Source: Antedon mediterranea (taxonomy: Eukaryota; Echinodermata; Crinoidea; Comatulida; Antedonidae). Taken from it: 64,000 nucleotides of DNA. Below, piece after piece: positions 1 to 64,000 of this stretch. Within the stretch, counting starts at the first letter, position 1. Every line of letters starts with the position of its first letter. Made by a program: the position numbers and the translations under genes. The notes beneath the pieces are model-generated. The model was given only the letters and a program-made list of their open reading frames with translations. It was not told the DNA's origin and made no database searches. The DNA is taken from contig NC_092670.1 in the NCBI RefSeq assembly GCF_964355755.1, forward strand, positions 33,281,795 through 33,345,794. The letters are read 5' to 3'.

Positions 1-3000
1 CATATGCATCCATCTCAATGGCAACTGAGCTTGCACTTCCATCAGCATTGTTCCAAGTATTCATACGGTTCTTTCTGGTGATATCTTGCTCAAGAGACAT
101 TGCCGACATCTGCTTTGGTATTGATGATGTCTTCTTCATTGTATCACTACCAGTCTTTTGATGCCGAGAACTCTCTGACCCAAGTCTACTTGAGTAAATC
201 ATGAAAGAAATTTTCCCTGCAGTTAACAGAACATCAAATGGTGTGAACTTTGGCCTTTTCTTTTTTGGTTTTTCAATTTTTCCTGCTATTAGATTGGTAG
301 TTCTTTCACCAGCTTGGCTTTCAAATCCTGCTGATGTAATGTTCACAGATGATGTCTCACTTCCAAGACCACTGTCCTCCACTGGCCGTACCCTCAAAAG
401 TGGTTTGTCCTCATACTCTTTAGTACTAGATGATTTAGCTTTGGTTTTTGTTGAAGGGGACAACTTAGCAAAGGCACCGATGTTCGTTTGTAATACCATC
501 TGTGCTAATAAGACTTGTCCAGCACTCAGATATAAGTCAATATCACTTGTAATGTTAAACTCCAGTGAATGTCCACAGACAGTAATCCGCTTAAAGAGAA
601 CAGTTTAATAATTATTTTTCATAAATCTAATTAAAAATATAAATATCAGTAGAATTTATGAAAGAATAGCTAAACAAGAGAGAATGCTATCGACAAAACG
701 ACCTTGACATCATTTAGAATAAACAAATGGAAGAGGGTCACTTCAAGTAAGCTGTACTGACGTAGTATACAACTGTTAGAGCAACCCTTGTAAAACAAAG
801 TTAAATAAAAAATAAATAAATATGCCAGACACTTTCGAAACGCTGAATGTGTGTCCTGGTAGAGTCTAAATAATACCTTTATACAGTATTTGTTTTAACT
901 GAAAAATTATTGTAATTCTGCTGATAAAAGAAAATGATAATGATGCAGACTGAATTAAAATGTCAAAATACCTTTTTACTATCTGCATCTGAAGAAGGTT
1001 TGTCCATGATTATTGCTGGTGCTGCAACAACCCTCAGGTCAAAGCTATGCACTATCGGGCTAACGCTGATTTGTTGAGGGCTTTGCCTATAATAACAAAA
1101 AGTAACAAACAATTTTTCTATTTTCAAGTTTAACTGTTCCAATTTCTAGAATAAATGCAAACTCCACTTATTCAACTGTATCAATAAAAAGATTATACTC
1201 TTTATAATTAAGAGAAGCAAATTACAGGAATTTGTTAAACAACTTCCATTTATAGTATCAGATGTATTGAAAAGTAAAACCAAAATATATTATGCCTGCT
1301 CACCTTGCTTTGGCCATGTTCCACTCCAATGCTGGGTTCTGAGTCAGTGTTACACTACCATCATCAGCTGAGCCTAACTCTTGAATGCCTTGATCGCTGG
1401 CCTTGGCTAAGTCATCCCACAGAATAGTACATAGGCTCACTGCATTAATATCTAGTTGATATTGTCTATCTTCGACCTCCGACCCAGGTTGCTGTGTTAT
1501 CCCAGCATGCATTGCTTTTCTGAAGAATAAATTATTTTTTTAAATAAATGAACTTAACCTATATGTTATCGTTTTCATTGCCATTTTTTTTAAATGTAGG
1601 CATAGAACTTATAACACAAGAATCTCCTGTTCGTCCGAAGCGCGTAACAATTTTGAAAGGCATTGTGGGATAGAATAGAGCTAATGGGTGGCGCCATTGT
1701 GAGCCATGGAGAAGCGCGCCCGCATCAAATTAGAAAGTCAAAATCATAGAGGGGGTCTGCTAATACTATAGGGGGGATAGAGTAATTGACTGAGCCCTCT
1801 ACTGGAGTAATGCGCCTTCAACAAATTAGAAATTCAAAATCATAGAGGGGATCTGCTAATACTATTGGGGGGATAGAGTAATTGACTGAGCCCTCTATAG
1901 GAATTAATAGTTTTGACTTCCTAGTTTGGAGGGGGCGTTGCTCCATGCTGTGAAATGGCGTCGCCCAGTTTGACCTTTTAACCCTGTACTTCCGATACTG
2001 TGTTTTGAATGCAAATTGAAGAACAGGAGATTCTTGTGTTATAAGTTCTTTGGTCTAACCTGTATATTTCTTGTTTGAGAACCATTCTTTGTAGCGGGTT
2101 GTCTACATTCGGAGTCAGAGAGATGGACTTGACATGGGTCAAGAAACAATCTTGGTTGATTTCTCCAGACAATATTATTGGTGTATTTGAATCACAGCCT
2201 GGAACAAAGAGCCTAAACTCTTGACAATCAATGTACAATAGAGGCAGCTTTCTTGTTGAGATTATCTCCTCATTGGTAGACTTCTTACTGATGCTCGTTC
2301 TGGTAATCTCGGAAGCACTCACTGAGCTAGCTACTGAGGGTACTCCTCGCAAAGACCTTCTAAACCTGTCATGACGACTGAATATGTTCGGAGTTGCTTC
2401 TGATTTTATAGAAGAATTTGGTGATAAATCGATCATGAAGATATTTAACATCGAAGCTAAAACTGGACACCAAACAACGATGTCACAAGGCTGCGTAGAC
2501 AAGACGACCTCGTTGACATACTGGTTCATTTTTGCGATTGGTTCTTGTGGTTTACTTTTCGACCGATACAATCTCTTTTTGACGGATTTGCTTAAGGCAC
2601 GTGTAAATGTAAGTGTCAGAAAGCCATGAGCCTTTGAATCGCGGGATTTTGCCGGAGAACGCTGACTGTAGAGTCCGTACGAAGTAGATGATTTATGGGA
2701 AGTGACTTTGGTGACTAGCGGCAATTGTTTTGTAATGGTGTCTGTACAGGAAAGTATAACACCTTTGTATGGACCAGTAGTCCATGATTTGTTCCTGCAT
2801 AGAAATATAAAAGGTCAAGAGATTTAACAAACATGCTTTTTGGTTAAAGTGATGCAACATTAAAATGGCATATTCAACAAAGAGACACTATATCTTTAAA
2901 GGATGCTTTGCAGTCATATTGAAGTTCATTAGCCGAGAAAATAGAAAAAATATTGCAAATTGTTTTTAAAAATCTGACTAGTGATTAGTACCATTGATTA

Positions 3001-6000
3001 TCACCATCGAATACCTAATTAATCAATTAATCAAATAGCGAGCATAATTGTTGATGTGGTCATATAAAATATAATAATTTTTAAGTTTATCTTACCGTTT
3101 GATGTAATGCTTAACATTCAACCCACCAATCTTACATTTGAGCTTGGAATAAACTTCTTGAATATCAAGAGAAAACGTCAGATCTTCTAAATCGGACTGC
3201 AGCTTCAAATCTTTGAAGATGAACAGAAGAAAAGACGTTTATTTTTTGTGGAGCTTGTAAACTCATTGAAATGTCAATCAAAACTTGGACTTGTAAAGCT
3301 CTGTCTAAACTATCAATCTTTATGTGCACAAATATGGTAGTGATATACTTAAAATTACATATGGTAGTGATATGACATCATCATGTCCATATATGTATTT
3401 TTGTCCAGTTTGAGTTTGATAGCGCAGACAGAGGTTTAGAATATATTGGTTATTTATTACAATGTTTTTATATCTTCTACATATTGAATGACCTCTTCAG
3501 TACAATGTTCAACAACTAACAACTATTGCCAGCATTCAAAATCTTGGAATTATTATTTATACTTAAAGCCAATTTACACTGTCGAGCTGTAATGGTAAGC
3601 AGTAAACGGAAAACAAGAATATAGAATATATGTTTATTCTTAGAAATCCGGTCAGGATAGATACATATTCTACGCTTGACAAGCTACACGGTGTGTGCTT
3701 ACCGTTATCGTCCGTGTAAATTGAACTTACGTAGTTCAGAAATTTCTAACAGGAAAAATATTCACCTTGAGTTTTACCATTGCAATCCTCAGTTGCAAAC
3801 AGGTTGGCTGAAAATTTATTCAGCGTTAGTTGTAGCCAAAGTGACAACCTTATACCGCCTACACCACCCTCATGCTCATCACTATCAGGTGTTGATGATA
3901 CATCAAGGGTTGATGACATGCTGGTGGATGTGTCCTGAGGCTGATGTTTCTCAGGCTGTCCAGATGATGATAAACTGCTTAGCGTCTTAACAGGAGACTG
4001 CCGAGTTGTTGGTTTAGCACCTTGGTTTCTCAATGTGAGCTTTAATCTTTCTTTGGGCTGAGATGCTGCTTGTTTTACTGCATCTAATGCAGAACATGTA
4101 ACGCCCACAAGAAGAGTCACCTAAAAAATTAATTTCATTCTTTACAAAAACAATTCAATTGGGGAGTAAAATCTAGTCCTTTAAAACATTAACCAGAAAT
4201 TAATTTAGGCTCATTTTAAGACACAATAGTTCCATAGTTAATACAGACCGAAGTAGACCAGTAAATCGATAACAAGGCCTAATGTATCTTATAATGATTC
4301 TACACCTATAAATAGCTACCTGTGGTTTTGAACAGTTCACTTTAACCGTCTTCATATCCGAATGAAGGCAAAATCCAAAAACATTCTTAGTGGAGAGCGT
4401 TCCAGCACTACTAGTGACGGCCAATGTTGAATTAATGCTCATTGGTTCAAGAAGATAGAGGGCGGTAGATTGTGGATGTAGGGTATACAAACTGAAGGAT
4501 GTTGCTGATATAGACCAGGGAAACTTTTGACCTAAAAAAAAGAAATTTAGTAAAATCAACCCTCTCAAAACCGAAATTTCCTTTCTACTATTTAAAATAC
4601 AATAGGCGTAAGAGCCAATAGATTAGCCAATAAATACACTTTCAGGTAAAATACAGTTTATTTTTTAACCATATTTTTAATATATCACCTAAATATAATA
4701 TGGTTTACAAGGCTGATGATAGGTTTGTGGTACACCATTAGTTTCACCTTTATTTTTGAAGCACGAAAACTTAACTTTACCACCTCAATATAGTAATCTG
4801 CATGCTTTCCCTCCAGTTGTCTCTCTGCTGTTTGAGTTTCTGTCAACTTAACATGTTAAACATATCTATAGATATCTTTTTTTTGGCTTCCAATTTTGCT
4901 TTAACACTTCATTCCTCCCACCAATCTTTTCCCAAATATGCTTCTTTTCATTTGACCTTTAGGTTTTTGCATTTTCAATTCTCTCCCCCATGTTTACACC
5001 ATCTAATTTTCATCAAACCATACATCTCAAAATCTTACAAATGTTATAATTTTTATACAAAATACCTGTTTCTTTAGCCAGGATGTTTGGGTTTAAAGGT
5101 ATGTCTTGTAAAGCTGCAATCTTCCTATGACCAACACTGTTGATTGTTAAAGTTGGCAAACAAATGACAGCAGTTGGAGGAACATTATTTCCCGGAAGAG
5201 CCAAATGCCTAAATAGTTGTGGGATAATCTTTGGTGTATCTCTTGTTAAATGAAGATGGGTGGAAGGTAGATAGATGGAACAGCATTGAAAATCAACCTG
5301 AAGAAACAAAATTAAAAGACATACTGTAACAATAATATCATAAATGTATAGTATAATCAGTGTCAAAGGTGGCTCCTATAATAAATTCCTCTCTTAAAAC
5401 ATCTGTCAAAAATGATGCTCATTATTTATGAAGCTAAAATGCTGGCACTATTTTCTGTTTGAGAAAAACACTACTAATGCATAGAATCCAGGAATTGAAC
5501 ACAGAATACAGTGATTGTTAAACAAGCAATTCATAAAATAAGCTTTTACAATGATGAAAGGGCTTTACAATAGCCAATCATTTGATGAACTTTACTTATA
5601 CGAAAAAGAGTTCTTTAATTTTGTCACTGACGTTGAGTTGCGTAGTTAATGTAACAGTGCTATAATGTTCAAAAAGTTTAAAAAAGGCTATACATATTAT
5701 ATATATACCTGTATGCTGAATTTCTTTAGTTTGTCAAGGTATTCTTGAACCATAGCATTTGAATCTTCATTCTTGCTATCTTTTTTCTTAGCATCCACAT
5801 TAGGCTGTTGAGTTTGAGCTTTCGTAGCGCTCAGCTTTGTCACTTCTTCCTTTGTTATGGATTTATTACTTGAGCCTTCGAAAATGAAAAAAAAAATGAC
5901 ATTCAATTTCAAGAGTAGAGTGTACATCTTAAAAAATTTATTTTTCAAAGGCTTTGAAATTGAATAATTTATATAAAACAGATTGCAATCCAGAAGACCA

Positions 6001-9000
6001 ATAAAGAACAGGGGTAACAAGAACAAGAAACAATGTCTTGGAAAATATTTTAAAAAACAATACAAAGGCTGGCAAACCGCATAATTAATTTATATAACTC
6101 TTTAACTTTAACTCTTTAAGAGTGAGTGAGTGGCCGAGCGGTTAAGACAGTGGAACCGTAATTACGTAGCCATAACATCGGCAGGGGTTCGAGGCTCACT
6201 CACTCCATGGTTCTGGTGGTAGAACGAGTCTTCTCGGATAAGGACTATAAACCGTAGGTCCAGTGTACACATCTAGCTCGTGTGCACTTTAAAGAACCTA
6301 GTACATCTTTCGAGACGAGTAGGGGGTTACCCCGGTGTATTAGTACATCACAGCCACTGATCACCAACTGGGCCCCCTCTGGGAGACCAGTCTTTGACTG
6401 AAGAGGTTACCCAGTATAAATATAAATTTCAATTCAATTCAACACACATGCATAAAAAGATTGCAATGTAGATCATTGTATTTCAAATATTAATTTGTAT
6501 TTTATCTCCTGTATTTATACTGATTGCAATAAAGTTTTATTTGATTGATTGACATACTATGGTCCCCCAGAGATGGGGTTATACAGTCAAGATCAGTGCA
6601 CAATACAAAAAGTATACCTTTAGCTGGTTTTGTCGGAAACACAGTTGTCTTGCTTAACCTTGTGGAATCTCTAGCAGCTTGCTTCAGTATGCTCACATGA
6701 CGAGGTGAGTAGGTTAACCATTGGTAGAGAAGCGGATCAACACAGAATGCCATGCCTTGAATGTCAATTAATATAAAGCCCACCTCATCTGAAAGGCAAT
6801 TTTTTTTTATATTTCCAATTGCTAAGGTCAGTGAGAATCATACTTTAATAGGAATAAAGTTTATTTGATAAAAAGTCTATCTGGACTTAAAACGGGAAAA
6901 AAGTTGCATTCTTGAACCCCTAGTTTAATAATAAAGAATACACTAAAATGTGATTAAATCTCAAAAGAAATAGAGTTCATGTTGGACAGGCTATTACATT
7001 AGAAAGGGGACCCCAATGAAAATAAGTTTTTTATTAAACTTTCTTGGGTTATCCTCAGTTCATTCAGTTAATATTATTTTCTTGTACTTTTTCTTTTTTT
7101 TTCCCGAAATCTGTGTCTGTACGTAAAATTGAATGAACTGAAATAAATAAAAGAAATGCTTAGCTTTTGGCAGATTTCCACAAACATGTAATCAAAAATT
7201 TAAAATGTGTGACAATAGGAAAAAAGTAAAACGTTCTAGTTAAACAAAAATTGATGATTAATTATTCAAAATATAATAAAGCTAATACAAACAAAACCAC
7301 TGTTCTTCTACATCTTGTCAATAACAAAACGAGATTATAAAGAATATTATTATTATTATAGTTACAAAACTGAAAAACTACAAAAAATCTTCTAAAGTCA
7401 GTAAAAACCTACCATGTATTGTTGCACTATCAGCTGTCTTTGGTATTTGAACTGTGAACGTAATGGCGTCTTGCTGGTACACTCCGGTAACACTATCTGA
7501 CTTGTCTGTCTTTTTGTAGTATTCTACTGAATGAACTTTGCCTGTTTCTACAGGTGCTTGAAAAAGTGGTGTCACTACTATTTTTCCATTTTCTGATACA
7601 AAAAAGAAATCACATTTAACGTCTACTTTTCCATTTTCTGCTAAAAAAAGTAAATTACATTTAACTTCTACAGTATGGTTGTATGAACTTTAAACTTGCA
7701 ACCAATGTCTTGACTCCCATTGGTTGAGCTTCTGATCACCTATTGATGTGTGATACAGTGTCACATAATGACATGTGTGATCAGTGTAACATAGATTGTC
7801 TGTATTATGGGTCTAGACCTTAAACTACAGCAAGGGTACTGTTGAATCAGTATTTCTACTGAATATGGATCAGAAAGTTGGACCATTGAGAATAAAATTG
7901 CAACAAAGAATCAGTAACAAAGTATAATATGGCTCTTTAGCTGTACCAAAAAATAACAGAAAAATAAGAAGACTGAAATTTGCAGAAGAAATCATTGCAG
8001 CAGCTGTGGCAGCCAAAACATGGGCTTGCAAACAAAGGAAGACCAGCATTTACATACATTGATGTACTAGAGACAGATACTTGTATGCAGAGAGAGGAAC
8101 TGGCTGTCACAATGGCAGATATGAAGTTATGAAGGAATGTAGTTATATAAGTTCATAACATAATGCATAATACAGATGCCACATATGATACATGTGACAC
8201 TATATAACAAAATGTGTCTATGATACTAGACAAATAATTTATTGAGATTTGTGACAAGGTTCAGAGAATCAGGTGCTTTTATCCTAAATAATAAGTATAA
8301 TATCAATCCAAATTTGATTTCACCAATTATACTAAAATGGCAATTCATACAAACCTAGTGACTGAATACAAATTGTAGCGCCACCTAGAGTTCCTGACAT
8401 TGCTTTCACATGACAGCTTTCACTAATCTTGATTTCAATGTCTGATAATGACATCTCCAGCATTGGTTGTCCAGATGGGAAAGCTTTCACTACCATAAAA
8501 CAAAAATTTTAAAATTCAGTCAAAAGAGTTATATTTATATTATTATTATTATTAGTCATTCCAACATACGTAATAATATATGTTGACTGCAGTCATTATT
8601 ATTATTTTATTCCTTTTAGAAAGAATGCTATACACAGTAATTGTATTTCAAAAACCGTTTGTATAACCAATTGATAACGGAAGGAGTGGGTGGGATAAAA
8701 CTATTGTCTAACCTTGTACAGATTCAAATCATTACCTGATGGTTTAAAAATATCTTGTTGAAGAGTGTCTTCATCAAACCTCACCAGCATTGGCACATCT
8801 TCTGCCCAGGTCTTGTACAATTCTTGTAAGAGTAGCAACTGAGCTTTGGTGGCATTAGCTGCAATACTTGGAAGTTCAACTAACATCTCAGAGTTAACTA
8901 TCCTGGGGTTTGTCCTGGAGAACCAAAATTATTAGATTAGTTTTAAAATCTATCTTTACCTCTTTATCTTTGAGCCTACCATCCCCCAGCTATGGCCTGA

Positions 9001-12000
9001 AAAAAGACAATTATAATCATTATTCTAATAAACACTCACCAATACATAGGTAAAAGTAACTTCTTGTGGTATGCAGCAGCACTGAATGATGGCAGGAGGT
9101 TAAGAATTATAGAAGAGTTGATCTCCTTGTAGCCAACCTGAGTAAGTCCAACTTGAACGCCAAACAACTGTTTAATAATAAAAATACAATACTTGTGCTG
9201 TACACGTGAAGCCAACATATCGCTTGGCATGATGGAGGTACAAAGGAGGACAAAGGTAACAGAAGAAGGGACTGTTAAACGGGCCTTCTTTACCATTCTT
9301 TTCATTTCAATAAATAGGAAGATCCAAAAGAGCTTACTGGTGATATATAAGGGATTACTGCCACATGTTTCATGCTGCTGAACTGTACTAATATGAGCTT
9401 AGAGGAATATCAGTTTAAATGGAGGAACAAGATGCGCAAGACAGCAAGGAATGGAGAGTTGGTGCAGCAGCATGAAACATGTCAGCCAGTAAGCCCTTAT
9501 ATATCCCCTTTTTTTTTATTTAAATAAATTATTCAACAATGTGTACAAAGGAACATGATTAAGTTACTATATTAAGTTATATAAGTTAATATGTCAAAGA
9601 AAAGCATAACTCTTAATTACATTCAGATCATAGGTTTTTTATGGTAAGTTTCATTGTGTTATTTCCAAAACATTTTATTTGAATTCCATTTTGATCACAT
9701 TTTGATGGAATTAGTTCTATATCCATTTCAAACATATTTGACAGGTAGTTCCATATCTAAAGCTCTGTCTAAACTTCAAACTAACTTGACAAAAACAGTG
9801 TGATGTGCCCAAATATGGTAGTGATATGATGTCATCGTGTCCATATATGGGCACATCACAATATTTGTCACATAAAATAGTGTAGACATAGCTTTAAATC
9901 CAATCAGTCATAGTATATATATTACCTTATAATAGTTGTGAGAATAACAACAATGTAGCAGATTATCTGAAGGTCGTTGAACTTTGCTGACCGCTTTGAT
10001 CAACTTTCTAGTGTACATTGGAAGAGTCGACTGAATATCAATTCTATCGATCTGAACTGCAAGTGCTGGCAGAAGTGAGGCCTTATTTCCAAAATCTCCA
10101 TCTTTTAAATCCTGTGTACAAAATTTACACCTCTTTTATTTTTGAAGAAAGTGTTTGTGTTTGTATATTATTATTTTATGTAGGTGTTACAGAAAAATAT
10201 TTACTTATTTTAACTGGAGGAGGGAAGGAAATGTCATGGCATAATTCAATAATATGGCGCGATAACTTAGGGCCTAGGAACTAGTTAGGTTAATTCATTG
10301 TAAATATTCAATGACAATGACATGTGCTACTGAACCTCTCTTTTGTTTACACCATACTGTGGATTCTGATTCCAAGGCAACAACCAATGATACAAGATAT
10401 ACAGGTTATAGGTCAATGCAAATTGAAATCTATTGCCAATAACCTAGTAGCGCTATTGTGAAAATTTACCAACAATTTCCACAATCATTTAACAATACAA
10501 ATGTGGGTAGTTCATGAATTTTATAAAACATTTTAACTACCATTTTTGCAGGCTGCTTTTCATCATAGCGTGGGTGCTCTGCCGCATTTACAGTTAAGTT
10601 CAATCCAAGGATGGTGATATGTGTGCTGCGACTTGATACAAAGTCTTCAAGTTGTTCGATTTGATCAGAAGTAGGAGTTGGACGCGATTCATCTACGATT
10701 TCTGGAAGGAATGAAAAAAGAAATGAGAAAATTCTTTTCCATATTTTTATATAGAAAAACATGATATATTATAATATCATGATTAGCAAAATATTCCTTA
10801 AAGCTCTGTCTACACTATGAAGCTTTATGTGACATGATGTGCCCATATATGGACATGATGACATCATTTCACTAACATATTTGGGCACATAACTTTTTTT
10901 TAGTTATAGTGTAGACAGAGTTTTAGAATTGGTAAAATACACCATAGTTACATAGTCGTCAAATACTGTCTGCTAAAAATACAATAGACGCACCGCAGTA
11001 ATATAATACCATATAAAATAACTTAATTAGTTTTCTTACTTAATGTCAAAACAATCTTGTTTGGGTTAATACTAAAATACATTACCAAAGACTACTTCCC
11101 AAACCAAAATTCAAAAAAATCAAATTAAAATTATTTTTCTTAAATTTCTCATGTCAACCTTAATACAACAATACCTGGTTTAACTTGGCTGTATGGTTCG
11201 TAGTCATGGTCGTTCGCAAACGTAATCGCCTTCTGAACCCGGTGAACCATGCTACTAGTGATGTGTACTTCTCCGGGAAAAAACACAATACGTTTGTTGG
11301 AGACTTCCTTGGCCTCAAAGACTGTATCTTTTGAAGTACTTTGATGCGAGTGCTGACTTGAGCTTTCTGAAGCTGATTAAAAAGATATAATTAATATCAT
11401 TAATCAAAGATGATCTGAAGGTACCTGTATTCACATATCTGCAGGCCGAAAAATATTTTGTTCTCAAAAGAAAATTTCAGAAAATGGCATGTATCTATTA
11501 AAGTATAATACTGCACTGCTTGTTACGACGAAACCATGATACTGTACCTTACAAAGAAAAAGACATATATAGGATTGAAAAGTGTTTTACCATTTGTTTA
11601 TAGTTTCTGTAAAAGTTCCTATTTGTTATGTACTGTACCATTAGTTTTGGCAGGAGAACAAGACAAAAATTTCTATCTGTAAACATTTACCATATTTATT
11701 TGAAAAATTCTTCCTCCCCACACCCCCTCCCCCTCCAACTCGAATAAATTCCCGCACTAAAAATAAGCTCAAGGCCCCCTTCTTCCTACACCCCTCCCCC
11801 TCCCCTCAAAATAAAAAAATTAGTTTATACCATCAGTTTGATCCCCGTTTTGTTCCTCCATGGTGTACAGGTAGTCAACCCAGAAGGCTCCCCATCGAGT
11901 CTTTGCCCAGCTCTCAGTGTACTTTTGCTGGTGATGATCAGTGTCCAAGATGTACAGTGTACGTGACAAATTATTCTCAGCGCTCATTGGATCAAACAGT

Positions 12001-15000
12001 GAGTTGTACGTGTAGTTTGGTAGCTTCGTCTCATAATCTTTGTCACCAATACTGATAAAATGGGCCTATAGTTGATAGAAAACAAATATTGGATTATTGA
12101 TATCAATATTACTACTAATTAAACATTTTTCTAATCCTTGGATAGGGTTCTGAACAGCTTGAATTGAAAGAGCTGTATGGAATACAGCTTGAGAAATATA
12201 CTTATTTCATTTCATTTATTTATTCTTTATTTCGTATTCAAATGTACATATACAGCATTACAGATACAAAGCTCTTTAACTAATATACATAATTACATAA
12301 TGAAACAATACAATACAAAACCCATGGACCAAGAGTTGAAAAAGTTAAAGTATGGATTCTCCTCATTCGATGACTACAAACATTTAATAATTTTTTTTGT
12401 ATTTCTTCATGCTTTGGTTAATCCACATTTTTATTTTTCTTGGTTGAACCAGATGTTGAAGTCTTTGAGCTTATTGGTCTCTACAGACAAAACGGAAAAA
12501 CTATTTACCATTTATGTTTATCATACTTATGAATATTACATAGCCTATGTAAATACACGAACGTGAATGGTTGAAACTGCATCACATGACAACCGCTGCG
12601 AGGATGGTAAATCATAAATATCCTCGAGAACGATTATATTGACTGAGTAATTTTCGCGTAATTATCGGGTCCCTGTCATAAATCAAATAAATTCTCGAGT
12701 ACGATGATATTGACTGTGTAATTTTCGTATGGTAACACTCACGTTTGCCGATAAATAAATAAAAGTCATCTACTGGGTCTTGAACTCGCAATGAAATTGT
12801 CACTCTATCACAAGACAACGCTTCATGCGCTGCGCAACGGAACTTGCTTGAAGAAATTAATCATCTAAACTATTTAAACTATGCATACATAGCGCCCTCA
12901 TTTATTTTTAGTCCTCCCTAGATGTGATGAAACACCGTTTGTGATTGGTTAATACTCACAGTAGTAACCAGTATGCGCGCGACACACTGAACATCCGGTG
13001 ATTCGGCTTGAAGAAGACGAATTATTATTTATTTGGCCTAGCCTACCTGATAACATTATTATTATTAATGTAGGCTTATTGATGGAAATTCTTCTGTTAT
13101 TATTTAAACGACCTAGGCTACTGAATATTTTATTGCCAAGGAATCATTAATTAGTAATTATCTGTATATTATTCTTCGCAAGGTAAGGTGTCTGGGCAGC
13201 TTGTTTACATACAATACAAAAAGGAGGCCTTGCCTAGCTACCCAACCCAAAAGATATTCTACTTATTGTTGGCTATGTAATATAACAGATATCGCCTTTT
13301 ATATCGGTAAAATATAAGATTAGACATCCCCTTGGGAATGATATTAAGTTCTTGGGAATTATATATTCCCTCGAACATCATATCATTCCCTCGGGGATGT
13401 CTAATCTTATATTTAACCTCTAAGCAGTCAATATCTGTATAATATTGCTTTGTGTGTGTAAAGGAACTTAGTGAGTTGGCGCCGCATTTCCTGCCTTTGT
13501 TTACAATTATAAAGTAAAATCCCAATTATTATCTTTAGGTTTTTTCACAGCGCCTCCTATGGTTTAATTTATTATTATAGCACCCTCTATAGTTTCATAA
13601 AACTCTCCCGATATTTAATTTTTCAAAGTAGGGACGTCTGTCCTAAGCTCATTATTACAGTAGTTCCTTGTCTGGAAGCCTGTCCAAATGACAATAAATT
13701 GCTTTCTGTCTTCACATACTAAACAAAAACGTATCTACCTGTGGTTTAATGCTATGAGTCTCAATATAATCTTGAAACGTTTCATCGAATCCACATGTGC
13801 AGTCTCCAATACCATTCAATTGTATCTCACTAAATGCTATTTGTACATTGAAGAACAACAGGCCATGTAAAAGGACTTCCAGAGTTGCACCATTTAAATG
13901 TAATTTTAAGTATGGTTTAAACGTTGGTTTACATGGTCCATAAAATGATCTATTTGCAGTATATTCTGTCATCTGAAATATAATTATTTTTATTAATACT
14001 TGTAAGGTAAAAGTAATGCATGTTTGGTAATAAAAACTTATTTTATATTGTTATTCTTTATTTTTCCATTCAAAACTGGCATAAAAAATACTGTAGAAAA
14101 TTCATTACAATATTATATTAAACAAGTTAAATTGTCTGCATGTATGGAAAAAAACAGTATTCCTGAAACTTCCTAAAAGTACAGAAAGTAAAGTGGTAGT
14201 AGGCCAAATTAGTATGTCATGATTTCTCCTTTTCTGTGAGAAAAAGAATTCCTGGCTCTTGGCTGTGGTCTTGGAGGAAAATAAGTAAACCATGGTAATC
14301 CAAGAACAGGATACTGAGCTCCGGAGATTAAAGGGTTTATCTGTGGCTGCGACACTATCAATTCTACATCCCTTAAAACTTTTGGATTGGCCAATTGGCT
14401 TCCTTAACTGTTTGACACTGCGAAGAATAATATGTACATAGTACTGTTGGTATTTGTCGCAGCCAGACATAAGATCTGAGGTCTGTTACGAGTTCCTATC
14501 TTGGCAATGCGAGCTCAGCGTATTGTTGTAAGATTGTGAAAGTTAGCATTTATGCTATTGTATTCAATACCTTAAATGTGATGGAAGCCGTAGAACAGTA
14601 CATGCCAACCGAGAGGGTGGTATTAGCTGGTTTTCTAGATGTTCCAACATCACCTTCAAGCTCTTCATCATCCTCGTAGGAAATGATTTCTGGAACATAT
14701 GACCAGGCCCATGCCATCCACCCAGGTTGGTGCTGACTTTGATCATCTTCTGAGGAAACTGCATCTAAAATATATCAGATAATAAATAATTTAAATGAAG
14801 ACACTTCCATTACAGTATAGTACATATTTAATAGAGTTCTAATATTCACTTTGAAAACAGGTTACTTCAAATGTGTTGTGGTCAGATTAAGTAAGTTGTT
14901 ATTAAGTTTGCGATACACCACATAGTAATGAACTTCACTTATATTCCCAGTTAACCATATATTTTACTAATAGATACAAGTTTGTTTTGCAATATCGTAC

Positions 15001-16723
15001 ACTGGTCTGTGTATCGTATCATAAAATAGAACCTGTCAACCTATGAAAATATTTACAGTTAGTAAAATTCAAATTAAACATTCATTTGTATAGGTCTACT
15101 ATTTATTATAAACGAGGTTTAACAAAAAAATTGTGATGTGCACAAATTATATGGTAGTGTATGAAATCATCATGTCTATATGGGCACATCAAATTGTTTT
15201 GTAAGATAAAGTTTGATAGTCTACACAGAGCTTTACATTCATCTGAACTTGAATAATTTGTATGATGGATGAAATTAAGTCAGGACTGTTTAAAGCACCT
15301 TGGTTGTCCTATCATTGATCAAGGGCTTCTCTCGTCCAGTGCCCACTTCTACCAGAGAAAAGGCATAGCCAATAATCTGAAGCAGATACTAGATGCAGGG
15401 GCTACCATAAGAGTCTGAAGCAGATACTAGATGCAGGGGCTACCATAAGAGTCTGAAGCAGATACTAGATGCAGGGGCTACCATAAGAGTCTGAAGCAGA
15501 TACTAGATGCAGGGGCTACCATAGGAGTCTGAAGCAGATACTAGATGCAGGGGCTACCATAGGAGTCTGAAGCAGATACTAGATGCAGGGGCTACCATAG
15601 GAGTCTGAAGCAGATACTAGATGCAGGGGCTACCATAGGAGTCTGAAGCAGATACTAGATGCAGGGGCTACCATAAGAGTAAGCAGTGCTGATTTTAAAA
15701 TGCTCCTGGTGGATCCCAACTCTGTTTGTCTATACAGCACCCGATACTGCCACTATTAAAAACTACAAACATACTACAAATTAATTTGGTTAACTAACCA
15801 ACATTAGCCACTGTATCTGTTGTAATGTTTTCATTTATCAAACCTTCATTGTCCTCATCACCGGGTAAGTCAATATCACCGTAATAAAGCGCCAACACCA
15901 ACTGAACAATACGTATGAACATTGGAAGCTGCGTATCATTTAACGACATGTTCAGTTCATCGCATTTTAAACTCAACTTGACAGCAGTCGCACGCTTCGA
16001 GTTCAAGTGTGCATACGTCGAAAGTATTCGAATGTCCAATTGACAGCGATAAACTACCGGTTCTTGATAGTTCTCAATCTTTCCGCTTGCGTTACGTTTG
16101 TCAAGACATACTGTTAAATCAGACACTTGAACAATTCTTCGCAAGACTAAATCTGGTAACGCTACGTCTACAAATTGTTGCTCCCAGTGTTGATTTGCAC
16201 CAAAAGATTCTAAAGACTTAATATTAATAGATAACACAATATCTCCTTCTGTGTACTTTAAAATGAGATTGTTGACGACAATTTGAACGTTATTAATTAT
16301 GCGATTCATCAACGACTGTACGTAACCAGGTGGCATTTCCTCGCTCCCATGTGACTGACGTTTGGGTGATTTGACTTCAGATACTGATTTTGACTTTGAC
16401 GTACTGCTAGATGTGTCACTGTCATGATCGGACAATTCAGAATCTCGTAACTTTAAGCTGATATCTATCGTGTTGATTGAAACTACCACTGGTTCTGAAC
16501 CAAGTCGCGACCATGGCACATGAATACGCAGCTCATGGATGTGTCCACTGACAAATGTCAAAGGCAGGTTTAGCTCCTTTTCTAGGGTGTCCAAACGTAG
16601 ATCTAGGTGGTTCAGTACCAGGTCGCCTCCCCATAGCGAGAGCTGCAGATCTTCTGGCTTCAGGTTCTTGATATATTTATTTATGTATCCCAGGAGAAAT
16701 GGTGACACATATGATTCCAGCAT
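1..16723 (-). CDS. VPS13B: VPS13B (COH1) bridge-like lipid-transfer protein, N-terminal ~1,887 residues, partial
   Basis: Coding exons in transcript order: 16723-15799, 14764-14571, 13972-13739, 12065-11831, 11372-11175, 10701-10541, 10111-9926, 9167-9040, 8914-8736, 8489-8355, 7592-7413, 6788-6618, 5875-5709, 5297-5066, 4531-4320, 4120-3766, 3210-3096, 2794-2060, 1519-1304, 1086-972 and 589 to beyond base 1. All have GT donors and AG acceptors, phases agree at every junction, and no stop interrupts the 5,662 coding bases. The start MLESYVSPFLLGYINKYIKN is the chorein-type N-terminus of VPS13B. Later landmarks matching the human protein are GWMAWAWSYVPEIISYEDD, WGAFWVDYLYTME, QRPSDNLLHCCY, SLYTLHPQ, LEPMSINSTLAVTS, EVEDRQYQLDI and NPALEWNMA. 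Human VPS13B has about 4,000 residues, so roughly the first half is here. The family moves lipids along a hydrophobic groove at membrane contacts; VPS13B works at the Golgi, and loss causes Cohen syndrome in humans. The acceptors at 5876 and 3211 (AAG) are weak but the frame supports them. Confidence 0.95.
1604..2049. mobile_element. 446-bp MITE with 29-bp perfect terminal inverted repeats
   Basis: The bases at 1604-1632 (AGAACTTATAACACAAG and onward to CTGTTC) are the exact reverse complement of 2021-2049. Inside is a tandem duplication with a period of 96 bases (copies at 1726 and 1822, containing ATCATAGAGGGG and GAGTAATTGACTGAGCCCTC). No transposase frame is present, so the element is non-autonomous. 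It lies in a VPS13B intron, and its right end is only about 10 bases from the donor of the exon ending at 2060. Target-site duplication is unclear. Confidence 0.8.
3294..3441. mobile_element. Palindromic MITE, family 1 (AAAGCTCTGTCTA ends), copy 1
   Basis: The left end reads AAAGCTCTGTCTAAACTATC and the right end is its diverged inverse (GCAGACAGAGGTTTA). The centre holds TGGTAGTGATATGACATCAT and CATGTCCATATATG. Five relatives occur in this window. The copy sits in a VPS13B intron and has no coding capacity. Confidence 0.75.
6121..6445 (+). mobile_element. tRNA-derived SINE (family A), full length
   Basis: The head has an RNA polymerase III box A (GTGGCCGAGCGGTTAAGAC) and box B (GGGGTTCGAGGCTC) spaced as in a tRNA with a long variable arm, like tRNA-Leu or tRNA-Ser. 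A body follows (GGATAAGGACTATAAACCGT, GTGCACTTTAAAGAAC, GAGACGAGTAGGGGGTT), ending in an AATTC-rich tail near 6440. Because of the body and tail this is a SINE, not a tRNA gene. It lies in the VPS13B intron between exons 5709-5875 and 6618-6788. Confidence 0.8.
7413..7637 (-). other. VPS13B: VPS13B exon with a duplicated 3' splice site, 45 bases apart and in frame
   Basis: The standard exon is 7592-7413, entered after GTATCAG. A diverged tandem copy of the same 45 bases lies immediately upstream in transcript order (7580-7624 against 7625-7669; I count 7 differences). It provides a second acceptor, TTTTTTTAGCAG, ending at 7638. Use of that site would add bases 7637-7593. The added stretch is fully open and reads ENGKVDVKCDFFFVS before the normal ENGKIVV, so the protein would gain 15 residues. 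The TAGCAG pair also allows a 48-base version (NAGNAG type). Which acceptor is used cannot be told from DNA. Confidence 0.7.
7990..8135 (+). pseudogene. Retroelement-like coding remnant
   Basis: One forward frame reads GRPAFTYIDVLETDTCM followed by an EEL...TMADMKL segment and then a stop. This resembles the conserved tail seen at the end of many retroelement polyproteins (a GRP-hydrophobic-DxLxxDTG pattern). The surrounding frame is broken. It lies in a VPS13B intron and is not part of that gene. The family assignment rests on pattern memory only. Confidence 0.3.
9340..9508. repeat. Short palindromic element (~165 bp)
   Basis: GATATATAAGGGATTACTG and ACATGTTTCATGCTGCTG at 9341-9380 are matched in inverse by CAGCAGCATGAAACATGT and CAGTAAGCCCTTATATATC at 9465-9506. 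The arms are about 40 bases. It lies in a VPS13B intron and encodes nothing. Confidence 0.7.
9758..9898. mobile_element. Palindromic MITE, family 1, copy 2
   Basis: The ends are TAAAGCTCTGTCTAAACTT and the inverse GTGTAGACATAGCTTTA. The centre contains GTGCCCAAATATGG and CCATATATGGGCACATCAC, the family hallmark. It lies in a VPS13B intron. Confidence 0.8.
10799..10926. mobile_element. Palindromic MITE, family 1, copy 3
   Basis: This is the best preserved copy: AAGCTCTGTCTACACTAT at the left and ATAGTGTAGACAGAGTTTT at the right. Inside are GTGCCCATATATGGAC and ATATTTGGGCACAT. It lies in the VPS13B intron between exons 11175-11372 and 10541-10701. Confidence 0.85.
12195..12345 (-). mobile_element. 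Probable LINE 3'-end remnant
   Basis: Read on the minus strand the stretch ends with TGTACATTTGAATACGAAAT, AAAGAATAAATAAATGAAAT, a layout typical of jockey- or CR1-type LINE tails. No reverse-transcriptase frame is left next to it. It lies in a VPS13B intron. Confidence 0.35.
12610..12745. repeat. Diverged two-copy tandem repeat, period ~69 bp
   Basis: CTCGAGAACGATTATATTGACTGAG near 12622 recurs as CTCGAGTACGATGATATTGACTGTG near 12692, each followed by TAATTTTCG. Two copies are seen. The stretch is non-coding VPS13B intron. Confidence 0.6.
13308..13418. repeat. Near-perfect palindrome (~110 bp)
   Basis: AAATATAAGATTAGACATCC at about 13309-13329 is the inverse of GGATGTCTAATCTTATATTT at about 13397-13417. 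The interior GGGAATGATATTAAGTTC and GAACATCATATCATTCCC also pair. The DNA could form a long hairpin. It is probably a small MITE in VPS13B intron sequence. Confidence 0.75.
15111..15236. mobile_element. Palindromic MITE, family 1, copy 4
   Basis: The right end TAGTCTACACAGAGCTTTA is well preserved and the left end is degraded. The internal ATGTCTATATGGGCACATCA matches the other copies. It lies in VPS13B intron sequence. Confidence 0.75.
15377..15680. repeat. 38-bp minisatellite, eight copies
   Basis: The unit CTGAAGCAGATACTAGATGC plus AGGGGCTACCATAAGAGT repeats eight times end to end. Copies differ almost only at one position (ATAAGAGT or ATAGGAGT). Because 38 is not a multiple of three it is not a coding repeat. 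It lies in the VPS13B intron between the first and second coding exons. Confidence 0.9.
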
Positions 16724-16732
16724 CTTTATTTC
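15799..16732 (-). CDS. VPS13B: VPS13B first coding exon (chorein N-terminal domain)
   Basis: This 934-base exon begins 9 bases upstream of the ATG, after the acceptor TACTATAG, and ends at G|GTTAGT. It encodes about 308 residues. Visible in order are the chorein-type start, LQLSLWGGDLVLNHLDLRLD, SGHIHELRIHVPWSRLGSEP, an insert rich in serine and aspartate (around residues 95-125), PPGYVQSLMNRIINNVQIVV, DKRNASGKIENYQEP and QLPMFIRIVQLVLALYYGDI. These are the conserved blocks of the VPS13B N-terminus. The exon is unusually long for this gene; in human, as far as I recall, the same segment is split among several exons, so introns have been lost here or gained in vertebrates. Confidence 0.95.
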
Positions 16733-16854
16733 CTATAGTATAATAAAAGAAAAATATTTCATCATACACTGTATGTCTCATTAAAAATCAAGTATTAAAA
16801 AGGTCTCTAAACTGGAGCAGGCTATGATGTTAAAATAAGATAATCATCATGCAT

Positions 16855-17125
16855 GCCTGGCCTACTACTCCTACTAGGCCTAGGCCTAGTAACTAGGCCT
16901 AGTAAGAGGCTACTTACTACTAACTAGGCCTACTGTACTACTAGCCTAGGCCAGGCTAGGCCCTCTAGGCTAGTAGTAGCCTAGCTAGGCCTAGGCCTAG
17001 AGTAGTAGGCTAGGCTAGGCCCTAGCTAGCCACTTTATTATTACGTAGGCTAGAGGCTATCTAGACTAGCATAGCCTAGGCTAGGCCTGGGCCTAGACTT
17101 AGTAGAGCTTAGGCCTAGGACTAAC
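16855..17125. repeat. AGGCCTA-rich low-complexity tract
   Basis: The stretch is built almost wholly from overlapping AGGCCTA, CTAGGC and CTAGTA words, many of them self-complementary. It fills most of the first VPS13B intron. A similar tract occurs at 57890-58080. Confidence 0.75.
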
Positions 17126-17137
17126 TAAAAAATGTAC

Positions 17138-17250
17138 CTTTTGTAAACCAGAGTCGGTTTCATGTCGACTTTTAAACAATTACTGCCCAGATTCCACGTC
17201 TACTTTAATTTCACAGTACTAAAACTCCCTGTCCATGATTTATCTGATGT
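17138..17250 (-). promoter_or_regulatory. VPS13B: Probable non-coding first exon and promoter region of VPS13B
   Basis: An in-phase acceptor lies 9 bases upstream of the VPS13B ATG, so an upstream non-coding exon is required. Its most likely donor is CAAAAG|GTACATT with the last exonic base at 17138, giving a first intron of 405 bases (16733-17137). The 5' limit is not visible and the right boundary given is only indicative. No TATA box is evident. The foldback element starting near 17309 limits how far the promoter can extend undisturbed. Confidence 0.4.
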
Positions 17251-17308
17251 TTTGATTATGAGCGCCCTCAGCGTTTCATTACTTTTTTTTCACTCCTCCG
17301 CCCGCGCG

Positions 17309-18552
17309 CGATTTTTTTTTTCGTACATAAGTTGGGGACCCCATCATGAAACGTCACAAAATAAACATGAATAATTCATCAGTTAAATTTTCTTGTTCCG
17401 TGTGCACCCAAGCGTATAGCAACAAGAAGTGATTACACAAGTGCGGTACGATTCTCTAGGCCTATCTCCGCTGTTGTTGCGGCGTGCGATTTCATAATAG
17501 AATAGCGGAGTTTTGTGTGGATTGTCGAAATAATCAGCCTTTAGTTTATGGTGTTTTTAATATAGTTTATTACTAAAGAATTACGTGTTAAAATTATAGT
17601 TTCTATTGATACTATTAGGCCTAATTACTAGTCTCTAAACCCCTGTATATTCTAGTAGTAGCTGTGTGGGTACGGTGTGTGTGACTTGTGTCTTTGGGCT
17701 ATGTCCAATTACTACTTAGTTTAATGTTTTGCCTAGCTGTTGATTAGCCTCGACACATTTTGCATAGTGGACGTGTGTGTGAAGAATAGAGTGCGCGAAG
17801 GCAATCACGTGAATTGACCTAGAATCCTAGGCCTATTATTGTAGAAAGAATCGTATCGCAGTTGTTGTTCCGTGTGCACCCAAGTGTTCTTGGACATAGC
17901 CCAAAGAAAGCTTAGACCCACAAGAATAAAGAGTGTGTATAATTTGTGTACTGTATTTTTTTAATTCTGCTATCAATTATCAAACAATATGCAATGTACT
18001 CAAAGGAACTTTAAAAATGCGCGTATATGAACACATGAGATGGGAAGATTTGACCCACGAGAATAAAAAATGTATTGTTGTGTAATGTTTATTGTTTAAT
18101 TGTGCTGACTTATTACTCGGATTGTGTCATACCAAAGATAGTGTAACTATTACCAAAGATAGTGTAACTATCTTTGGTCATACCTAACACACACACACGT
18201 CACACACATCCACACAGCTACTACTATACTAGAATAGACATGGGTTTAGAGACTAATAATTAGGCCTAATAGTATTAATAGAAACTATAATTTTAACATG
18301 TAATTCTTTAGTAATAAATTATATTAAAAACACCATAAACTAAAGGCCGATTATTTCGACAATCCACACAAAACGCTATTCTTCAACAGCGGAGATAGGC
18401 CTAGAATCGTACCGCACTTGTGTAATCACTTCTTGTTGCTATACGCTTGGGTGCACACGGAACAAGAAAATTTAACTGATGAATTATTCATGTTGATTTT
18501 GTGACGTTTCATGAGGGGGTCCCCAACTTATGTACGAAAAAAAAAATCGCCG
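17309..18552. mobile_element. 1.25-kb foldback element with ~380-bp inverted arms
   Basis: The left arm (about 17309-17690) and right arm (about 18180-18552) are inverse copies. Shared words, read left and right, include CGTACATAAGTTGGGGACC, CATGAAACGTCACAAAAT, CCGTGTGCACCCAAGCGTAT, TTATGGTGTTTTTAATATA and TAGGCCTAATTA. The middle (17700-18180) has a shorter repeat of the CCGTGTGCACCCAAG word at about 17869 and a small hairpin around ACCAAAGATAGTGTAACTAT (18131-18180). No transposase frame is present. The element starts about 170 bases upstream of the presumed VPS13B first-exon donor, so it lies in or next to that promoter. Confidence 0.85.
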
Positions 18553-18559
18553 CCCGCGC

Positions 18560-20600
18560 CGCCAACAAGAGTCAAATTAACGTAATATTTTAACAAATGT
18601 TCCAACTTTTACTGTGGCTCCGGTATCAACCAGCCATAAATCAATACCAAACGTGATCGATTAAGCCTACTTTCCATAACGGATTATAAAAATGAGACAA
18701 TTGAAGTGTAACGCAAAAATAATAAATCGTTGCAGAGATTGTAATACCCTGAAGTAAATTACCACACCAATTACACACATTTTTACAATAATTAATTTAG
18801 AGCTGTACTTTTGTACAAGACGGCATCAGATGATCTAGGCCTGCTATGTTTTAATACTAGTGTTGGTCTCTGAGTCTATATTATACAACACGGTAGGCTA
18901 CTGATAGATAGATAAAGATATAACATCGATATTAATATTGATTTATGTCATCGTGTACGATATCTCATTTCCTTCGTTTTTAATTTGTAATTATTGGTCA
19001 GCTACTTACAGGTTGTTTGATTAATGTATAGAAATGTCTCACAATCTGGAGTGGAGCTGTGGCTTGGTGGTTATGATGCTTGGCTACCAATCTAAGGGTC
19101 CTGGGTTCAAGTCCTGTCATGTCAGGGTTTTTTTTCTCATGACAATTTACAACTCCACTCCCAAAGACTTAATAATAAGTCTTTGTTTATGTAGAGCATC
19201 TTGTGTATATGTTTGTCTTGTGAAATTATTAAATAGTTTATCCATCCTGTAATTGGCGGGTTACTCGCTGTTGGATGAGTATGAAATAAAAAAAAATATA
19301 TATATAATAATATGCGACAATAGTACAGCATGTGCATTACATTCAGTTACAACCACAACACCTGTTACGCATGTATATTGGCGACAATTTGTTTGAATTT
19401 CAGTACTGTACTGGTAATATACTAGAAGACAGCAATTAGCAGAAAACTCCTAAGTTTCATCAGAACAGACAAATATAGAAAATATGTTGTTCCTTGATAA
19501 AGCACTAGGCCTACACTCCATTCAAATCGGCCTCTTTCCAACTTCTTATCCCGTTCCCTTCATCATGAATATACTTCAATTTTTGCGTGTTATGTTCCTT
19601 AACAATGTTACGAAACGGCATATATAAAGTAAAGGGTATCCTCCCCCTTTTTTTAAATTTAAAATCATGTAACAAAAGGATAGATAACGATACAAAATGT
19701 CATAAAAGTATGCATTGTCAAGCAATAAATATAATGATGATAGTTGATACAATTGATTTTTAACAAAATAGACGTACTTATCCAACTCGGGTATAAATAC
19801 ATTCACAAGAAGGTGTTAATTTATCTTAATTAACATATTCTTCTACACAATTCTGAAGTTGGCAAATTGATGTTGATAAAGATACAAAATGCATTGTCAA
19901 AATTTCATAGACATTATTATTTATACATTATATATTATACAGTGTCAAGTAATAAATTGATTTTTACCAAATATTATCCAACGTTGGTAAAAATCATGAT
20001 ACAAATACATTCACATGTGTTAATTTATCATAATTAACATATTCTTCAGCAAAAAAATCGTTGGCATCATCCCTTGATCAATCAAATGATTATTTATTTT
20101 TTAGATAATGACTATAAGCCTGAAGCCAACTTTATCAAGGGCTCTATCTAAAGAGTGAAGTTAGTCTTACGCCCTTGAATTCTTCAATAAAGAACGCGAG
20201 ACTATAAGATCTTAATATTGTTATCCAAATTAATTCAAATATTTACTAATTGATCTGTACACTTAAGTCGTTTGTGAAAACAGATTTGCGATCCCTGTAC
20301 AACCTACTTGACAGTCTCAATAAGGTCTTCCTTGGCATCTATAACTCAACGACAACAAACATTCTGTATATAATCGCATTTTTGGTTATATTTTTGTAGG
20401 TTTATTTTTAATTTACTCGTTAATTACATGTGGTTGTCCACGCAACGTATGTTTACTGCACTACATTATTTTGTTGAAATAGATTTTTTCTTATTATTGT
20501 TATGTTAAAGATCTGAGAGGAAATGAACTTCTCCCCTGCATAGCAACCAGACACGGTGACGAAGAATTGATTGTAGATTTGTAAGAAAGAACCATAGATT
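18560..20600. other. Intergenic DNA between VPS13B and LRRC51
   Basis: Apart from SINE copy B1, I see only AT-rich sequence. A diverged duplication occurs here: the blocks at about 19690-19830 and 19870-20050 share AAAATGCATTGTCAA, TCAAGTAATAAAT, CAAATACATTCACA and TTAATTTATC. No coding frame with a recognisable family is present. The divergent promoters of VPS13B and LRRC51 must lie near its two ends. Confidence 0.5.
19047..19290 (+). mobile_element. tRNA-derived SINE (family B), copy 1
   Basis: The head has TGTGGCTTGGTGGTTATGAT (box A-like) and GGGTCCTGGGTTCAAGTCC (box B). It is followed by ACAACTCCACTCCCAAAG, GTTTATGTAGAGCATCTTGT and an A/TA-rich end. A closely related copy is at 49731. 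It lies in the VPS13B-LRRC51 intergenic region. Confidence 0.75.
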
Positions 20601-20659
20601 GCTGTCAGGCAGACAATAAACACACTAGATACAGTTAATTTAATTGCCAAACGTCTCAG
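20590..20659 (+). promoter_or_regulatory. LRRC51: Candidate 5' non-coding exon end of LRRC51
   Basis: An upstream exon is needed because the LRRC51 coding exon starts right after a splice acceptor. The best upstream donor I see is CGTCTCAG|GTAAGT with the last exonic base at 20659, giving a 1.63 kb intron. The start of the exon is not defined and the left limit is only indicative. Other donors are possible. Confidence 0.3.
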
Positions 20660-22293
20660 GTAAGTTTCATTTTAGGTTTTTTTTTTTCAAGTTAGGCCTA
20701 CATTGAAAATTATTTTTTATTGGCTTTAACAGTTTTGTCCTTTGTAGTCTAAATATAACATACACTTGTCATGCTATTGTAGGCCTAACCCTTAATATTT
20801 GGAACAATGATTAGTGACTATCAATCAAATAGGTTTTCCATCATTATAATGTATGGGGAGATAAAATTGTGTAGGCCTAAATAGGGTAATTAATAATCAA
20901 ATATGCCTACATTTCCTATGTATCAAAATACAGTATCGTTATTAGACGATAATTTGCTAGAGCTCTAAATAAATCCACTTTTCCGATTGCATTTGAATAC
21001 ATTAGCAAGTGAAATTCCTGCGTCCGTTTTCGAGTGACGTCAGTTCTCGAGGAATAGGCTCCTCGTGCAAGTCTATGCGTGACACACTTTTTTTGTTTTA
21101 TCATTGTAACTTGTCTACCGGTATGATTATTTAATATCTTTAGTTGTTAACTGTAATCAAACCGCTATTTAGGTCTACTGGAGCCCGCTGAAAAACGTAT
21201 TGTAACTTTTATTGGTCTTTTCAGAATAAATAGGAAGAAATACAATATTATAATTACCCTAATTGTGCAATCGAGACCATTAGGCCTACCTTATTGCATG
21301 CACAATAACAATTTTTATATTGTTCAATTATAATCTAATATAATCAGTCGAATATTCCTATCTTATTCAATGTTATTTAATTCTTGTTCCATACCTTTTT
21401 CATTTCATCTAATTTTAGGATGAAATGGTTTCTATTTTTATAGAAATTTAAATAAAAACAGAAATAATTGCGTTTTGGTGTTACCATATTAATTTAGAAA
21501 ACATGATTATGATGATGATCAGTTATCTGTGTCATGAAGCAACAATGTCAATTGGTAATTGAAACATCAATACAACGTGTAATTCAGTCTAAGTAATGAT
21601 AACCAAAGAATGCCCTTACCCAATGGTCAGTTAACTCTCTCTTCTCTAGCAATCCTTGAGTATTGCGAGAAATAATATGTTATGTGCATTTAAAGTAATG
21701 ATCTTTTAAAACCTTGTAAAATAAAAATAACTCAATGAAATAGTTAATTAATATTAATAATTATAATAAATGTATGGATTTGTGTGTATGGATACATGAT
21801 GTACAGTTTCATTATACATGCGGACTTTTACAGTACAGTTATTTATATTAAATTTTGTAGATGCCTATTTTTTACACTTCTATAATTTCTCTTGAAACAT
21901 TAAAAATGAAAAAAAATATTATGATTAATGTCAATAAATAAGTAAAGGATTATAATTCTAAATTAATCATGTACAATAATTTTATTATGCATCATATACA
22001 TGGTATTATTGAATAAAATTGAAAAAAAGTGGTGCATGCCACAAAAAGAAAAAACTAAATGATGTGCCCTATAATGTTTCAAAACTTCAAAACAAAACAT
22101 GAAATATTTAAATAACTGTTAATATGAATGTAGGCTACTGCATCATGTCATTGTGACATGTTCTTTAATGCTGTTGTGTCGTGTGGCAAAAGAAGCGCAA
22201 GGTTCGAATGAATTGGTTGATTATTGTTTTTATTTATTTATATAATTTATTTTTTAAAAAAAACATAAATAAATGTTATAACTTTTTCCACCA
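20660..22293 (+). other. LRRC51: Presumed first intron of LRRC51; no other gene seen
   Basis: This AT-rich stretch holds no recognisable coding frame or repeat family, only scattered AGGCCTA words and T-rich runs. It ends with the acceptor TTTTTCCACCAG at 22294. Confidence 0.35.
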
Positions 22294-22299
22294 GGAGTA

Positions 22300-22914
22300 A
22301 TGGAGTCGAAACATGAACCAAATAAAACCTTCAAATCTAACTTAAAGAATTCTGTGTTCGTGGCAGCACCAATTGACTACTCATTTAAAAGTTTGAATGC
22401 AATTAGCACCGAAATTCTTAATGTCGAATACCCAAGAGATGGAGTGAAAAAACTTAAACGGGACAAAGACGGAAGATATCACAGTGCAACTATGAAACTG
22501 AATAACAATTTACTCGCAAATTGGGACGGATTAGATGCGTTTGTTTCCCGTGCGATGCACCAGCCAGAGGCACTGATGTGGCTTGATCTGTCGTTTAACT
22601 ACCTTAGCTCTGTTGATGGAGTTGTACTCGTGTTTAAAAACTTAAATATTTTGTATTTGCACGGTAACAGTATTGAAAATCTGGACGAAATTGACAAGTT
22701 GACTCATCTGACAAATCTGCGAAGTTTGACGTTGCATGGAAACCCTATCGAAATCGAGACTGGATATAAACAATATGTTGTATCAACATTACCACATATT
22801 TCTATTTTAGATTTCAGTACTATTATTCGGTCAGACAGAGTAACGGCTCGCTATATCAGAGGTTTTAAACATACAAAGAAAACTGGTAAAAGAAAACACA
22901 ACACTACATTATAA
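22300..22914 (+). CDS. LRRC51: Leucine-rich repeat-containing protein 51
   Basis: The uninterrupted 204-residue frame has its ATG five bases after the acceptor TTTTTCCACCAG|G. It matches vertebrate LRRC51, the non-enzymatic half of the human LRTOMT locus: PIDYSFKSLNAI, LKRDKDGRYH, MKLNNNLLANWDGLDAF, LMWLDLSFNYLSSVDG, LNILYLHGNSIENLDEIDKL, LRSLTLHGNPIEIETGYKQY and the DFSTIIRSDRVTA tail. The length is close to the human protein (about 190 residues). It carries three to four SDS22-like repeats followed by an LRR cap-like end and a basic C-terminus (TKKTGKRKH). The molecular role is not well established. Unlike the human locus, no methyltransferase exon follows. The whole coding region is in one exon, whereas the vertebrate gene is split. 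Confidence 0.93.
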   Translation: MESKHEPNKTFKSNLKNSVFVAAPIDYSFKSLNAISTEILNVEYPRDGVKKLKRDKDGRYHSATMKLNNNLLANWDGLDAFVSRAMHQPEALMWLDLSFNYLSSVDGVVLVFKNLNILYLHGNSIENLDEIDKLTHLTNLRSLTLHGNPIEIETGYKQYVVSTLPHISILDFSTIIRSDRVTARYIRGFKHTKKTGKRKHNTTL

Positions 22915-22917
22915 GTC

Positions 22918-23700
22918 TACGTCGTGTATAAAAACCAAAAGTAATATCGAAATAGTACCATGAAGGTATCATTGGAAAAAATATTCAGTTCACCTTTGTA
23001 AATTCATTTTATTTTCTTTATTTAAGTTACTTTTGTATCCTTTTAAACAAGGCCATATAGATGACTGCAGTCGCGTGGTCAAGTTAGTGTTTACCGACCG
23101 ACCAACCGACCGACCAACCTACTAACTGACCGAAATTGCTGAACATGTTTAAAAATGTTTCTTTAGACGTGCTCGTATAACGTAATTCCGAGTTGAAAAG
23201 TTATAAGTCAAGAAAACATAACCATATCGATTCCTGGCCATAAGGAATATACTGTGAAAAATTGACTTAGCTAGATTAAACGGATATCAAGATAAGGTCA
23301 TATACAAGTTAGTTTTTACCGACCGACCGACGAACCGACCAACCAACCAACCGACCGACATAGTGAGCTGTAGAGTCGCGTTGCACGCGACTAAAAAGCA
23401 TTAATCAGCCTAAAACATGTGGTAAAAGAGAGCTTTTAGTTCGTTTGTTATACAAATGTTTGAAAATTTGCGGGGTATCAAAATGACCAGAATTGTAGGC
23501 CTACATTTGAAAACTGCCCTGTGATGGTTATCTTTCCTTGTATGATACCATTCGGAAAAAATACCACTTTTAAGAATTCATATGTTATCAATGATGACTG
23601 TTCTTAGATTTGGAGACAATGACACAGTACACCAATGCATGAAGGCCAAGGAGCGATTTTTGTCTTATCTATGATGTCAATAACGTTAAATGGTGTTCAA
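22918..23700. repeat. Intergenic DNA with CCGA-type tetranucleotide runs in a probable MITE
   Basis: Two runs of CCGACCGACCAACCGACC type occur at about 23091-23135 and 23318-23362. They are flanked by GACTGCAGTCGCGTGG (23061) and GAGTCGCGTTGCACGCGACT (23374), short inverse-like ends suggesting a small mobile element of about 330 bases. No gene is seen between LRRC51 and the sulfotransferase-like gene. Confidence 0.5.
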
Positions 23701-23748
23701 ATTTCCGGATCGGTTACGGACGAAAGTTTATACTGGTAGTAGCGGATA

Positions 23749-23856
23749 CTATATATACGTAAGCTTACATTTTTTGGGGATATTTTGCAATCAGACTCTT
23801 GAGTTTCCGTACTTCACATCACGTAAATTTGCTGTAGTTAAATATCGAATCCTAAG
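23749..23856 (+). promoter_or_regulatory. TATA box and non-coding first exon of sulfotransferase-like copy 1
   Basis: ACTATATATACG at about 23748-23759 is a good TATA box. About 30 bases later transcription could begin, and a short exon would end at CCTAAG|GTAAGT (last base 23856). The matching acceptor TTGATTTAG falls directly before the ATG at 24057, giving a 200-base 5' UTR intron. Copy 2 shows the same arrangement, which supports the model. Confidence 0.6.
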
Positions 23857-24056
23857 GTAAGTTTTCTTGATTTTCACTTCCATAAAATTAAAAAACGACA
23901 TGAAAACGTCTTTAACCTTGAACGTACGCTGCTACATTTTTCAGAAAGTGAGTGTGCTCCCATTGAGACCCTCCAAAGTCGAATTCTACGTGCAGTCCGG
24001 TAATAATTTGACAAAATAAGGTAATTCGTATATATTATTCTTTTATCTTGATTTAG

Positions 24057-24884
24057 ATGGCGGATAAAAAGCAAGTACGTGTGATGCTGTGGTGCGTACC
24101 ACGCTCAGGTTCAACGGCGTTCATTCGCTGCATGTCCAATCGAGATGATGTCAAAGCATTTCGTGAAATGTTCGTAGCATGTTCTTTCTTTGGACCAGAT
24201 TCAAAAAGTTGTATTGCTGATCAACTAAACGCTCAAGTAGAAGACGACTTTACTTATCAGAAAGTTCAAAGGAAGCTGGAAGCTGAATACGACGCACCAA
24301 TTATTTTCGCAAAAGACGGAGCTGCATCAATCTATGGTAACTACGAAGCATTGCCGAAAGGATACACGCACACGTTCCTGATTAAAAGTCCACACAAAAT
24401 TCATATGTCTAAAAATGCAATATTCGAAAATGCGAAAAAGTGCTTTGGAAATGAAGGTGCAATTTACAAAGACTCTAATAAAAACAACATTTCTGGGTCA
24501 CCTTTCTATGAGATGCTAGAGCTTGTAAAGTATGTCCGTGATGTGCTTAAACAAGAGGTCATCCTCCTCGACGGTGATGATCTAATAACCAATCCTGAAG
24601 CTATGATGAAGAAATGGTGCGAGGCTGTTGGTGTTCCATTTAAACCAGATATGATGAAGTGGGAAAAAGACGGTGAGATTAAGTGGGAAATGTCTGAAGG
24701 ACACAAAATGTTTATGAACATTTTCCCAGAAGCTTCAAAGAATGCGTTTAACAGTACTGGTTTTAGTACTCGAGTTGCCACTGATCATAGTAAAACAGAT
24801 GTCCCAGAAGACGTAAGAAAGTGTATTGAAGATTCTGAACCTTATTATAAAGAGTTGTATAAAATGAGGATTAGCCTAGATTAG
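24057..24884 (+). CDS. P-loop sulfotransferase-like protein, copy 1
   Basis: 275 residues in one coding exon directly after an acceptor. The N-terminal VMLWCVPRSGSTAF is a 5'-phosphosulfate-binding P-loop of the sulfotransferase fold, in the form seen in bacterial and invertebrate sulfotransferase-like families (WxxPRSxSTAF). Further blocks are FLIKSPHKIHM, a VILLDGDDLITNPEAMMKKW segment just before CEAVGVPF (the conserved late helix-strand region of the fold), and EGHKMFM with NAFNSTGFS near the C-terminus. There is no signal peptide or membrane segment, so a cytosolic PAPS-dependent enzyme is plausible, but the substrate is unknown and activity is inferred from the fold. A poly(A) signal AATAAA lies at 24914. 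It is a close paralogue of the genes at 29139 and 33674. Confidence 0.85.
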   Translation: MADKKQVRVMLWCVPRSGSTAFIRCMSNRDDVKAFREMFVACSFFGPDSKSCIADQLNAQVEDDFTYQKVQRKLEAEYDAPIIFAKDGAASIYGNYEALPKGYTHTFLIKSPHKIHMSKNAIFENAKKCFGNEGAIYKDSNKNNISGSPFYEMLELVKYVRDVLKQEVILLDGDDLITNPEAMMKKWCEAVGVPFKPDMMKWEKDGEIKWEMSEGHKMFMNIFPEASKNAFNSTGFSTRVATDHSKTDVPEDVRKCIEDSEPYYKELYKMRISLD

Positions 24885-24913
24885 AAATGTGTCTCTAAAG
24901 ATATAAAATTGTG

Positions 24914-24919
24914 AATAAA
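24914..24919 (+). terminator. Poly(A) signal of sulfotransferase-like copy 1
   Basis: AATAAA stands 30 bases after the TAG stop in an AT-rich 3' UTR. The corresponding hexamer is not preserved in copies 2 and 3. Confidence 0.6.
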
Positions 24920-25397
24920 ATCTTCAGTTAGTTTATAATAATACAGTAGGAAAATCATCCTGCTGTACAAGAAAAAGTAATGAACTTATGATTCTGTTTA
25001 CACCGAAGCACTTTTTGTGCGTTAGAGGCATTAGCTTTTCATACAGAATAAATTATAACTCAAAATATAAATTAATTCAAAAGCCTCGCTAGAACGTATC
25101 AAATTGATAATTGTTGATACATAATTTTAAAATGATATATTTTGTATTTGTATTGTATCTCGCTTTCAAGGAAAGACGAGTTAGGTTTTTTAAAGAGAAG
25201 TATGATGTTTGATGTAAATAAATAAAGTTAACTAATAAGTTCATAATAAATTCATCGTCATCTTCATGAATCATTGTTTTTGTACATTGTGTTTTAAATT
25301 TGATGTAAGTGTAACTGTCAAAGGTCAAATAGTTGCATTAACTACAGGCAATTTGTGGATTGACTCAAAACAAATTGCAATAGTTTCAAAACTTTTC

Positions 25398-25640
25398 CTG
25401 ATTTTAATCGTATCCTATTCATTATCACTGTGCGCAAGTACAACCAAAATGGGTATAGTATAGCGCATAATGCTAAACTTGTCACTGATTTTAATCGTAT
25501 CCTATTAATTATCAGTGTGCGCAAGTACAACCAAAATGGGTATAGTATAGCGCATAATGCTAAACTTGTCACTGATTTTAATCGTATGATATTCATTATC
25601 ACTGTGTGCAAGTACAACCAAATATGGGTATAGTAGCACA
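25398..25640. repeat. 87-bp tandem repeat, about 2.8 copies
   Basis: The unit starts with CTGATTTTAATCGTAT and contains GCGCAAGTACAACCAAAATG and GCATAATGCTAAACTTGTC. Successive copies start 87 bases apart (ATTTTAATCG at 25401, 25488, 25575). Because 87 is a multiple of three, open frames on both strands span it, but they have no other protein-like features. Confidence 0.85.
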
Positions 25641-25649
25641 CAGTGTTAA

Positions 25650-25985
25650 AGCTTGGTTCCCACTAGCGACGCAACGCAACGCAACCGACGTAACCAACAT
25701 AAGGACATGCCCTTCCAATAATTGTGTTTGCCACCGCCTGCGTGAAATCAAACCTGCTTGTTGCGCGTCAACGTTAGGTGCCGTAGACAACCTCTTCAAC
25801 ATATTAACAAGAGATGAACGGCCAATAAATGTTTCTGTGTAATAGTATACAAATAATGAATGTTTATGAGTGTAATGGTACAGATAATGACATGAGGTGA
25901 ATGATGAAAGGTTATATTTCAACAAGGCGAAGCCGAGTTGACATATAACCTTTAATCATTCACTAATTATTGCACGCCATTCCAG
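25650..25985. mobile_element. Short inverted-repeat elements downstream of sulfotransferase-like copy 1
   Basis: A GCTTGGTTCCCACTAGCGAC motif followed by repeated ACGCA words begins at 25652. An AAATAATGAATGTTTATGAG end at 25848 belongs with a partly inverse CACTAATTATTGCACGCC end near 25979. The second family recurs at 37560-37745. No coding capacity is seen. Confidence 0.45.
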
Positions 25986-26677
25986 ACGCAGCTGCTGAAA
26001 GGATATACAGTATATATAATATAAAGGGAAACACAAACAGTTTTCCGCTATGCCCGCAAATCAGATCTGTCTTGAATTCAACATCCATCGGATATGGTCA
26101 TGAGCTATTATAACCAGTTGGTAAACTAAATATACATGACTTATAAAATAACACAAACAAAAAACCTCTGGATCAAAGGCTATTTTAATATCGAGTTACC
26201 ACAGTAAGGAAGGAAAAATGTGTTTGTACTGTATGCTAATCATTAATTTAAATAATACTAATATTTAATATTTGCATATCTACGGCCGTTTTCAAAACTC
26301 AATGTTCTAGCAATATTGTTTTTTAAACGAATTCATATATAGTAGTGGACTTACTGTTGTTGGTAGGCCTACTTCAAATGTTATTGTATAATTATTTTTA
26401 ATTTGCACACTATAAAAGTCTATGATAGGTGTTATGTGTTAAAAAATTTTTTTAATCTTGTGCGTATCAATGAATTTAAAACATAGGAAAAGTGTTTTAA
26501 CTCTTGCATATACTTTGCGTTTGTAAAGTTTTCTCAGTTGAAATCTGTGTTTTTTAAAGGAGGACTCTCTCCCGTCGAAGACGGGTATGCCTTCTAATAC
26601 TAGTTTTCTATCAAACTTAAAGATATATTGTCCTCTTGAAAATAATTCTTAAACATTATGTTGTTGAATATGTCATT

Positions 26678-28260
26678 TTTATTATAATAATAACAATAAT
26701 AATAACAGGATTTTTATAGCGCACATACCACTCAAGAGTGCTCAAGGCGCATAAAAAAAAAATAAAAACAAATAAATGCAATTTCTTTGGAGGGTCCCCA
26801 TCCGCTCTTGTTCTGTCGCGGTCCCGGACCCCTACCTAGGTGACCAAACAAAGGAGCAGGATACACATTTGCCTTGCCACAGACGACCGGGTGCTCAGAG
26901 ACAACAACCAAGACAGAGGCACCCCAAAGATAATGCTGGTCAGGAAAAATTATACTATACAATTCTAGAACTTTAAGAAACCTTATGATTTCCATATGCC
27001 TTAATGAATAAATGTGTTTTTAATAATTTTTTAAAAGTATCAACAGTTTTGCAAAATCTGATAGAGCTCGGTAGAGCATTCCATAGACGACGAGCAGTAA
27101 CGGTGAAAGCTCTGTCTCCCTATGAGTGGTGAGACTTAGGTTGATGTAGAAGCAGCGTATCACTAGAACGCAGATTCCGTTTGGGAACATACAGCCTAAG
27201 CATGTCAGAAATATATTCAGGAGCCATGCCATTAATAGACTTAAAAACAAAGAGTAATATTTTAAAACAACAGGAAGCCAATGCAAAGTTTCCAAGGTAT
27301 TTGATATGTGTGCATATCTTGGTAGTTTTTTAACAACTCGTGCCGCTGTATTTTGAATCAGCTGAAGCCTGTGGAGTTGTTTTTGTGGTAGCCCATATAG
27401 CAATGAGTTTCCCATATCCAGTCGTGAAGTGACAGAAGCATGAACAAGTTGTTTAGCTGCTGCCTCATTAATAAACTTTCGAATCCTTCGGATGTTTCGT
27501 AAGTGAAAAGACGACGTAGAAATAGTTTTTGAGATAGGAGAAATCATAGTCATACCCGCATCCATTTCAACTCCTAGATTTCTAACCTGCCTAACCGGGT
27601 CTATTCGGGTTTCACCAATGTAAATAAAACTTGGTGGCAGTTTTTCCAACTGCAGCTTTGATCCAATGAGAATATATTCTGTTTTTTCATCATTTAATTT
27701 AAGAAAGTTGTTTTTCATCCAGACACGTAATTCATGGATAAAATGTTGGAGCAATTCCAAAGAAATGTCACTATGTGTCATTGTGGGTTTAAAAGAAATA
27801 TAAATCTGAGTATCATCTTAGAAACTTAGATAGTACAGATCATATTTACTAATGATATCCCGTATTGGGTGTAAATAAATTGTGAACCATTGCGGTCCAA
27901 GAACAGATCCTTGTGGTACCGAAAAGTTTAAAAAAGATGCTTTTGAGATAGCATCACCAATACACGTGTTGAGGCTTTTTTTTACAAATATGACCGACAC
28001 CAATCAAGTGCTTTTCCTTCAATAGCAATATACGTACTGAGTCTATTTAACAACACGGGATGGTCAACCGTATCAAATGCTGCACTTAAGTCTAATAATA
28101 CTAGAGCAGTTAGCTTTCCATCATCCATTGCACGTAGGATATCGTTATTTACATGAAGTAATGCAGTTTCAGTACTATGATGTACTTTGTAGGCAGATTG
28201 ATACGGAACAAGTACTACTAAGTATTAAACGTTATACAGGCGAATTAGGTAAACACGATT
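26678..28260 (-). mobile_element. Dead non-LTR retrotransposon (CR1/L2-like), 5'-truncated
   Basis: On the minus strand, from 28260 down, the frames encode pieces of a reverse transcriptase: [14 protein letters not shown], the motif-A block [15 protein letters not shown], then the VPQGSVLGP block (about 27920), and the C-terminal region (27781-27020) with LNDEKTEYILIGSK and LIQNTAARVVKKLPRYAHI leading to LHWLPV. The order is right for a CR1/L2-type LINE. It is inactive: the frame shifts near 28000 and a stop codon at 27818 replaces part of the catalytic YxDD box. A non-coding 3' region follows, ending in ATT/AAT repeats near 26680. There is no endonuclease domain, so the 5' end was lost on insertion or later. 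Confidence 0.85.
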
Positions 28261-29130
28261 TTCAAATGTTTTTAATTTTAGGATTTTAGCCTTTTATTTT
28301 CAAGTTCATAGGTCGAACCCAGATGACAACGTTAAATAACATTGTATCAATTCAGTGAAAGTGAAACCGTTTTTGATCGAATACCCAGCATGTTGACCAA
28401 ATTATATTTTGCAAATCAATCTGAAATGCCATTTATTTCCAGAAATGTTTTTTTTTTCTGTAAACGACTACATTCAATCACAACATGTAAATTCACAGAA
28501 AATTGTAAAGATACAAATTTATTTAACATAAGCAGCTACTTTCAGTGTTATGGCTAAAAATGGTTGATTACAGGAAAACCAATTTCTGCAACAGACTTTA
28601 AATTCAGTTAACAAATTTCAAACTAGCATTACCGACTTATTTTATTCATCAACAAAATAAATTAAAAGGATAATCAATAATGAATCATAAACAAAATTAG
28701 TACTACGTTGAAATTTAATAAGTTAGAACATGCGATTAATTAGTTTGGAGAATAGTTCATGAGTTGAAATGATGAACTATAACTAGACAAGACCAATAGT
28801 TTATAAACAGTAGGACTTGCTTTTAATGAATAAACCTCATTCAAATGTGAATTAGAACTATTTTACTATTATATTACTTTTACATCCGTTTTTCGTGACA
28901 AACCTTACGTTGACAAGAAACCATCCTTTAGTATAGGTAGATACGTAATTAACAAATATATATAATATACTCTGTATAAAAAGTTTAGGCATCTACCGCA
29001 AAAAAAAGTGTTTCGGTGTAATAAGAATCATAAGTTCATTGATTTTTCATGTACAGCAGGAACATTTTCTATACTGTATTATTATAAACTAACTTCTCTA
29101 AGCTTTTTTCACAATATTATATCTTTAGAG
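28260..29130. other. Duplicated flank of the sulfotransferase-like genes; no gene seen
   Basis: AT-rich sequence without a supported gene. The segment around 28780-29110 resembles 30830-31490 (ACCAATAGTTTATAAA, CATTCAAATGTG/CATTCAAACGTG, TTCATTGAT, GTACAGCAGGA), and its last part resembles the 3' flank of copy 1 in inverse. The region 28385-28440 (ATGTTGACCA..ATTATATTTTG) also recurs at 36010. Segmental duplication has therefore carried non-coding flanks with the genes. Confidence 0.55.
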
Positions 29131-29138
29131 ACACATTT

Positions 29139-29969
29139 CTAATCTAGGGTCATCCTCATTTTATACAAATCTTTATAGAAAGGATCAGAATCTTCAATAC
29201 ACTTTCTGACATCTTCTGGGACATCCGTTTTGCTATGATCAGTGGCAACTCGGGTACTAAAACCAGTACTGTTAAACGCATTCTTTGAAGCTTCGGGGGT
29301 AAGTTTCATAAACATTTTGTGTCCTTCAGACATTTCCCATTTAATATCACCGTTCTGTTCCCAATTCATCATATCTGGTTTAAATGGAACACCAACAGCC
29401 TCGCACCATTTCTTCATCATAGCTTCAGGATTGGCTATCAAATCATCTCCATCGATTAATATAATATTTTGCTTGAGTTCGTCCCGAACATACTTTACCA
29501 GTTCTAGCATCTCATAAAATGGCGATCCAATATTAGATGTAATACATGCTTTGTCATATCCTGCATCTGAAATTCCAAATTGCTTCATGGCCTTTTCAAA
29601 TAGTGATTTTTTGGACATGTGAACTTTATGTGGACTTTTAATGAGGAAGGTGTGTGTATAACCTGTCGGTAAACATTCATAGTTCCCGTAAATAACTTCC
29701 ACTCCGTCTTTTGCGAAAACAATTGGAGCGTCGTAGTCGGCTTCAAGCTTCGCCTTAACCTTCTTAAAGGTTAAATCTTCTTCTACTGCTACGTTCATTT
29801 TTCCGGTGATATCAAGGCGTGCCTCTGGTCCAAAAAAAGTGCATGCTACGAACAGTTCACGAAAAGCTTTGACATCATCTCTATTGGAGATACATCGAAG
29901 GAATGCAGTTGAACCTGCGCGTGGTACGCACCACAACATTACACGTATTTGTTTTTTCTCAGCAGCCAT
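29139..29969 (-). CDS. P-loop sulfotransferase-like protein, copy 2
   Basis: 276 residues, transcribed leftward. It has the P-loop VMLWCVPRAGSTAF, FLIKSPHKVHM, IILIDGDDLIANPEAMMKKW next to CEAVGVPF, and EGHKMFM; the C-terminal half is almost identical to copy 1 while the middle (residues about 125-150) is divergent. The ATG follows the acceptor TTTATCTTAG directly. An upstream exon probably ends at CTTGAG|GTTAGT (last base 30478), with a TATATAAG box at 30564-30571, so the promoter-plus-5'UTR-intron layout equals that of copy 1. The 508-base intron contains a long TA microsatellite. The protein is presumed cytosolic with an unknown acceptor substrate. Confidence 0.85.
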   Translation of the reverse strand: MAAEKKQIRVMLWCVPRAGSTAFLRCISNRDDVKAFRELFVACTFFGPEARLDITGKMNVAVEEDLTFKKVKAKLEADYDAPIVFAKDGVEVIYGNYECLPTGYTHTFLIKSPHKVHMSKKSLFEKAMKQFGISDAGYDKACITSNIGSPFYEMLELVKYVRDELKQNIILIDGDDLIANPEAMMKKWCEAVGVPFKPDMMNWEQNGDIKWEMSEGHKMFMKLTPEASKNAFNSTGFSTRVATDHSKTDVPEDVRKCIEDSDPFYKDLYKMRMTLD

Positions 29970-30017
29970 CTAAGATAAAGAAACCTTGTGTTTAGTTATA
30001 TAAAAATAATGTATATA

Positions 30018-30018
<1 letters not shown>

Positions 30019-30076
<58 letters not shown>
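30019..30076. repeat. (TA)n microsatellite
   Basis: About 29 uninterrupted TA units lie in the 5' UTR intron of sulfotransferase-like copy 2. A shorter TA run follows at about 30158-30173. Confidence 0.9.
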
Positions 30077-30079
<3 letters not shown>

Positions 30080-30477
30080 TTGTAAGATGAGATACCAACT
30101 CATCTGTTTACAATCGTTATCATCCCCAAACGTTGACGACAAGCATACAAGATGCTGTATATATATATATATAGTGTACTAATTTTTTAAGTGTATCTAC
30201 AGAAGTAGAACAGTGGTGCCTGAATTTGTAAAGGGTGAATCATCGACAGTGACCATGAACAATCGCCAATACAAGTCTTTAACATACATTATGGTAGGCT
30301 ACAAATTGAGAATGACCTAGTAGGGTCAGCCTGTCTCGAAGGAGAATTACTGTGGCCATCATCCAGTCTACCTAATAGAAATCGTTTCAGACATTCTGGA
30401 CCCACCACTACTTATCAGTTTATACGTGGATAAATAAAAATAGTCATATCATATCAATACTGAATTGTATTACTAAC

Positions 30478-30571
30478 CTCAAGTGCTAATAAAATATCTT
30501 GGGCAGGTTACTCTGACGTACGGCAAGCAGACAATCAGTGTAATTGAATGTAAAATAACAGAGCTTATATA
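30478..30571 (-). promoter_or_regulatory. TATA box and non-coding first exon of sulfotransferase-like copy 2
   Basis: On the minus strand CGTATATAAGC (TATA core 30571-30564) lies about 85 bases before the donor CTTGAG|GTTAGT at 30478. This mirrors copy 1, where the TATA box lies about 100 bases before its donor. Confidence 0.5.
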
Positions 30572-31368
30572 CGGAAAACTTAGCGAAGTTAATTATTGTT
30601 ATTCAATACTGTGTAATAATATATTCGATATTATTACCCTTGACCAGCAAATATTTCACCGCAATGCATCATGTTACCCGGTAACTTGGAAATTCAATAG
30701 TACGGTTTAACTTAACATTAACTCTTCGGTGCTGCGGCTGCTGCGATTACTGTACCTGTGTAACGACAATATACTAATACAGGTCGAATAAGCGAATAAT
30801 TCAGTTTACTGATGACTTTATATAACGGGACCAATAGTTTATAAAGACATTATGAATAACAAGTTTTGCTCATTCAAACGTGCATTAGAACAATTAATTA
30901 TCACCATTAGATATCACTTTTCCATTAGGTAGAACTAATACCGAACGGAACATATCAAATTGCAAGTATACACTCAGTCATGCTATAAATCTAAATAATA
31001 TACTATGATACAAAAGTAAACCAGCCAAATGACAGAGGATTAAATGGGCGTTATTATGTTAAGACTACAAAAGGCTGATGCGAAAGGATACAATATAGAA
31101 AACGATCTGTTTTCTTAAAAGTACTATGTATGAAAAGCTTAGGACCCTACCGTACCTAAAAATGTATCGGCCGTGTAACCAAAATATGTTCATTGATGAC
31201 TTTGCATTGTTGTATTTCCCCAAATATGACAAGGTGCCTTACCCAACTTATTGAAAGGGTTCAATGAGACAATTTTATAGTTCATATAAATTAGCTTTAG
31301 AATGTACCTTTGCTTAATTCAGACGTGATAATCTTGAACTGACATTTGGAACATACAAGACCACCAAC

Positions 31369-31384
31369 GCCCCCCCCCCCCCCG
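31369..31384. repeat. Poly(C) run
   Basis: A run of about 14 cytosines, broken by one G at the end, in the spacer before the sulfotransferase-like pseudogene. It is unusual in such AT-rich DNA and may be prone to length error in sequencing. Confidence 0.8.
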
Positions 31385-31500
31385 CCCAATATTCTTCAAG
31401 TCTGACTTTTTCCTGTTGTACAGCAGGACAATTTTCTAAACTGCATTATTATAAACTAAACTAAATGTTTTCACAGTATTATATCTTTAGAGACACATTT

Positions 31501-31636
31501 CTAATCTAGTGTCATCCTCATTTTATACAATTCTTTATAATAAGGTTCAGAATCTTCAATACACTTTCTGACATCTTCATCTTCTGGTACATCTGGTTTA
31601 CAACAGTAAATGGAACACACAACAGCCTCGTTCGAT
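31501..31636 (-). pseudogene. Sulfotransferase-like pseudogene (copy 4, internal deletion)
   Basis: The last 30 or so codons are intact on the minus strand (VRKCIEDSEPYYKELY to MRMTLD and stop), with an extra ED pair just before. Upstream they are joined to a stretch matching the codons for CEAVGVPF in the parent gene, now out of frame. The join occurs at CCAGATG, which is present in both parental regions, so about 60 codons were removed between short direct repeats. Everything 5' of that is gone. The 3' flank (31410-31500) still resembles those of copies 1 and 2. Confidence 0.8.
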
Positions 31637-31639
31637 AAA

Positions 31640-33670
31640 TCTCGCGTTACTCAAATTTTCTCGATGAAAATAAATAAACAATTGTAAGCTAATTTGATCA
31701 AATTATACTCTAGTGCTTATATATGAATGTATTCATGGGCATAATATAGAATAACTACTTTTCTTTGATATGATATTTAATTTTAGAAATGCAATTCTTA
31801 AATGTGATGATTTAGTAGTACTAATGATTATTATTTTACTGTTTTTCAATATAGTTTTCGCTTAATACAGTGGCTTAAATTTCTTGCTTTATTGTATTAT
31901 GTTAATATTTACCACTAACATAGCTTTTATTTTTAGTTAAATATGCAAACTGTGCTAGCCTGTGGATTTTAAATAAAAAAGAAATACACTATGAACAGTA
32001 ACTGCACACATTTACTTCGAGTGTATGCCTAATATCGTCGCCACCTAGACCACCTATATTTAGCCAGATGTAATCACATGGATTCATGTGCTATTTTTTT
32101 ATGAATCACTGATTTTGACTAAACGGGTGAATGTTCGACCTTGATTACTAGAGGTTGCCTACTGGTACTCAAAAGTATAATGGAATTAATTTATATCATT
32201 CTAAACCTCGTATTACTGTAATTATAGTGTCACTTAGCGTAACATAATACCGATGCTACCATTGGATATTATAATCATCAGTGGCGAAAGAGTTGCTGGT
32301 CGTTGCAGATTCAATTCAAGAACGTATCTAATCACGTGGATATTTACTTAATATAGGCCTATAAATTAAATAAAGCACTATATTTCAATCAAACTGTACT
32401 TGACATTCGTTAGAGTAACCTGTAACCTGTCCAAGATAATTCGTTGAAAAATAAGGTTAGTGTTTTATAGGCCCACTTAAGCATTTTTTGGTGCAATTAC
32501 AATTTGACCGAGTTCCATTGCAGTTATTCACAGTATAAAATGTGCATGTTACAGCCTAGGTTTCTACAGTTCAGATTTTGTAAGCTTTTATTCTAATTTG
32601 ATTCCATTTATATTGTTCCCCTGAAAATATGACATGTTACTGTTTTTTTAAAAAAGGATTTACTTGAAGAAAAAAAATCAAGTTAGTCAAATTGACTGCC
32701 AGCCAAAAGGTTCTATTTCTGGTTTTTTTTTCTACGGAAGTGATTAACTTGATTAAAACTACAAAATGGCCTATCAACGTCTGATTTAATTTTATTATCT
32801 TCCTTTTTCATGTTTTTTGAAAAATCTGAAACATCTTTAAAGAATTTCTTGATCTGGGACGTACACCTACAGTATAAGACTGTCGAGCCACGGGGAGGTG
32901 CGCATCTTAGGGTGGCGGAATTAATTTTAGTGTTGCAACCTTTCACTAAAAATCTCAGTACCTACAGATACTATTACCATTATAAATGATTGTTTAAACA
33001 ATTAATAACTGATTCTTCTGGCCATGTAAATATATAACTTTAGAAATTAAATAGGAAAACTTTGAGGGTATGAACCTGTGTGGGCTACTTGCCCGGAAAT
33101 TGCACTCTTACACTAACATTCTTAGAACTGCTACTAAATTTTAAAAGGTTAAAATAAAGGATGTAAAATAACTGATTTACTGGCCACCAAACTTGAGGTG
33201 ATGAACCTGTAGGCCTACTTTCCCTTTCACTTAAAATGAATGTGTATAAAGTCAAAATGTTCAAAATAATAACTAAACTGAAATAAAAAAATGAAATTCT
33301 TCGCTCCACTTCTTTGGGATTGAGGTTGGAAAATTTGAGAATATAAATCTGTAATTTCCCATTGATCATCCCTACTATAATATTACTTTTAGTGTATGTG
33401 TGCAATATTATTTAGATAGTAAAAAATAACAACTAAACAAGCCAATGTAGCCTAAATTTCAAAACAAAACCAGAAGCGTGGCTGCATTTGTTTTCTTTTT
33501 CCGAATTGGAACTCTTTGCCCTTATATTAAGGGAAAGTTTTAAACCGTGGTATCCATGTTGTGAAAAACTAAACGCAGCAGTGTTATTTAACACAAACAT
33601 TAGGCCCAAACTGTTTTATATCAAACAGGTTGTTTATTAAGTTGACTTGAACTTGTTGATTTTCTTAAAT
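31640..33670. other. Spacer before sulfotransferase-like copy 3; no gene seen
   Basis: AT-rich DNA with small open frames lacking any recognisable family. The upstream exon and promoter of copy 3 should be near its right end. CAAACAG|GTTGTT at about 33629 is a possible but weak donor, and CTTATATTAAG at about 33521 a possible TATA-like box. Confidence 0.4.
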
Positions 33671-33673
33671 TAG

Positions 33674-34501
33674 ATGGCTACTGAGCAAAAGCAAACACGT
33701 GTAATGTTGTGGTGCGTACCACGCGCAGGTTCAACGGCGTTCCTTCGATGTATCTCCAATAGAGATGATGTCAAAGCTTTTCGTGAACTGTTCGTGGCAT
33801 GCAATTTTATTGGACCAGAAGCACGCACTGATATCGCCAAGAAGATGAACGTACCAATCGAAGAAGATTTTACCTTTAAGAAGATTAAGGCGAAGCTTGA
33901 AGCCGACTACGACGCTCCAATTGTTTTTGCGAAAGACGCATCTAACGTCATCTACGGGAACTTTGAGTATTTACCGAAAGGTTATATACATACCTTCCTC
34001 ATCAAAAGTCCACATAAAGTTCACATTTCTAAACACTTATTATTTGAAAATGCCAAGAAGCACGCTGGAACTTCATTCCAGCAATTTGCATCTACAACAG
34101 CAAATAGTGTTAGATCGCCATTTTATGCCATGCTTGAACTGGTAAAGTATGTTCGAGACGAACTTAAACAAGAGGTTATACTCATCGATGGAGATGATCT
34201 ACTAGCCAATCCTGAAGCTATGATGAAGAAATGGTGCGAAGCTGTTGGTGTTCCATTTAAACCAGATATGATGAATTGGGAAAAGAACGGTGAGGTTAAA
34301 TGGGAAATGTCTGAAGGACACAAAATGTTTATGGAACTTTCCCCCGAAGCTTCAAAGAATGCATTTAACAGTACAGGTTTTAGTTCCGGAATTGCCACTG
34401 ATCACAGTAAAGCGCATGTCCCAGAACATGTTAAGAAGTCTATTGAAGACTCTGAACCTTATTATAAGGAGTTGTATAATATGAGGATGACTCTCGATTA
34501 A
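33674..34501 (+). CDS. P-loop sulfotransferase-like protein, copy 3
   Basis: 275 residues in one exon, ATG directly after the acceptor TTCTTAAATTAG. The P-loop is VMLWCVPRAGSTAF, followed by FAKDASNVIYGNF, FLIKSPHKVHI, VILIDGDDLLANPEAMMKKW with CEAVGVPF, and EGHKMFMELSPEASKNAF. Compared with copies 1 and 2, the last third differs at several positions otherwise shared (SSGIATDHSKAHVPEHVKK), suggesting functional or neutral drift. The frame is complete and ends with LYNMRMTLD. It has the same orientation as copy 1 and the opposite one to copy 2. Enzyme activity is inferred from the fold and the substrate is unknown. Confidence 0.85.
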   Translation: MATEQKQTRVMLWCVPRAGSTAFLRCISNRDDVKAFRELFVACNFIGPEARTDIAKKMNVPIEEDFTFKKIKAKLEADYDAPIVFAKDASNVIYGNFEYLPKGYIHTFLIKSPHKVHISKHLLFENAKKHAGTSFQQFASTTANSVRSPFYAMLELVKYVRDELKQEVILIDGDDLLANPEAMMKKWCEAVGVPFKPDMMNWEKNGEVKWEMSEGHKMFMELSPEASKNAFNSTGFSSGIATDHSKAHVPEHVKKSIEDSEPYYKELYNMRMTLD

Positions 34502-35335
34502 AAATATAATCTTTAAAAAGATATACTTTGAAAACAAGATCATTTTGTTTTAGATTTCTGTGTGAAAATTATTTAGTAACGCGCATAAGGGCATCTTTTA
34601 CATTTGATTGATATATTTTGTATCATGTGCCATGCATTAGTTAGCTATTGATTGAAATCACTATTTGCAGTTTAACCGCTCTACTCCACTATTGAAAGTC
34701 AAATAGTCCATGTCCAATTCAAGATGACGGCAGTAGATTAATTTAGTTTACTCTAGAACAGTGGTGTGCTATAAAACAATGTTTTGTTTTTTTTTAACCG
34801 GGGGAGAATATTTCATTCGTTGAAACCTTACCTACTGAACTTGGATTCGCCTTGTTGAAAGAGTCTGAATAATATAATGTTGTCCCATTCAACTCAAGAT
34901 TCATCATTTGTTTATTAAATTGATTAAAAACGTATGCTAACTTCGAAGTGTTAAATATTGTTGAATTTTGATTCATGATTGTTAATTGTTTTTTTATAAA
35001 ATGAATGAATATTCATCATGAATAAAATATTACCGTATTATCAGTATTCTGTACTACATTTAAAAGTTTGTTTGTAGAAGAATTCGGTTTCTAGTATTGA
35101 ATGATTTCCTTTAGAATCTAGGACTAACATGCCAGAAACCATTATGTTTTTATTCAATCAACCACTTGAATGAGCTGCTGACGTAAGTGTGTACCTTTCC
35201 AATTTGTGATGTGATCGAATGTTTATTTACCGAAAATGAAATTTGCGGACATTTCATTCAAACTATTGACGAATAGGAGTTGTCACGGCGGTACGGTCTC
35301 ACGGACTGTAATTTCGCAACCACGTATTACGAGAC

Positions 35336-35743
35336 AAAATAGAAAGATTAAACGAAAACTTACTAAACTTTGATCCCTATGTTTTATGAATGGCGGTAGA
35401 TATCGGCATGGATTCGAGGCCGACTCGTTTCTAGTTCTGGTGGTGGAACAAGTCTTCTTGGATAAGGACTATAAACCGTAGGTCCAGTGTATACAGTCAT
35501 AATCCGGCGCACTTTAAAGAACTCTGTTCATCTTCAGAGACGAGTATATGGGGTCATTCCGGTGAACAAGTTCACAAAATAGCACCTATATGACGGGGAG
35601 TACCACCGGCAGACAGTGATTAATTTACTTTTGGTAATCCTTGGCCACATGTGCATATAGACATAAAATAAAAGATACACATACTCGCTGCCGCTACAAT
35701 TACTTCGTGAAATAGGGAAGTTCTCGTTTAATCTTTCTATTTG
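35336..35743. repeat. Inverted-repeat element interrupted by a SINE
   Basis: AAATAGAAAGATTAAACGAA near 35338-35360 is matched in inverse by TTCTCGTTTAATCTTTCTAT near 35718-35738. Matching GATCCCTAT and ATAGGG lie just inside the arms. The sequence between is mostly the SINE copy at 35375-35645. No coding capacity is seen. Confidence 0.55.
35375..35645 (+). mobile_element. SINE family A, second copy (head degraded)
   Basis: The body matches the copy at 6121: GGATAAGGACTATAAACCGT, GCACTTTAAAGAAC, GAGACGAGTATATGGGGT. The head is poorly preserved except around ATTCGAGGCCGACTC. It sits inside a pair of inverted repeats (35336-35743), so it appears nested in an older element. Confidence 0.65.
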
Positions 35744-36264
35744 ATTAGAAGAACAATGTTATACAAACTGTTATTAACGTAAATGCATTAGGCTTACAGT
35801 GTAACTGGGACTAGCCCACGAAAGACAAAACAAAAAAGGAAAACCATAATTTAAATAGCTTAATTTATTTAAAAATGTGAATTTAACATGATTGTCAAGA
35901 GTCAATATATGTTTAAATGTGAAAGTGTGCCACCCGATAACATTATATCTATGTAAAACACATTAGATATTGAGATACTACAAAGTAAAACATCCGAAGT
36001 CTGTCTAAATCATGTTGACCAGATTATATTTTGACGTCAATCTAAAAATTCTTAACAGAATTTTAAAAAGATGTATTCGCATTGGAATGTGTAGTGTGCA
36101 AACAAAAAAACTAACTTGCTTGGGATAACATTAATTTACACCGATATCTACACATTTATTTTTCATTAGTACATAATACAGTATTTGTCCAAAATCTATA
36201 TTTACAATTATTCATCTATAAATGTCAATCTTGGTACATCGTACCATAATTATATCCATATTGG

Positions 36265-36930
36265 AATAGTGAGATTGCAACCTAATTTTCCCATAGGGAG
36301 TGAGATCTTTTTTGAACTGGGAAGTGAGATTGCAACCTCGCTCTTCTGTGGGAAGATTGAAAAAGAACCCAGATTGAGATCTTCCCTGAAGTTGACAGTG
36401 AGAGTATAACCGTACTATTCTATGGGGAATGAGATCTGTCATTGAACAGGACAGTGAGATTACAACCTCACTTTTCCATGGGGAGTGAGATCTTTCCTTG
36501 AACTGGACAGTGAGATTACAACTTCACTCTTCCATGAAGCGGGTGAGATATTTCCTGAACTGGACAATGAGATTACCTCACTCTTCCGTAGGGAGTGAGT
36601 GGGATCTTTCCTTAAACTGGACAGTGAGATTACCTCACTCTTCCATAGGGAGTGGGATATTTTCTTGAACTGGACAGTGAGATTACAACTTCAATCTTCC
36701 ATGAAGCGAGTGAGATATTTCCTGAACTGGACAGTGAGATTACCTCACTCTTCCATGGGGAGTGGGATCTTTCTTTGAACTGGACATTGAGATTACTGTA
36801 CAACTTCAATCTTCCAAGAAGCAGGTGCGATCTTTTCTGAACTTGACAGTGAGACTGTTTCCCTTAAATGAAGAGAGATTATAATCATCTCACTCTTTCC
36901 TGAACTGGAGAGTGAGATTACAACCTCTTC
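36265..36930. repeat. Degenerate tandem array, unit ~60-70 bp, about ten copies
   Basis: Variants of GTGAGATTACAACCTCACTC, TTCCATGGGGAGTGAGATC and TTTCCTTGAACTGGACA recur through the whole stretch. Unit length varies because pieces have been gained and lost. It is non-coding and lies about 1 kb beyond the 3' end of ERICH3. Confidence 0.85.
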
Positions 36931-37559
36931 TATTGGCCTTTCTTCAAGCTTTGCCGCATAATCGATGATTCAATCATAGACCAGTTCCAGTAAGTGTAGA
37001 CAACTAAACAATATTGATTATATTCTATTAAATCAGTGCTATTAAACTAATGGTGAAGTGTTTTCTTGTATTTTATTTATTATTATTTAAATCATTTATT
37101 ATCCCTTAACCTTTTTCTGATCTTGGATCCCAGATTTGGGTTCTGAAAAATAGACTAGTAACTAGGTACATTTCGTAGACTATCACCAGTTTTTGAGCGT
37201 AATGTCTAATCCTGCTGAAAACCCAATCTATATCCTCATTAAAAATTGATACATTTTATAAGCCTAACTGTTTACAAGCCTGCATAATACACATTCACAA
37301 ATGATAAAACCAATATTAAAAATAGTAATTTAGAATTTAAAATTATCAAGGTTATACAATTATTGCAGAAATGTAGTTTTTTATCTAAAATTAATATTAT
37401 ATACAATGCATTTTTAAAATATAGTTTTTATCTGTAGTAAATTCACACACAAAATATTCACACTCTATATCACACATTGTCCAATTTACACTGAAAGACA
37501 ACTTTAATCTATATTGCTAAAAAAGAATTGAGGAAATAATCATTATTGTTATTACTTTA

Positions 37560-37745
37560 GGTGTGTTATATAACAAATAATGAAGGTTTTATGTTCGTGC
37601 AATGGAACAAACAATTTCATTCAGTGAAAGATGCAAATTTGTTCTATTTTCAATTGGCTTAGGTTTTGAAAAATATAGCCTTTCATCTTCCACATACCAT
37701 TGCACTTATAAACATTCATTATTTGTATATTAATGTAATCTATCT
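37560..37745. mobile_element. ~185-bp MITE
   Basis: The left end ACAAATAATGAAGGTTTTAT with GTGCAATGG and the right end CCATTGCACTTATAAACATT followed by CATTATTTGTAT are inverse copies. They are related to the ends seen at 25848-25985. It lies just past the 3' end of ERICH3. Confidence 0.65.
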
Positions 37746-37960
37746 TCCTAAAAGGAATGCAAGCATCCAGTTTTAAATATCAAAACAATAGGTATGTATA
37801 CTAAAGAATTCAATCAACTCTTAAAACAACTTCTATAGCAAGAGACTTAACCCCAACCATTCAGTAATGTTATAAGAGTATACACCCAAAGCTGGTTTCT
37901 AAACTAAATTAAAATACAAGATTAACTATTTAAAGTACACAAGAGAAAGAGCACAACACA

Positions 37961-38891
37961 TTATGGTACAAATGATCCCGTCTCCAATATCTCCTTTATT
38001 TCCAAACCAGTTTGTTGCTCTATGTCATTGCCACGCTCAAATTGTATTGATGTTATTACTCCATTGTCTTTCACTAAATCCAAAAGATGTCTGCCATCAT
38101 CTCTGGATAGTTTATTCCCTTCAATATTAAGCTCCAACAAAGACTCGTTGTCGACAAGTCCTTGTAGAAGTGAAGCACTTGACTCTCCTCCCATCTGACA
38201 ATCACTGACACTCAGAGACTTAAGGCTTGCATCAGTCTGGAGAACATCTGCTAATTGCTTCCATCCATCAAGGGCAATGTCAGGATTGGCACTTACATTC
38301 AGGTTTGCAACACCAGAATTGGTCTTTAAGAACTTTGAGATTTCCTCCAATCCTGATGTGCCAATTTTACAATCGGTAAAATCAACCTCTGACAGCTTTG
38401 ACTTCTTTCCATCTTCTATTTGGTCTTTTTGGTGGTCAGCCAATGCTCTTATGATCGTTTTGACACCTCTGTCGCCAATAGGGTTTCCACGCAATCTATG
38501 TAATAAAAACATTTTATATATATATATTCATATTTTAAACTTGAAAATCAAAAAAAGGATTATTGTATAGTGAAATAAGGTCACCCACATTCAATTTAAT
38601 AATGAAGTTCAACTTTGTATTGTGGGAGGCCAGGAGACAAACAAAGCAGTTCTCAGAGCATGGCACAAATTATAAGCATACTTGAAAATATATGCGAAAA
38701 TGAATAAAGAAGAATCTGGTGCATAGATTGTGAATGAAATCAGATAATTTACAGGAAAGACATGACTAATACAAGGCAAAGTAAATATCTTACATTAAGG
38801 ATTCAATGTTCTTGCTCTCTGGCCTTTTAAGAGCCTTTGCAACCTTACGAGCACCACGTGGAGACAGGTCGCTCTTACTAAAATTCAGAGT
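37961..38891 (-). CDS. ERICH3: ERICH3 C-terminal leucine-rich repeat exons (13 and 14)
   Basis: Exon 38891-38794 follows exon 12 in phase 0 and exon 38495-37961 follows in phase 2. Together they give about 211 residues: LNFSKSDLSPRGARKVAKAL, LILRGNPIGDRGVKTIIRAL, LSEVDFTDCKIGTSGLEEIS, LKSLSVSDCQMGGESSASLL, LLELNIEGNKLSRDDGRHLL and a final cap. The spacing of about 28-35 residues with alternating helices is of the ribonuclease-inhibitor type. I do not recall such a domain in human ERICH3, so this is either an ancestral domain lost in vertebrates or a lineage-specific fusion. Confidence 0.85.
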
Positions 38892-41800
38892 CTAGAAAAA
38901 AAGAAAATTCACAATTTGAATTGATATAACAATAATCTAGGCATAAGATATTGTTGCTGAAGTAAGGTGTAAATGATGTCATGTCATGTTCCAATTCCAG
39001 TTATTATCTTTCAAATTTAAATAACTTGTTACAATAACACACCTTCTCTTCCTTTTTCTCTGCATCAGAGTCAGATGATGAGCTGCTTATGCTGCTAGTA
39101 GAGCTTCCACTGCTTGAAGCAGAGCTAGGCCGTCTGTCACTGATCTTTTGCTTGGACTCTACTATTGTACTTTCTTCAATAACTGGTTCCTTAGTCTCAG
39201 TATCCGGCTCAGTCACATGAGGTGTTTCTGTTGACATCTGCTCTGAATGGCCATCCTTCTTAACATCAGTTTCAGATTCTCTTATGGCAGAGGGTCCTGC
39301 AGTCTCTGGTGGACTCTGTCTTCCTGTGTTACTTCTCAAACTACTGGCAGATCCCATTGATGTTGGTTCTTTCACATCTTCTGAAATGATATAAATATTA
39401 AGTATACAGTACATAAACTATGTACCAGTAATGAACAATTACTGAATAATAAAAGCGTGTAATTTGAGAAGTTAATAATTTTGGTAAAATGGTATACATA
39501 CCTTTATCGCTTTCTTTCTTTTCTTCTTTTGATTCATGAGGTGATTCTTCGTCCTGATGTTTTTCATCATTGTGTTCTTCCCCATTGTTTTCATTTAGTA
39601 TTCCAGCATTATCTTGCTTAGATTCTTCATTAGGTACACCATTAAGCTGTTCATGCATTACATTTTCTTTGTCTGAATTTGTTGTACTCATAGTCTTAAC
39701 TTGTTGCTGTTGTCTTCCAATTCCAGCTTGTTCCGTCAAATCCTCTTCCTTTGTATCTCCACCATCACCATTGCTTGCAACATCTTTAATATTTTCGTTG
39801 TCACTATGATTGGCCTGGTCATGGTCATCCTTCACTTTGTGACTGCTTTCTGGTTCATTGTTAACAACAATACTTTCTTTATCCCTTTCCTCTTTACCTT
39901 CTTCCTTTATATGACTTTCTATGCTCCTTTCATTTTCTCTGTCCTCTGTATCAGAATGCATTTTATTTTTATGTTCTTTTACAGAGTTCTCATCAGACTT
40001 AGAATCATCTTTGTCCCTTTCTTCTTCAGAGTCTGTAGCTACAACATCCTCTGAATTGTAATGTCCAAAAGATGTTTTACGACCTTCAACCTTTACGGAA
40101 TGGACGCTACCAGAGGTTGCACTGACTGATTTTATACTTTCTGAAAATACATGGAACAAATAGCTATATAATTAATCAACTATGATGAACGCTTCCTTAG
40201 AGCAGAAGAAATAACTTCATATAACATTCATATTTGAAATAAATCTTAGAATTCTCAACAAGTAGAAAAACAAATAAATTTAGTTGTATATTTTATATAC
40301 ACACACTAACAATATATGTTGAAAATCAGTTTTTTAATCTATATGTAATTAATACTAACCAGGTTCTGATTCTTCAGCATAATCAAACTCCTCTTCCGCA
40401 AGTTGTTCATCATTCTTATTAGAGGTACTTTCAGAATTTACCACTACTGGCTTTTCTGCCATTGATTCTTGATCACTACTCACATCTCTCTGTACATCGT
40501 CCATGTTCTCTTGATTTAAGTTTTCATTATTACTTGCTCCTTCATGACTAAAATTCTCTTTCTCAATTATGTATGATGAAGTACTTCTTTTATCTTCATC
40601 TTTTTTCTCATCTTCATCAGAAATTGTACTTCTTCTTTCAGCTTCTTCATTATCTTTTTCTCCTTCATCTGCTGAGCTCTCTTTTGTGTTTTTTTCTTCT
40701 ACATTTGGTTCATCATTTTCCGATTCATCAATTTTTCTTTTGAGTGTTTCCTCTTTTTCATTATCTCGCTGTTGTTTTATTTCACTGTCGGGTGCTTCCT
40801 CAATGCTTTCATTATCAGATGTCTCTTTAATACTTTCTCTATCAGATGCCTCTTTTACGCTTTCTCTATCAGATGTCTCATTTATACTTTCTCTATCAGA
40901 CATTTCTTTCACGCTTTCTCTATCAGATGCCTCTTTTACACTTTCTCTATCAGATGTCTGTTTCATGCTTTCTCTATCAGACTTCTCCATAGTACTGTCA
41001 TTATCAGAAGTATGTTGTTTGTTATTAGAATCTTGTTCGTCTTCTGACGACTTTCTTCTACTCTCAGCATCTGAAGTGTTTGTAATTTCATCTTTCCTTG
41101 CATCAGTTTTATTATCTTCCTGCACTGTCTCTTTCTCACTCTTAATGTCAGAATTTTCTTTCTCATTCGAAGTCTCTTTAACTTCCTCTTCTTCAAAGAA
41201 TTCATTCTCATAATCATCTGGAAAAAACAATTTCTAAATAACATTTGGTAATAGGTTATGTTTATTTTTAAGTTGTTAAGATGTGACAATGTGTAGGTTG
41301 AACAATAAAAATGGGTGATTTACAGAAAAAATATTGTTTTAGAAATTATTATTATCATTTTATTTGCAAACGTTCCTGTCAATAATAAGAGGGTAAAGGA
41401 CAAATACAATCATTGTGGTGGTAACCATTAATACCTTCAGCAGCCTGTTCCTGTTCTATGATATCATCTTTTTCATCCTCCTTCAGATCATCTGCTTCTT
41501 TTTTCTCTTCATCTTCATCTTTTTCAAAATCATCATCATTGTCATAGGATGTTCCTGCATCAACTACAAGATATGAAACAGAAATAAAAGATAGATTAGA
41601 AAAATCAGTATTTAGAAATGTTATGAACATAATTTCAAACCATGTTGAGCATGTTTTTGAAAAACCATCAAGAAAAATGTCTTGTTTTCCATAAAAAGGA
41701 AATCAATAACAATTTAATATGATGGGAAATAAAACAGGTTACTACAGGGTAAAACAAATACATTTCTTCATGATCATACATAAATCATACAGAAAAGTTC

Positions 41801-44800
41801 AACACTGATGATGGGAAATAATTTCCTGAACATATGTACAGTACAACTAAAATCTGAAGTGGTATTTATTACATTACCATACCATATATATGCTTTATAT
41901 TCACACACAATTTCACTGGGATGGAGTAATATAATTCTATTCAAATATGCTGTAAAGTATAGCATTCATTATTAACCTAAAATGTGTTTCAAAAAATGAA
42001 CATACAAAATATATACATTTATATTCTATTTTTATGTGAAAAACCATAAAAACTGACAATAAAGAAATTATGAATTGTAAGGAAATAGTTCATGACAATA
42101 AAAAAAGTATACAAAGAGAAATTGATTTTTATATTTTTCTATTCAATTTTATATCGCACTAAATCGCCTTAATATTCAAAAGCAACTTTGAAAAATTGTT
42201 TATTTAGTATCTATAGCAACATACAATTTCTACTCAAATTAAGTATCAGAATAATGTTATTTTAATTTGATACAATGAAACTGAATGTTATTGAAAATAC
42301 AAATTATAGACAGAATGACTATGAAAATCTTAATTAAAACACAAAGATCAATCTACCAAAGAGGGTTCTTAAAACCATTCTCTGTTTACTAATATAAGCA
42401 CATTCATAAATTTGTCTAAATGTATCATAAATAAAAAATAATAAAATTTTGTTTTAAAAATGTATTTTTTGCTGATTCTAATTCATACATTGTCAATGTC
42501 AGTGAACACACTACACAGTTTGAGCCCTCATAAGATACCTATATAAAATGATATATATTACAATTTATTAGACTTTATTACCAGAATAATAGCGTGGATG
42601 GTGGTAGACTCCAAAAGCCAGAAACCGATTAATTATGTCATTAATAAACAAAAATTAAAAAGAGTTGTATACAATTGTGTCGTTTCTTTGTGAACCAGCC
42701 AATCAGCAATTAGTATTTTAATATCGGTGCAAGAAGCGTGGAATTATGAAATTGCCCTAAGGCAGCCAAGTTGCTATAGTTACTGCGAATAATATTAAAG
42801 CAATTATTTTATGTATTTGTCATCAAGAAGATAAAATTATGCACAAAAGAACATAATAATCTGCAACATCAATGATATCAAACTTTATTATTCTGACAGA
42901 TAAATTAACTATCACCGAACAACAATAAATATTAATTGACACCCACAGCATGTGTCATTTATTCAGTAATTTGCCTATGGATTTATTATTGAAAATATAT
43001 ATATTTTTATATTCTAAATATGTCTAATTTCAACAGAACAATTTTGTTTTCTTCCTTCAATATAATATATTAAACAAATAAGTGTAAACAAATTAAGAAT
43101 TCTAATTAAAATGAGAGAAGGGAATTAAAGGAAGTGAGTAGATGCCTGGGAAGATACAAATCTTGTGTTGGGCCAGTGAGCAATATCCTACAGTAATAAA
43201 TACTTTTTTAATACCTGATATTAACATGAGTTAATATATTTTAAATATTTTAGATCAGGAGAGAAAGATATATCTACAAAAAAAATACCGTTTGAAATAT
43301 AACTACTGTTATTTTACATTCTTATAATATATCGCTTAATTAACCTGTTTATTTTGTATCAAAAACGTATGGAAACCTCCATAATGTTGCAGCAGCTAGT
43401 AATCAGCGCAGTTGTGTTTTGATCTTACCAGGTACTCATTTGTACACATGGGTGGAGAGAGAGAGAGAGACAAAACGTAGTTGTGTTTTATAATCTCAAA
43501 ACAAGTAATGCATCAAGCATTCAACTAAAACTCCCGATCTTGCAATTATAAGTCTAACATTGAATACAGTACGAGACACACTCTCACATACATTACTGTT
43601 CTGCATCGTAAATTAATGTAACCTATAAATACTTCATACACAACAGTAAGGAAAATGTCTATTGTAATTATTGATTAATAATTTATAACCTAATTATTGA
43701 TTGTATTGTAATAATTTTTTACTATTAGTACGGAAAAGAGAAATTATAATATTTGCGGATTCAAGTATTTTGTAATCTCGTGTAAATGGTTGAGTTTAAT
43801 TTTAGTCATTCCATTTTGTTATTTAACTGATAGTGTTCTATTAAAATGCTAGTGGTGGTTTCTGATGAAAATTTGAATAGAAGATTGAATATTAATTTTT
43901 TATAAAGATATATAATAATTTTATTAAACTGTTTTTATATGCACATGTATCTGTCAACCTTTTTCATAATTTACTGAGTTACATATTCAACTACCTAAAA
44001 AAGTAACAGTAATGAATTATTTTAAAAAGTAATGCAAAATTCAACTCATTTACAATGTATGCACCAATAATATCAAATATACTATCACGTGATCTACCAA
44101 TCAAAAGCCTATAAGACAGTTACCATAGCAGCAGCCTGACAATATGGAAATTACCATTATCAAGATGAAATCAATAGTAATTTTGACTTATGATGCTAAC
44201 ATGAAAGGTATGACATTGAATTCATAAATTATTACATTCAGTATAGTTCACGGCAATAGAATCATCAAACAGCAGTCATTCACTGTATGTAATAGTTTGT
44301 AAGATGTGGATAAAAACAAACTATAGATTTCTAGCAGCATTTTTATGAAACATAAAATATGCTATAAAATGTCCTGCCATTATTAAAAAATAGCTGCTAT
44401 TATTAAAAAATAGCTACCATTATTGAATGCAACAGACACCAGTAATACATAATATATACATACATTAATACAACCTGACACTGACAGTAATATATATTAA
44501 ATATTTGTTAAATCATTTATTAAACATATAATAATCTGATATTTGTATGACATTTAAATATGTAGCATTTTTTCACATTAAACCAGGTTACACACTACTC
44601 CTAGGGGCTACTAATTTTATAAGTAGATTAGTAAAGGTTTCAAATATTACCAATTAAGGGTTCTGTTAGCAAAATATTCCATAGCATTACTGAAACTACT
44701 GAATTACTGGGTGAACATAAATAAAGAAATTTAGACAAAACTGACAAAGCATCAAAGAGAAAAGCTAATTTTGTATACAGTACAGGACAGAATTATTGCA

Positions 44801-47800
44801 AAAATCCCAACGCATTCAACACGTTGTCGTTGCGTTGTGTTTGCGTTGCGTTGAACGGCTTTCAACGTTTAGTTGTTTATTCAACGAAAGTCATTATCAG
44901 CATGTCAAGTAAAACAATTAGTTATTTCAACGCTAGCTGCTGCAGCACTAGACTGGCCGATTGCACGCCTGAACGATCAGTAACAACAACAGGCAAAATA
45001 CCTATCGGCAGTCACTACCAGATATTTTAATATAAATAAAATATATATGAAGCTTAGATATATTTTTAAGTATTGAACGGACAGTTACCAAATAAAACAC
45101 ACAGTGATATTTCCCAGTGTTTAGTGAAGGAAAACATCGAATAATAAGGTCGATGCCAAGTCTAACAGTTAACACTGTACTGTAGGCCTTCCGGGGGAAA
45201 ACACGATCTCACGTCGTAAAATCAAACAACGTGGAAATTACTGACATCAACACACGAGGCCGCCACCCTGGTTTCCTCAAGAAAAACACCACGTGTGTTA
45301 TGACGTATTTAACGATCGTTAATGACGACGAAGTAATTAATTTTATTTAGGCCTACATTTTTTAGCTGTTCGAGATTCAAGAGATAAAGTTAAAATATTG
45401 TTTCTCTATTTTGGTTTTTATTTTATAATTGTCCCATTGTTTGTTGTAATGTAATTTGAAAGAACTAAAAAATTTGACGTGTCCGACACCCATGAACCAA
45501 TTTAAATCTTTATAAATCGAACAACATTACATTTTTAAGTACAAAAAGCGTTTTGAATACGTTAACAATAGAGCGTGTTGAATGTGTTGAACCCGTTGAC
45601 CGTTCATTGACGACGTTAAACAATTGAATCCCATAGCGTTCAACGCGTTGAAAACGTTGCGCGTTTTGAAAAGCATCACACTGTAAACTGATTAAAATGT
45701 TGGCTGTTCGCTCGCATATTCTCGCAACTCCCATGCCATTCATACCGTTTCAGGAGGAGGCCAATATAATTATATTAAGAAACAAAACAATAGTATGTTA
45801 AAGAGAAAACGCCTAAACCTCGCCTGTAATAATATATTGTCTTGCATCAGAATAAAGTGGTTCTTTATTCTGAATTGTTTGGTTATTCAAATATTTGTGG
45901 GTTACACCTTGGCGTGAATAATATGGTATGGCACAGGTTTTGATTTTAAAGAAAACGCCTAACATTGCCTATTGTCATCAAATTGGTCATTCCTATTTCT
46001 TGGTTATTATATTTAACGCTTTTCTCTGCATGGGTTACGTTAGGCATCACAATAATTAATTTATAATATAATACATGATATAAATGATATATTTATGGAT
46101 AATAATAAAACTAAACGATTTTTTCCCTTTTAATTACGCGTTATTTCATAATGAATGAACTCTTCACCTTTCGATCAGTTCGTCCCTCACGTCACGAAAA
46201 GCATGCGTGAAAAAGACGACAACCATGCTGGATCAACCATGCTGGATCGTTATGTTGGTGGTGTATTGTTGCCTTCCATGGCGGCGGGTGTAGGCTACGT
46301 TGTTTTTATAAATCGAGAAAAATGTAGTACAGTACTGCGAAGTTTTTAGTTTGGAAATAATTAATTACGATGTGACCTAGCCTCCAAGATTCACCGCCGC
46401 CTTAACTTTGGTATTTAATACTCCAGTTAATATAGGCACACAGTAATTAAGGACATGACCACTACTTTTAACTGCGATGGCAGACGCGGCTCATATACAC
46501 ACGGGGCCTACTCGTTAGTAGTAGGCCTAGCCTAGTGTAATATATTAAGCTAGGTTTCCGCGGAAAAATACACATTATGTTTGTTTTCTTAAATATTTGT
46601 AATACTGTATTTTATACTATTACTACTACTACTACTAATACACACTGGCAATCTGTAAATACCATACGAATCCGATTGTTCGTTATTTCAACGCAAACTC
46701 AACGCAACACATTGTGTTGGTTGAATAAACAGTTCAACGAACTCAACACTTTCAACGCCAACGGACAACGCAGTTTCAACGCGTTGTCAACACTTTAACA
46801 ATGCGTTGAATGCGTTCAAAATCTGCAATAATTCTGTCCGGTACTGTAATTAATCATTACAATCTTCCCAATCATTATCATTATCATAATCACTATCATA
46901 ATTTGTCTCACCTGCACCCTCTTCTGTCTTTTCCTCATCTTCAATGTCAGCTTGCGTTGATTTTGCATCAGTCACCAATTCAGACTCAGGCTCTTCTGGA
47001 GGGAGTTCGGTCTGCGTTCCTTTGTACCTGTCTCTCTCGCGTTTTGCCAGCTCAGCCTCAACGAGACATCTAGCAAAAAGGTTATAAATCAAATATTATT
47101 TCTTTTTGTAAACTGATGTTCTATAAGGAAGGATATTTTTTCCTACTTCTTAGTGAACACTGTAATATCATGAAATTCCTTTTTTTCTGAGGGATATAGA
47201 ATGGAAACTTGGCAATTTCTCATAAACAAAACTATGTGTTCATAGTAAATTTTGAAATTAGTTTAGACCTTTAGCACCATGATAATACTACAGTAGGTAT
47301 GTATACTACTACTAAGCTATACTGTACACAAACACACACAATTTGAGTTTACAGTTTTTGTTTACATTTTTTTTTATCTAACGGAAAAATGATTCAAAAT
47401 GTTTTTATCTATAAATGCTTACTTGTAACATGGTGAAGCGCCCTCTACACTGACGTATCTGAAATGACCTCTCCTTCCACCAAGGATGACACCTGGTTTG
47501 TATTTGTACTCGCAACAGGCACTGATTGTCAGAACTTGAACTCGATTTACATAGAACGTCATGCCAAACGGGTAGCCTCTGTGGCGTCTTGATGTAAACA
47601 CACAATCAGCTAACAAAAAAAGAATTTTACAATTATAATTGTTACCTACTTAAAATTGGTTTTACTTTTGCTTTGTAAATACAAACAACTAATAATAAAT
47701 AAATGTTTTTTTAATTGCATGGGATAGCCATGCATTAATTTTGATTAATAGTTAAAAGGGCACAAGTTTGTAGTTGTTAGCACCCAGTGGAAAGAGCAGA

Positions 47801-50800
47801 AACAAAAATGCACAACCAAAATTATTTTCAATTTTCAAAGCATATGAATCAAGCTAAAATAAATAATTTTATAAACATCCCATAATAACAACTAGCTAAT
47901 TAAAAACTTACTTCCTGGTTCAACCCATCCTTGAAACACGGTAAGATTCTCGCCTCCACAGTGTTGTTGACATATCATGACCTCATCACGGTTATCTTCC
48001 TTCTCATACGATACCTTAAAGCTCTGCCCTCTATAGCGTACTGTCACGTCACACATAGTCTGTGGTTGAGTGGCATGAGAGTAAGCTGGCTCTTTACGAT
48101 GCAATGAGGATCCTCCTCCCTGTAGAGAAACATTACAAGACTGCCATATCTCTCAAATAAATTATTATTTAATTAACTATTAGGACTACAGGTAATGCTA
48201 GTTAAGCACAGGCAATCAGGCAATCACCTTCTCTGTTCTCAAATAAAAAATAAACGATAATGGTTTTAATCAATTTGTTTTAAATTACATTAGTGTAGAA
48301 CCCCTATTACTCTGGTACCAAAGTAATAGTAAGGTGTTCCTTGAATAGGGGTTGACTGTAGTGTAAAAATATATATTTTCCCTTGTTTCATTAGAAAATG
48401 TCCGCTTAATAGAGGTGTCCCAAATTATGTTGCTGTACTGTATAGACATTTTTGAAATGCATTACATAGTCAATATTAAAAATGTAATAGACTTACGCGT
48501 GTTGACTGAGCCTTTATGCGTTTTCCATCTTTACTGTAAATAGGTCTTCGTCCATTACGGCCAGATGCTGATCGACCACCTCTGGCACTCTTTGGTGGCT
48601 GAGGTGAAAGGGCATAGTCCAATTTGTATGGTGATTTGCCGCCTGTGTCTGGTTCCTCTGTCATGTGCAATGAAGCACTGTTCAAAGCATGTGAATCAAG
48701 CTAAAACATATTTTTAAAATAATTTAATTTGAACATCCCACAATAATGTGAATAAATTTTAAAAAATACATAAAGCTCTATCTACACTATTAAACTTTAT
48801 GTGCCCATATATGGACGCGATGATATCATATCAATACCATATTTGGGCACAGCACACTTTTTTTGTCAAACTTGTTTAGGAAAACTACTTTTGCTTTAAA
48901 ATATCAAAGATTTTCACATCCTTGTTTATTGTATACTATTATTCTACCAAAGAAAAACTACAAAATAAATTAGAAAAACGTAGAATAGAAATAAATTCCA
49001 TGTTTTGTTGTACAGTAGTATTGTACTACAATAATTAATACATTTTTTAAATAACTAAATTCCTATCTTTGAATAGTCAACATTATAAAAGAGTATGTTG
49101 TAAAAGTAATGTAATTCCATTCAATTATTGTCAAGGGATGTAAAGTAACTTTTATCTTTTCGTATCACGGCTCTCCTTCGGACAGAAGAGCAAGGCTATT
49201 GGTTTATCCAAATAGGCTAGGCAAAAAATTAACTAAAATAATAATCAATTGATGAATGAATTAACTATTTGTTAAAATGTATCATATGTCAATTAATCAT
49301 ATAATTATGTATCCTTATTAAGTATTAATTGATAAATGAAAGATTTTAATACATACACCCTTTAAACATGATGAATCCAAGTCCTGGCTATCACTGTCGG
49401 TATCATGTTTTACACGGTGCACTGGAAATCCGTCTTTGTCGACATACACAGATGACTAGAAAGAAATACAAATCAATAACAGAGCTTCTTAATTTAAGCC
49501 AAATAAGGAAATTTAGAACAATTTAGAAAGTCAACTTATCATAAAAAGTATTGTATGTATTAAGTACTAAATAAAAAATAATTGCAAGTTTAAAAATGTG
49601 AATTAGATAATACAATATAGTTTTAATACAAACTCTGTTATGATGAAAACATTTATAAAATTGCTGCTTATTTTTCAATTAAATCAGATTTGCTTCATTA
49701 GAGCAGAATAGTAATCATAAAAAAGGCTGTGGAGTGGCTTGGTGGTTATGATGCTTGACTACCACTGCAAAGGTCCTGGGTTGAAGTCCCGTCACATGTC
49801 AGGATTTTTCTAAGGACAAAATTACAACTCCACTCCCAAAGTGTTGTTTATGTAGAGCATCTTGTGTACATGTTTGTCTTGTAAACCTCTGAGGGTCCCT
49901 AATGATCAGTAATTGCTGGATGGATCACCCTCATTAAATATGGTAAATGTCAGGATTTTTCTAAGGACAAAATTACAACTCCACTTCCAAAGTGTTGTTT
50001 ATGTAGAGCATCCTTGTGTACATGTTTGTCTTGTGAACCTCTGAGGGTCCCTAATGATCAGCAATTGCTGGATGAATCATTAAATATGGTAAAAAAAACA
50101 CAAAAAATAAATTAACAGCTGGTTGCATTCAATCATAAATCAGTCATTTGAATTTGAATATTGAATATGAATTCAGCATACTGCAGTTTCATTTCAGTAA
50201 AATAAAATATAAATTTATAAATCAGTACTTTTTGGGTAGACTCATTAGTCTCTAATGAGAAAGCCACCACTGGACTGAAACTTAACTTAGCTGAATTCTT
50301 GTTAGAATTTTTATATTTCTAATTTGCTCATATAAATAAATGAATAGTGTAATGTTTTATGTTATAACTTATACCATCTACTATTCCTATCTCAAAATGC
50401 TGGATCCACCATGTCAGACAACCCATAACATCAAATACAATTTTGTTTCCTTCTATTGACTATTATATTATGTATTGTGTTATGTGATGATAATTAAATT
50501 TCTTATCGATTTTTAAATAAACTATAAAAATATAATCAATTGTTAGCACAAACTACAATACCTGGGCTGTCGTAAAAGTTTCCTTAAGACACTATTATGG
50601 TACTAATACAATTGTTACAAAGATAAAATGCACATTCTTTGTCATTGATCATCATATTATTATTACCCACAAACAAAGAGCATTATTTTTTCTTAACAGC
50701 AGTAGTTAGTAGTTCCTCAGGGTACTGTCAACGCACCTAAATTATATTCCTTGTATACGGCCGATTACAGATCTTTAAATGATGACCTTTGTCCCGTTGG

Positions 50801-53800
50801 TAAATTCGCTGATGACACTTGTACTATTGGTCTCATAGTTTCAAACAATGATGAACATTATCGTAGCGAAATACAAAGATTTGTTAAATTTTGTGACGAT
50901 AATTATCTCCAAATAAATGCATCTAAAACAAAGGAGATGATCATTGATTTTAGGACTAAACATAAATTTAATTTTCAACCAATCACTATCAAAGGTAAAG
51001 AAATTGAAATTGTTGACCAGTACAAGTATCTAGGTATTGTTTTCAATGATAAACTGAATTGGGGAGACCATATAGACTTCATCAGCAAAAAATTAAATCC
51101 CAGAATGTATTGTATGAGAACTTTATATAAATTTAACTCCTGTGATTTGATGTTACTTTTGTTCTATAGTTCCGTTATATGTAGTGTTTGGGACGTACTG
51201 CCTCTCCTGTTGGGCTGGTAATGTTACCGGAGGGAATAAAGGACGCCTTGAAACTTTCATCCGTCGGGCTGGTAAAATGATTGGTCTGGAACTGCCTTCC
51301 ATTACCGATGTGCACCTAGAACACCTCCAGAAAGATTTTGAACGCATTGAGTCGGATGCCTCTCATCCTCTCCACAAAGTGATCATAGACCAACTTAATC
51401 CAAGTGGTAGATTGAGGCTCATATATATATATGCCAAATCCTTTATTCCCTCCGGTATCATCAAGTACAACAGAAAGTCAAGAAGATAATTTTATCTTGT
51501 ATTTTTTGATGTTTTTATATGAATGGTTTTATGCTATATTTGTTTTTATTGTGTTTTCTTGTTATTATGATGAGCAATGAATTTCCTTTTTGAGGATCAA
51601 TAAAAGTTATCTTATCTTATCTTATCTTATTAGATCATAGCATAATGAATACTAGGCCTACTATGCAGAATAACAAAGCACTCAAAACACTAAATTTTAG
51701 AATTAACCATTTTAATATCCCTGGTTTAAATTAAAATGGAAATACATTTGAATTTTAAGAGAACAAGAAAATTCATGATAAGAGGAGAAAATTAATAAAA
51801 GGATTAAATTCTAAAAATAGAAGAAAATATAGTCGTAGAATGTAACATACAGTAATACAGTAATGTGAAACTAGACTATATAATTTAACATGTCTTTTTT
51901 TTACCTTTTTCTTGCTAGACTTTGGTCGTTTTGATGGTGCTGTGTATGGTCGTCTGCTACCAGGGGGATGGCTGGGAGTCGGTTCAACGGCCGATTTAGG
52001 TCGCCTGGAGCGAGGGGACAAGTATGGCACAATGTCTTCATCTCCTTGATGAGCCTTTTCAAGCTGAAAATGAAATTGCAAATTTAATTAATCAACTCAT
52101 TTTTTTTTAACGGAAATATGCAGCTGTAAAAATGAATGCAAAACACATTATTATTAATATTAAGGAGAGGAAAGAAGTAAAACCAATAATTTGCACTGTC
52201 AAACTGTCATAATGTTTTTCACTAATACAGTATGTTTACCAACAATGTTGAAAAGAGCTTCATTTTATTCCTACTGTAGCTCATTAACAGATGAAACATC
52301 AAATCAAAAACATACATTATACTACTGGAAACACAAAATTACTCTACAAAATACATTTTTCTTTACTCTTTAACTTTATACAATTATTTAGCAAGCTTTT
52401 TAAGGATAATTATAATACACATTGTTTATTGCAGAAACTCATAAACTTTTAGATTAAAACAAACTAAATCATGTTATTGTAGTAAAAAATTGTAGTTACT
52501 GCAGTAACTGCAGTAGAGTAATTGTCTACTGGTTTATGGTTTCATGTAACACTTACCCTGACTCTTCGAACCAACTCAATCTTTGCAATCTCCTCCAGTT
52601 TCTTTTTAATGTCACTCTGGCGATAGCGCTCTATATCAAGAGCCTTGTGCACGATGGCCTGCGCAAGTAGATCTCGAACATGTTTCTGATGCTCCTTACG
52701 GGCCATATTAAGCCTGTACGTTGTTTCTGTTACGAGGTCTCCACTTTTGGAGATCAGGCCGGCCCTGCGAAGGTGTCTCCGCATTCGGGTATTGTTGAAA
52801 TAGCCAGCTAAGTGCTTGTCCTGCAAGCTGTTGTAGCTTGACAGCGGTCTGAAACAGAGTAGAATATACTCTAAGTATAATTAAATTAACAAGAAAAACC
52901 AAACAACATGAAATTATAATTTCATAATAACATATTTAAACCAAATTAATGTAAATAATTTTGTACTTGAGTATTGTCATTTTAAAATTAAACTACTGTA
53001 GGCCTACATCTTCTTCCTTTCAAACTCTTCCTTGACACATGACTTCCAGTTATTTTCACACAACATTTTAGTAAATGGAATTTGTCTCCTAATACGTTTT
53101 ATAAAATGTTGATTAGTCTCCTGCAAAAGTGTATGCTTTCTCCTATCACATAGTTGACACACAGGCTTATGCGAAAAGCCATAAGGCTTACGCTCCGACA
53201 TGTTTAGAGACATGTTGAGTATGCTAGCATACTTAGCAGTGATTGAGCTTTCTGCTTTGCTAGCTTCCTAACGAATGGACTCTGTTACTATGTAATTATT
53301 AGCTAATTATCACATTTTTTCAGAATCCAATGAGATAATAATGCTCTTCTTCAAAATCAAGGAATAATGCTTTTGAAGGACAAATACTTCTCTACAGTAG
53401 TACATAATCTATGAGTCGATTATAATGAAGTAAATGAAATTGCTTTGTAAAGTGGAATTACTGTACACGGCGATCATTCTATAATTAGCATCTTAAAAGC
53501 ATAATGGTGGTGAAAAAGTTTAAAATAAGACATTGATTGATAGTTTGAAAGATAATTTCATACCATGATGATACTAGATAGCAAATAAAAGCATTTTAGA
53601 ACAATTAGAATGTTAATGCATTTTGTAATTAGGTACAGCAAGATGTTTTAAATGTTAAACAGTTTCAAGTTCTGCTTGTGCATGTTAAGTCACAAGTATC
53701 CAGGGTGGTAACGTGACGATTCGGTCCGGGACGATTCGGCCCGGGACTATTCGTCTCGGGACGATTCTGCCCTGAGACGATTCGGCACACTTATATTTAT

Positions 53801-56800
53801 CGGCTTTGATATGCATTTTATAAGCATAAAATAAGCTTTTTTCCCCAAACTTTAATGTCAGAGAGACGATAGGGTAGTACTACTAGGAGTAAAGATGCAA
53901 TAAAGCAAACATTTTGAAAAATTGTCGAAAATGATCATTTTTTTGTCACGCGAATGACGTAAACAAGATTATATTATATTACTGTATATCAACATTTTCA
54001 ATATCATTATCAATAAAATACGGATTGTTAAACACCTTTAAAAACTTGATAAATAGCAAAAAAAATTTATATGAATTTGGTCTAAAGTGAGACGTTTCGG
54101 CCCACAAAGTGGGATGTTTTGGGCCGAATCATCCCACCAAAAGTTGGGCGAATAGTCCCGGGCCGAATCGTCTCAGGGCCGAATCGTCCTGGAACCTCCA
54201 GGGTCATTACAGTATACTGTACTGTTGTGCTAAATAGAAAAAGCCAACTTTATTCCAAACAGCAATATTCAAAAAAGTGCTTACACAGTACTACAGTTAC
54301 GTATATTAAATTATCATTTATCATTACAACATTTTATTTACTAATAATTATAGAAATTATAACTATAGTGAATCTTTGTACTGTACAATAGTATACTGAT
54401 TTTTACTATGTCCAGATGACAAAAAATAGGCCTTAATGTCACATATAATACAAAATAACTTGTCCGTACTTTACATTACAGATACAGTATTGTTTGCCAT
54501 TTAGTTGGTGAATTGGATTGATAATCCACTAACCCCTGAATATACAGTACATAAATATTATATTTGCCCACTACATAGTAGTGTATAAGATGACATGATA
54601 ATTAACTGAGGTTGGTCAAGCAAATACTGTGCATTAAAATATGACGTCAAGTGAATGAATGAATTATAGCACCAATTCATGCATACACAACATAATTTAT
54701 CCGCAGGAAATCAATGCAAAAAATCAATTACATATTTCTGTAGGTAGGTTAAATATCAATGTTAAACCAACAACACACTGTAGTGTTAAAGATCCATTAT
54801 ACAGTAGTTTTTTTTAAAGTAATTACAATAATCTTAAATTTCAAAAGTATATTCATTTTTGTTGTTGTCTTTACATTTATTTCTTCTTCTTTTGTCTTTT
54901 GTTGTTTTATTTTTTGGCTTACATCATGTACTTATGCTCTGTCTACACTATCAAACTAGTGTGCAAAATGTGCCCAAATATCATATGATATAGTGATACA
55001 GTATGACATCATCATGTCCATATGGGCACATCACATATTTTTAATCACATACTGTATTCTGTTAAAAACTGTTCCAGGTATAAAAATATTTCAATGCAAT
55101 GAGATCTAACCAGGCCAACTACTAATGTATACTTATGATGGCCATCACAGGTTTAGGCTTGTATTTATTCGCTATGCATACACATTTTACAGTATTGATG
55201 CAGATAACAATTGCATACATTAGGAGGCTTTAATAGTAAAAATGTATTCAACAAATGCACATAATTCATGGTTATTTTAACCAAAACTGAATACCATATT
55301 ATCAAGGCTTAAAAGTTAGTACTCTATTCCTACTGGCTAGTATCTAAAAGTAGGTCCTAGATCAGGTTGTGTAAAGGCTTCAAGTCTTATCTTTGTTTGC
55401 CAGTCAAATGCAGTAAATCGTGGTAAAGTTGACAGTGGAAATTACGCTTCAATTACTGTAATGTGTAGGTGTAAGTGAATTGTGCCCCCCTTTATCTAAT
55501 TACACACACCATTCAAAAGTCTGATTTGTTTACGTTTCAGTGTTTAACAAATAATGAAACGTGATGCGTCCAGGCAACCTTCTCAATTATCTTAAGCAGA
55601 CCATTACGTAGGCAATTATTATGAAGTGCGAAATGGTATTGCTAATGTTATGTACTACTACTGTATGAAATTGAACTTGAAACATAAGGGCAATCACAGG
55701 CCTCTTGTCTTTTGATAATTTGCATATATAATGTGTGCTAAAAATTGCATTCAAGAGGGGTCCTCCTAAATACAAAGCCCTACCAAGTCATATCAATTAT
55801 AACCAAGCCCTAGCAGTATAAAGTGTACAAATTTACATTATACAGAATATAATATTTATAGTGTTACTGTTAATTGCATTTTCATCAAAAAATCATATTT
55901 TTTAGGCGATTTTGGTGTAAAAAATGTGAAACAATCAATTATCCCCATGAATGTACAATGCGCTAATAATGCGTGATTGCATCAACTAGTAGTACATAGT
56001 ATGTTTGCGTTGACATACAGTATGATGGAAAATCTAATGTTGACACTAATTATTAAAATTAAAACACTCAAAATATATTCTATGTTGTATAAATTCATAC
56101 TGGATGGCTTTGATAATTTATACTGTAAAAGGCCTGGTCTTTTTTAAATTGTACTGTAGTACTGGTACTGGTTCAAATAACCGTCTCACAGAGACATCTG
56201 GTAGCCATTGACTTGAAGTTAGCATTTGGATGTGTTACTTTTAAATGTACAGTATGAGAGTGACTACAGTATTACCAAATTGCACAGTCACAAAACAACT
56301 TATAAAACAGTTCATATAGGTGTGCTACAAACTACACTCCTCAATACATTCAGTGGTGCTGTGGGTGTGCCGTTTGTTTGGTGTGTAGAAGTTTACCAAA
56401 TTTAAGTGTGTTGTAAATCGCACTCCACAAGGGCAGTTTAGGAATGTGTTAGGTATAGTAAGTGATCGCACTCGCTCACCTCAAAAGAAAAGACCTGTTG
56501 TAGGACTTGGTAGGGCTTGGTATTTAAGAGGACCCTTCAGGAGTGTTGTAAGTGTTTTGTTTGATTAGTGTGTAGAAGTTAAATCGCACACCGCAAGAGC
56601 ATGTTAGGAGTTTGGTAGGTCCTAAATCATTGTTCCAAAGCGTTTGTGAAGTCCTACAGTAGTGCAGCTCTGATTGAATTATTTAAATAAATTATTTTTA
56701 GCCATTACTATTGTTCCAATGCTAATTAGTTGACGCAATTAATTTAAGAATGAAGCCATACAATTACAGTAGAATTTAAAAATGTCTCAGAATTATTCAA

Positions 56801-58221
56801 ATACTATAAGTAGTTAAAAAAACCTTAACAAACATGCTTTCCAACAGGGGGTTCAAATGTTTGGCAAAAAGGAACATGCGAAAAATGATTGTATGCGTGC
56901 ACTTATAAATATCCATGGGTCATTTCATCTCCCCCCAAAAATCCTACCTCCTTCAATTTTCCTGTAACTTTGTGTACTGTATGATGATAGCGAGTACATT
57001 TTAATGTTATCGGACTAGCAGTTTTCAAGATATTGCAATTTAAATTTGTCCTTGAAGTTGACACGTTGAGCTACGTAATGCGCTACTCACTTCCCTTCCT
57101 ACATGTTAAATGTACACTGAAATCATTAACATTAATAAAACCATGTTTGTAAAATTTTGTGAAATATATTTAAAACAGGAACAGGAAAGGAAAAGTCGGT
57201 TTACCATGACAATGGTGGCAAATTCGTCTGCCAATATCTAAGGAAGGCACCTCAACCTCACTCCTCCCCAATCTAATCTACAAATGTAACTAGTAAGCAA
57301 AGACGATGTGATAGAGAGTGGAAACCAACCAAAAATCTGAATCTGGAGTCTCTGAACTAGGTACAGTAGGTAGGCCTAGGCAAGTAGAACTTACAAGATA
57401 GTTATGCACTTGTCAATTGTATGACCCACTATACGACCTCCGGGAGAGGTGCGTCATTTGTCCGATGTGCGTCATACTTTTGAATACCATGACGCACCCG
57501 TGCGTCAAAAAGGTGACTTACCTTTAGGTGACCATGACGCACCCATTTTGACGCAATGTGACCATGTTGTTTATGATATGGTGGGTGGTAAAGTGACGGA
57601 CATTGACACACCTTGTTCATTGATGTGACGTACCATCTAGGTTTTTTGACGCACCCCTGCGTCAGTAATTATTTGTAAATGACGCACCCATGACGCACCT
57701 CTCCCGGGGGTCGTATGTATAGTGGGTCATACAATTGACAAGTGCATTAGTACGTAGGTAGCACACGTCACTGACTGACTGTACAGTAGCAGACAGACGT
57801 TCCATCATAATTTATTATTATAAATATAAAAAAAACTCAAGAAATAATGAATTGAATGAACGATTTCATCTGTCACTTTCTAGTTAGGCCCTAGGCCTAA
57901 TTAATAATTAAATAATGTATTATAATATACTTATACTAGGCCTATCTACTCAGTACTAAGCGTACATTATATAGGCTAGGCTAGGCCTAGCCTTAGTTAT
58001 CAGGCCTAGCTTATACTCCTATTGTAGGCTGCTAGGCCTAGTATACTAGGCCTATAGGCCTAGCTAGGCCTAGGACAACAAGGGCAAGATTCAAGAAGAA
58101 GGTAGGCCTAACGCGTTTTCAGTAAAACATTAAACAACAAAATTAAAAAGCTAGCCTAGCAGTATCTCATCTCGTATTTATGACAGATATAATTGTCTTA
58201 CCCTGGGTCTGCATGCGACAT
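37961..58221 (-). CDS. ERICH3: Glutamate-rich protein 3 with C-terminal leucine-rich repeats
   Basis: Coding exons in transcript order: 58221-58202, 52848-52557, 52063-51905, 49455-49357, 48700-48497, 48119-47912, 47609-47423, 47069-46912, 41563-41435, 41217-40360, 40140-39502, 39380-39043, 38891-38794, 38495-37961. All junctions keep phase; the total is 1,307 residues plus TAA. The start MSHADPG leads into SYNSLQDKHLAGYFNNTRMR, the hallmark of vertebrate ERICH3. Exons 6-8 give the conserved domain (DUF4590, as I recall) with CQQHCGGENLTVFQGW, RHRGYPFGMTFYVN, CCEYKYKPG, LGGRRGHFRY and SPCYK. Exons 9-12 are strongly acidic and low complexity. The last two exons add ribonuclease-inhibitor-type repeats. 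ERICH3 in mammals is a ciliary protein affecting cilium formation. The boundary between exons 4 and 5 has two possible solutions; I chose donor GTATGT with acceptor TGTTTTAG. Confidence 0.92.
40360..41217 (-). CDS. ERICH3: ERICH3 acidic exon with 9-residue tandem repeat
   Basis: This 858-base exon codes for a lysine, glutamate and serine-rich segment. Near its start (about 40985-40795) the motif SDRESVKEA is repeated about seven times in tandem (variants SDRESMKQT, SDRESINET, SDRESIKET, SDNESIEEA). It corresponds to a 27-base repeat in the DNA. The charge pattern suggests a disordered or coiled segment, and the SDRES/SDNES serines fit acidic-directed (casein kinase 2-like) phosphorylation; that is inference. 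The antisense open frame here is only a shadow of the biased codons. Confidence 0.88.
41564..44774 (-). other. ERICH3: ERICH3 intron 8, distal part: no gene seen
   Basis: About 3.2 kb of very AT-rich sequence within the intron bounded by exons 46912-47069 and 41435-41563. A short GA run occurs at about 43457-43472, and the octamer-like ATTATTAAAAAATAGCT is duplicated at 44379-44410. No conserved coding frame. Confidence 0.5.
44779..46847. mobile_element. 2.07-kb non-autonomous DNA transposon with Tc1/mariner-like ends
   Basis: The left end CAGTACAGGACAGAATTATT followed by GCA (44779-44800) is the inverse of TGCAATAATTCTGTCCGGTA and CTG (46824-46846), with one mismatch. TA flanks both ends, as expected for a TA target duplication, and CAGT termini are typical of Tc1/mariner elements. 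The subterminal regions are packed with CAACGC/GCGTTG words (44810-44890, 45580-45670 and 46690-46820). No transposase frame is seen, so it would move only with help. It fills much of ERICH3 intron 8 and lies about 60 bases from exon 46912-47069. Confidence 0.8.
47837..47895 (-). repeat. ERICH3: Duplicate of an ERICH3 exon edge within an intron
   Basis: On the minus strand this reads TTATTTTAG followed by CTTGATTCATATGCTTTGAA, nearly the same as the acceptor and first codons of the exon at 48700 (TGTTTTAG then CTTGATTCACATGCTTTGAA). The intronic sequence before it matches as well (GGGATGTTTATA against GGGATGTTCAAA). The copy lies 17 bases beyond the donor of exon 47912-48119 and is probably a non-functional duplicate, though it retains a usable-looking acceptor. 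Confidence 0.65.
48298..48425. repeat. Inverted-repeat remnant (AGAACCCCTAT...)
   Basis: AGAACCCCTATTACTCTGG at 48299 pairs in inverse with AATAGGGGTTGACTGTAGT at 48343-48360. Part of a similar element occurs at 61065-61210 (GTAGAACCCCTTTCTTG and ATAATAGGGGTTTTAC). It lies in an ERICH3 intron. Confidence 0.5.
48771..48890. mobile_element. Palindromic MITE, family 1, copy 5
   Basis: The left end TAAAGCTCTATCTACACTAT and internal GTGCCCATATATGGAC with ATATTTGGGCACAG are clear. The right end is truncated near CAAACTTG. The element lies in an ERICH3 intron just upstream of the exon at 48497-48700. Confidence 0.75.
49731..49945 (+). mobile_element. tRNA-derived SINE (family B), copy 2
   Basis: GGAGTGGCTTGGTGGTTATG, then GGTCCTGGGTTGAAGTCCCG (box B region), CAACTCCACTCCCAAAGTG and GTTTATGTAGAGCATCTTGT match copy 1 at 19047. 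The copy is longer at its 3' end, with CTCTGAGGGTCCCTAATGAT and TTGCTGGATGGATCACC. It is in the ERICH3 intron between exons 49357-49455 and 51905-52063. Confidence 0.8.
49946..50092 (+). repeat. Tandem second copy of the SINE B 3' body
   Basis: From TGTCAGGATTTTTCTAAGGA onward the body of the preceding SINE is repeated, through GTTTATGTAGAGCATCC and CTCTGAGGGTCCCTAATGAT to ATTAAATATGGTAAA, but without the tRNA-like head. It therefore looks like a tandem duplication inside the insertion rather than a second insertion. Confidence 0.8.
50710..51632 (+). mobile_element. 5'-truncated non-LTR retrotransposon (Rex1-like)
   Basis: The frame 50751-51221 covers the end of a reverse transcriptase: KFADDTCTIGLIVSNNDEHY (catalytic FADD box), FCDDNYLQINASKTKEMIID, DQYKYLGIVFNDKLNWGDHI and LFYSSVICSVWDVL. 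A frameshift near 51200 moves it to the frame 51184-51489, which continues with RLETFIRRAGKMIGLELPSI and VIIDQLNPSGRLR. The 3' end is AT-rich and finishes in an ATCTT/TTATC pentamer run at about 51608-51630. The pattern resembles Rex1/Babar-type elements described in fish. It is truncated and frameshifted, hence inactive, and lies in an ERICH3 intron on the opposite strand. Confidence 0.8.
53004..53213 (-). CDS. Unrecognised basic cysteine-containing small frame; possible alternative ERICH3 first exon
   Basis: A 69-codon frame in the first ERICH3 intron starts MSLNMSERKPYGFSHKPVCQ and contains CQLCDRRK, IKRIRRQIPF and an EEFERKKM end. It has a more protein-like composition than its surroundings, but I recognise no family. 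If spliced at AAGAT|GTAGGC, about 10 bases before the stop, it would join the second ERICH3 exon in frame (phase 2), providing a different N-terminus. The donor is poor, so this is speculative; it could also be a chance frame. Confidence 0.25.
   Translation of the reverse strand: MSLNMSERKPYGFSHKPVCQLCDRRKHTLLQETNQHFIKRIRRQIPFTKMLCENNWKSCVKEEFERKKM
53700..54205. mobile_element. ~500-bp element with GGGACGATTCGGCCC-type terminal repeats
   Basis: At the left end CCAGGGTGGTAACG is followed by four variants of GGGACGATTCGGCCC. The right end has the inverse set (GGGCCGAATCATCCC, CCCGGGCCGAATCGTC, GGGCCGAATCGTCCTGG, then AACCTCCAGG). The middle is AT-rich. No coding frame, so it is a non-autonomous element within ERICH3 intron 1. 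Confidence 0.75.
54934..55055. mobile_element. Palindromic MITE, family 1, copy 6
   Basis: The left end GCTCTGTCTACACTATCAAA and internal GACATCATCATGTCC followed by ATATGGGCACATCACA identify the family. The right terminus is lost. It lies in the first intron of ERICH3. Confidence 0.7.
55754..56540. repeat. ~790-bp segment bounded by inverted repeats
   Basis: GAGGGGTCCTCCTAAATACA and AAGCCCTACCAAGTC at 55754-55788 are matched in inverse by GACTTGGTAGGGCTTGG and TATTTAAGAGGACCC at 56502-56536. The arms are about 35 bases with few mismatches. The interior has no recognisable frame. It lies in ERICH3 intron 1. Confidence 0.6.
57405..57746. mobile_element. 342-bp MITE built of TGACGCACC repeats
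   Basis: The termini TGCACTTGTCAATTGTATGA and CCCACTATACGACC (57405-57438) are mirrored by GGTCGTATGTATAGTGGG and TCATACAATTGACAAGTGCA (57709-57746). TTA flanks both ends and may be a target duplication. Inside, TGACGCACC or its inverse GGTGCGTCA recurs about seven times, several as inverse pairs such as GACGCACCCGTGCGTC. No coding frame; ERICH3 intron 1. Confidence 0.8.
57890..58085. repeat. AGGCCTA-rich low-complexity tract, second instance
   Basis: Dense TAGGCCTAG and CTAGGC words about 120 bases downstream (transcript sense) of ERICH3 exon 1. Like the tract at 16855, it is near the 5' end of a gene, in the first intron. Confidence 0.75.
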
Positions 58222-59592
58222 TATATAACTTAATTACAACATATACATATAGAAAAGAGTGATTTTAATCACGTCGATCGCACTCTCACAAACGCACCCA
58301 AACAGCCTTTCAGTTTATTTTTCTCGGTTGTCAAAACGTTGTTAGGCCAGGTCAAAGGGTAAAATAACATTACGTTTTATTTTGTAGGTACAAATTTAAT
58401 TTGTTTGTCCATAATAAAAATTTTCATTACGAATTTTAAATTTTACTTTGAGTTAAAAATATTTATTAAAAATTCAGCAATATAAGTATCTTGTTTTAAA
58501 TGACATCATATATAAATATGTTCATTTTCTTGGCTTATTAAAATAGCAGCCAGCTTTTTGTCGTGGTTTTGTTTGCATATAGCGAAAGGGCAGGGGTCAC
58601 GCCAAAGAATATAATTCTTTGGTCACGCGCGAAAAAACACCGGAAGTGTTGAAGTTTACACCACCTGACGAAAAAACGTCGTGTGTGTTATGCGCGATTT
58701 GAACGATTTGCGCAATTTGAAATTGCGCAAAAAAAATCCTTGCGCAATTTGAATTGAAACATGTGTTTCAAATTGCGCAAGCAACGTATTAAATTGCGCA
58801 AGTAATCTGCAAATTGCGCAAGGTTTTTCGACAGATTGTGAAATCATGCACACCCATATTTTTATAGTATTTAATTTCTAAGAATGATTCAAAATTAAAG
58901 ATAAATATCGCATTTCCTTATTTTAGTAGTGCAAATATTGTTATAAGTTAGCATACCGTCGAAGAACCGACGAAGGAAAACGAAGCGGTGGTGTTCCACC
59001 AGGCGGGCGCGGCGCGGGCGGCCGGCTATACTAGGCCTACTCTAGCCTAGCTAGGGTCTGGACTACTGATACTGACTAGGTTACATGGCCTAGCTTAAAC
59101 TAATATTAAAAACTTAAAAAGTGAGTATTAAACATTATCTTCATTGAAATGGTCTTATTTATATAATAAAATACTAAATTTTAAACTCCTCTGCCTAGGC
59201 CTAGCCTAGCCATGTATGGGAAAATTTACAGTTCGTTTTCAAATTGCGCAAAGGTGTCATATTGCGCAAGAACTATCTTGCGCAATTTACAAATTGTGCA
59301 GCGCAATTTAAAATTGCGCAAAGATTTTCTTGCGCAATTTGAAATTGCGCAAGTTGATTGCGCAATTTGAAATTGCGCAAAAAAATCCTTGCGCAATTTT
59401 AAATTGCGCAAGAATTCTTTGCGCAATTTCAAATTGCGCAAGGATTTTTTTGCGCAATTTCAAATTGCGCAAATCGTTCAAATCGCGCATAACATGTGTT
59501 TTAAACCAAAAGAAATATCCGGTACCTAGGCCTAGGGCCTAGAGTTAAAAAATAGTTTTCATTGATTGACTTGCATGATGCTATAATAAAAA
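58222..59592. promoter_or_regulatory. Divergent promoter region of ERICH3 and SLC22A18
   Basis: The 1.37 kb between the two start codons holds both transcription starts. No TATA box was clear for either. A GC-rich patch (58998-59033, GGCGGGCGCGGCGCGGGCGG) stands out from the AT-rich surroundings in the centre of the inverted-repeat element and may belong to a CpG-rich core promoter. Most of the rest is the TTGCGCAA element listed separately. Confidence 0.45.
58682..59505. mobile_element. Inverted-repeat element carrying ~20 TTGCGCAA octamers
   Basis: The ends are inverse copies: GTTATGCGCGATTTGAACGA at about 58686 and TCGTTCAAATCGCGCATAAC at about 59472-59491, continuing inward through the octamer pairs and AAAATCCTTGCGCAATTTG, about 70 bases in all. 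The self-complementary octamer TTGCGCAA occurs about 6 times in 58700-58825 and about 14 times in 59235-59490, often in pairs separated by TTTGAAA or TTTCAAA, so that each pair is itself a hairpin. The interior contains a GC-rich patch. No protein frame apart from repeat-derived ones. Confidence 0.85.
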
Positions 59593-62500
59593 ATGAAGTT
59601 GCGATCCCATAAAATGCTTTCAAATCAGTTAAATCCTAGTGATTCCCAAGCTAGGCCAAACACGGAAGAGGAAGCAACGACGAAGACAGATACCGATGAT
59701 GATAATCAGGCCACACTGCCACGTTTGATGGATGGTGACAGTAGCACAGATGGGCCTAGACTCAGAAAAACTAGACAGTGGGCCTATCTAGATATGGACG
59801 TGATAAAAGTCGTCCACGTTAACCTGTTTTTATATTCAACATGTTTTTCGATTCAAACAGGTGTTCTGCCGGTGAGAAATTAATTATATTTAATTTTATT
59901 ATTAATTAATATAAAAAACAAGTATTTTATTTTGCTAGGCCTACTAGAGGCTAGGCTATGTATGGCTACTTTAATTATTTATGCTCTTTATTATTCAAAA
60001 ATATAATAAATTGTTTATTTTGTTATTAGTTATAAATAATGTGAATGTAAATTCTTTTTTCAGTACCTTACTCGGTCATTGAACCTAGACACTGTTCAGT
60101 TTGGCTACCTCCAAACGACGTTTTATCTTGTACAATTAATAGGTGGTCCTTTGTATGGCCGATTCGCAGATGTACACGGCAGTCGTATTGCAATGCTTCT
60201 CGCATTTTCATCTGCAGCTCTTATGTATGGAATTCTTGGAGCTGCTACTTCAGCATTTGGCGTCTTTTTATCAAGGCTACCATCGTTGTTTCTTCATGCA
60301 TTTCATGGTTTGTAATTGTTCTCAAATGTGTTGGACAAGTATTTAATAATAAACCCCTAAGAAGTCAGCTTTAAAACAATAACATGCTATTTTAAAACTT
60401 GTGTAACTTTTAAACTACTAACTCTTACTTTTAAAGCTAACAAATAGAGTGTATTTTAATGTTTAGACACCTTACCTTTGAAATCTTTTATATTTTAATG
60501 TTCACCAATCTTTGTTCACAAAATCTGTTGACAAAATCATTTTAATCATGATAATTAGTTAAAATAGAAATTAAAAATAACTTAAAATATAAATAATCAT
60601 TAAAAAATATGATGTATTCTAATGATTTAATAAAATGTTAATTAATTTTTTTTTTTTTTTTTTTAAAGCTTCACAAATAGTTATTGTTGACGTGACTGAA
60701 CCATCAAAACGAGCTGCTGCTTTAGGTCGCATGTCATTATCATACGGACTAGGAAGAGTGATTGGTCCGTTAATTGGAGGCCAAGTTGCAAGCAGATTCA
60801 GGTATACAATAAGTTCATACTCTACTAGAAATTATTTTTAAAATATCGCAGTGGCATAGCGCAATGGCCTGAAGGAATTTAGTGGCCCTCCAACGCTGGT
60901 GGTCTCGGGCGTTTTTTAGCCTTTTTCGACATATTTTAATGTCTTTTTCCCCTGGGGACTGCTCAGGGGCCCAAATAAGCTCTGGGGCCCCTGTGTTTAG
61001 CCAGTGAGCACAGCCTTTACGCCACTGTATCTAAATTACAGACAATTATGACACAGACGTACAGTAGAACCCCTTTCTTGAAACAGCCTTGTTCTGTGGA
61101 CACTTTCCTCTGAAACAAAGAAAGAACAGTCAGTACCTTGTATATGTTTTAACCCTTTTATTAAGCAGACACTTTCTTATTCCCGAATGTGTCTCCATAA
61201 TAGGGGTTTTACAATAATTTAGTTAGTACTGGAATTGATCAATGTTTTAAATCCAAATTACAACCATACTTACAGTAGAAGTGGTGCCCTCCTGTGTGAC
61301 GGCCCTATTCAGGAGACAGACACCACTATAAGGTGACACTTTCCCATGAAACGAAAGACAGCAATATAAGTTTTAACACCACAGCCAACCACTATTCTGG
61401 AGAAATTTTTCTGTAAAACAAACCAGCGACAAAAATGTGTTTTATCTTCATGATCCCTGTTCAAGCGACATCCCTATTAACGGGTCTTTCACACCTGTTC
61501 CGGTCCGGCGAATCGAACATCAATGTTTCGTTTTCACGTGGTTATGTGCCAATCGATATGCGCGTAGCCGCGTGAAAACGAAACATTGACGTTCGATTGG
61601 ATTTTCCGGCGCCGGACTGGAACCGTGCCGGAACAGGTGTGAAAGACCCTTTAGACCGGACACTTGGTTTGGGGTTCTACTGAATGAAGATCTGCTGTGC
61701 CATAATTGCCATCATCATTTTTACCTTCTTGTACCAAATTACCAAAAGCATTATTATTTTTCTTTACAATCTTTTGTTTTCTTAAATTTTTTTTTGTATA
61801 GTGAACAGTCAAGTGCCTTTGTTGCGTGTGGAGGTTCTTTACTAAGTGTTTTAATCATCCTAAAATTCATTCCAAAAAACACAAAAACCTCTGGTGCTAA
61901 AGATGCTAGTGGAGGTGATTATAAATTTGTTTACAGATTTGTGCCATGCTGTAGTGTTCGTTGAACACTTGTAGAAAATTATATTATGTTGTCTATGTTA
62001 TTATTATGTTGGTAATTTATCCTTTTATTATATGTATATGACGACCGTGATGGTCTTGTAACAGGTCATCTCTCAACAGGTCAACCAAATGATATTTTTG
62101 TTGTCTTATAATTGTTTTGTATATATTTGTGTCGAATAAATATTGAATTGAAATTAAATTATCGAGAAGTTTTAGTTGATTCGATGGCAGCTAAGTTACA
62201 GTATCAGACAAAATAATTTAACACTTGATTTACTCAAATTTAAACAGCTGTTTATTAAATAAAGTGCGAAATACTCGAGCATATGCCTTTATATATTTAT
62301 TTATCTGGCAATTAAACATTAAGCAAATTGCATGCTTGAATTTATTGATTGTTCTACTCCATTTAAACATTAAAATACTGATTCAAGTTTGTTTTTTAAT
62401 TAGGTCAATGCACTGTGTATACTATTATTTTCCTCCATTGTGGATATATTGTTGTTCTGATTTACTCTTCTTGTTTTACAGCTACTCCAATCTTTAATTG

Positions 62501-63437
62501 AATTCTTTTCATATTTTTAGAAACCAAGTCTTCCGAAGGAATTTTCAACATCTCCAAGATAACTTCCATTCTCACCAAATCTCCAGGAGCAATATTCTTC
62601 ATTTTCTTTATGATGATTGCTGGTGCACCAAGTTACTTGTTTGAAGGCATGTTGTCAGTCATCACTATGGAAACATTTAAATTAACCCCAGATCAGACGG
62701 GTTTCATACTTTCATTTTCAGGAGTGATTTCAATGGTAAAGTTTTACAACAATAACATCACACATTACATTATAAGTTAAGATTGGTTAGTTGAGTTTTA
62801 TGGAGGTTGACGAAATTAAACTGTATAAAGCTTCACTAAACTATATAGTGTGCTATAACTTGTTTTAAATTCATCCAAACATAAGGGGTAGTCAGTATAT
62901 CTAGTAAACCTTGAGTATTCCAGGCGTTTTTTTAAAGCATAGCATATGGCAATGGACAACTTTGCCATTGGTTAACCAAAATGGGCCTAGGAAAGAGCCT
63001 AAATGTATCACTTTTGGGAGACTTAAAAATTTTTTCTAGTTACAATCCAGTCTTTGAGAAAAAAACTATTACCATATTTATTCGAATAAAGGCACCGGGA
63101 CATTTATTCCAAATGATGTTGTGAGAGAGGCATTTATTCGAAGTGGAGGTAGGGAGACATTTTATTCAAAGCGGTGCATTTATTCTAATAAATATGGTAA
63201 CTTTAAACTCGATTGTTGAAGCCTTACTGTGTTTCTTAATATCATTAGGGACAGAGAATAATCATATTGATGTGTATGAAAAAAAAAAGTAACTTACACT
63301 GTTGCCATTAACATTCACTTAATTTGTTTACCTAGCTTGTTCAAGGCTTCGGTATTGGTATTCTGACAAAGAGGTACAGCGAAGCAGTCATTTTAAACGG
63401 GTCGATTATCACTCTACTTATTTCTTATTCATTTCTG
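59593..63437 (+). CDS. SLC22A18: SLC22A18-like major facilitator transporter, partial (5' six exons)
   Basis: Exons: 59593-59871, 60064-60307, 60669-60801, 61802-61914, 62521-62735, 63336-63437. All have GT-AG borders and consistent phases, giving 362 residues, with the gene continuing past 64000. An in-frame TAA lies 6 bases before the ATG. The first about 70 residues are a hydrophilic acidic cytosolic extension. Then come membrane segments with FGYLQTTFYLVQLIGGPLYG and RFADVHGSR (the MFS loop 2-3 motif), VIVDVTEPSKRAAALGR, GLGRVIGPLIGGQVA (motif C region), a hydrophilic central loop, SPGAIFFIFFMMIAGAPSYL and GFILSFSGVISM-LVQGFGIG. These blocks line up with human SLC22A18 (ORCTL2/TSSC5), a 12-helix member of the DHA1-like group whose substrate is uncertain. 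About nine helices are encoded here. Confidence 0.92.
60848..61027. mobile_element. hAT-like MITE (CAGTGGCATA ends)
   Basis: GCAGTGGCATAGCGCAATG at 60849 and TTTACGCCACTG at 61017-61027 are imperfect inverse ends of the CAGTGGCGTA type found in hAT elements. Inside are CAGGGGCCC and GGGGCCCCTG words. No frame. It lies in SLC22A18 intron 3. Confidence 0.6.
61055..61690. mobile_element. Nested inverted-repeat elements in SLC22A18 intron 3
   Basis: An outer family shows CAGTAGAACCCC-type ends (61062 and, inverse, 61671-61683, GGGGTTCTACTG). Within it lies a very clean 168-base palindrome at 61482-61649: GGGTCTTTCACACCTGTTCC at the left and GGAACAGGTGTGAAAGACCC at the right. Its inner arms TGTTTCGTTTTCACG and CGTGAAAACGAAACA also pair. 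The inner element is young judging by arm identity and may have TTA target duplications. Confidence 0.7.
63064..63205. mobile_element. ~135-bp MITE (ACCATATTTATTCGAATAAA ends)
   Basis: TTACCATATTTATTCGAATA at 63069 pairs in inverse with TCTAATAAATATGGTAA at 63185-63201. In between, CATTTATTCGAAG-like words repeat. A related AC-rich piece occurs at 11690-11760 in a VPS13B intron (ACCATATTTATTTGAAAAAT). It lies in SLC22A18 intron 5. Confidence 0.65.
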
Positions 63438-64000
63438 GTAAGTTTACTTCTTTTTGGCCTACTAACATAAAAAACAAACGATAACCAATCTTGTCCAAAT
63501 TATTCTACTACAGTAACTAAAAAAAAAGGATTTTTTTTTAGTGTCAAAGTTTAGGACAGTCACTGTAATCAACAGTGTATATGATATTAACAACTTATGA
63601 GTAAACAAAGTGTATTTACTACAGTAGCTGTAGTACAATAATTATGACATTGGCTAAAACAATCACATAATTGCATTTATTATAATAGTTTATAGGCTTG
63701 GAAGAACATATGTTAAGTTTGAGTTTTTATTTATATATGCCTGTAACAGATGGACCCTATGATGATGTTAAAATAGATAAAACATTTGTTACTGTATATT
63801 ACAGAAGTACATTTAACAAGAATAATATTTGGTATATATATACTATATACAAGCAAGTTTTAAATACATGCTCAATAAAAAAATTAGGAAATTTTACCTA
63901 GATGTTCTTCAACATTAATTTTAATTGTCTTATATAAACACTTCTTGTGTACAGAAGCTAACCCTTTTCTGTAATTCCCTCTAAGGGAAAAAATGGTTAT

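Follow-up and report, generated by a model that had tools for sequence, protein, structure and literature searches.

The repeat cluster under study lies between two divergent genes of Antedon mediterranea, within a 64-kb window (the whole stretch of DNA analyzed). The minus-strand gene encodes a DUF4590 domain at 47.9-48.15 kb (E 5.5e-8, passing the Pfam cut-off), and its first coding exon, in which MSHADPG is followed by GTAAG, probably resides at 58202..58221. A splice-phase scan of positions 52781-60000 yielded two candidate first exons in the right phase, and MSHADPG at 58221 joins in phase to PLSSYNSLQDKHLAGYFNN. The joined N-terminus matched no Pfam family. ERICH3 has DUF4590 and an N-terminus resembling MSHADPG-PLSSYNSLQDKHLAGYFNN, and the start codon of this ERICH3-like gene is probably at 58221 (-). 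The plus-strand gene starts at 59593..59880, read in frame from the ATG, and encodes an MFS protein, putatively SLC22A18-like. MFS_1 was found in two of the following exons with E values of 3.4e-7 and 5.8e-8 (30.0 and 32.5 bits, just under the cut-off of 33.4), and the best solved-structure match of one plus-strand exon is MFSD10 (E 0.057). No Pfam match was obtained with the 59593..59880 first exon or with a further frame at 62502. Of the 1371 bases separating the two start codons, 809 are made up by a single element, which ends 464 bp from the ATG of the minus-strand gene and 98 bp from that of the plus-strand gene. The position assigned to it by the initial annotation, between divergent start codons, is supported for 58221 (-) and 59593 (+), the first exon of the ERICH3-like gene being derived from the splice-phase scan.

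Structure of the element and of other repeats in the window

The element spans 58686..59494 on the plus strand, starts with TGTTATGCGCG and ends with CGCGCATAACA, termini which are common to dispersed copies, and is flanked by a TGTG target-site duplication (TSD; left copy at 58682..58685, right copy at 59495..59498). Its ends are terminal inverted repeats (TIRs), perfect over 50 bp (58686..58735, plus strand, and 59445..59494, minus strand) and 98.5% identical over 68 bp, in line with the repeats of about 70 bases described earlier; the interval 58682-59505 first proposed closely fits the element plus its TGTG duplications. Since the ends are inverted repeats, an LTR or solo LTR was rejected. 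A bacterial-type promoter scan of the window was set aside as irrelevant for an animal genome.

By exact count, the 64-kb window contains 20 copies of the octamer TTGCGCAA, all of them within 58708-59472. In 100 shuffles of the window it was found 0.83 times on average and three times at most, and chance clustering was rejected. The octamers form two clusters, as initially annotated (about 20 in 0.8 kb), six residing in the left arm (58708..58821) and 14 in the right arm (59244..59472). The interior in between (58822..59243) is free of octamers, differs between subfamilies, and contains no stop-to-stop frame longer than 48 aa. Within the arms, octamers are spaced by 15 or 16 bp in 11 of 18 cases. 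This spacing prevails in the right arm, where many adjacent octamers face each other as YTTGCGCAATTT-N-AAATTGCGCAAR, giving rise to nested palindromes of 25-27 bp.

Other repeats were noticed in the window. A second small inverted-repeat element of about 500 bp resides at 53704-54199, and has arms with GACGATTCGGCC(CGG) repeats (a 24-bp pair 100% complementary, a 28-bp pair 96% complementary). Similar GATTCGGCCC motifs are found also at locus L060, and the 53704-54199 element may represent a further family organized around short subterminal repeats. A reverse-transcriptase fragment at 50706-51489 (RVT_1 E 8.5e-9 for 50706-51218) lies next to or inside the minus-strand ERICH3-like gene, and was probably left by a retrotransposon. 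Tandem arrays are located at 15376-15680 (period 38), 25389-25635 (87 bp), 36375-36796 (56/110/167) and 40802-41008 (27/54/81 bp).

Genomic distribution of the family

The terminal 30-mer of the element, searched at up to 3 mismatches in the 354-Mb genome, gave 355 + 367 = 722 matches, its reversed control 0 and 0. The array 16-mer ATTTSAAATTGCGCAA gave 1463 + 1475 genome matches, and its control none; a few of the ATTTSAAATTGCGCAA places listed fall in other repeats (L061-L064). Judged by eye, the repeats at L061, L062, L064 and L035 are separate dispersed or satellite-like sequences rich in CGCG/GCGC words. They near-match the element end (e.g. AATCGTTAAATCGCGCG), and at L035 are fused to a true element end. 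The number of end matches suggests a family of about 360 copies and, by multiplication with some 20 octamers per copy rather than by direct count, some 7,000 octamers.

Thirty copies were aligned. They comprise the window copy and those from loci L001-L039 which have both ends, measure less than 900 bp and carry a left-arm marker; L001, which is the window copy itself, L008, L024, L028, L030, L032, L033, L035, L036 and L037 were left out, and loci from L040 onward are outside the alignment. Here, as in the TSD count below, sampling was not random: most copies come from contig C1, where they were chosen for a perfect terminal 30-mer. The median number of octamers per aligned copy is 19.5 (range 9-21): 29 of the 30 copies carry 15-21 octamers, the remaining one 9. 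The arms are common to copies whose interiors differ. The window copy differs from the family consensus by 0.3% (substitutions).

TSDs were monitored in 38 distinct two-ended copies, the window copy included, ends being accepted at up to 6 mismatches; lengths of 2-8 bp were tallied in one count, of 2-10 bp in another. An exact 4-bp duplication flanks 30 of the 38 copies and an exact 5-bp one flanks three (L002, L009, L034), while neither is found at five (L016, L022, L026, L039, L046). When left and right flanks from different copies were paired as a control, 4-bp matches were scored in 46 of 1406 combinations, 5-bp matches in one of 1406. The window element is a member of a dispersed family of non-autonomous DNA transposons. 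The TIRs, the TSD and the 722 terminal matches bear out its initial description as a mobile-type element, and the genome search for its ends that had been proposed at the time revealed a dispersed family to which the octamer arrays belong. The burst is fresh, high-copy and recently active, with clean ends and mostly clean duplications.

Unusual arrangements were met at a few loci. Three left ends lie on one strand 820-850 bp apart in contig C6 (5733643-5735489), which suggests a tandem array of the element. At L059 (142-190) two element ends are joined directly in a 49-bp relic lacking the interior. One family copy contains a nested insert (L008:780-1060, judged by eye) that is palindromic and in which words resembling TTCGTTTGAACGGATTA recur.

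Target sites, class of the element and search for an autonomous partner

In the 30 sites with an exact 4-bp TSD, the duplication is preceded by R and followed by Y in 28 cases, T is found at position -2 in 26, and A at position +2 in 26, so the target pattern of the copies reads TR-NNNN-YA. Ginger2 elements, according to the available text of PMC2836005, have TGTNR ends, TIRs of about 50-180 bp, 4-bp TSDs and RTATAY targets, the TSDs of TDD-4/5 measuring 5 bp; the transposase of the Ginger2/TDD group features an H2C2 zinc finger and a DDE core, and lacks GPY/F or YPYY motifs. At the true register the Antedon sites score on average 4.23 of 6 for RTATAY, only 4 of the 30 being perfect. Scores are nearly the same at registers +2 (4.13, 4 perfect) and -2 (3.87, 1 perfect) because the motif alternates, and drop to about 2.0-2.6 of 6 at registers 7 or more bases away. 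The longer TRTATAYA separates the registers better, scoring 5.97 of 8 at the true one, 5.0 and 4.53 at the next ones. The target of the copies resembles the published RTATAY in a looser form. The other signatures found are termini of the TGTNR type (TGTTA...TAACA), TIRs perfect over 50 bp and 98.5% identical over 68 bp, which fit the 50-180 bp range, and TSDs of 4 bp (30/38) or 5 bp (3/38).

Assignment to the Ginger2/TDD group rests on these DNA signatures, from which the transposase class is deduced, because no transposase gene with element ends was found in six lines of search, all partial; in these, frames were judged by eye unless Pfam is named, and an intron-split or decayed transposase could escape. 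Thirteen stretches of contig C1 had apparently unpaired ends (L027-L039). Seven are paired copies, and the remaining six (L028, L032, L033, L035, L036, L037) contain a single frame longer than 110 aa, a transporter-like host frame in L032; L035 is the terminus fused to satellite-like repeats mentioned above. The interiors of L024 and L008 were used as DNA queries, and the best 40 of 45 and the best 40 of 153 candidates were considered. Eight partial interior matches were inspected (L040-L047). A Gypsy-type retrotransposon with 177-bp LTRs (RVT_1, RNase H, H2C2 and rve domains by Pfam) is nested in L041, and a fold-back element in L044; the other loci of this group contain no transposase-like frame longer than 120 aa. 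A search for rve integrases gave 838 candidates, 150 of which were scored and 10 opened (L048-L057). Nine of these loci were discarded as LTR-retrotransposon frames, as reverse transcriptase, RNase H or protease lie beside or near the integrase. At the tenth, L056:1077-1802, the integrase frame (rve E 5.1e-15, H2C2 E 3.8e-11) stands by itself: no octamer and no element end were found in its 2.8 kb, nor was a reverse-transcriptase or RNase H frame recognized on the same strand, and it could derive from an LTR element in decay or from a Ginger-type transposon. None of 77 rva_4 matches lies on C1 within 10 kb of the listed C1 termini, compared by eye. The terminal pattern with altered inner bases matched two places, a 2.5-kb copy with no transposase-like frame and the 49-bp relic, and the 8.8 kb upstream of a diverged end at C1:35.7 kb hold no transposase-like frame longer than 80 aa.

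As these searches yielded no transposase of the family, the element may be ascribed to another integrase-type group with TG...CA ends (Ginger1, IS3EU/GingerRoot, IS481EU), or to an undescribed one. TG...CA ends are shared by several related groups, as far as the available part of PMC10045372 tells, and the genome does contain integrase cores of the rva_4 type (77 matches). The insertion data make this assignment unlikely. As described in the portions of PMC2836005 and PMC10045372 at hand, Ginger1 targets CCGG or CCGT/ACGG, none of which is found among the 30 exact 4-bp TSDs, and IS3EU elements have TA..TA ends and 6-bp TSDs, whereas the Antedon copies have TG..CA ends and 6-bp TSDs in 0 of 38 cases. 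GingerRoot also has 6-bp TSDs, with mostly TA..TA and occasionally TG..CA termini, and IS481EU, reported from parabasalids, has TSDs of ~4, ~15 and ~25 bp (PMC10045372, same portion); the copies show 4-5 bp among the lengths of 2-10 bp tallied. A 4(5)-bp TSD associated to a RTATAY-like target is described, in the parts of the two sources consulted, for none of Ginger1, IS3EU and IS481EU. The family is probably a new, young, Ginger2/TDD-type non-autonomous MITE with dense subterminal palindromes, in which the octamers would serve transposition.

Conservation and role of the octamers

Over the 30 aligned copies, the outer 30 bp diverge by 0.4%, octamers by 0.7%, the rest of the arms by 2.0% and the interior by 10.8%. 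In the 15 copies of the main subfamily, leaving the outer 30 bp aside, no change was found at the 2030 octamer positions, while 26 were counted in the rest of the arms (2736 positions) and 44 in the interior (6056 positions). As aligners favour repeats, the comparison was repeated free of alignment in 14 copies. One of 238 anchored octamers was changed. Changes were more frequent among interior 8-mers (19 of 517; Fisher p 0.007) and among spacers (6 of 180; p 0.046), the latter being a weak contrast. The gap rate in the alignment is 6.0% in octamers vs. 4.0% at other arm positions. Octamers are not invariant across the family: the 15 main copies hold 3 one-mismatch and 283 perfect octamers, the remaining 15 copies 17 and 276, respectively. 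They are less variable than the neighbouring sequence, and the effect is modest. This suggests that mobile copies had kept their octamers, as expected for sites bound during transposition, and the TTGCGCAA palindromes are most likely candidate binding sites for the transposase or a partner. The alternative put forward in the initial annotation, that the repeats serve the element itself, fits best.

The palindromes could matter as DNA or RNA structures instead, by forming fold-back hairpins, promoting replication slippage or giving rise to siRNAs. The single-stranded element folds at -233 kcal/mol, vs. -106 +/- 6.6 for 20 shuffles (z -19), the number of octamers varies from 9 to 21 among the aligned copies, and the end-to-end relic of L059 exists. 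Hairpins, however, need complementarity only and no fixed octamer, and the window copy has 20 perfect octamers and no single-mismatch one, despite spacers differing in both sequence and length. Precise TSDs and the target motif point, moreover, to ordinary transposase-mediated insertion, and a structural role, though a serious rival in view of the fold, appears rather improbable.

The inserted array could also be a cluster of C/EBP (bZIP) sites driving or insulating both divergent genes, a case of transposon co-option. The initial reading of TTGCGCAA as a C/EBP-type site agrees with the available text of PMC10941009, where it is reported as the consensus of C/EBP alpha and beta (Kd 0.48 and 0.069 uM); binding to TTACGTAA is stronger, by 1.4- and 3.8-fold, and for NFIL3 a change in the flank was of marginal effect (same text). 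Twenty such sites reside in the 1.4 kb between the two start codons, and the element comes within 98 bp of the MFS ATG. The array is nevertheless a property of the family and not of the locus, as the octamer counts of the aligned copies indicate. The fuller C/EBP consensus is the decamer RTTGCGCAAY. It is rare, being matched by one of the 20 sites in the window copy, and by 36 of 559 sites over the 30 copies vs. 148 expected with independent flanks; this shortage may be compatible with C/EBP binding to the octamer cores. Because the array of the window copy is typical and its sequence so close to the consensus, locus-specific preservation is not visible: its perfect octamers reflect recent arrival, are uninformative on selection at the locus, and the copy is too young to show any. 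The regulatory co-option initially envisaged is possible, found no support, and as an account of the array is very unlikely. Very unlikely, too, is the broader proposal that the MITE, which would use a host bZIP site or have converged on one, recently spread C/EBP-consensus palindromes by the thousand over the genome (~360 copies x ~20, an estimate), with C/EBP-type factors acting as its cofactor or activity switch and copies like the one in the window bringing divergent promoters under C/EBP control.

The reading of the octamers as sites serving transposition leads to the following scheme. Acting in trans, a Ginger2-like transposase of the integrase type would cut the TGT...ACA ends and insert the element at TR-NNNN-YA, the target being opened with a stagger of 4 bp or, at times, 5 bp. 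In each arm the TTGCGCAA palindromes, for the most part spaced by 15-16 bp, would be bound by the transposase or a partner, and this binding would help to bring the element ends together. The copy described here would have landed recently in the interval separating the start codons of the ERICH3-like and SLC22A18-like genes, any effect on these genes being incidental.

Comparison with known elements

No account of a family with TTGCGCAA palindrome arrays was found in the parts of the literature covered. An unusually regular array of candidate sites between clean ends could lend itself to studies of end recognition by Ginger2-type transposases. The family also calls for caution with promoters, as perfect transcription-factor motifs that form a striking cluster there can belong to the machinery of a transposon. 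Should octamers bind bZIP factors, hundreds of insertions would provide a natural test of the spread of regulatory sites by transposons. A cluster of transcription-factor sites derived from a transposon, MER20, reportedly operates in decidual cells. Both are dispersed elements with binding-site-like motifs near genes, but the Antedon insertion is very young and known from sequence alone.

Ac/Ds and En/Spm are DNA transposons with arrays of subterminal repeats. As in the Antedon family, many short repeats are found inside both ends, in unequal numbers per side, and are kept in non-autonomous copies. The Antedon repeats differ in being perfect palindromes, mostly spaced by 15-16 bp, and in residing in a TGT...ACA element.

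The closest likeness is to Ginger2-1N1_NV of Nematostella, as described in the text of PMC2836005 available. Both elements have TGTNR ends and TIRs of at least 50 bp, and both are short, non-autonomous, multi-copy derivatives, the Antedon element measuring 809 bp, the Nematostella element 252 bp. The 4-bp TSD (5 bp in TDD) and, apparently, the AT-rich palindromic target are shared with the Ginger2/TDD group at large. The Antedon family, known from non-autonomous copies, has in contrast a looser target, TR-NNNN-YA, and about 20 octamers in its arms, arrays of this kind not being mentioned for Ginger2 in that part of the source.
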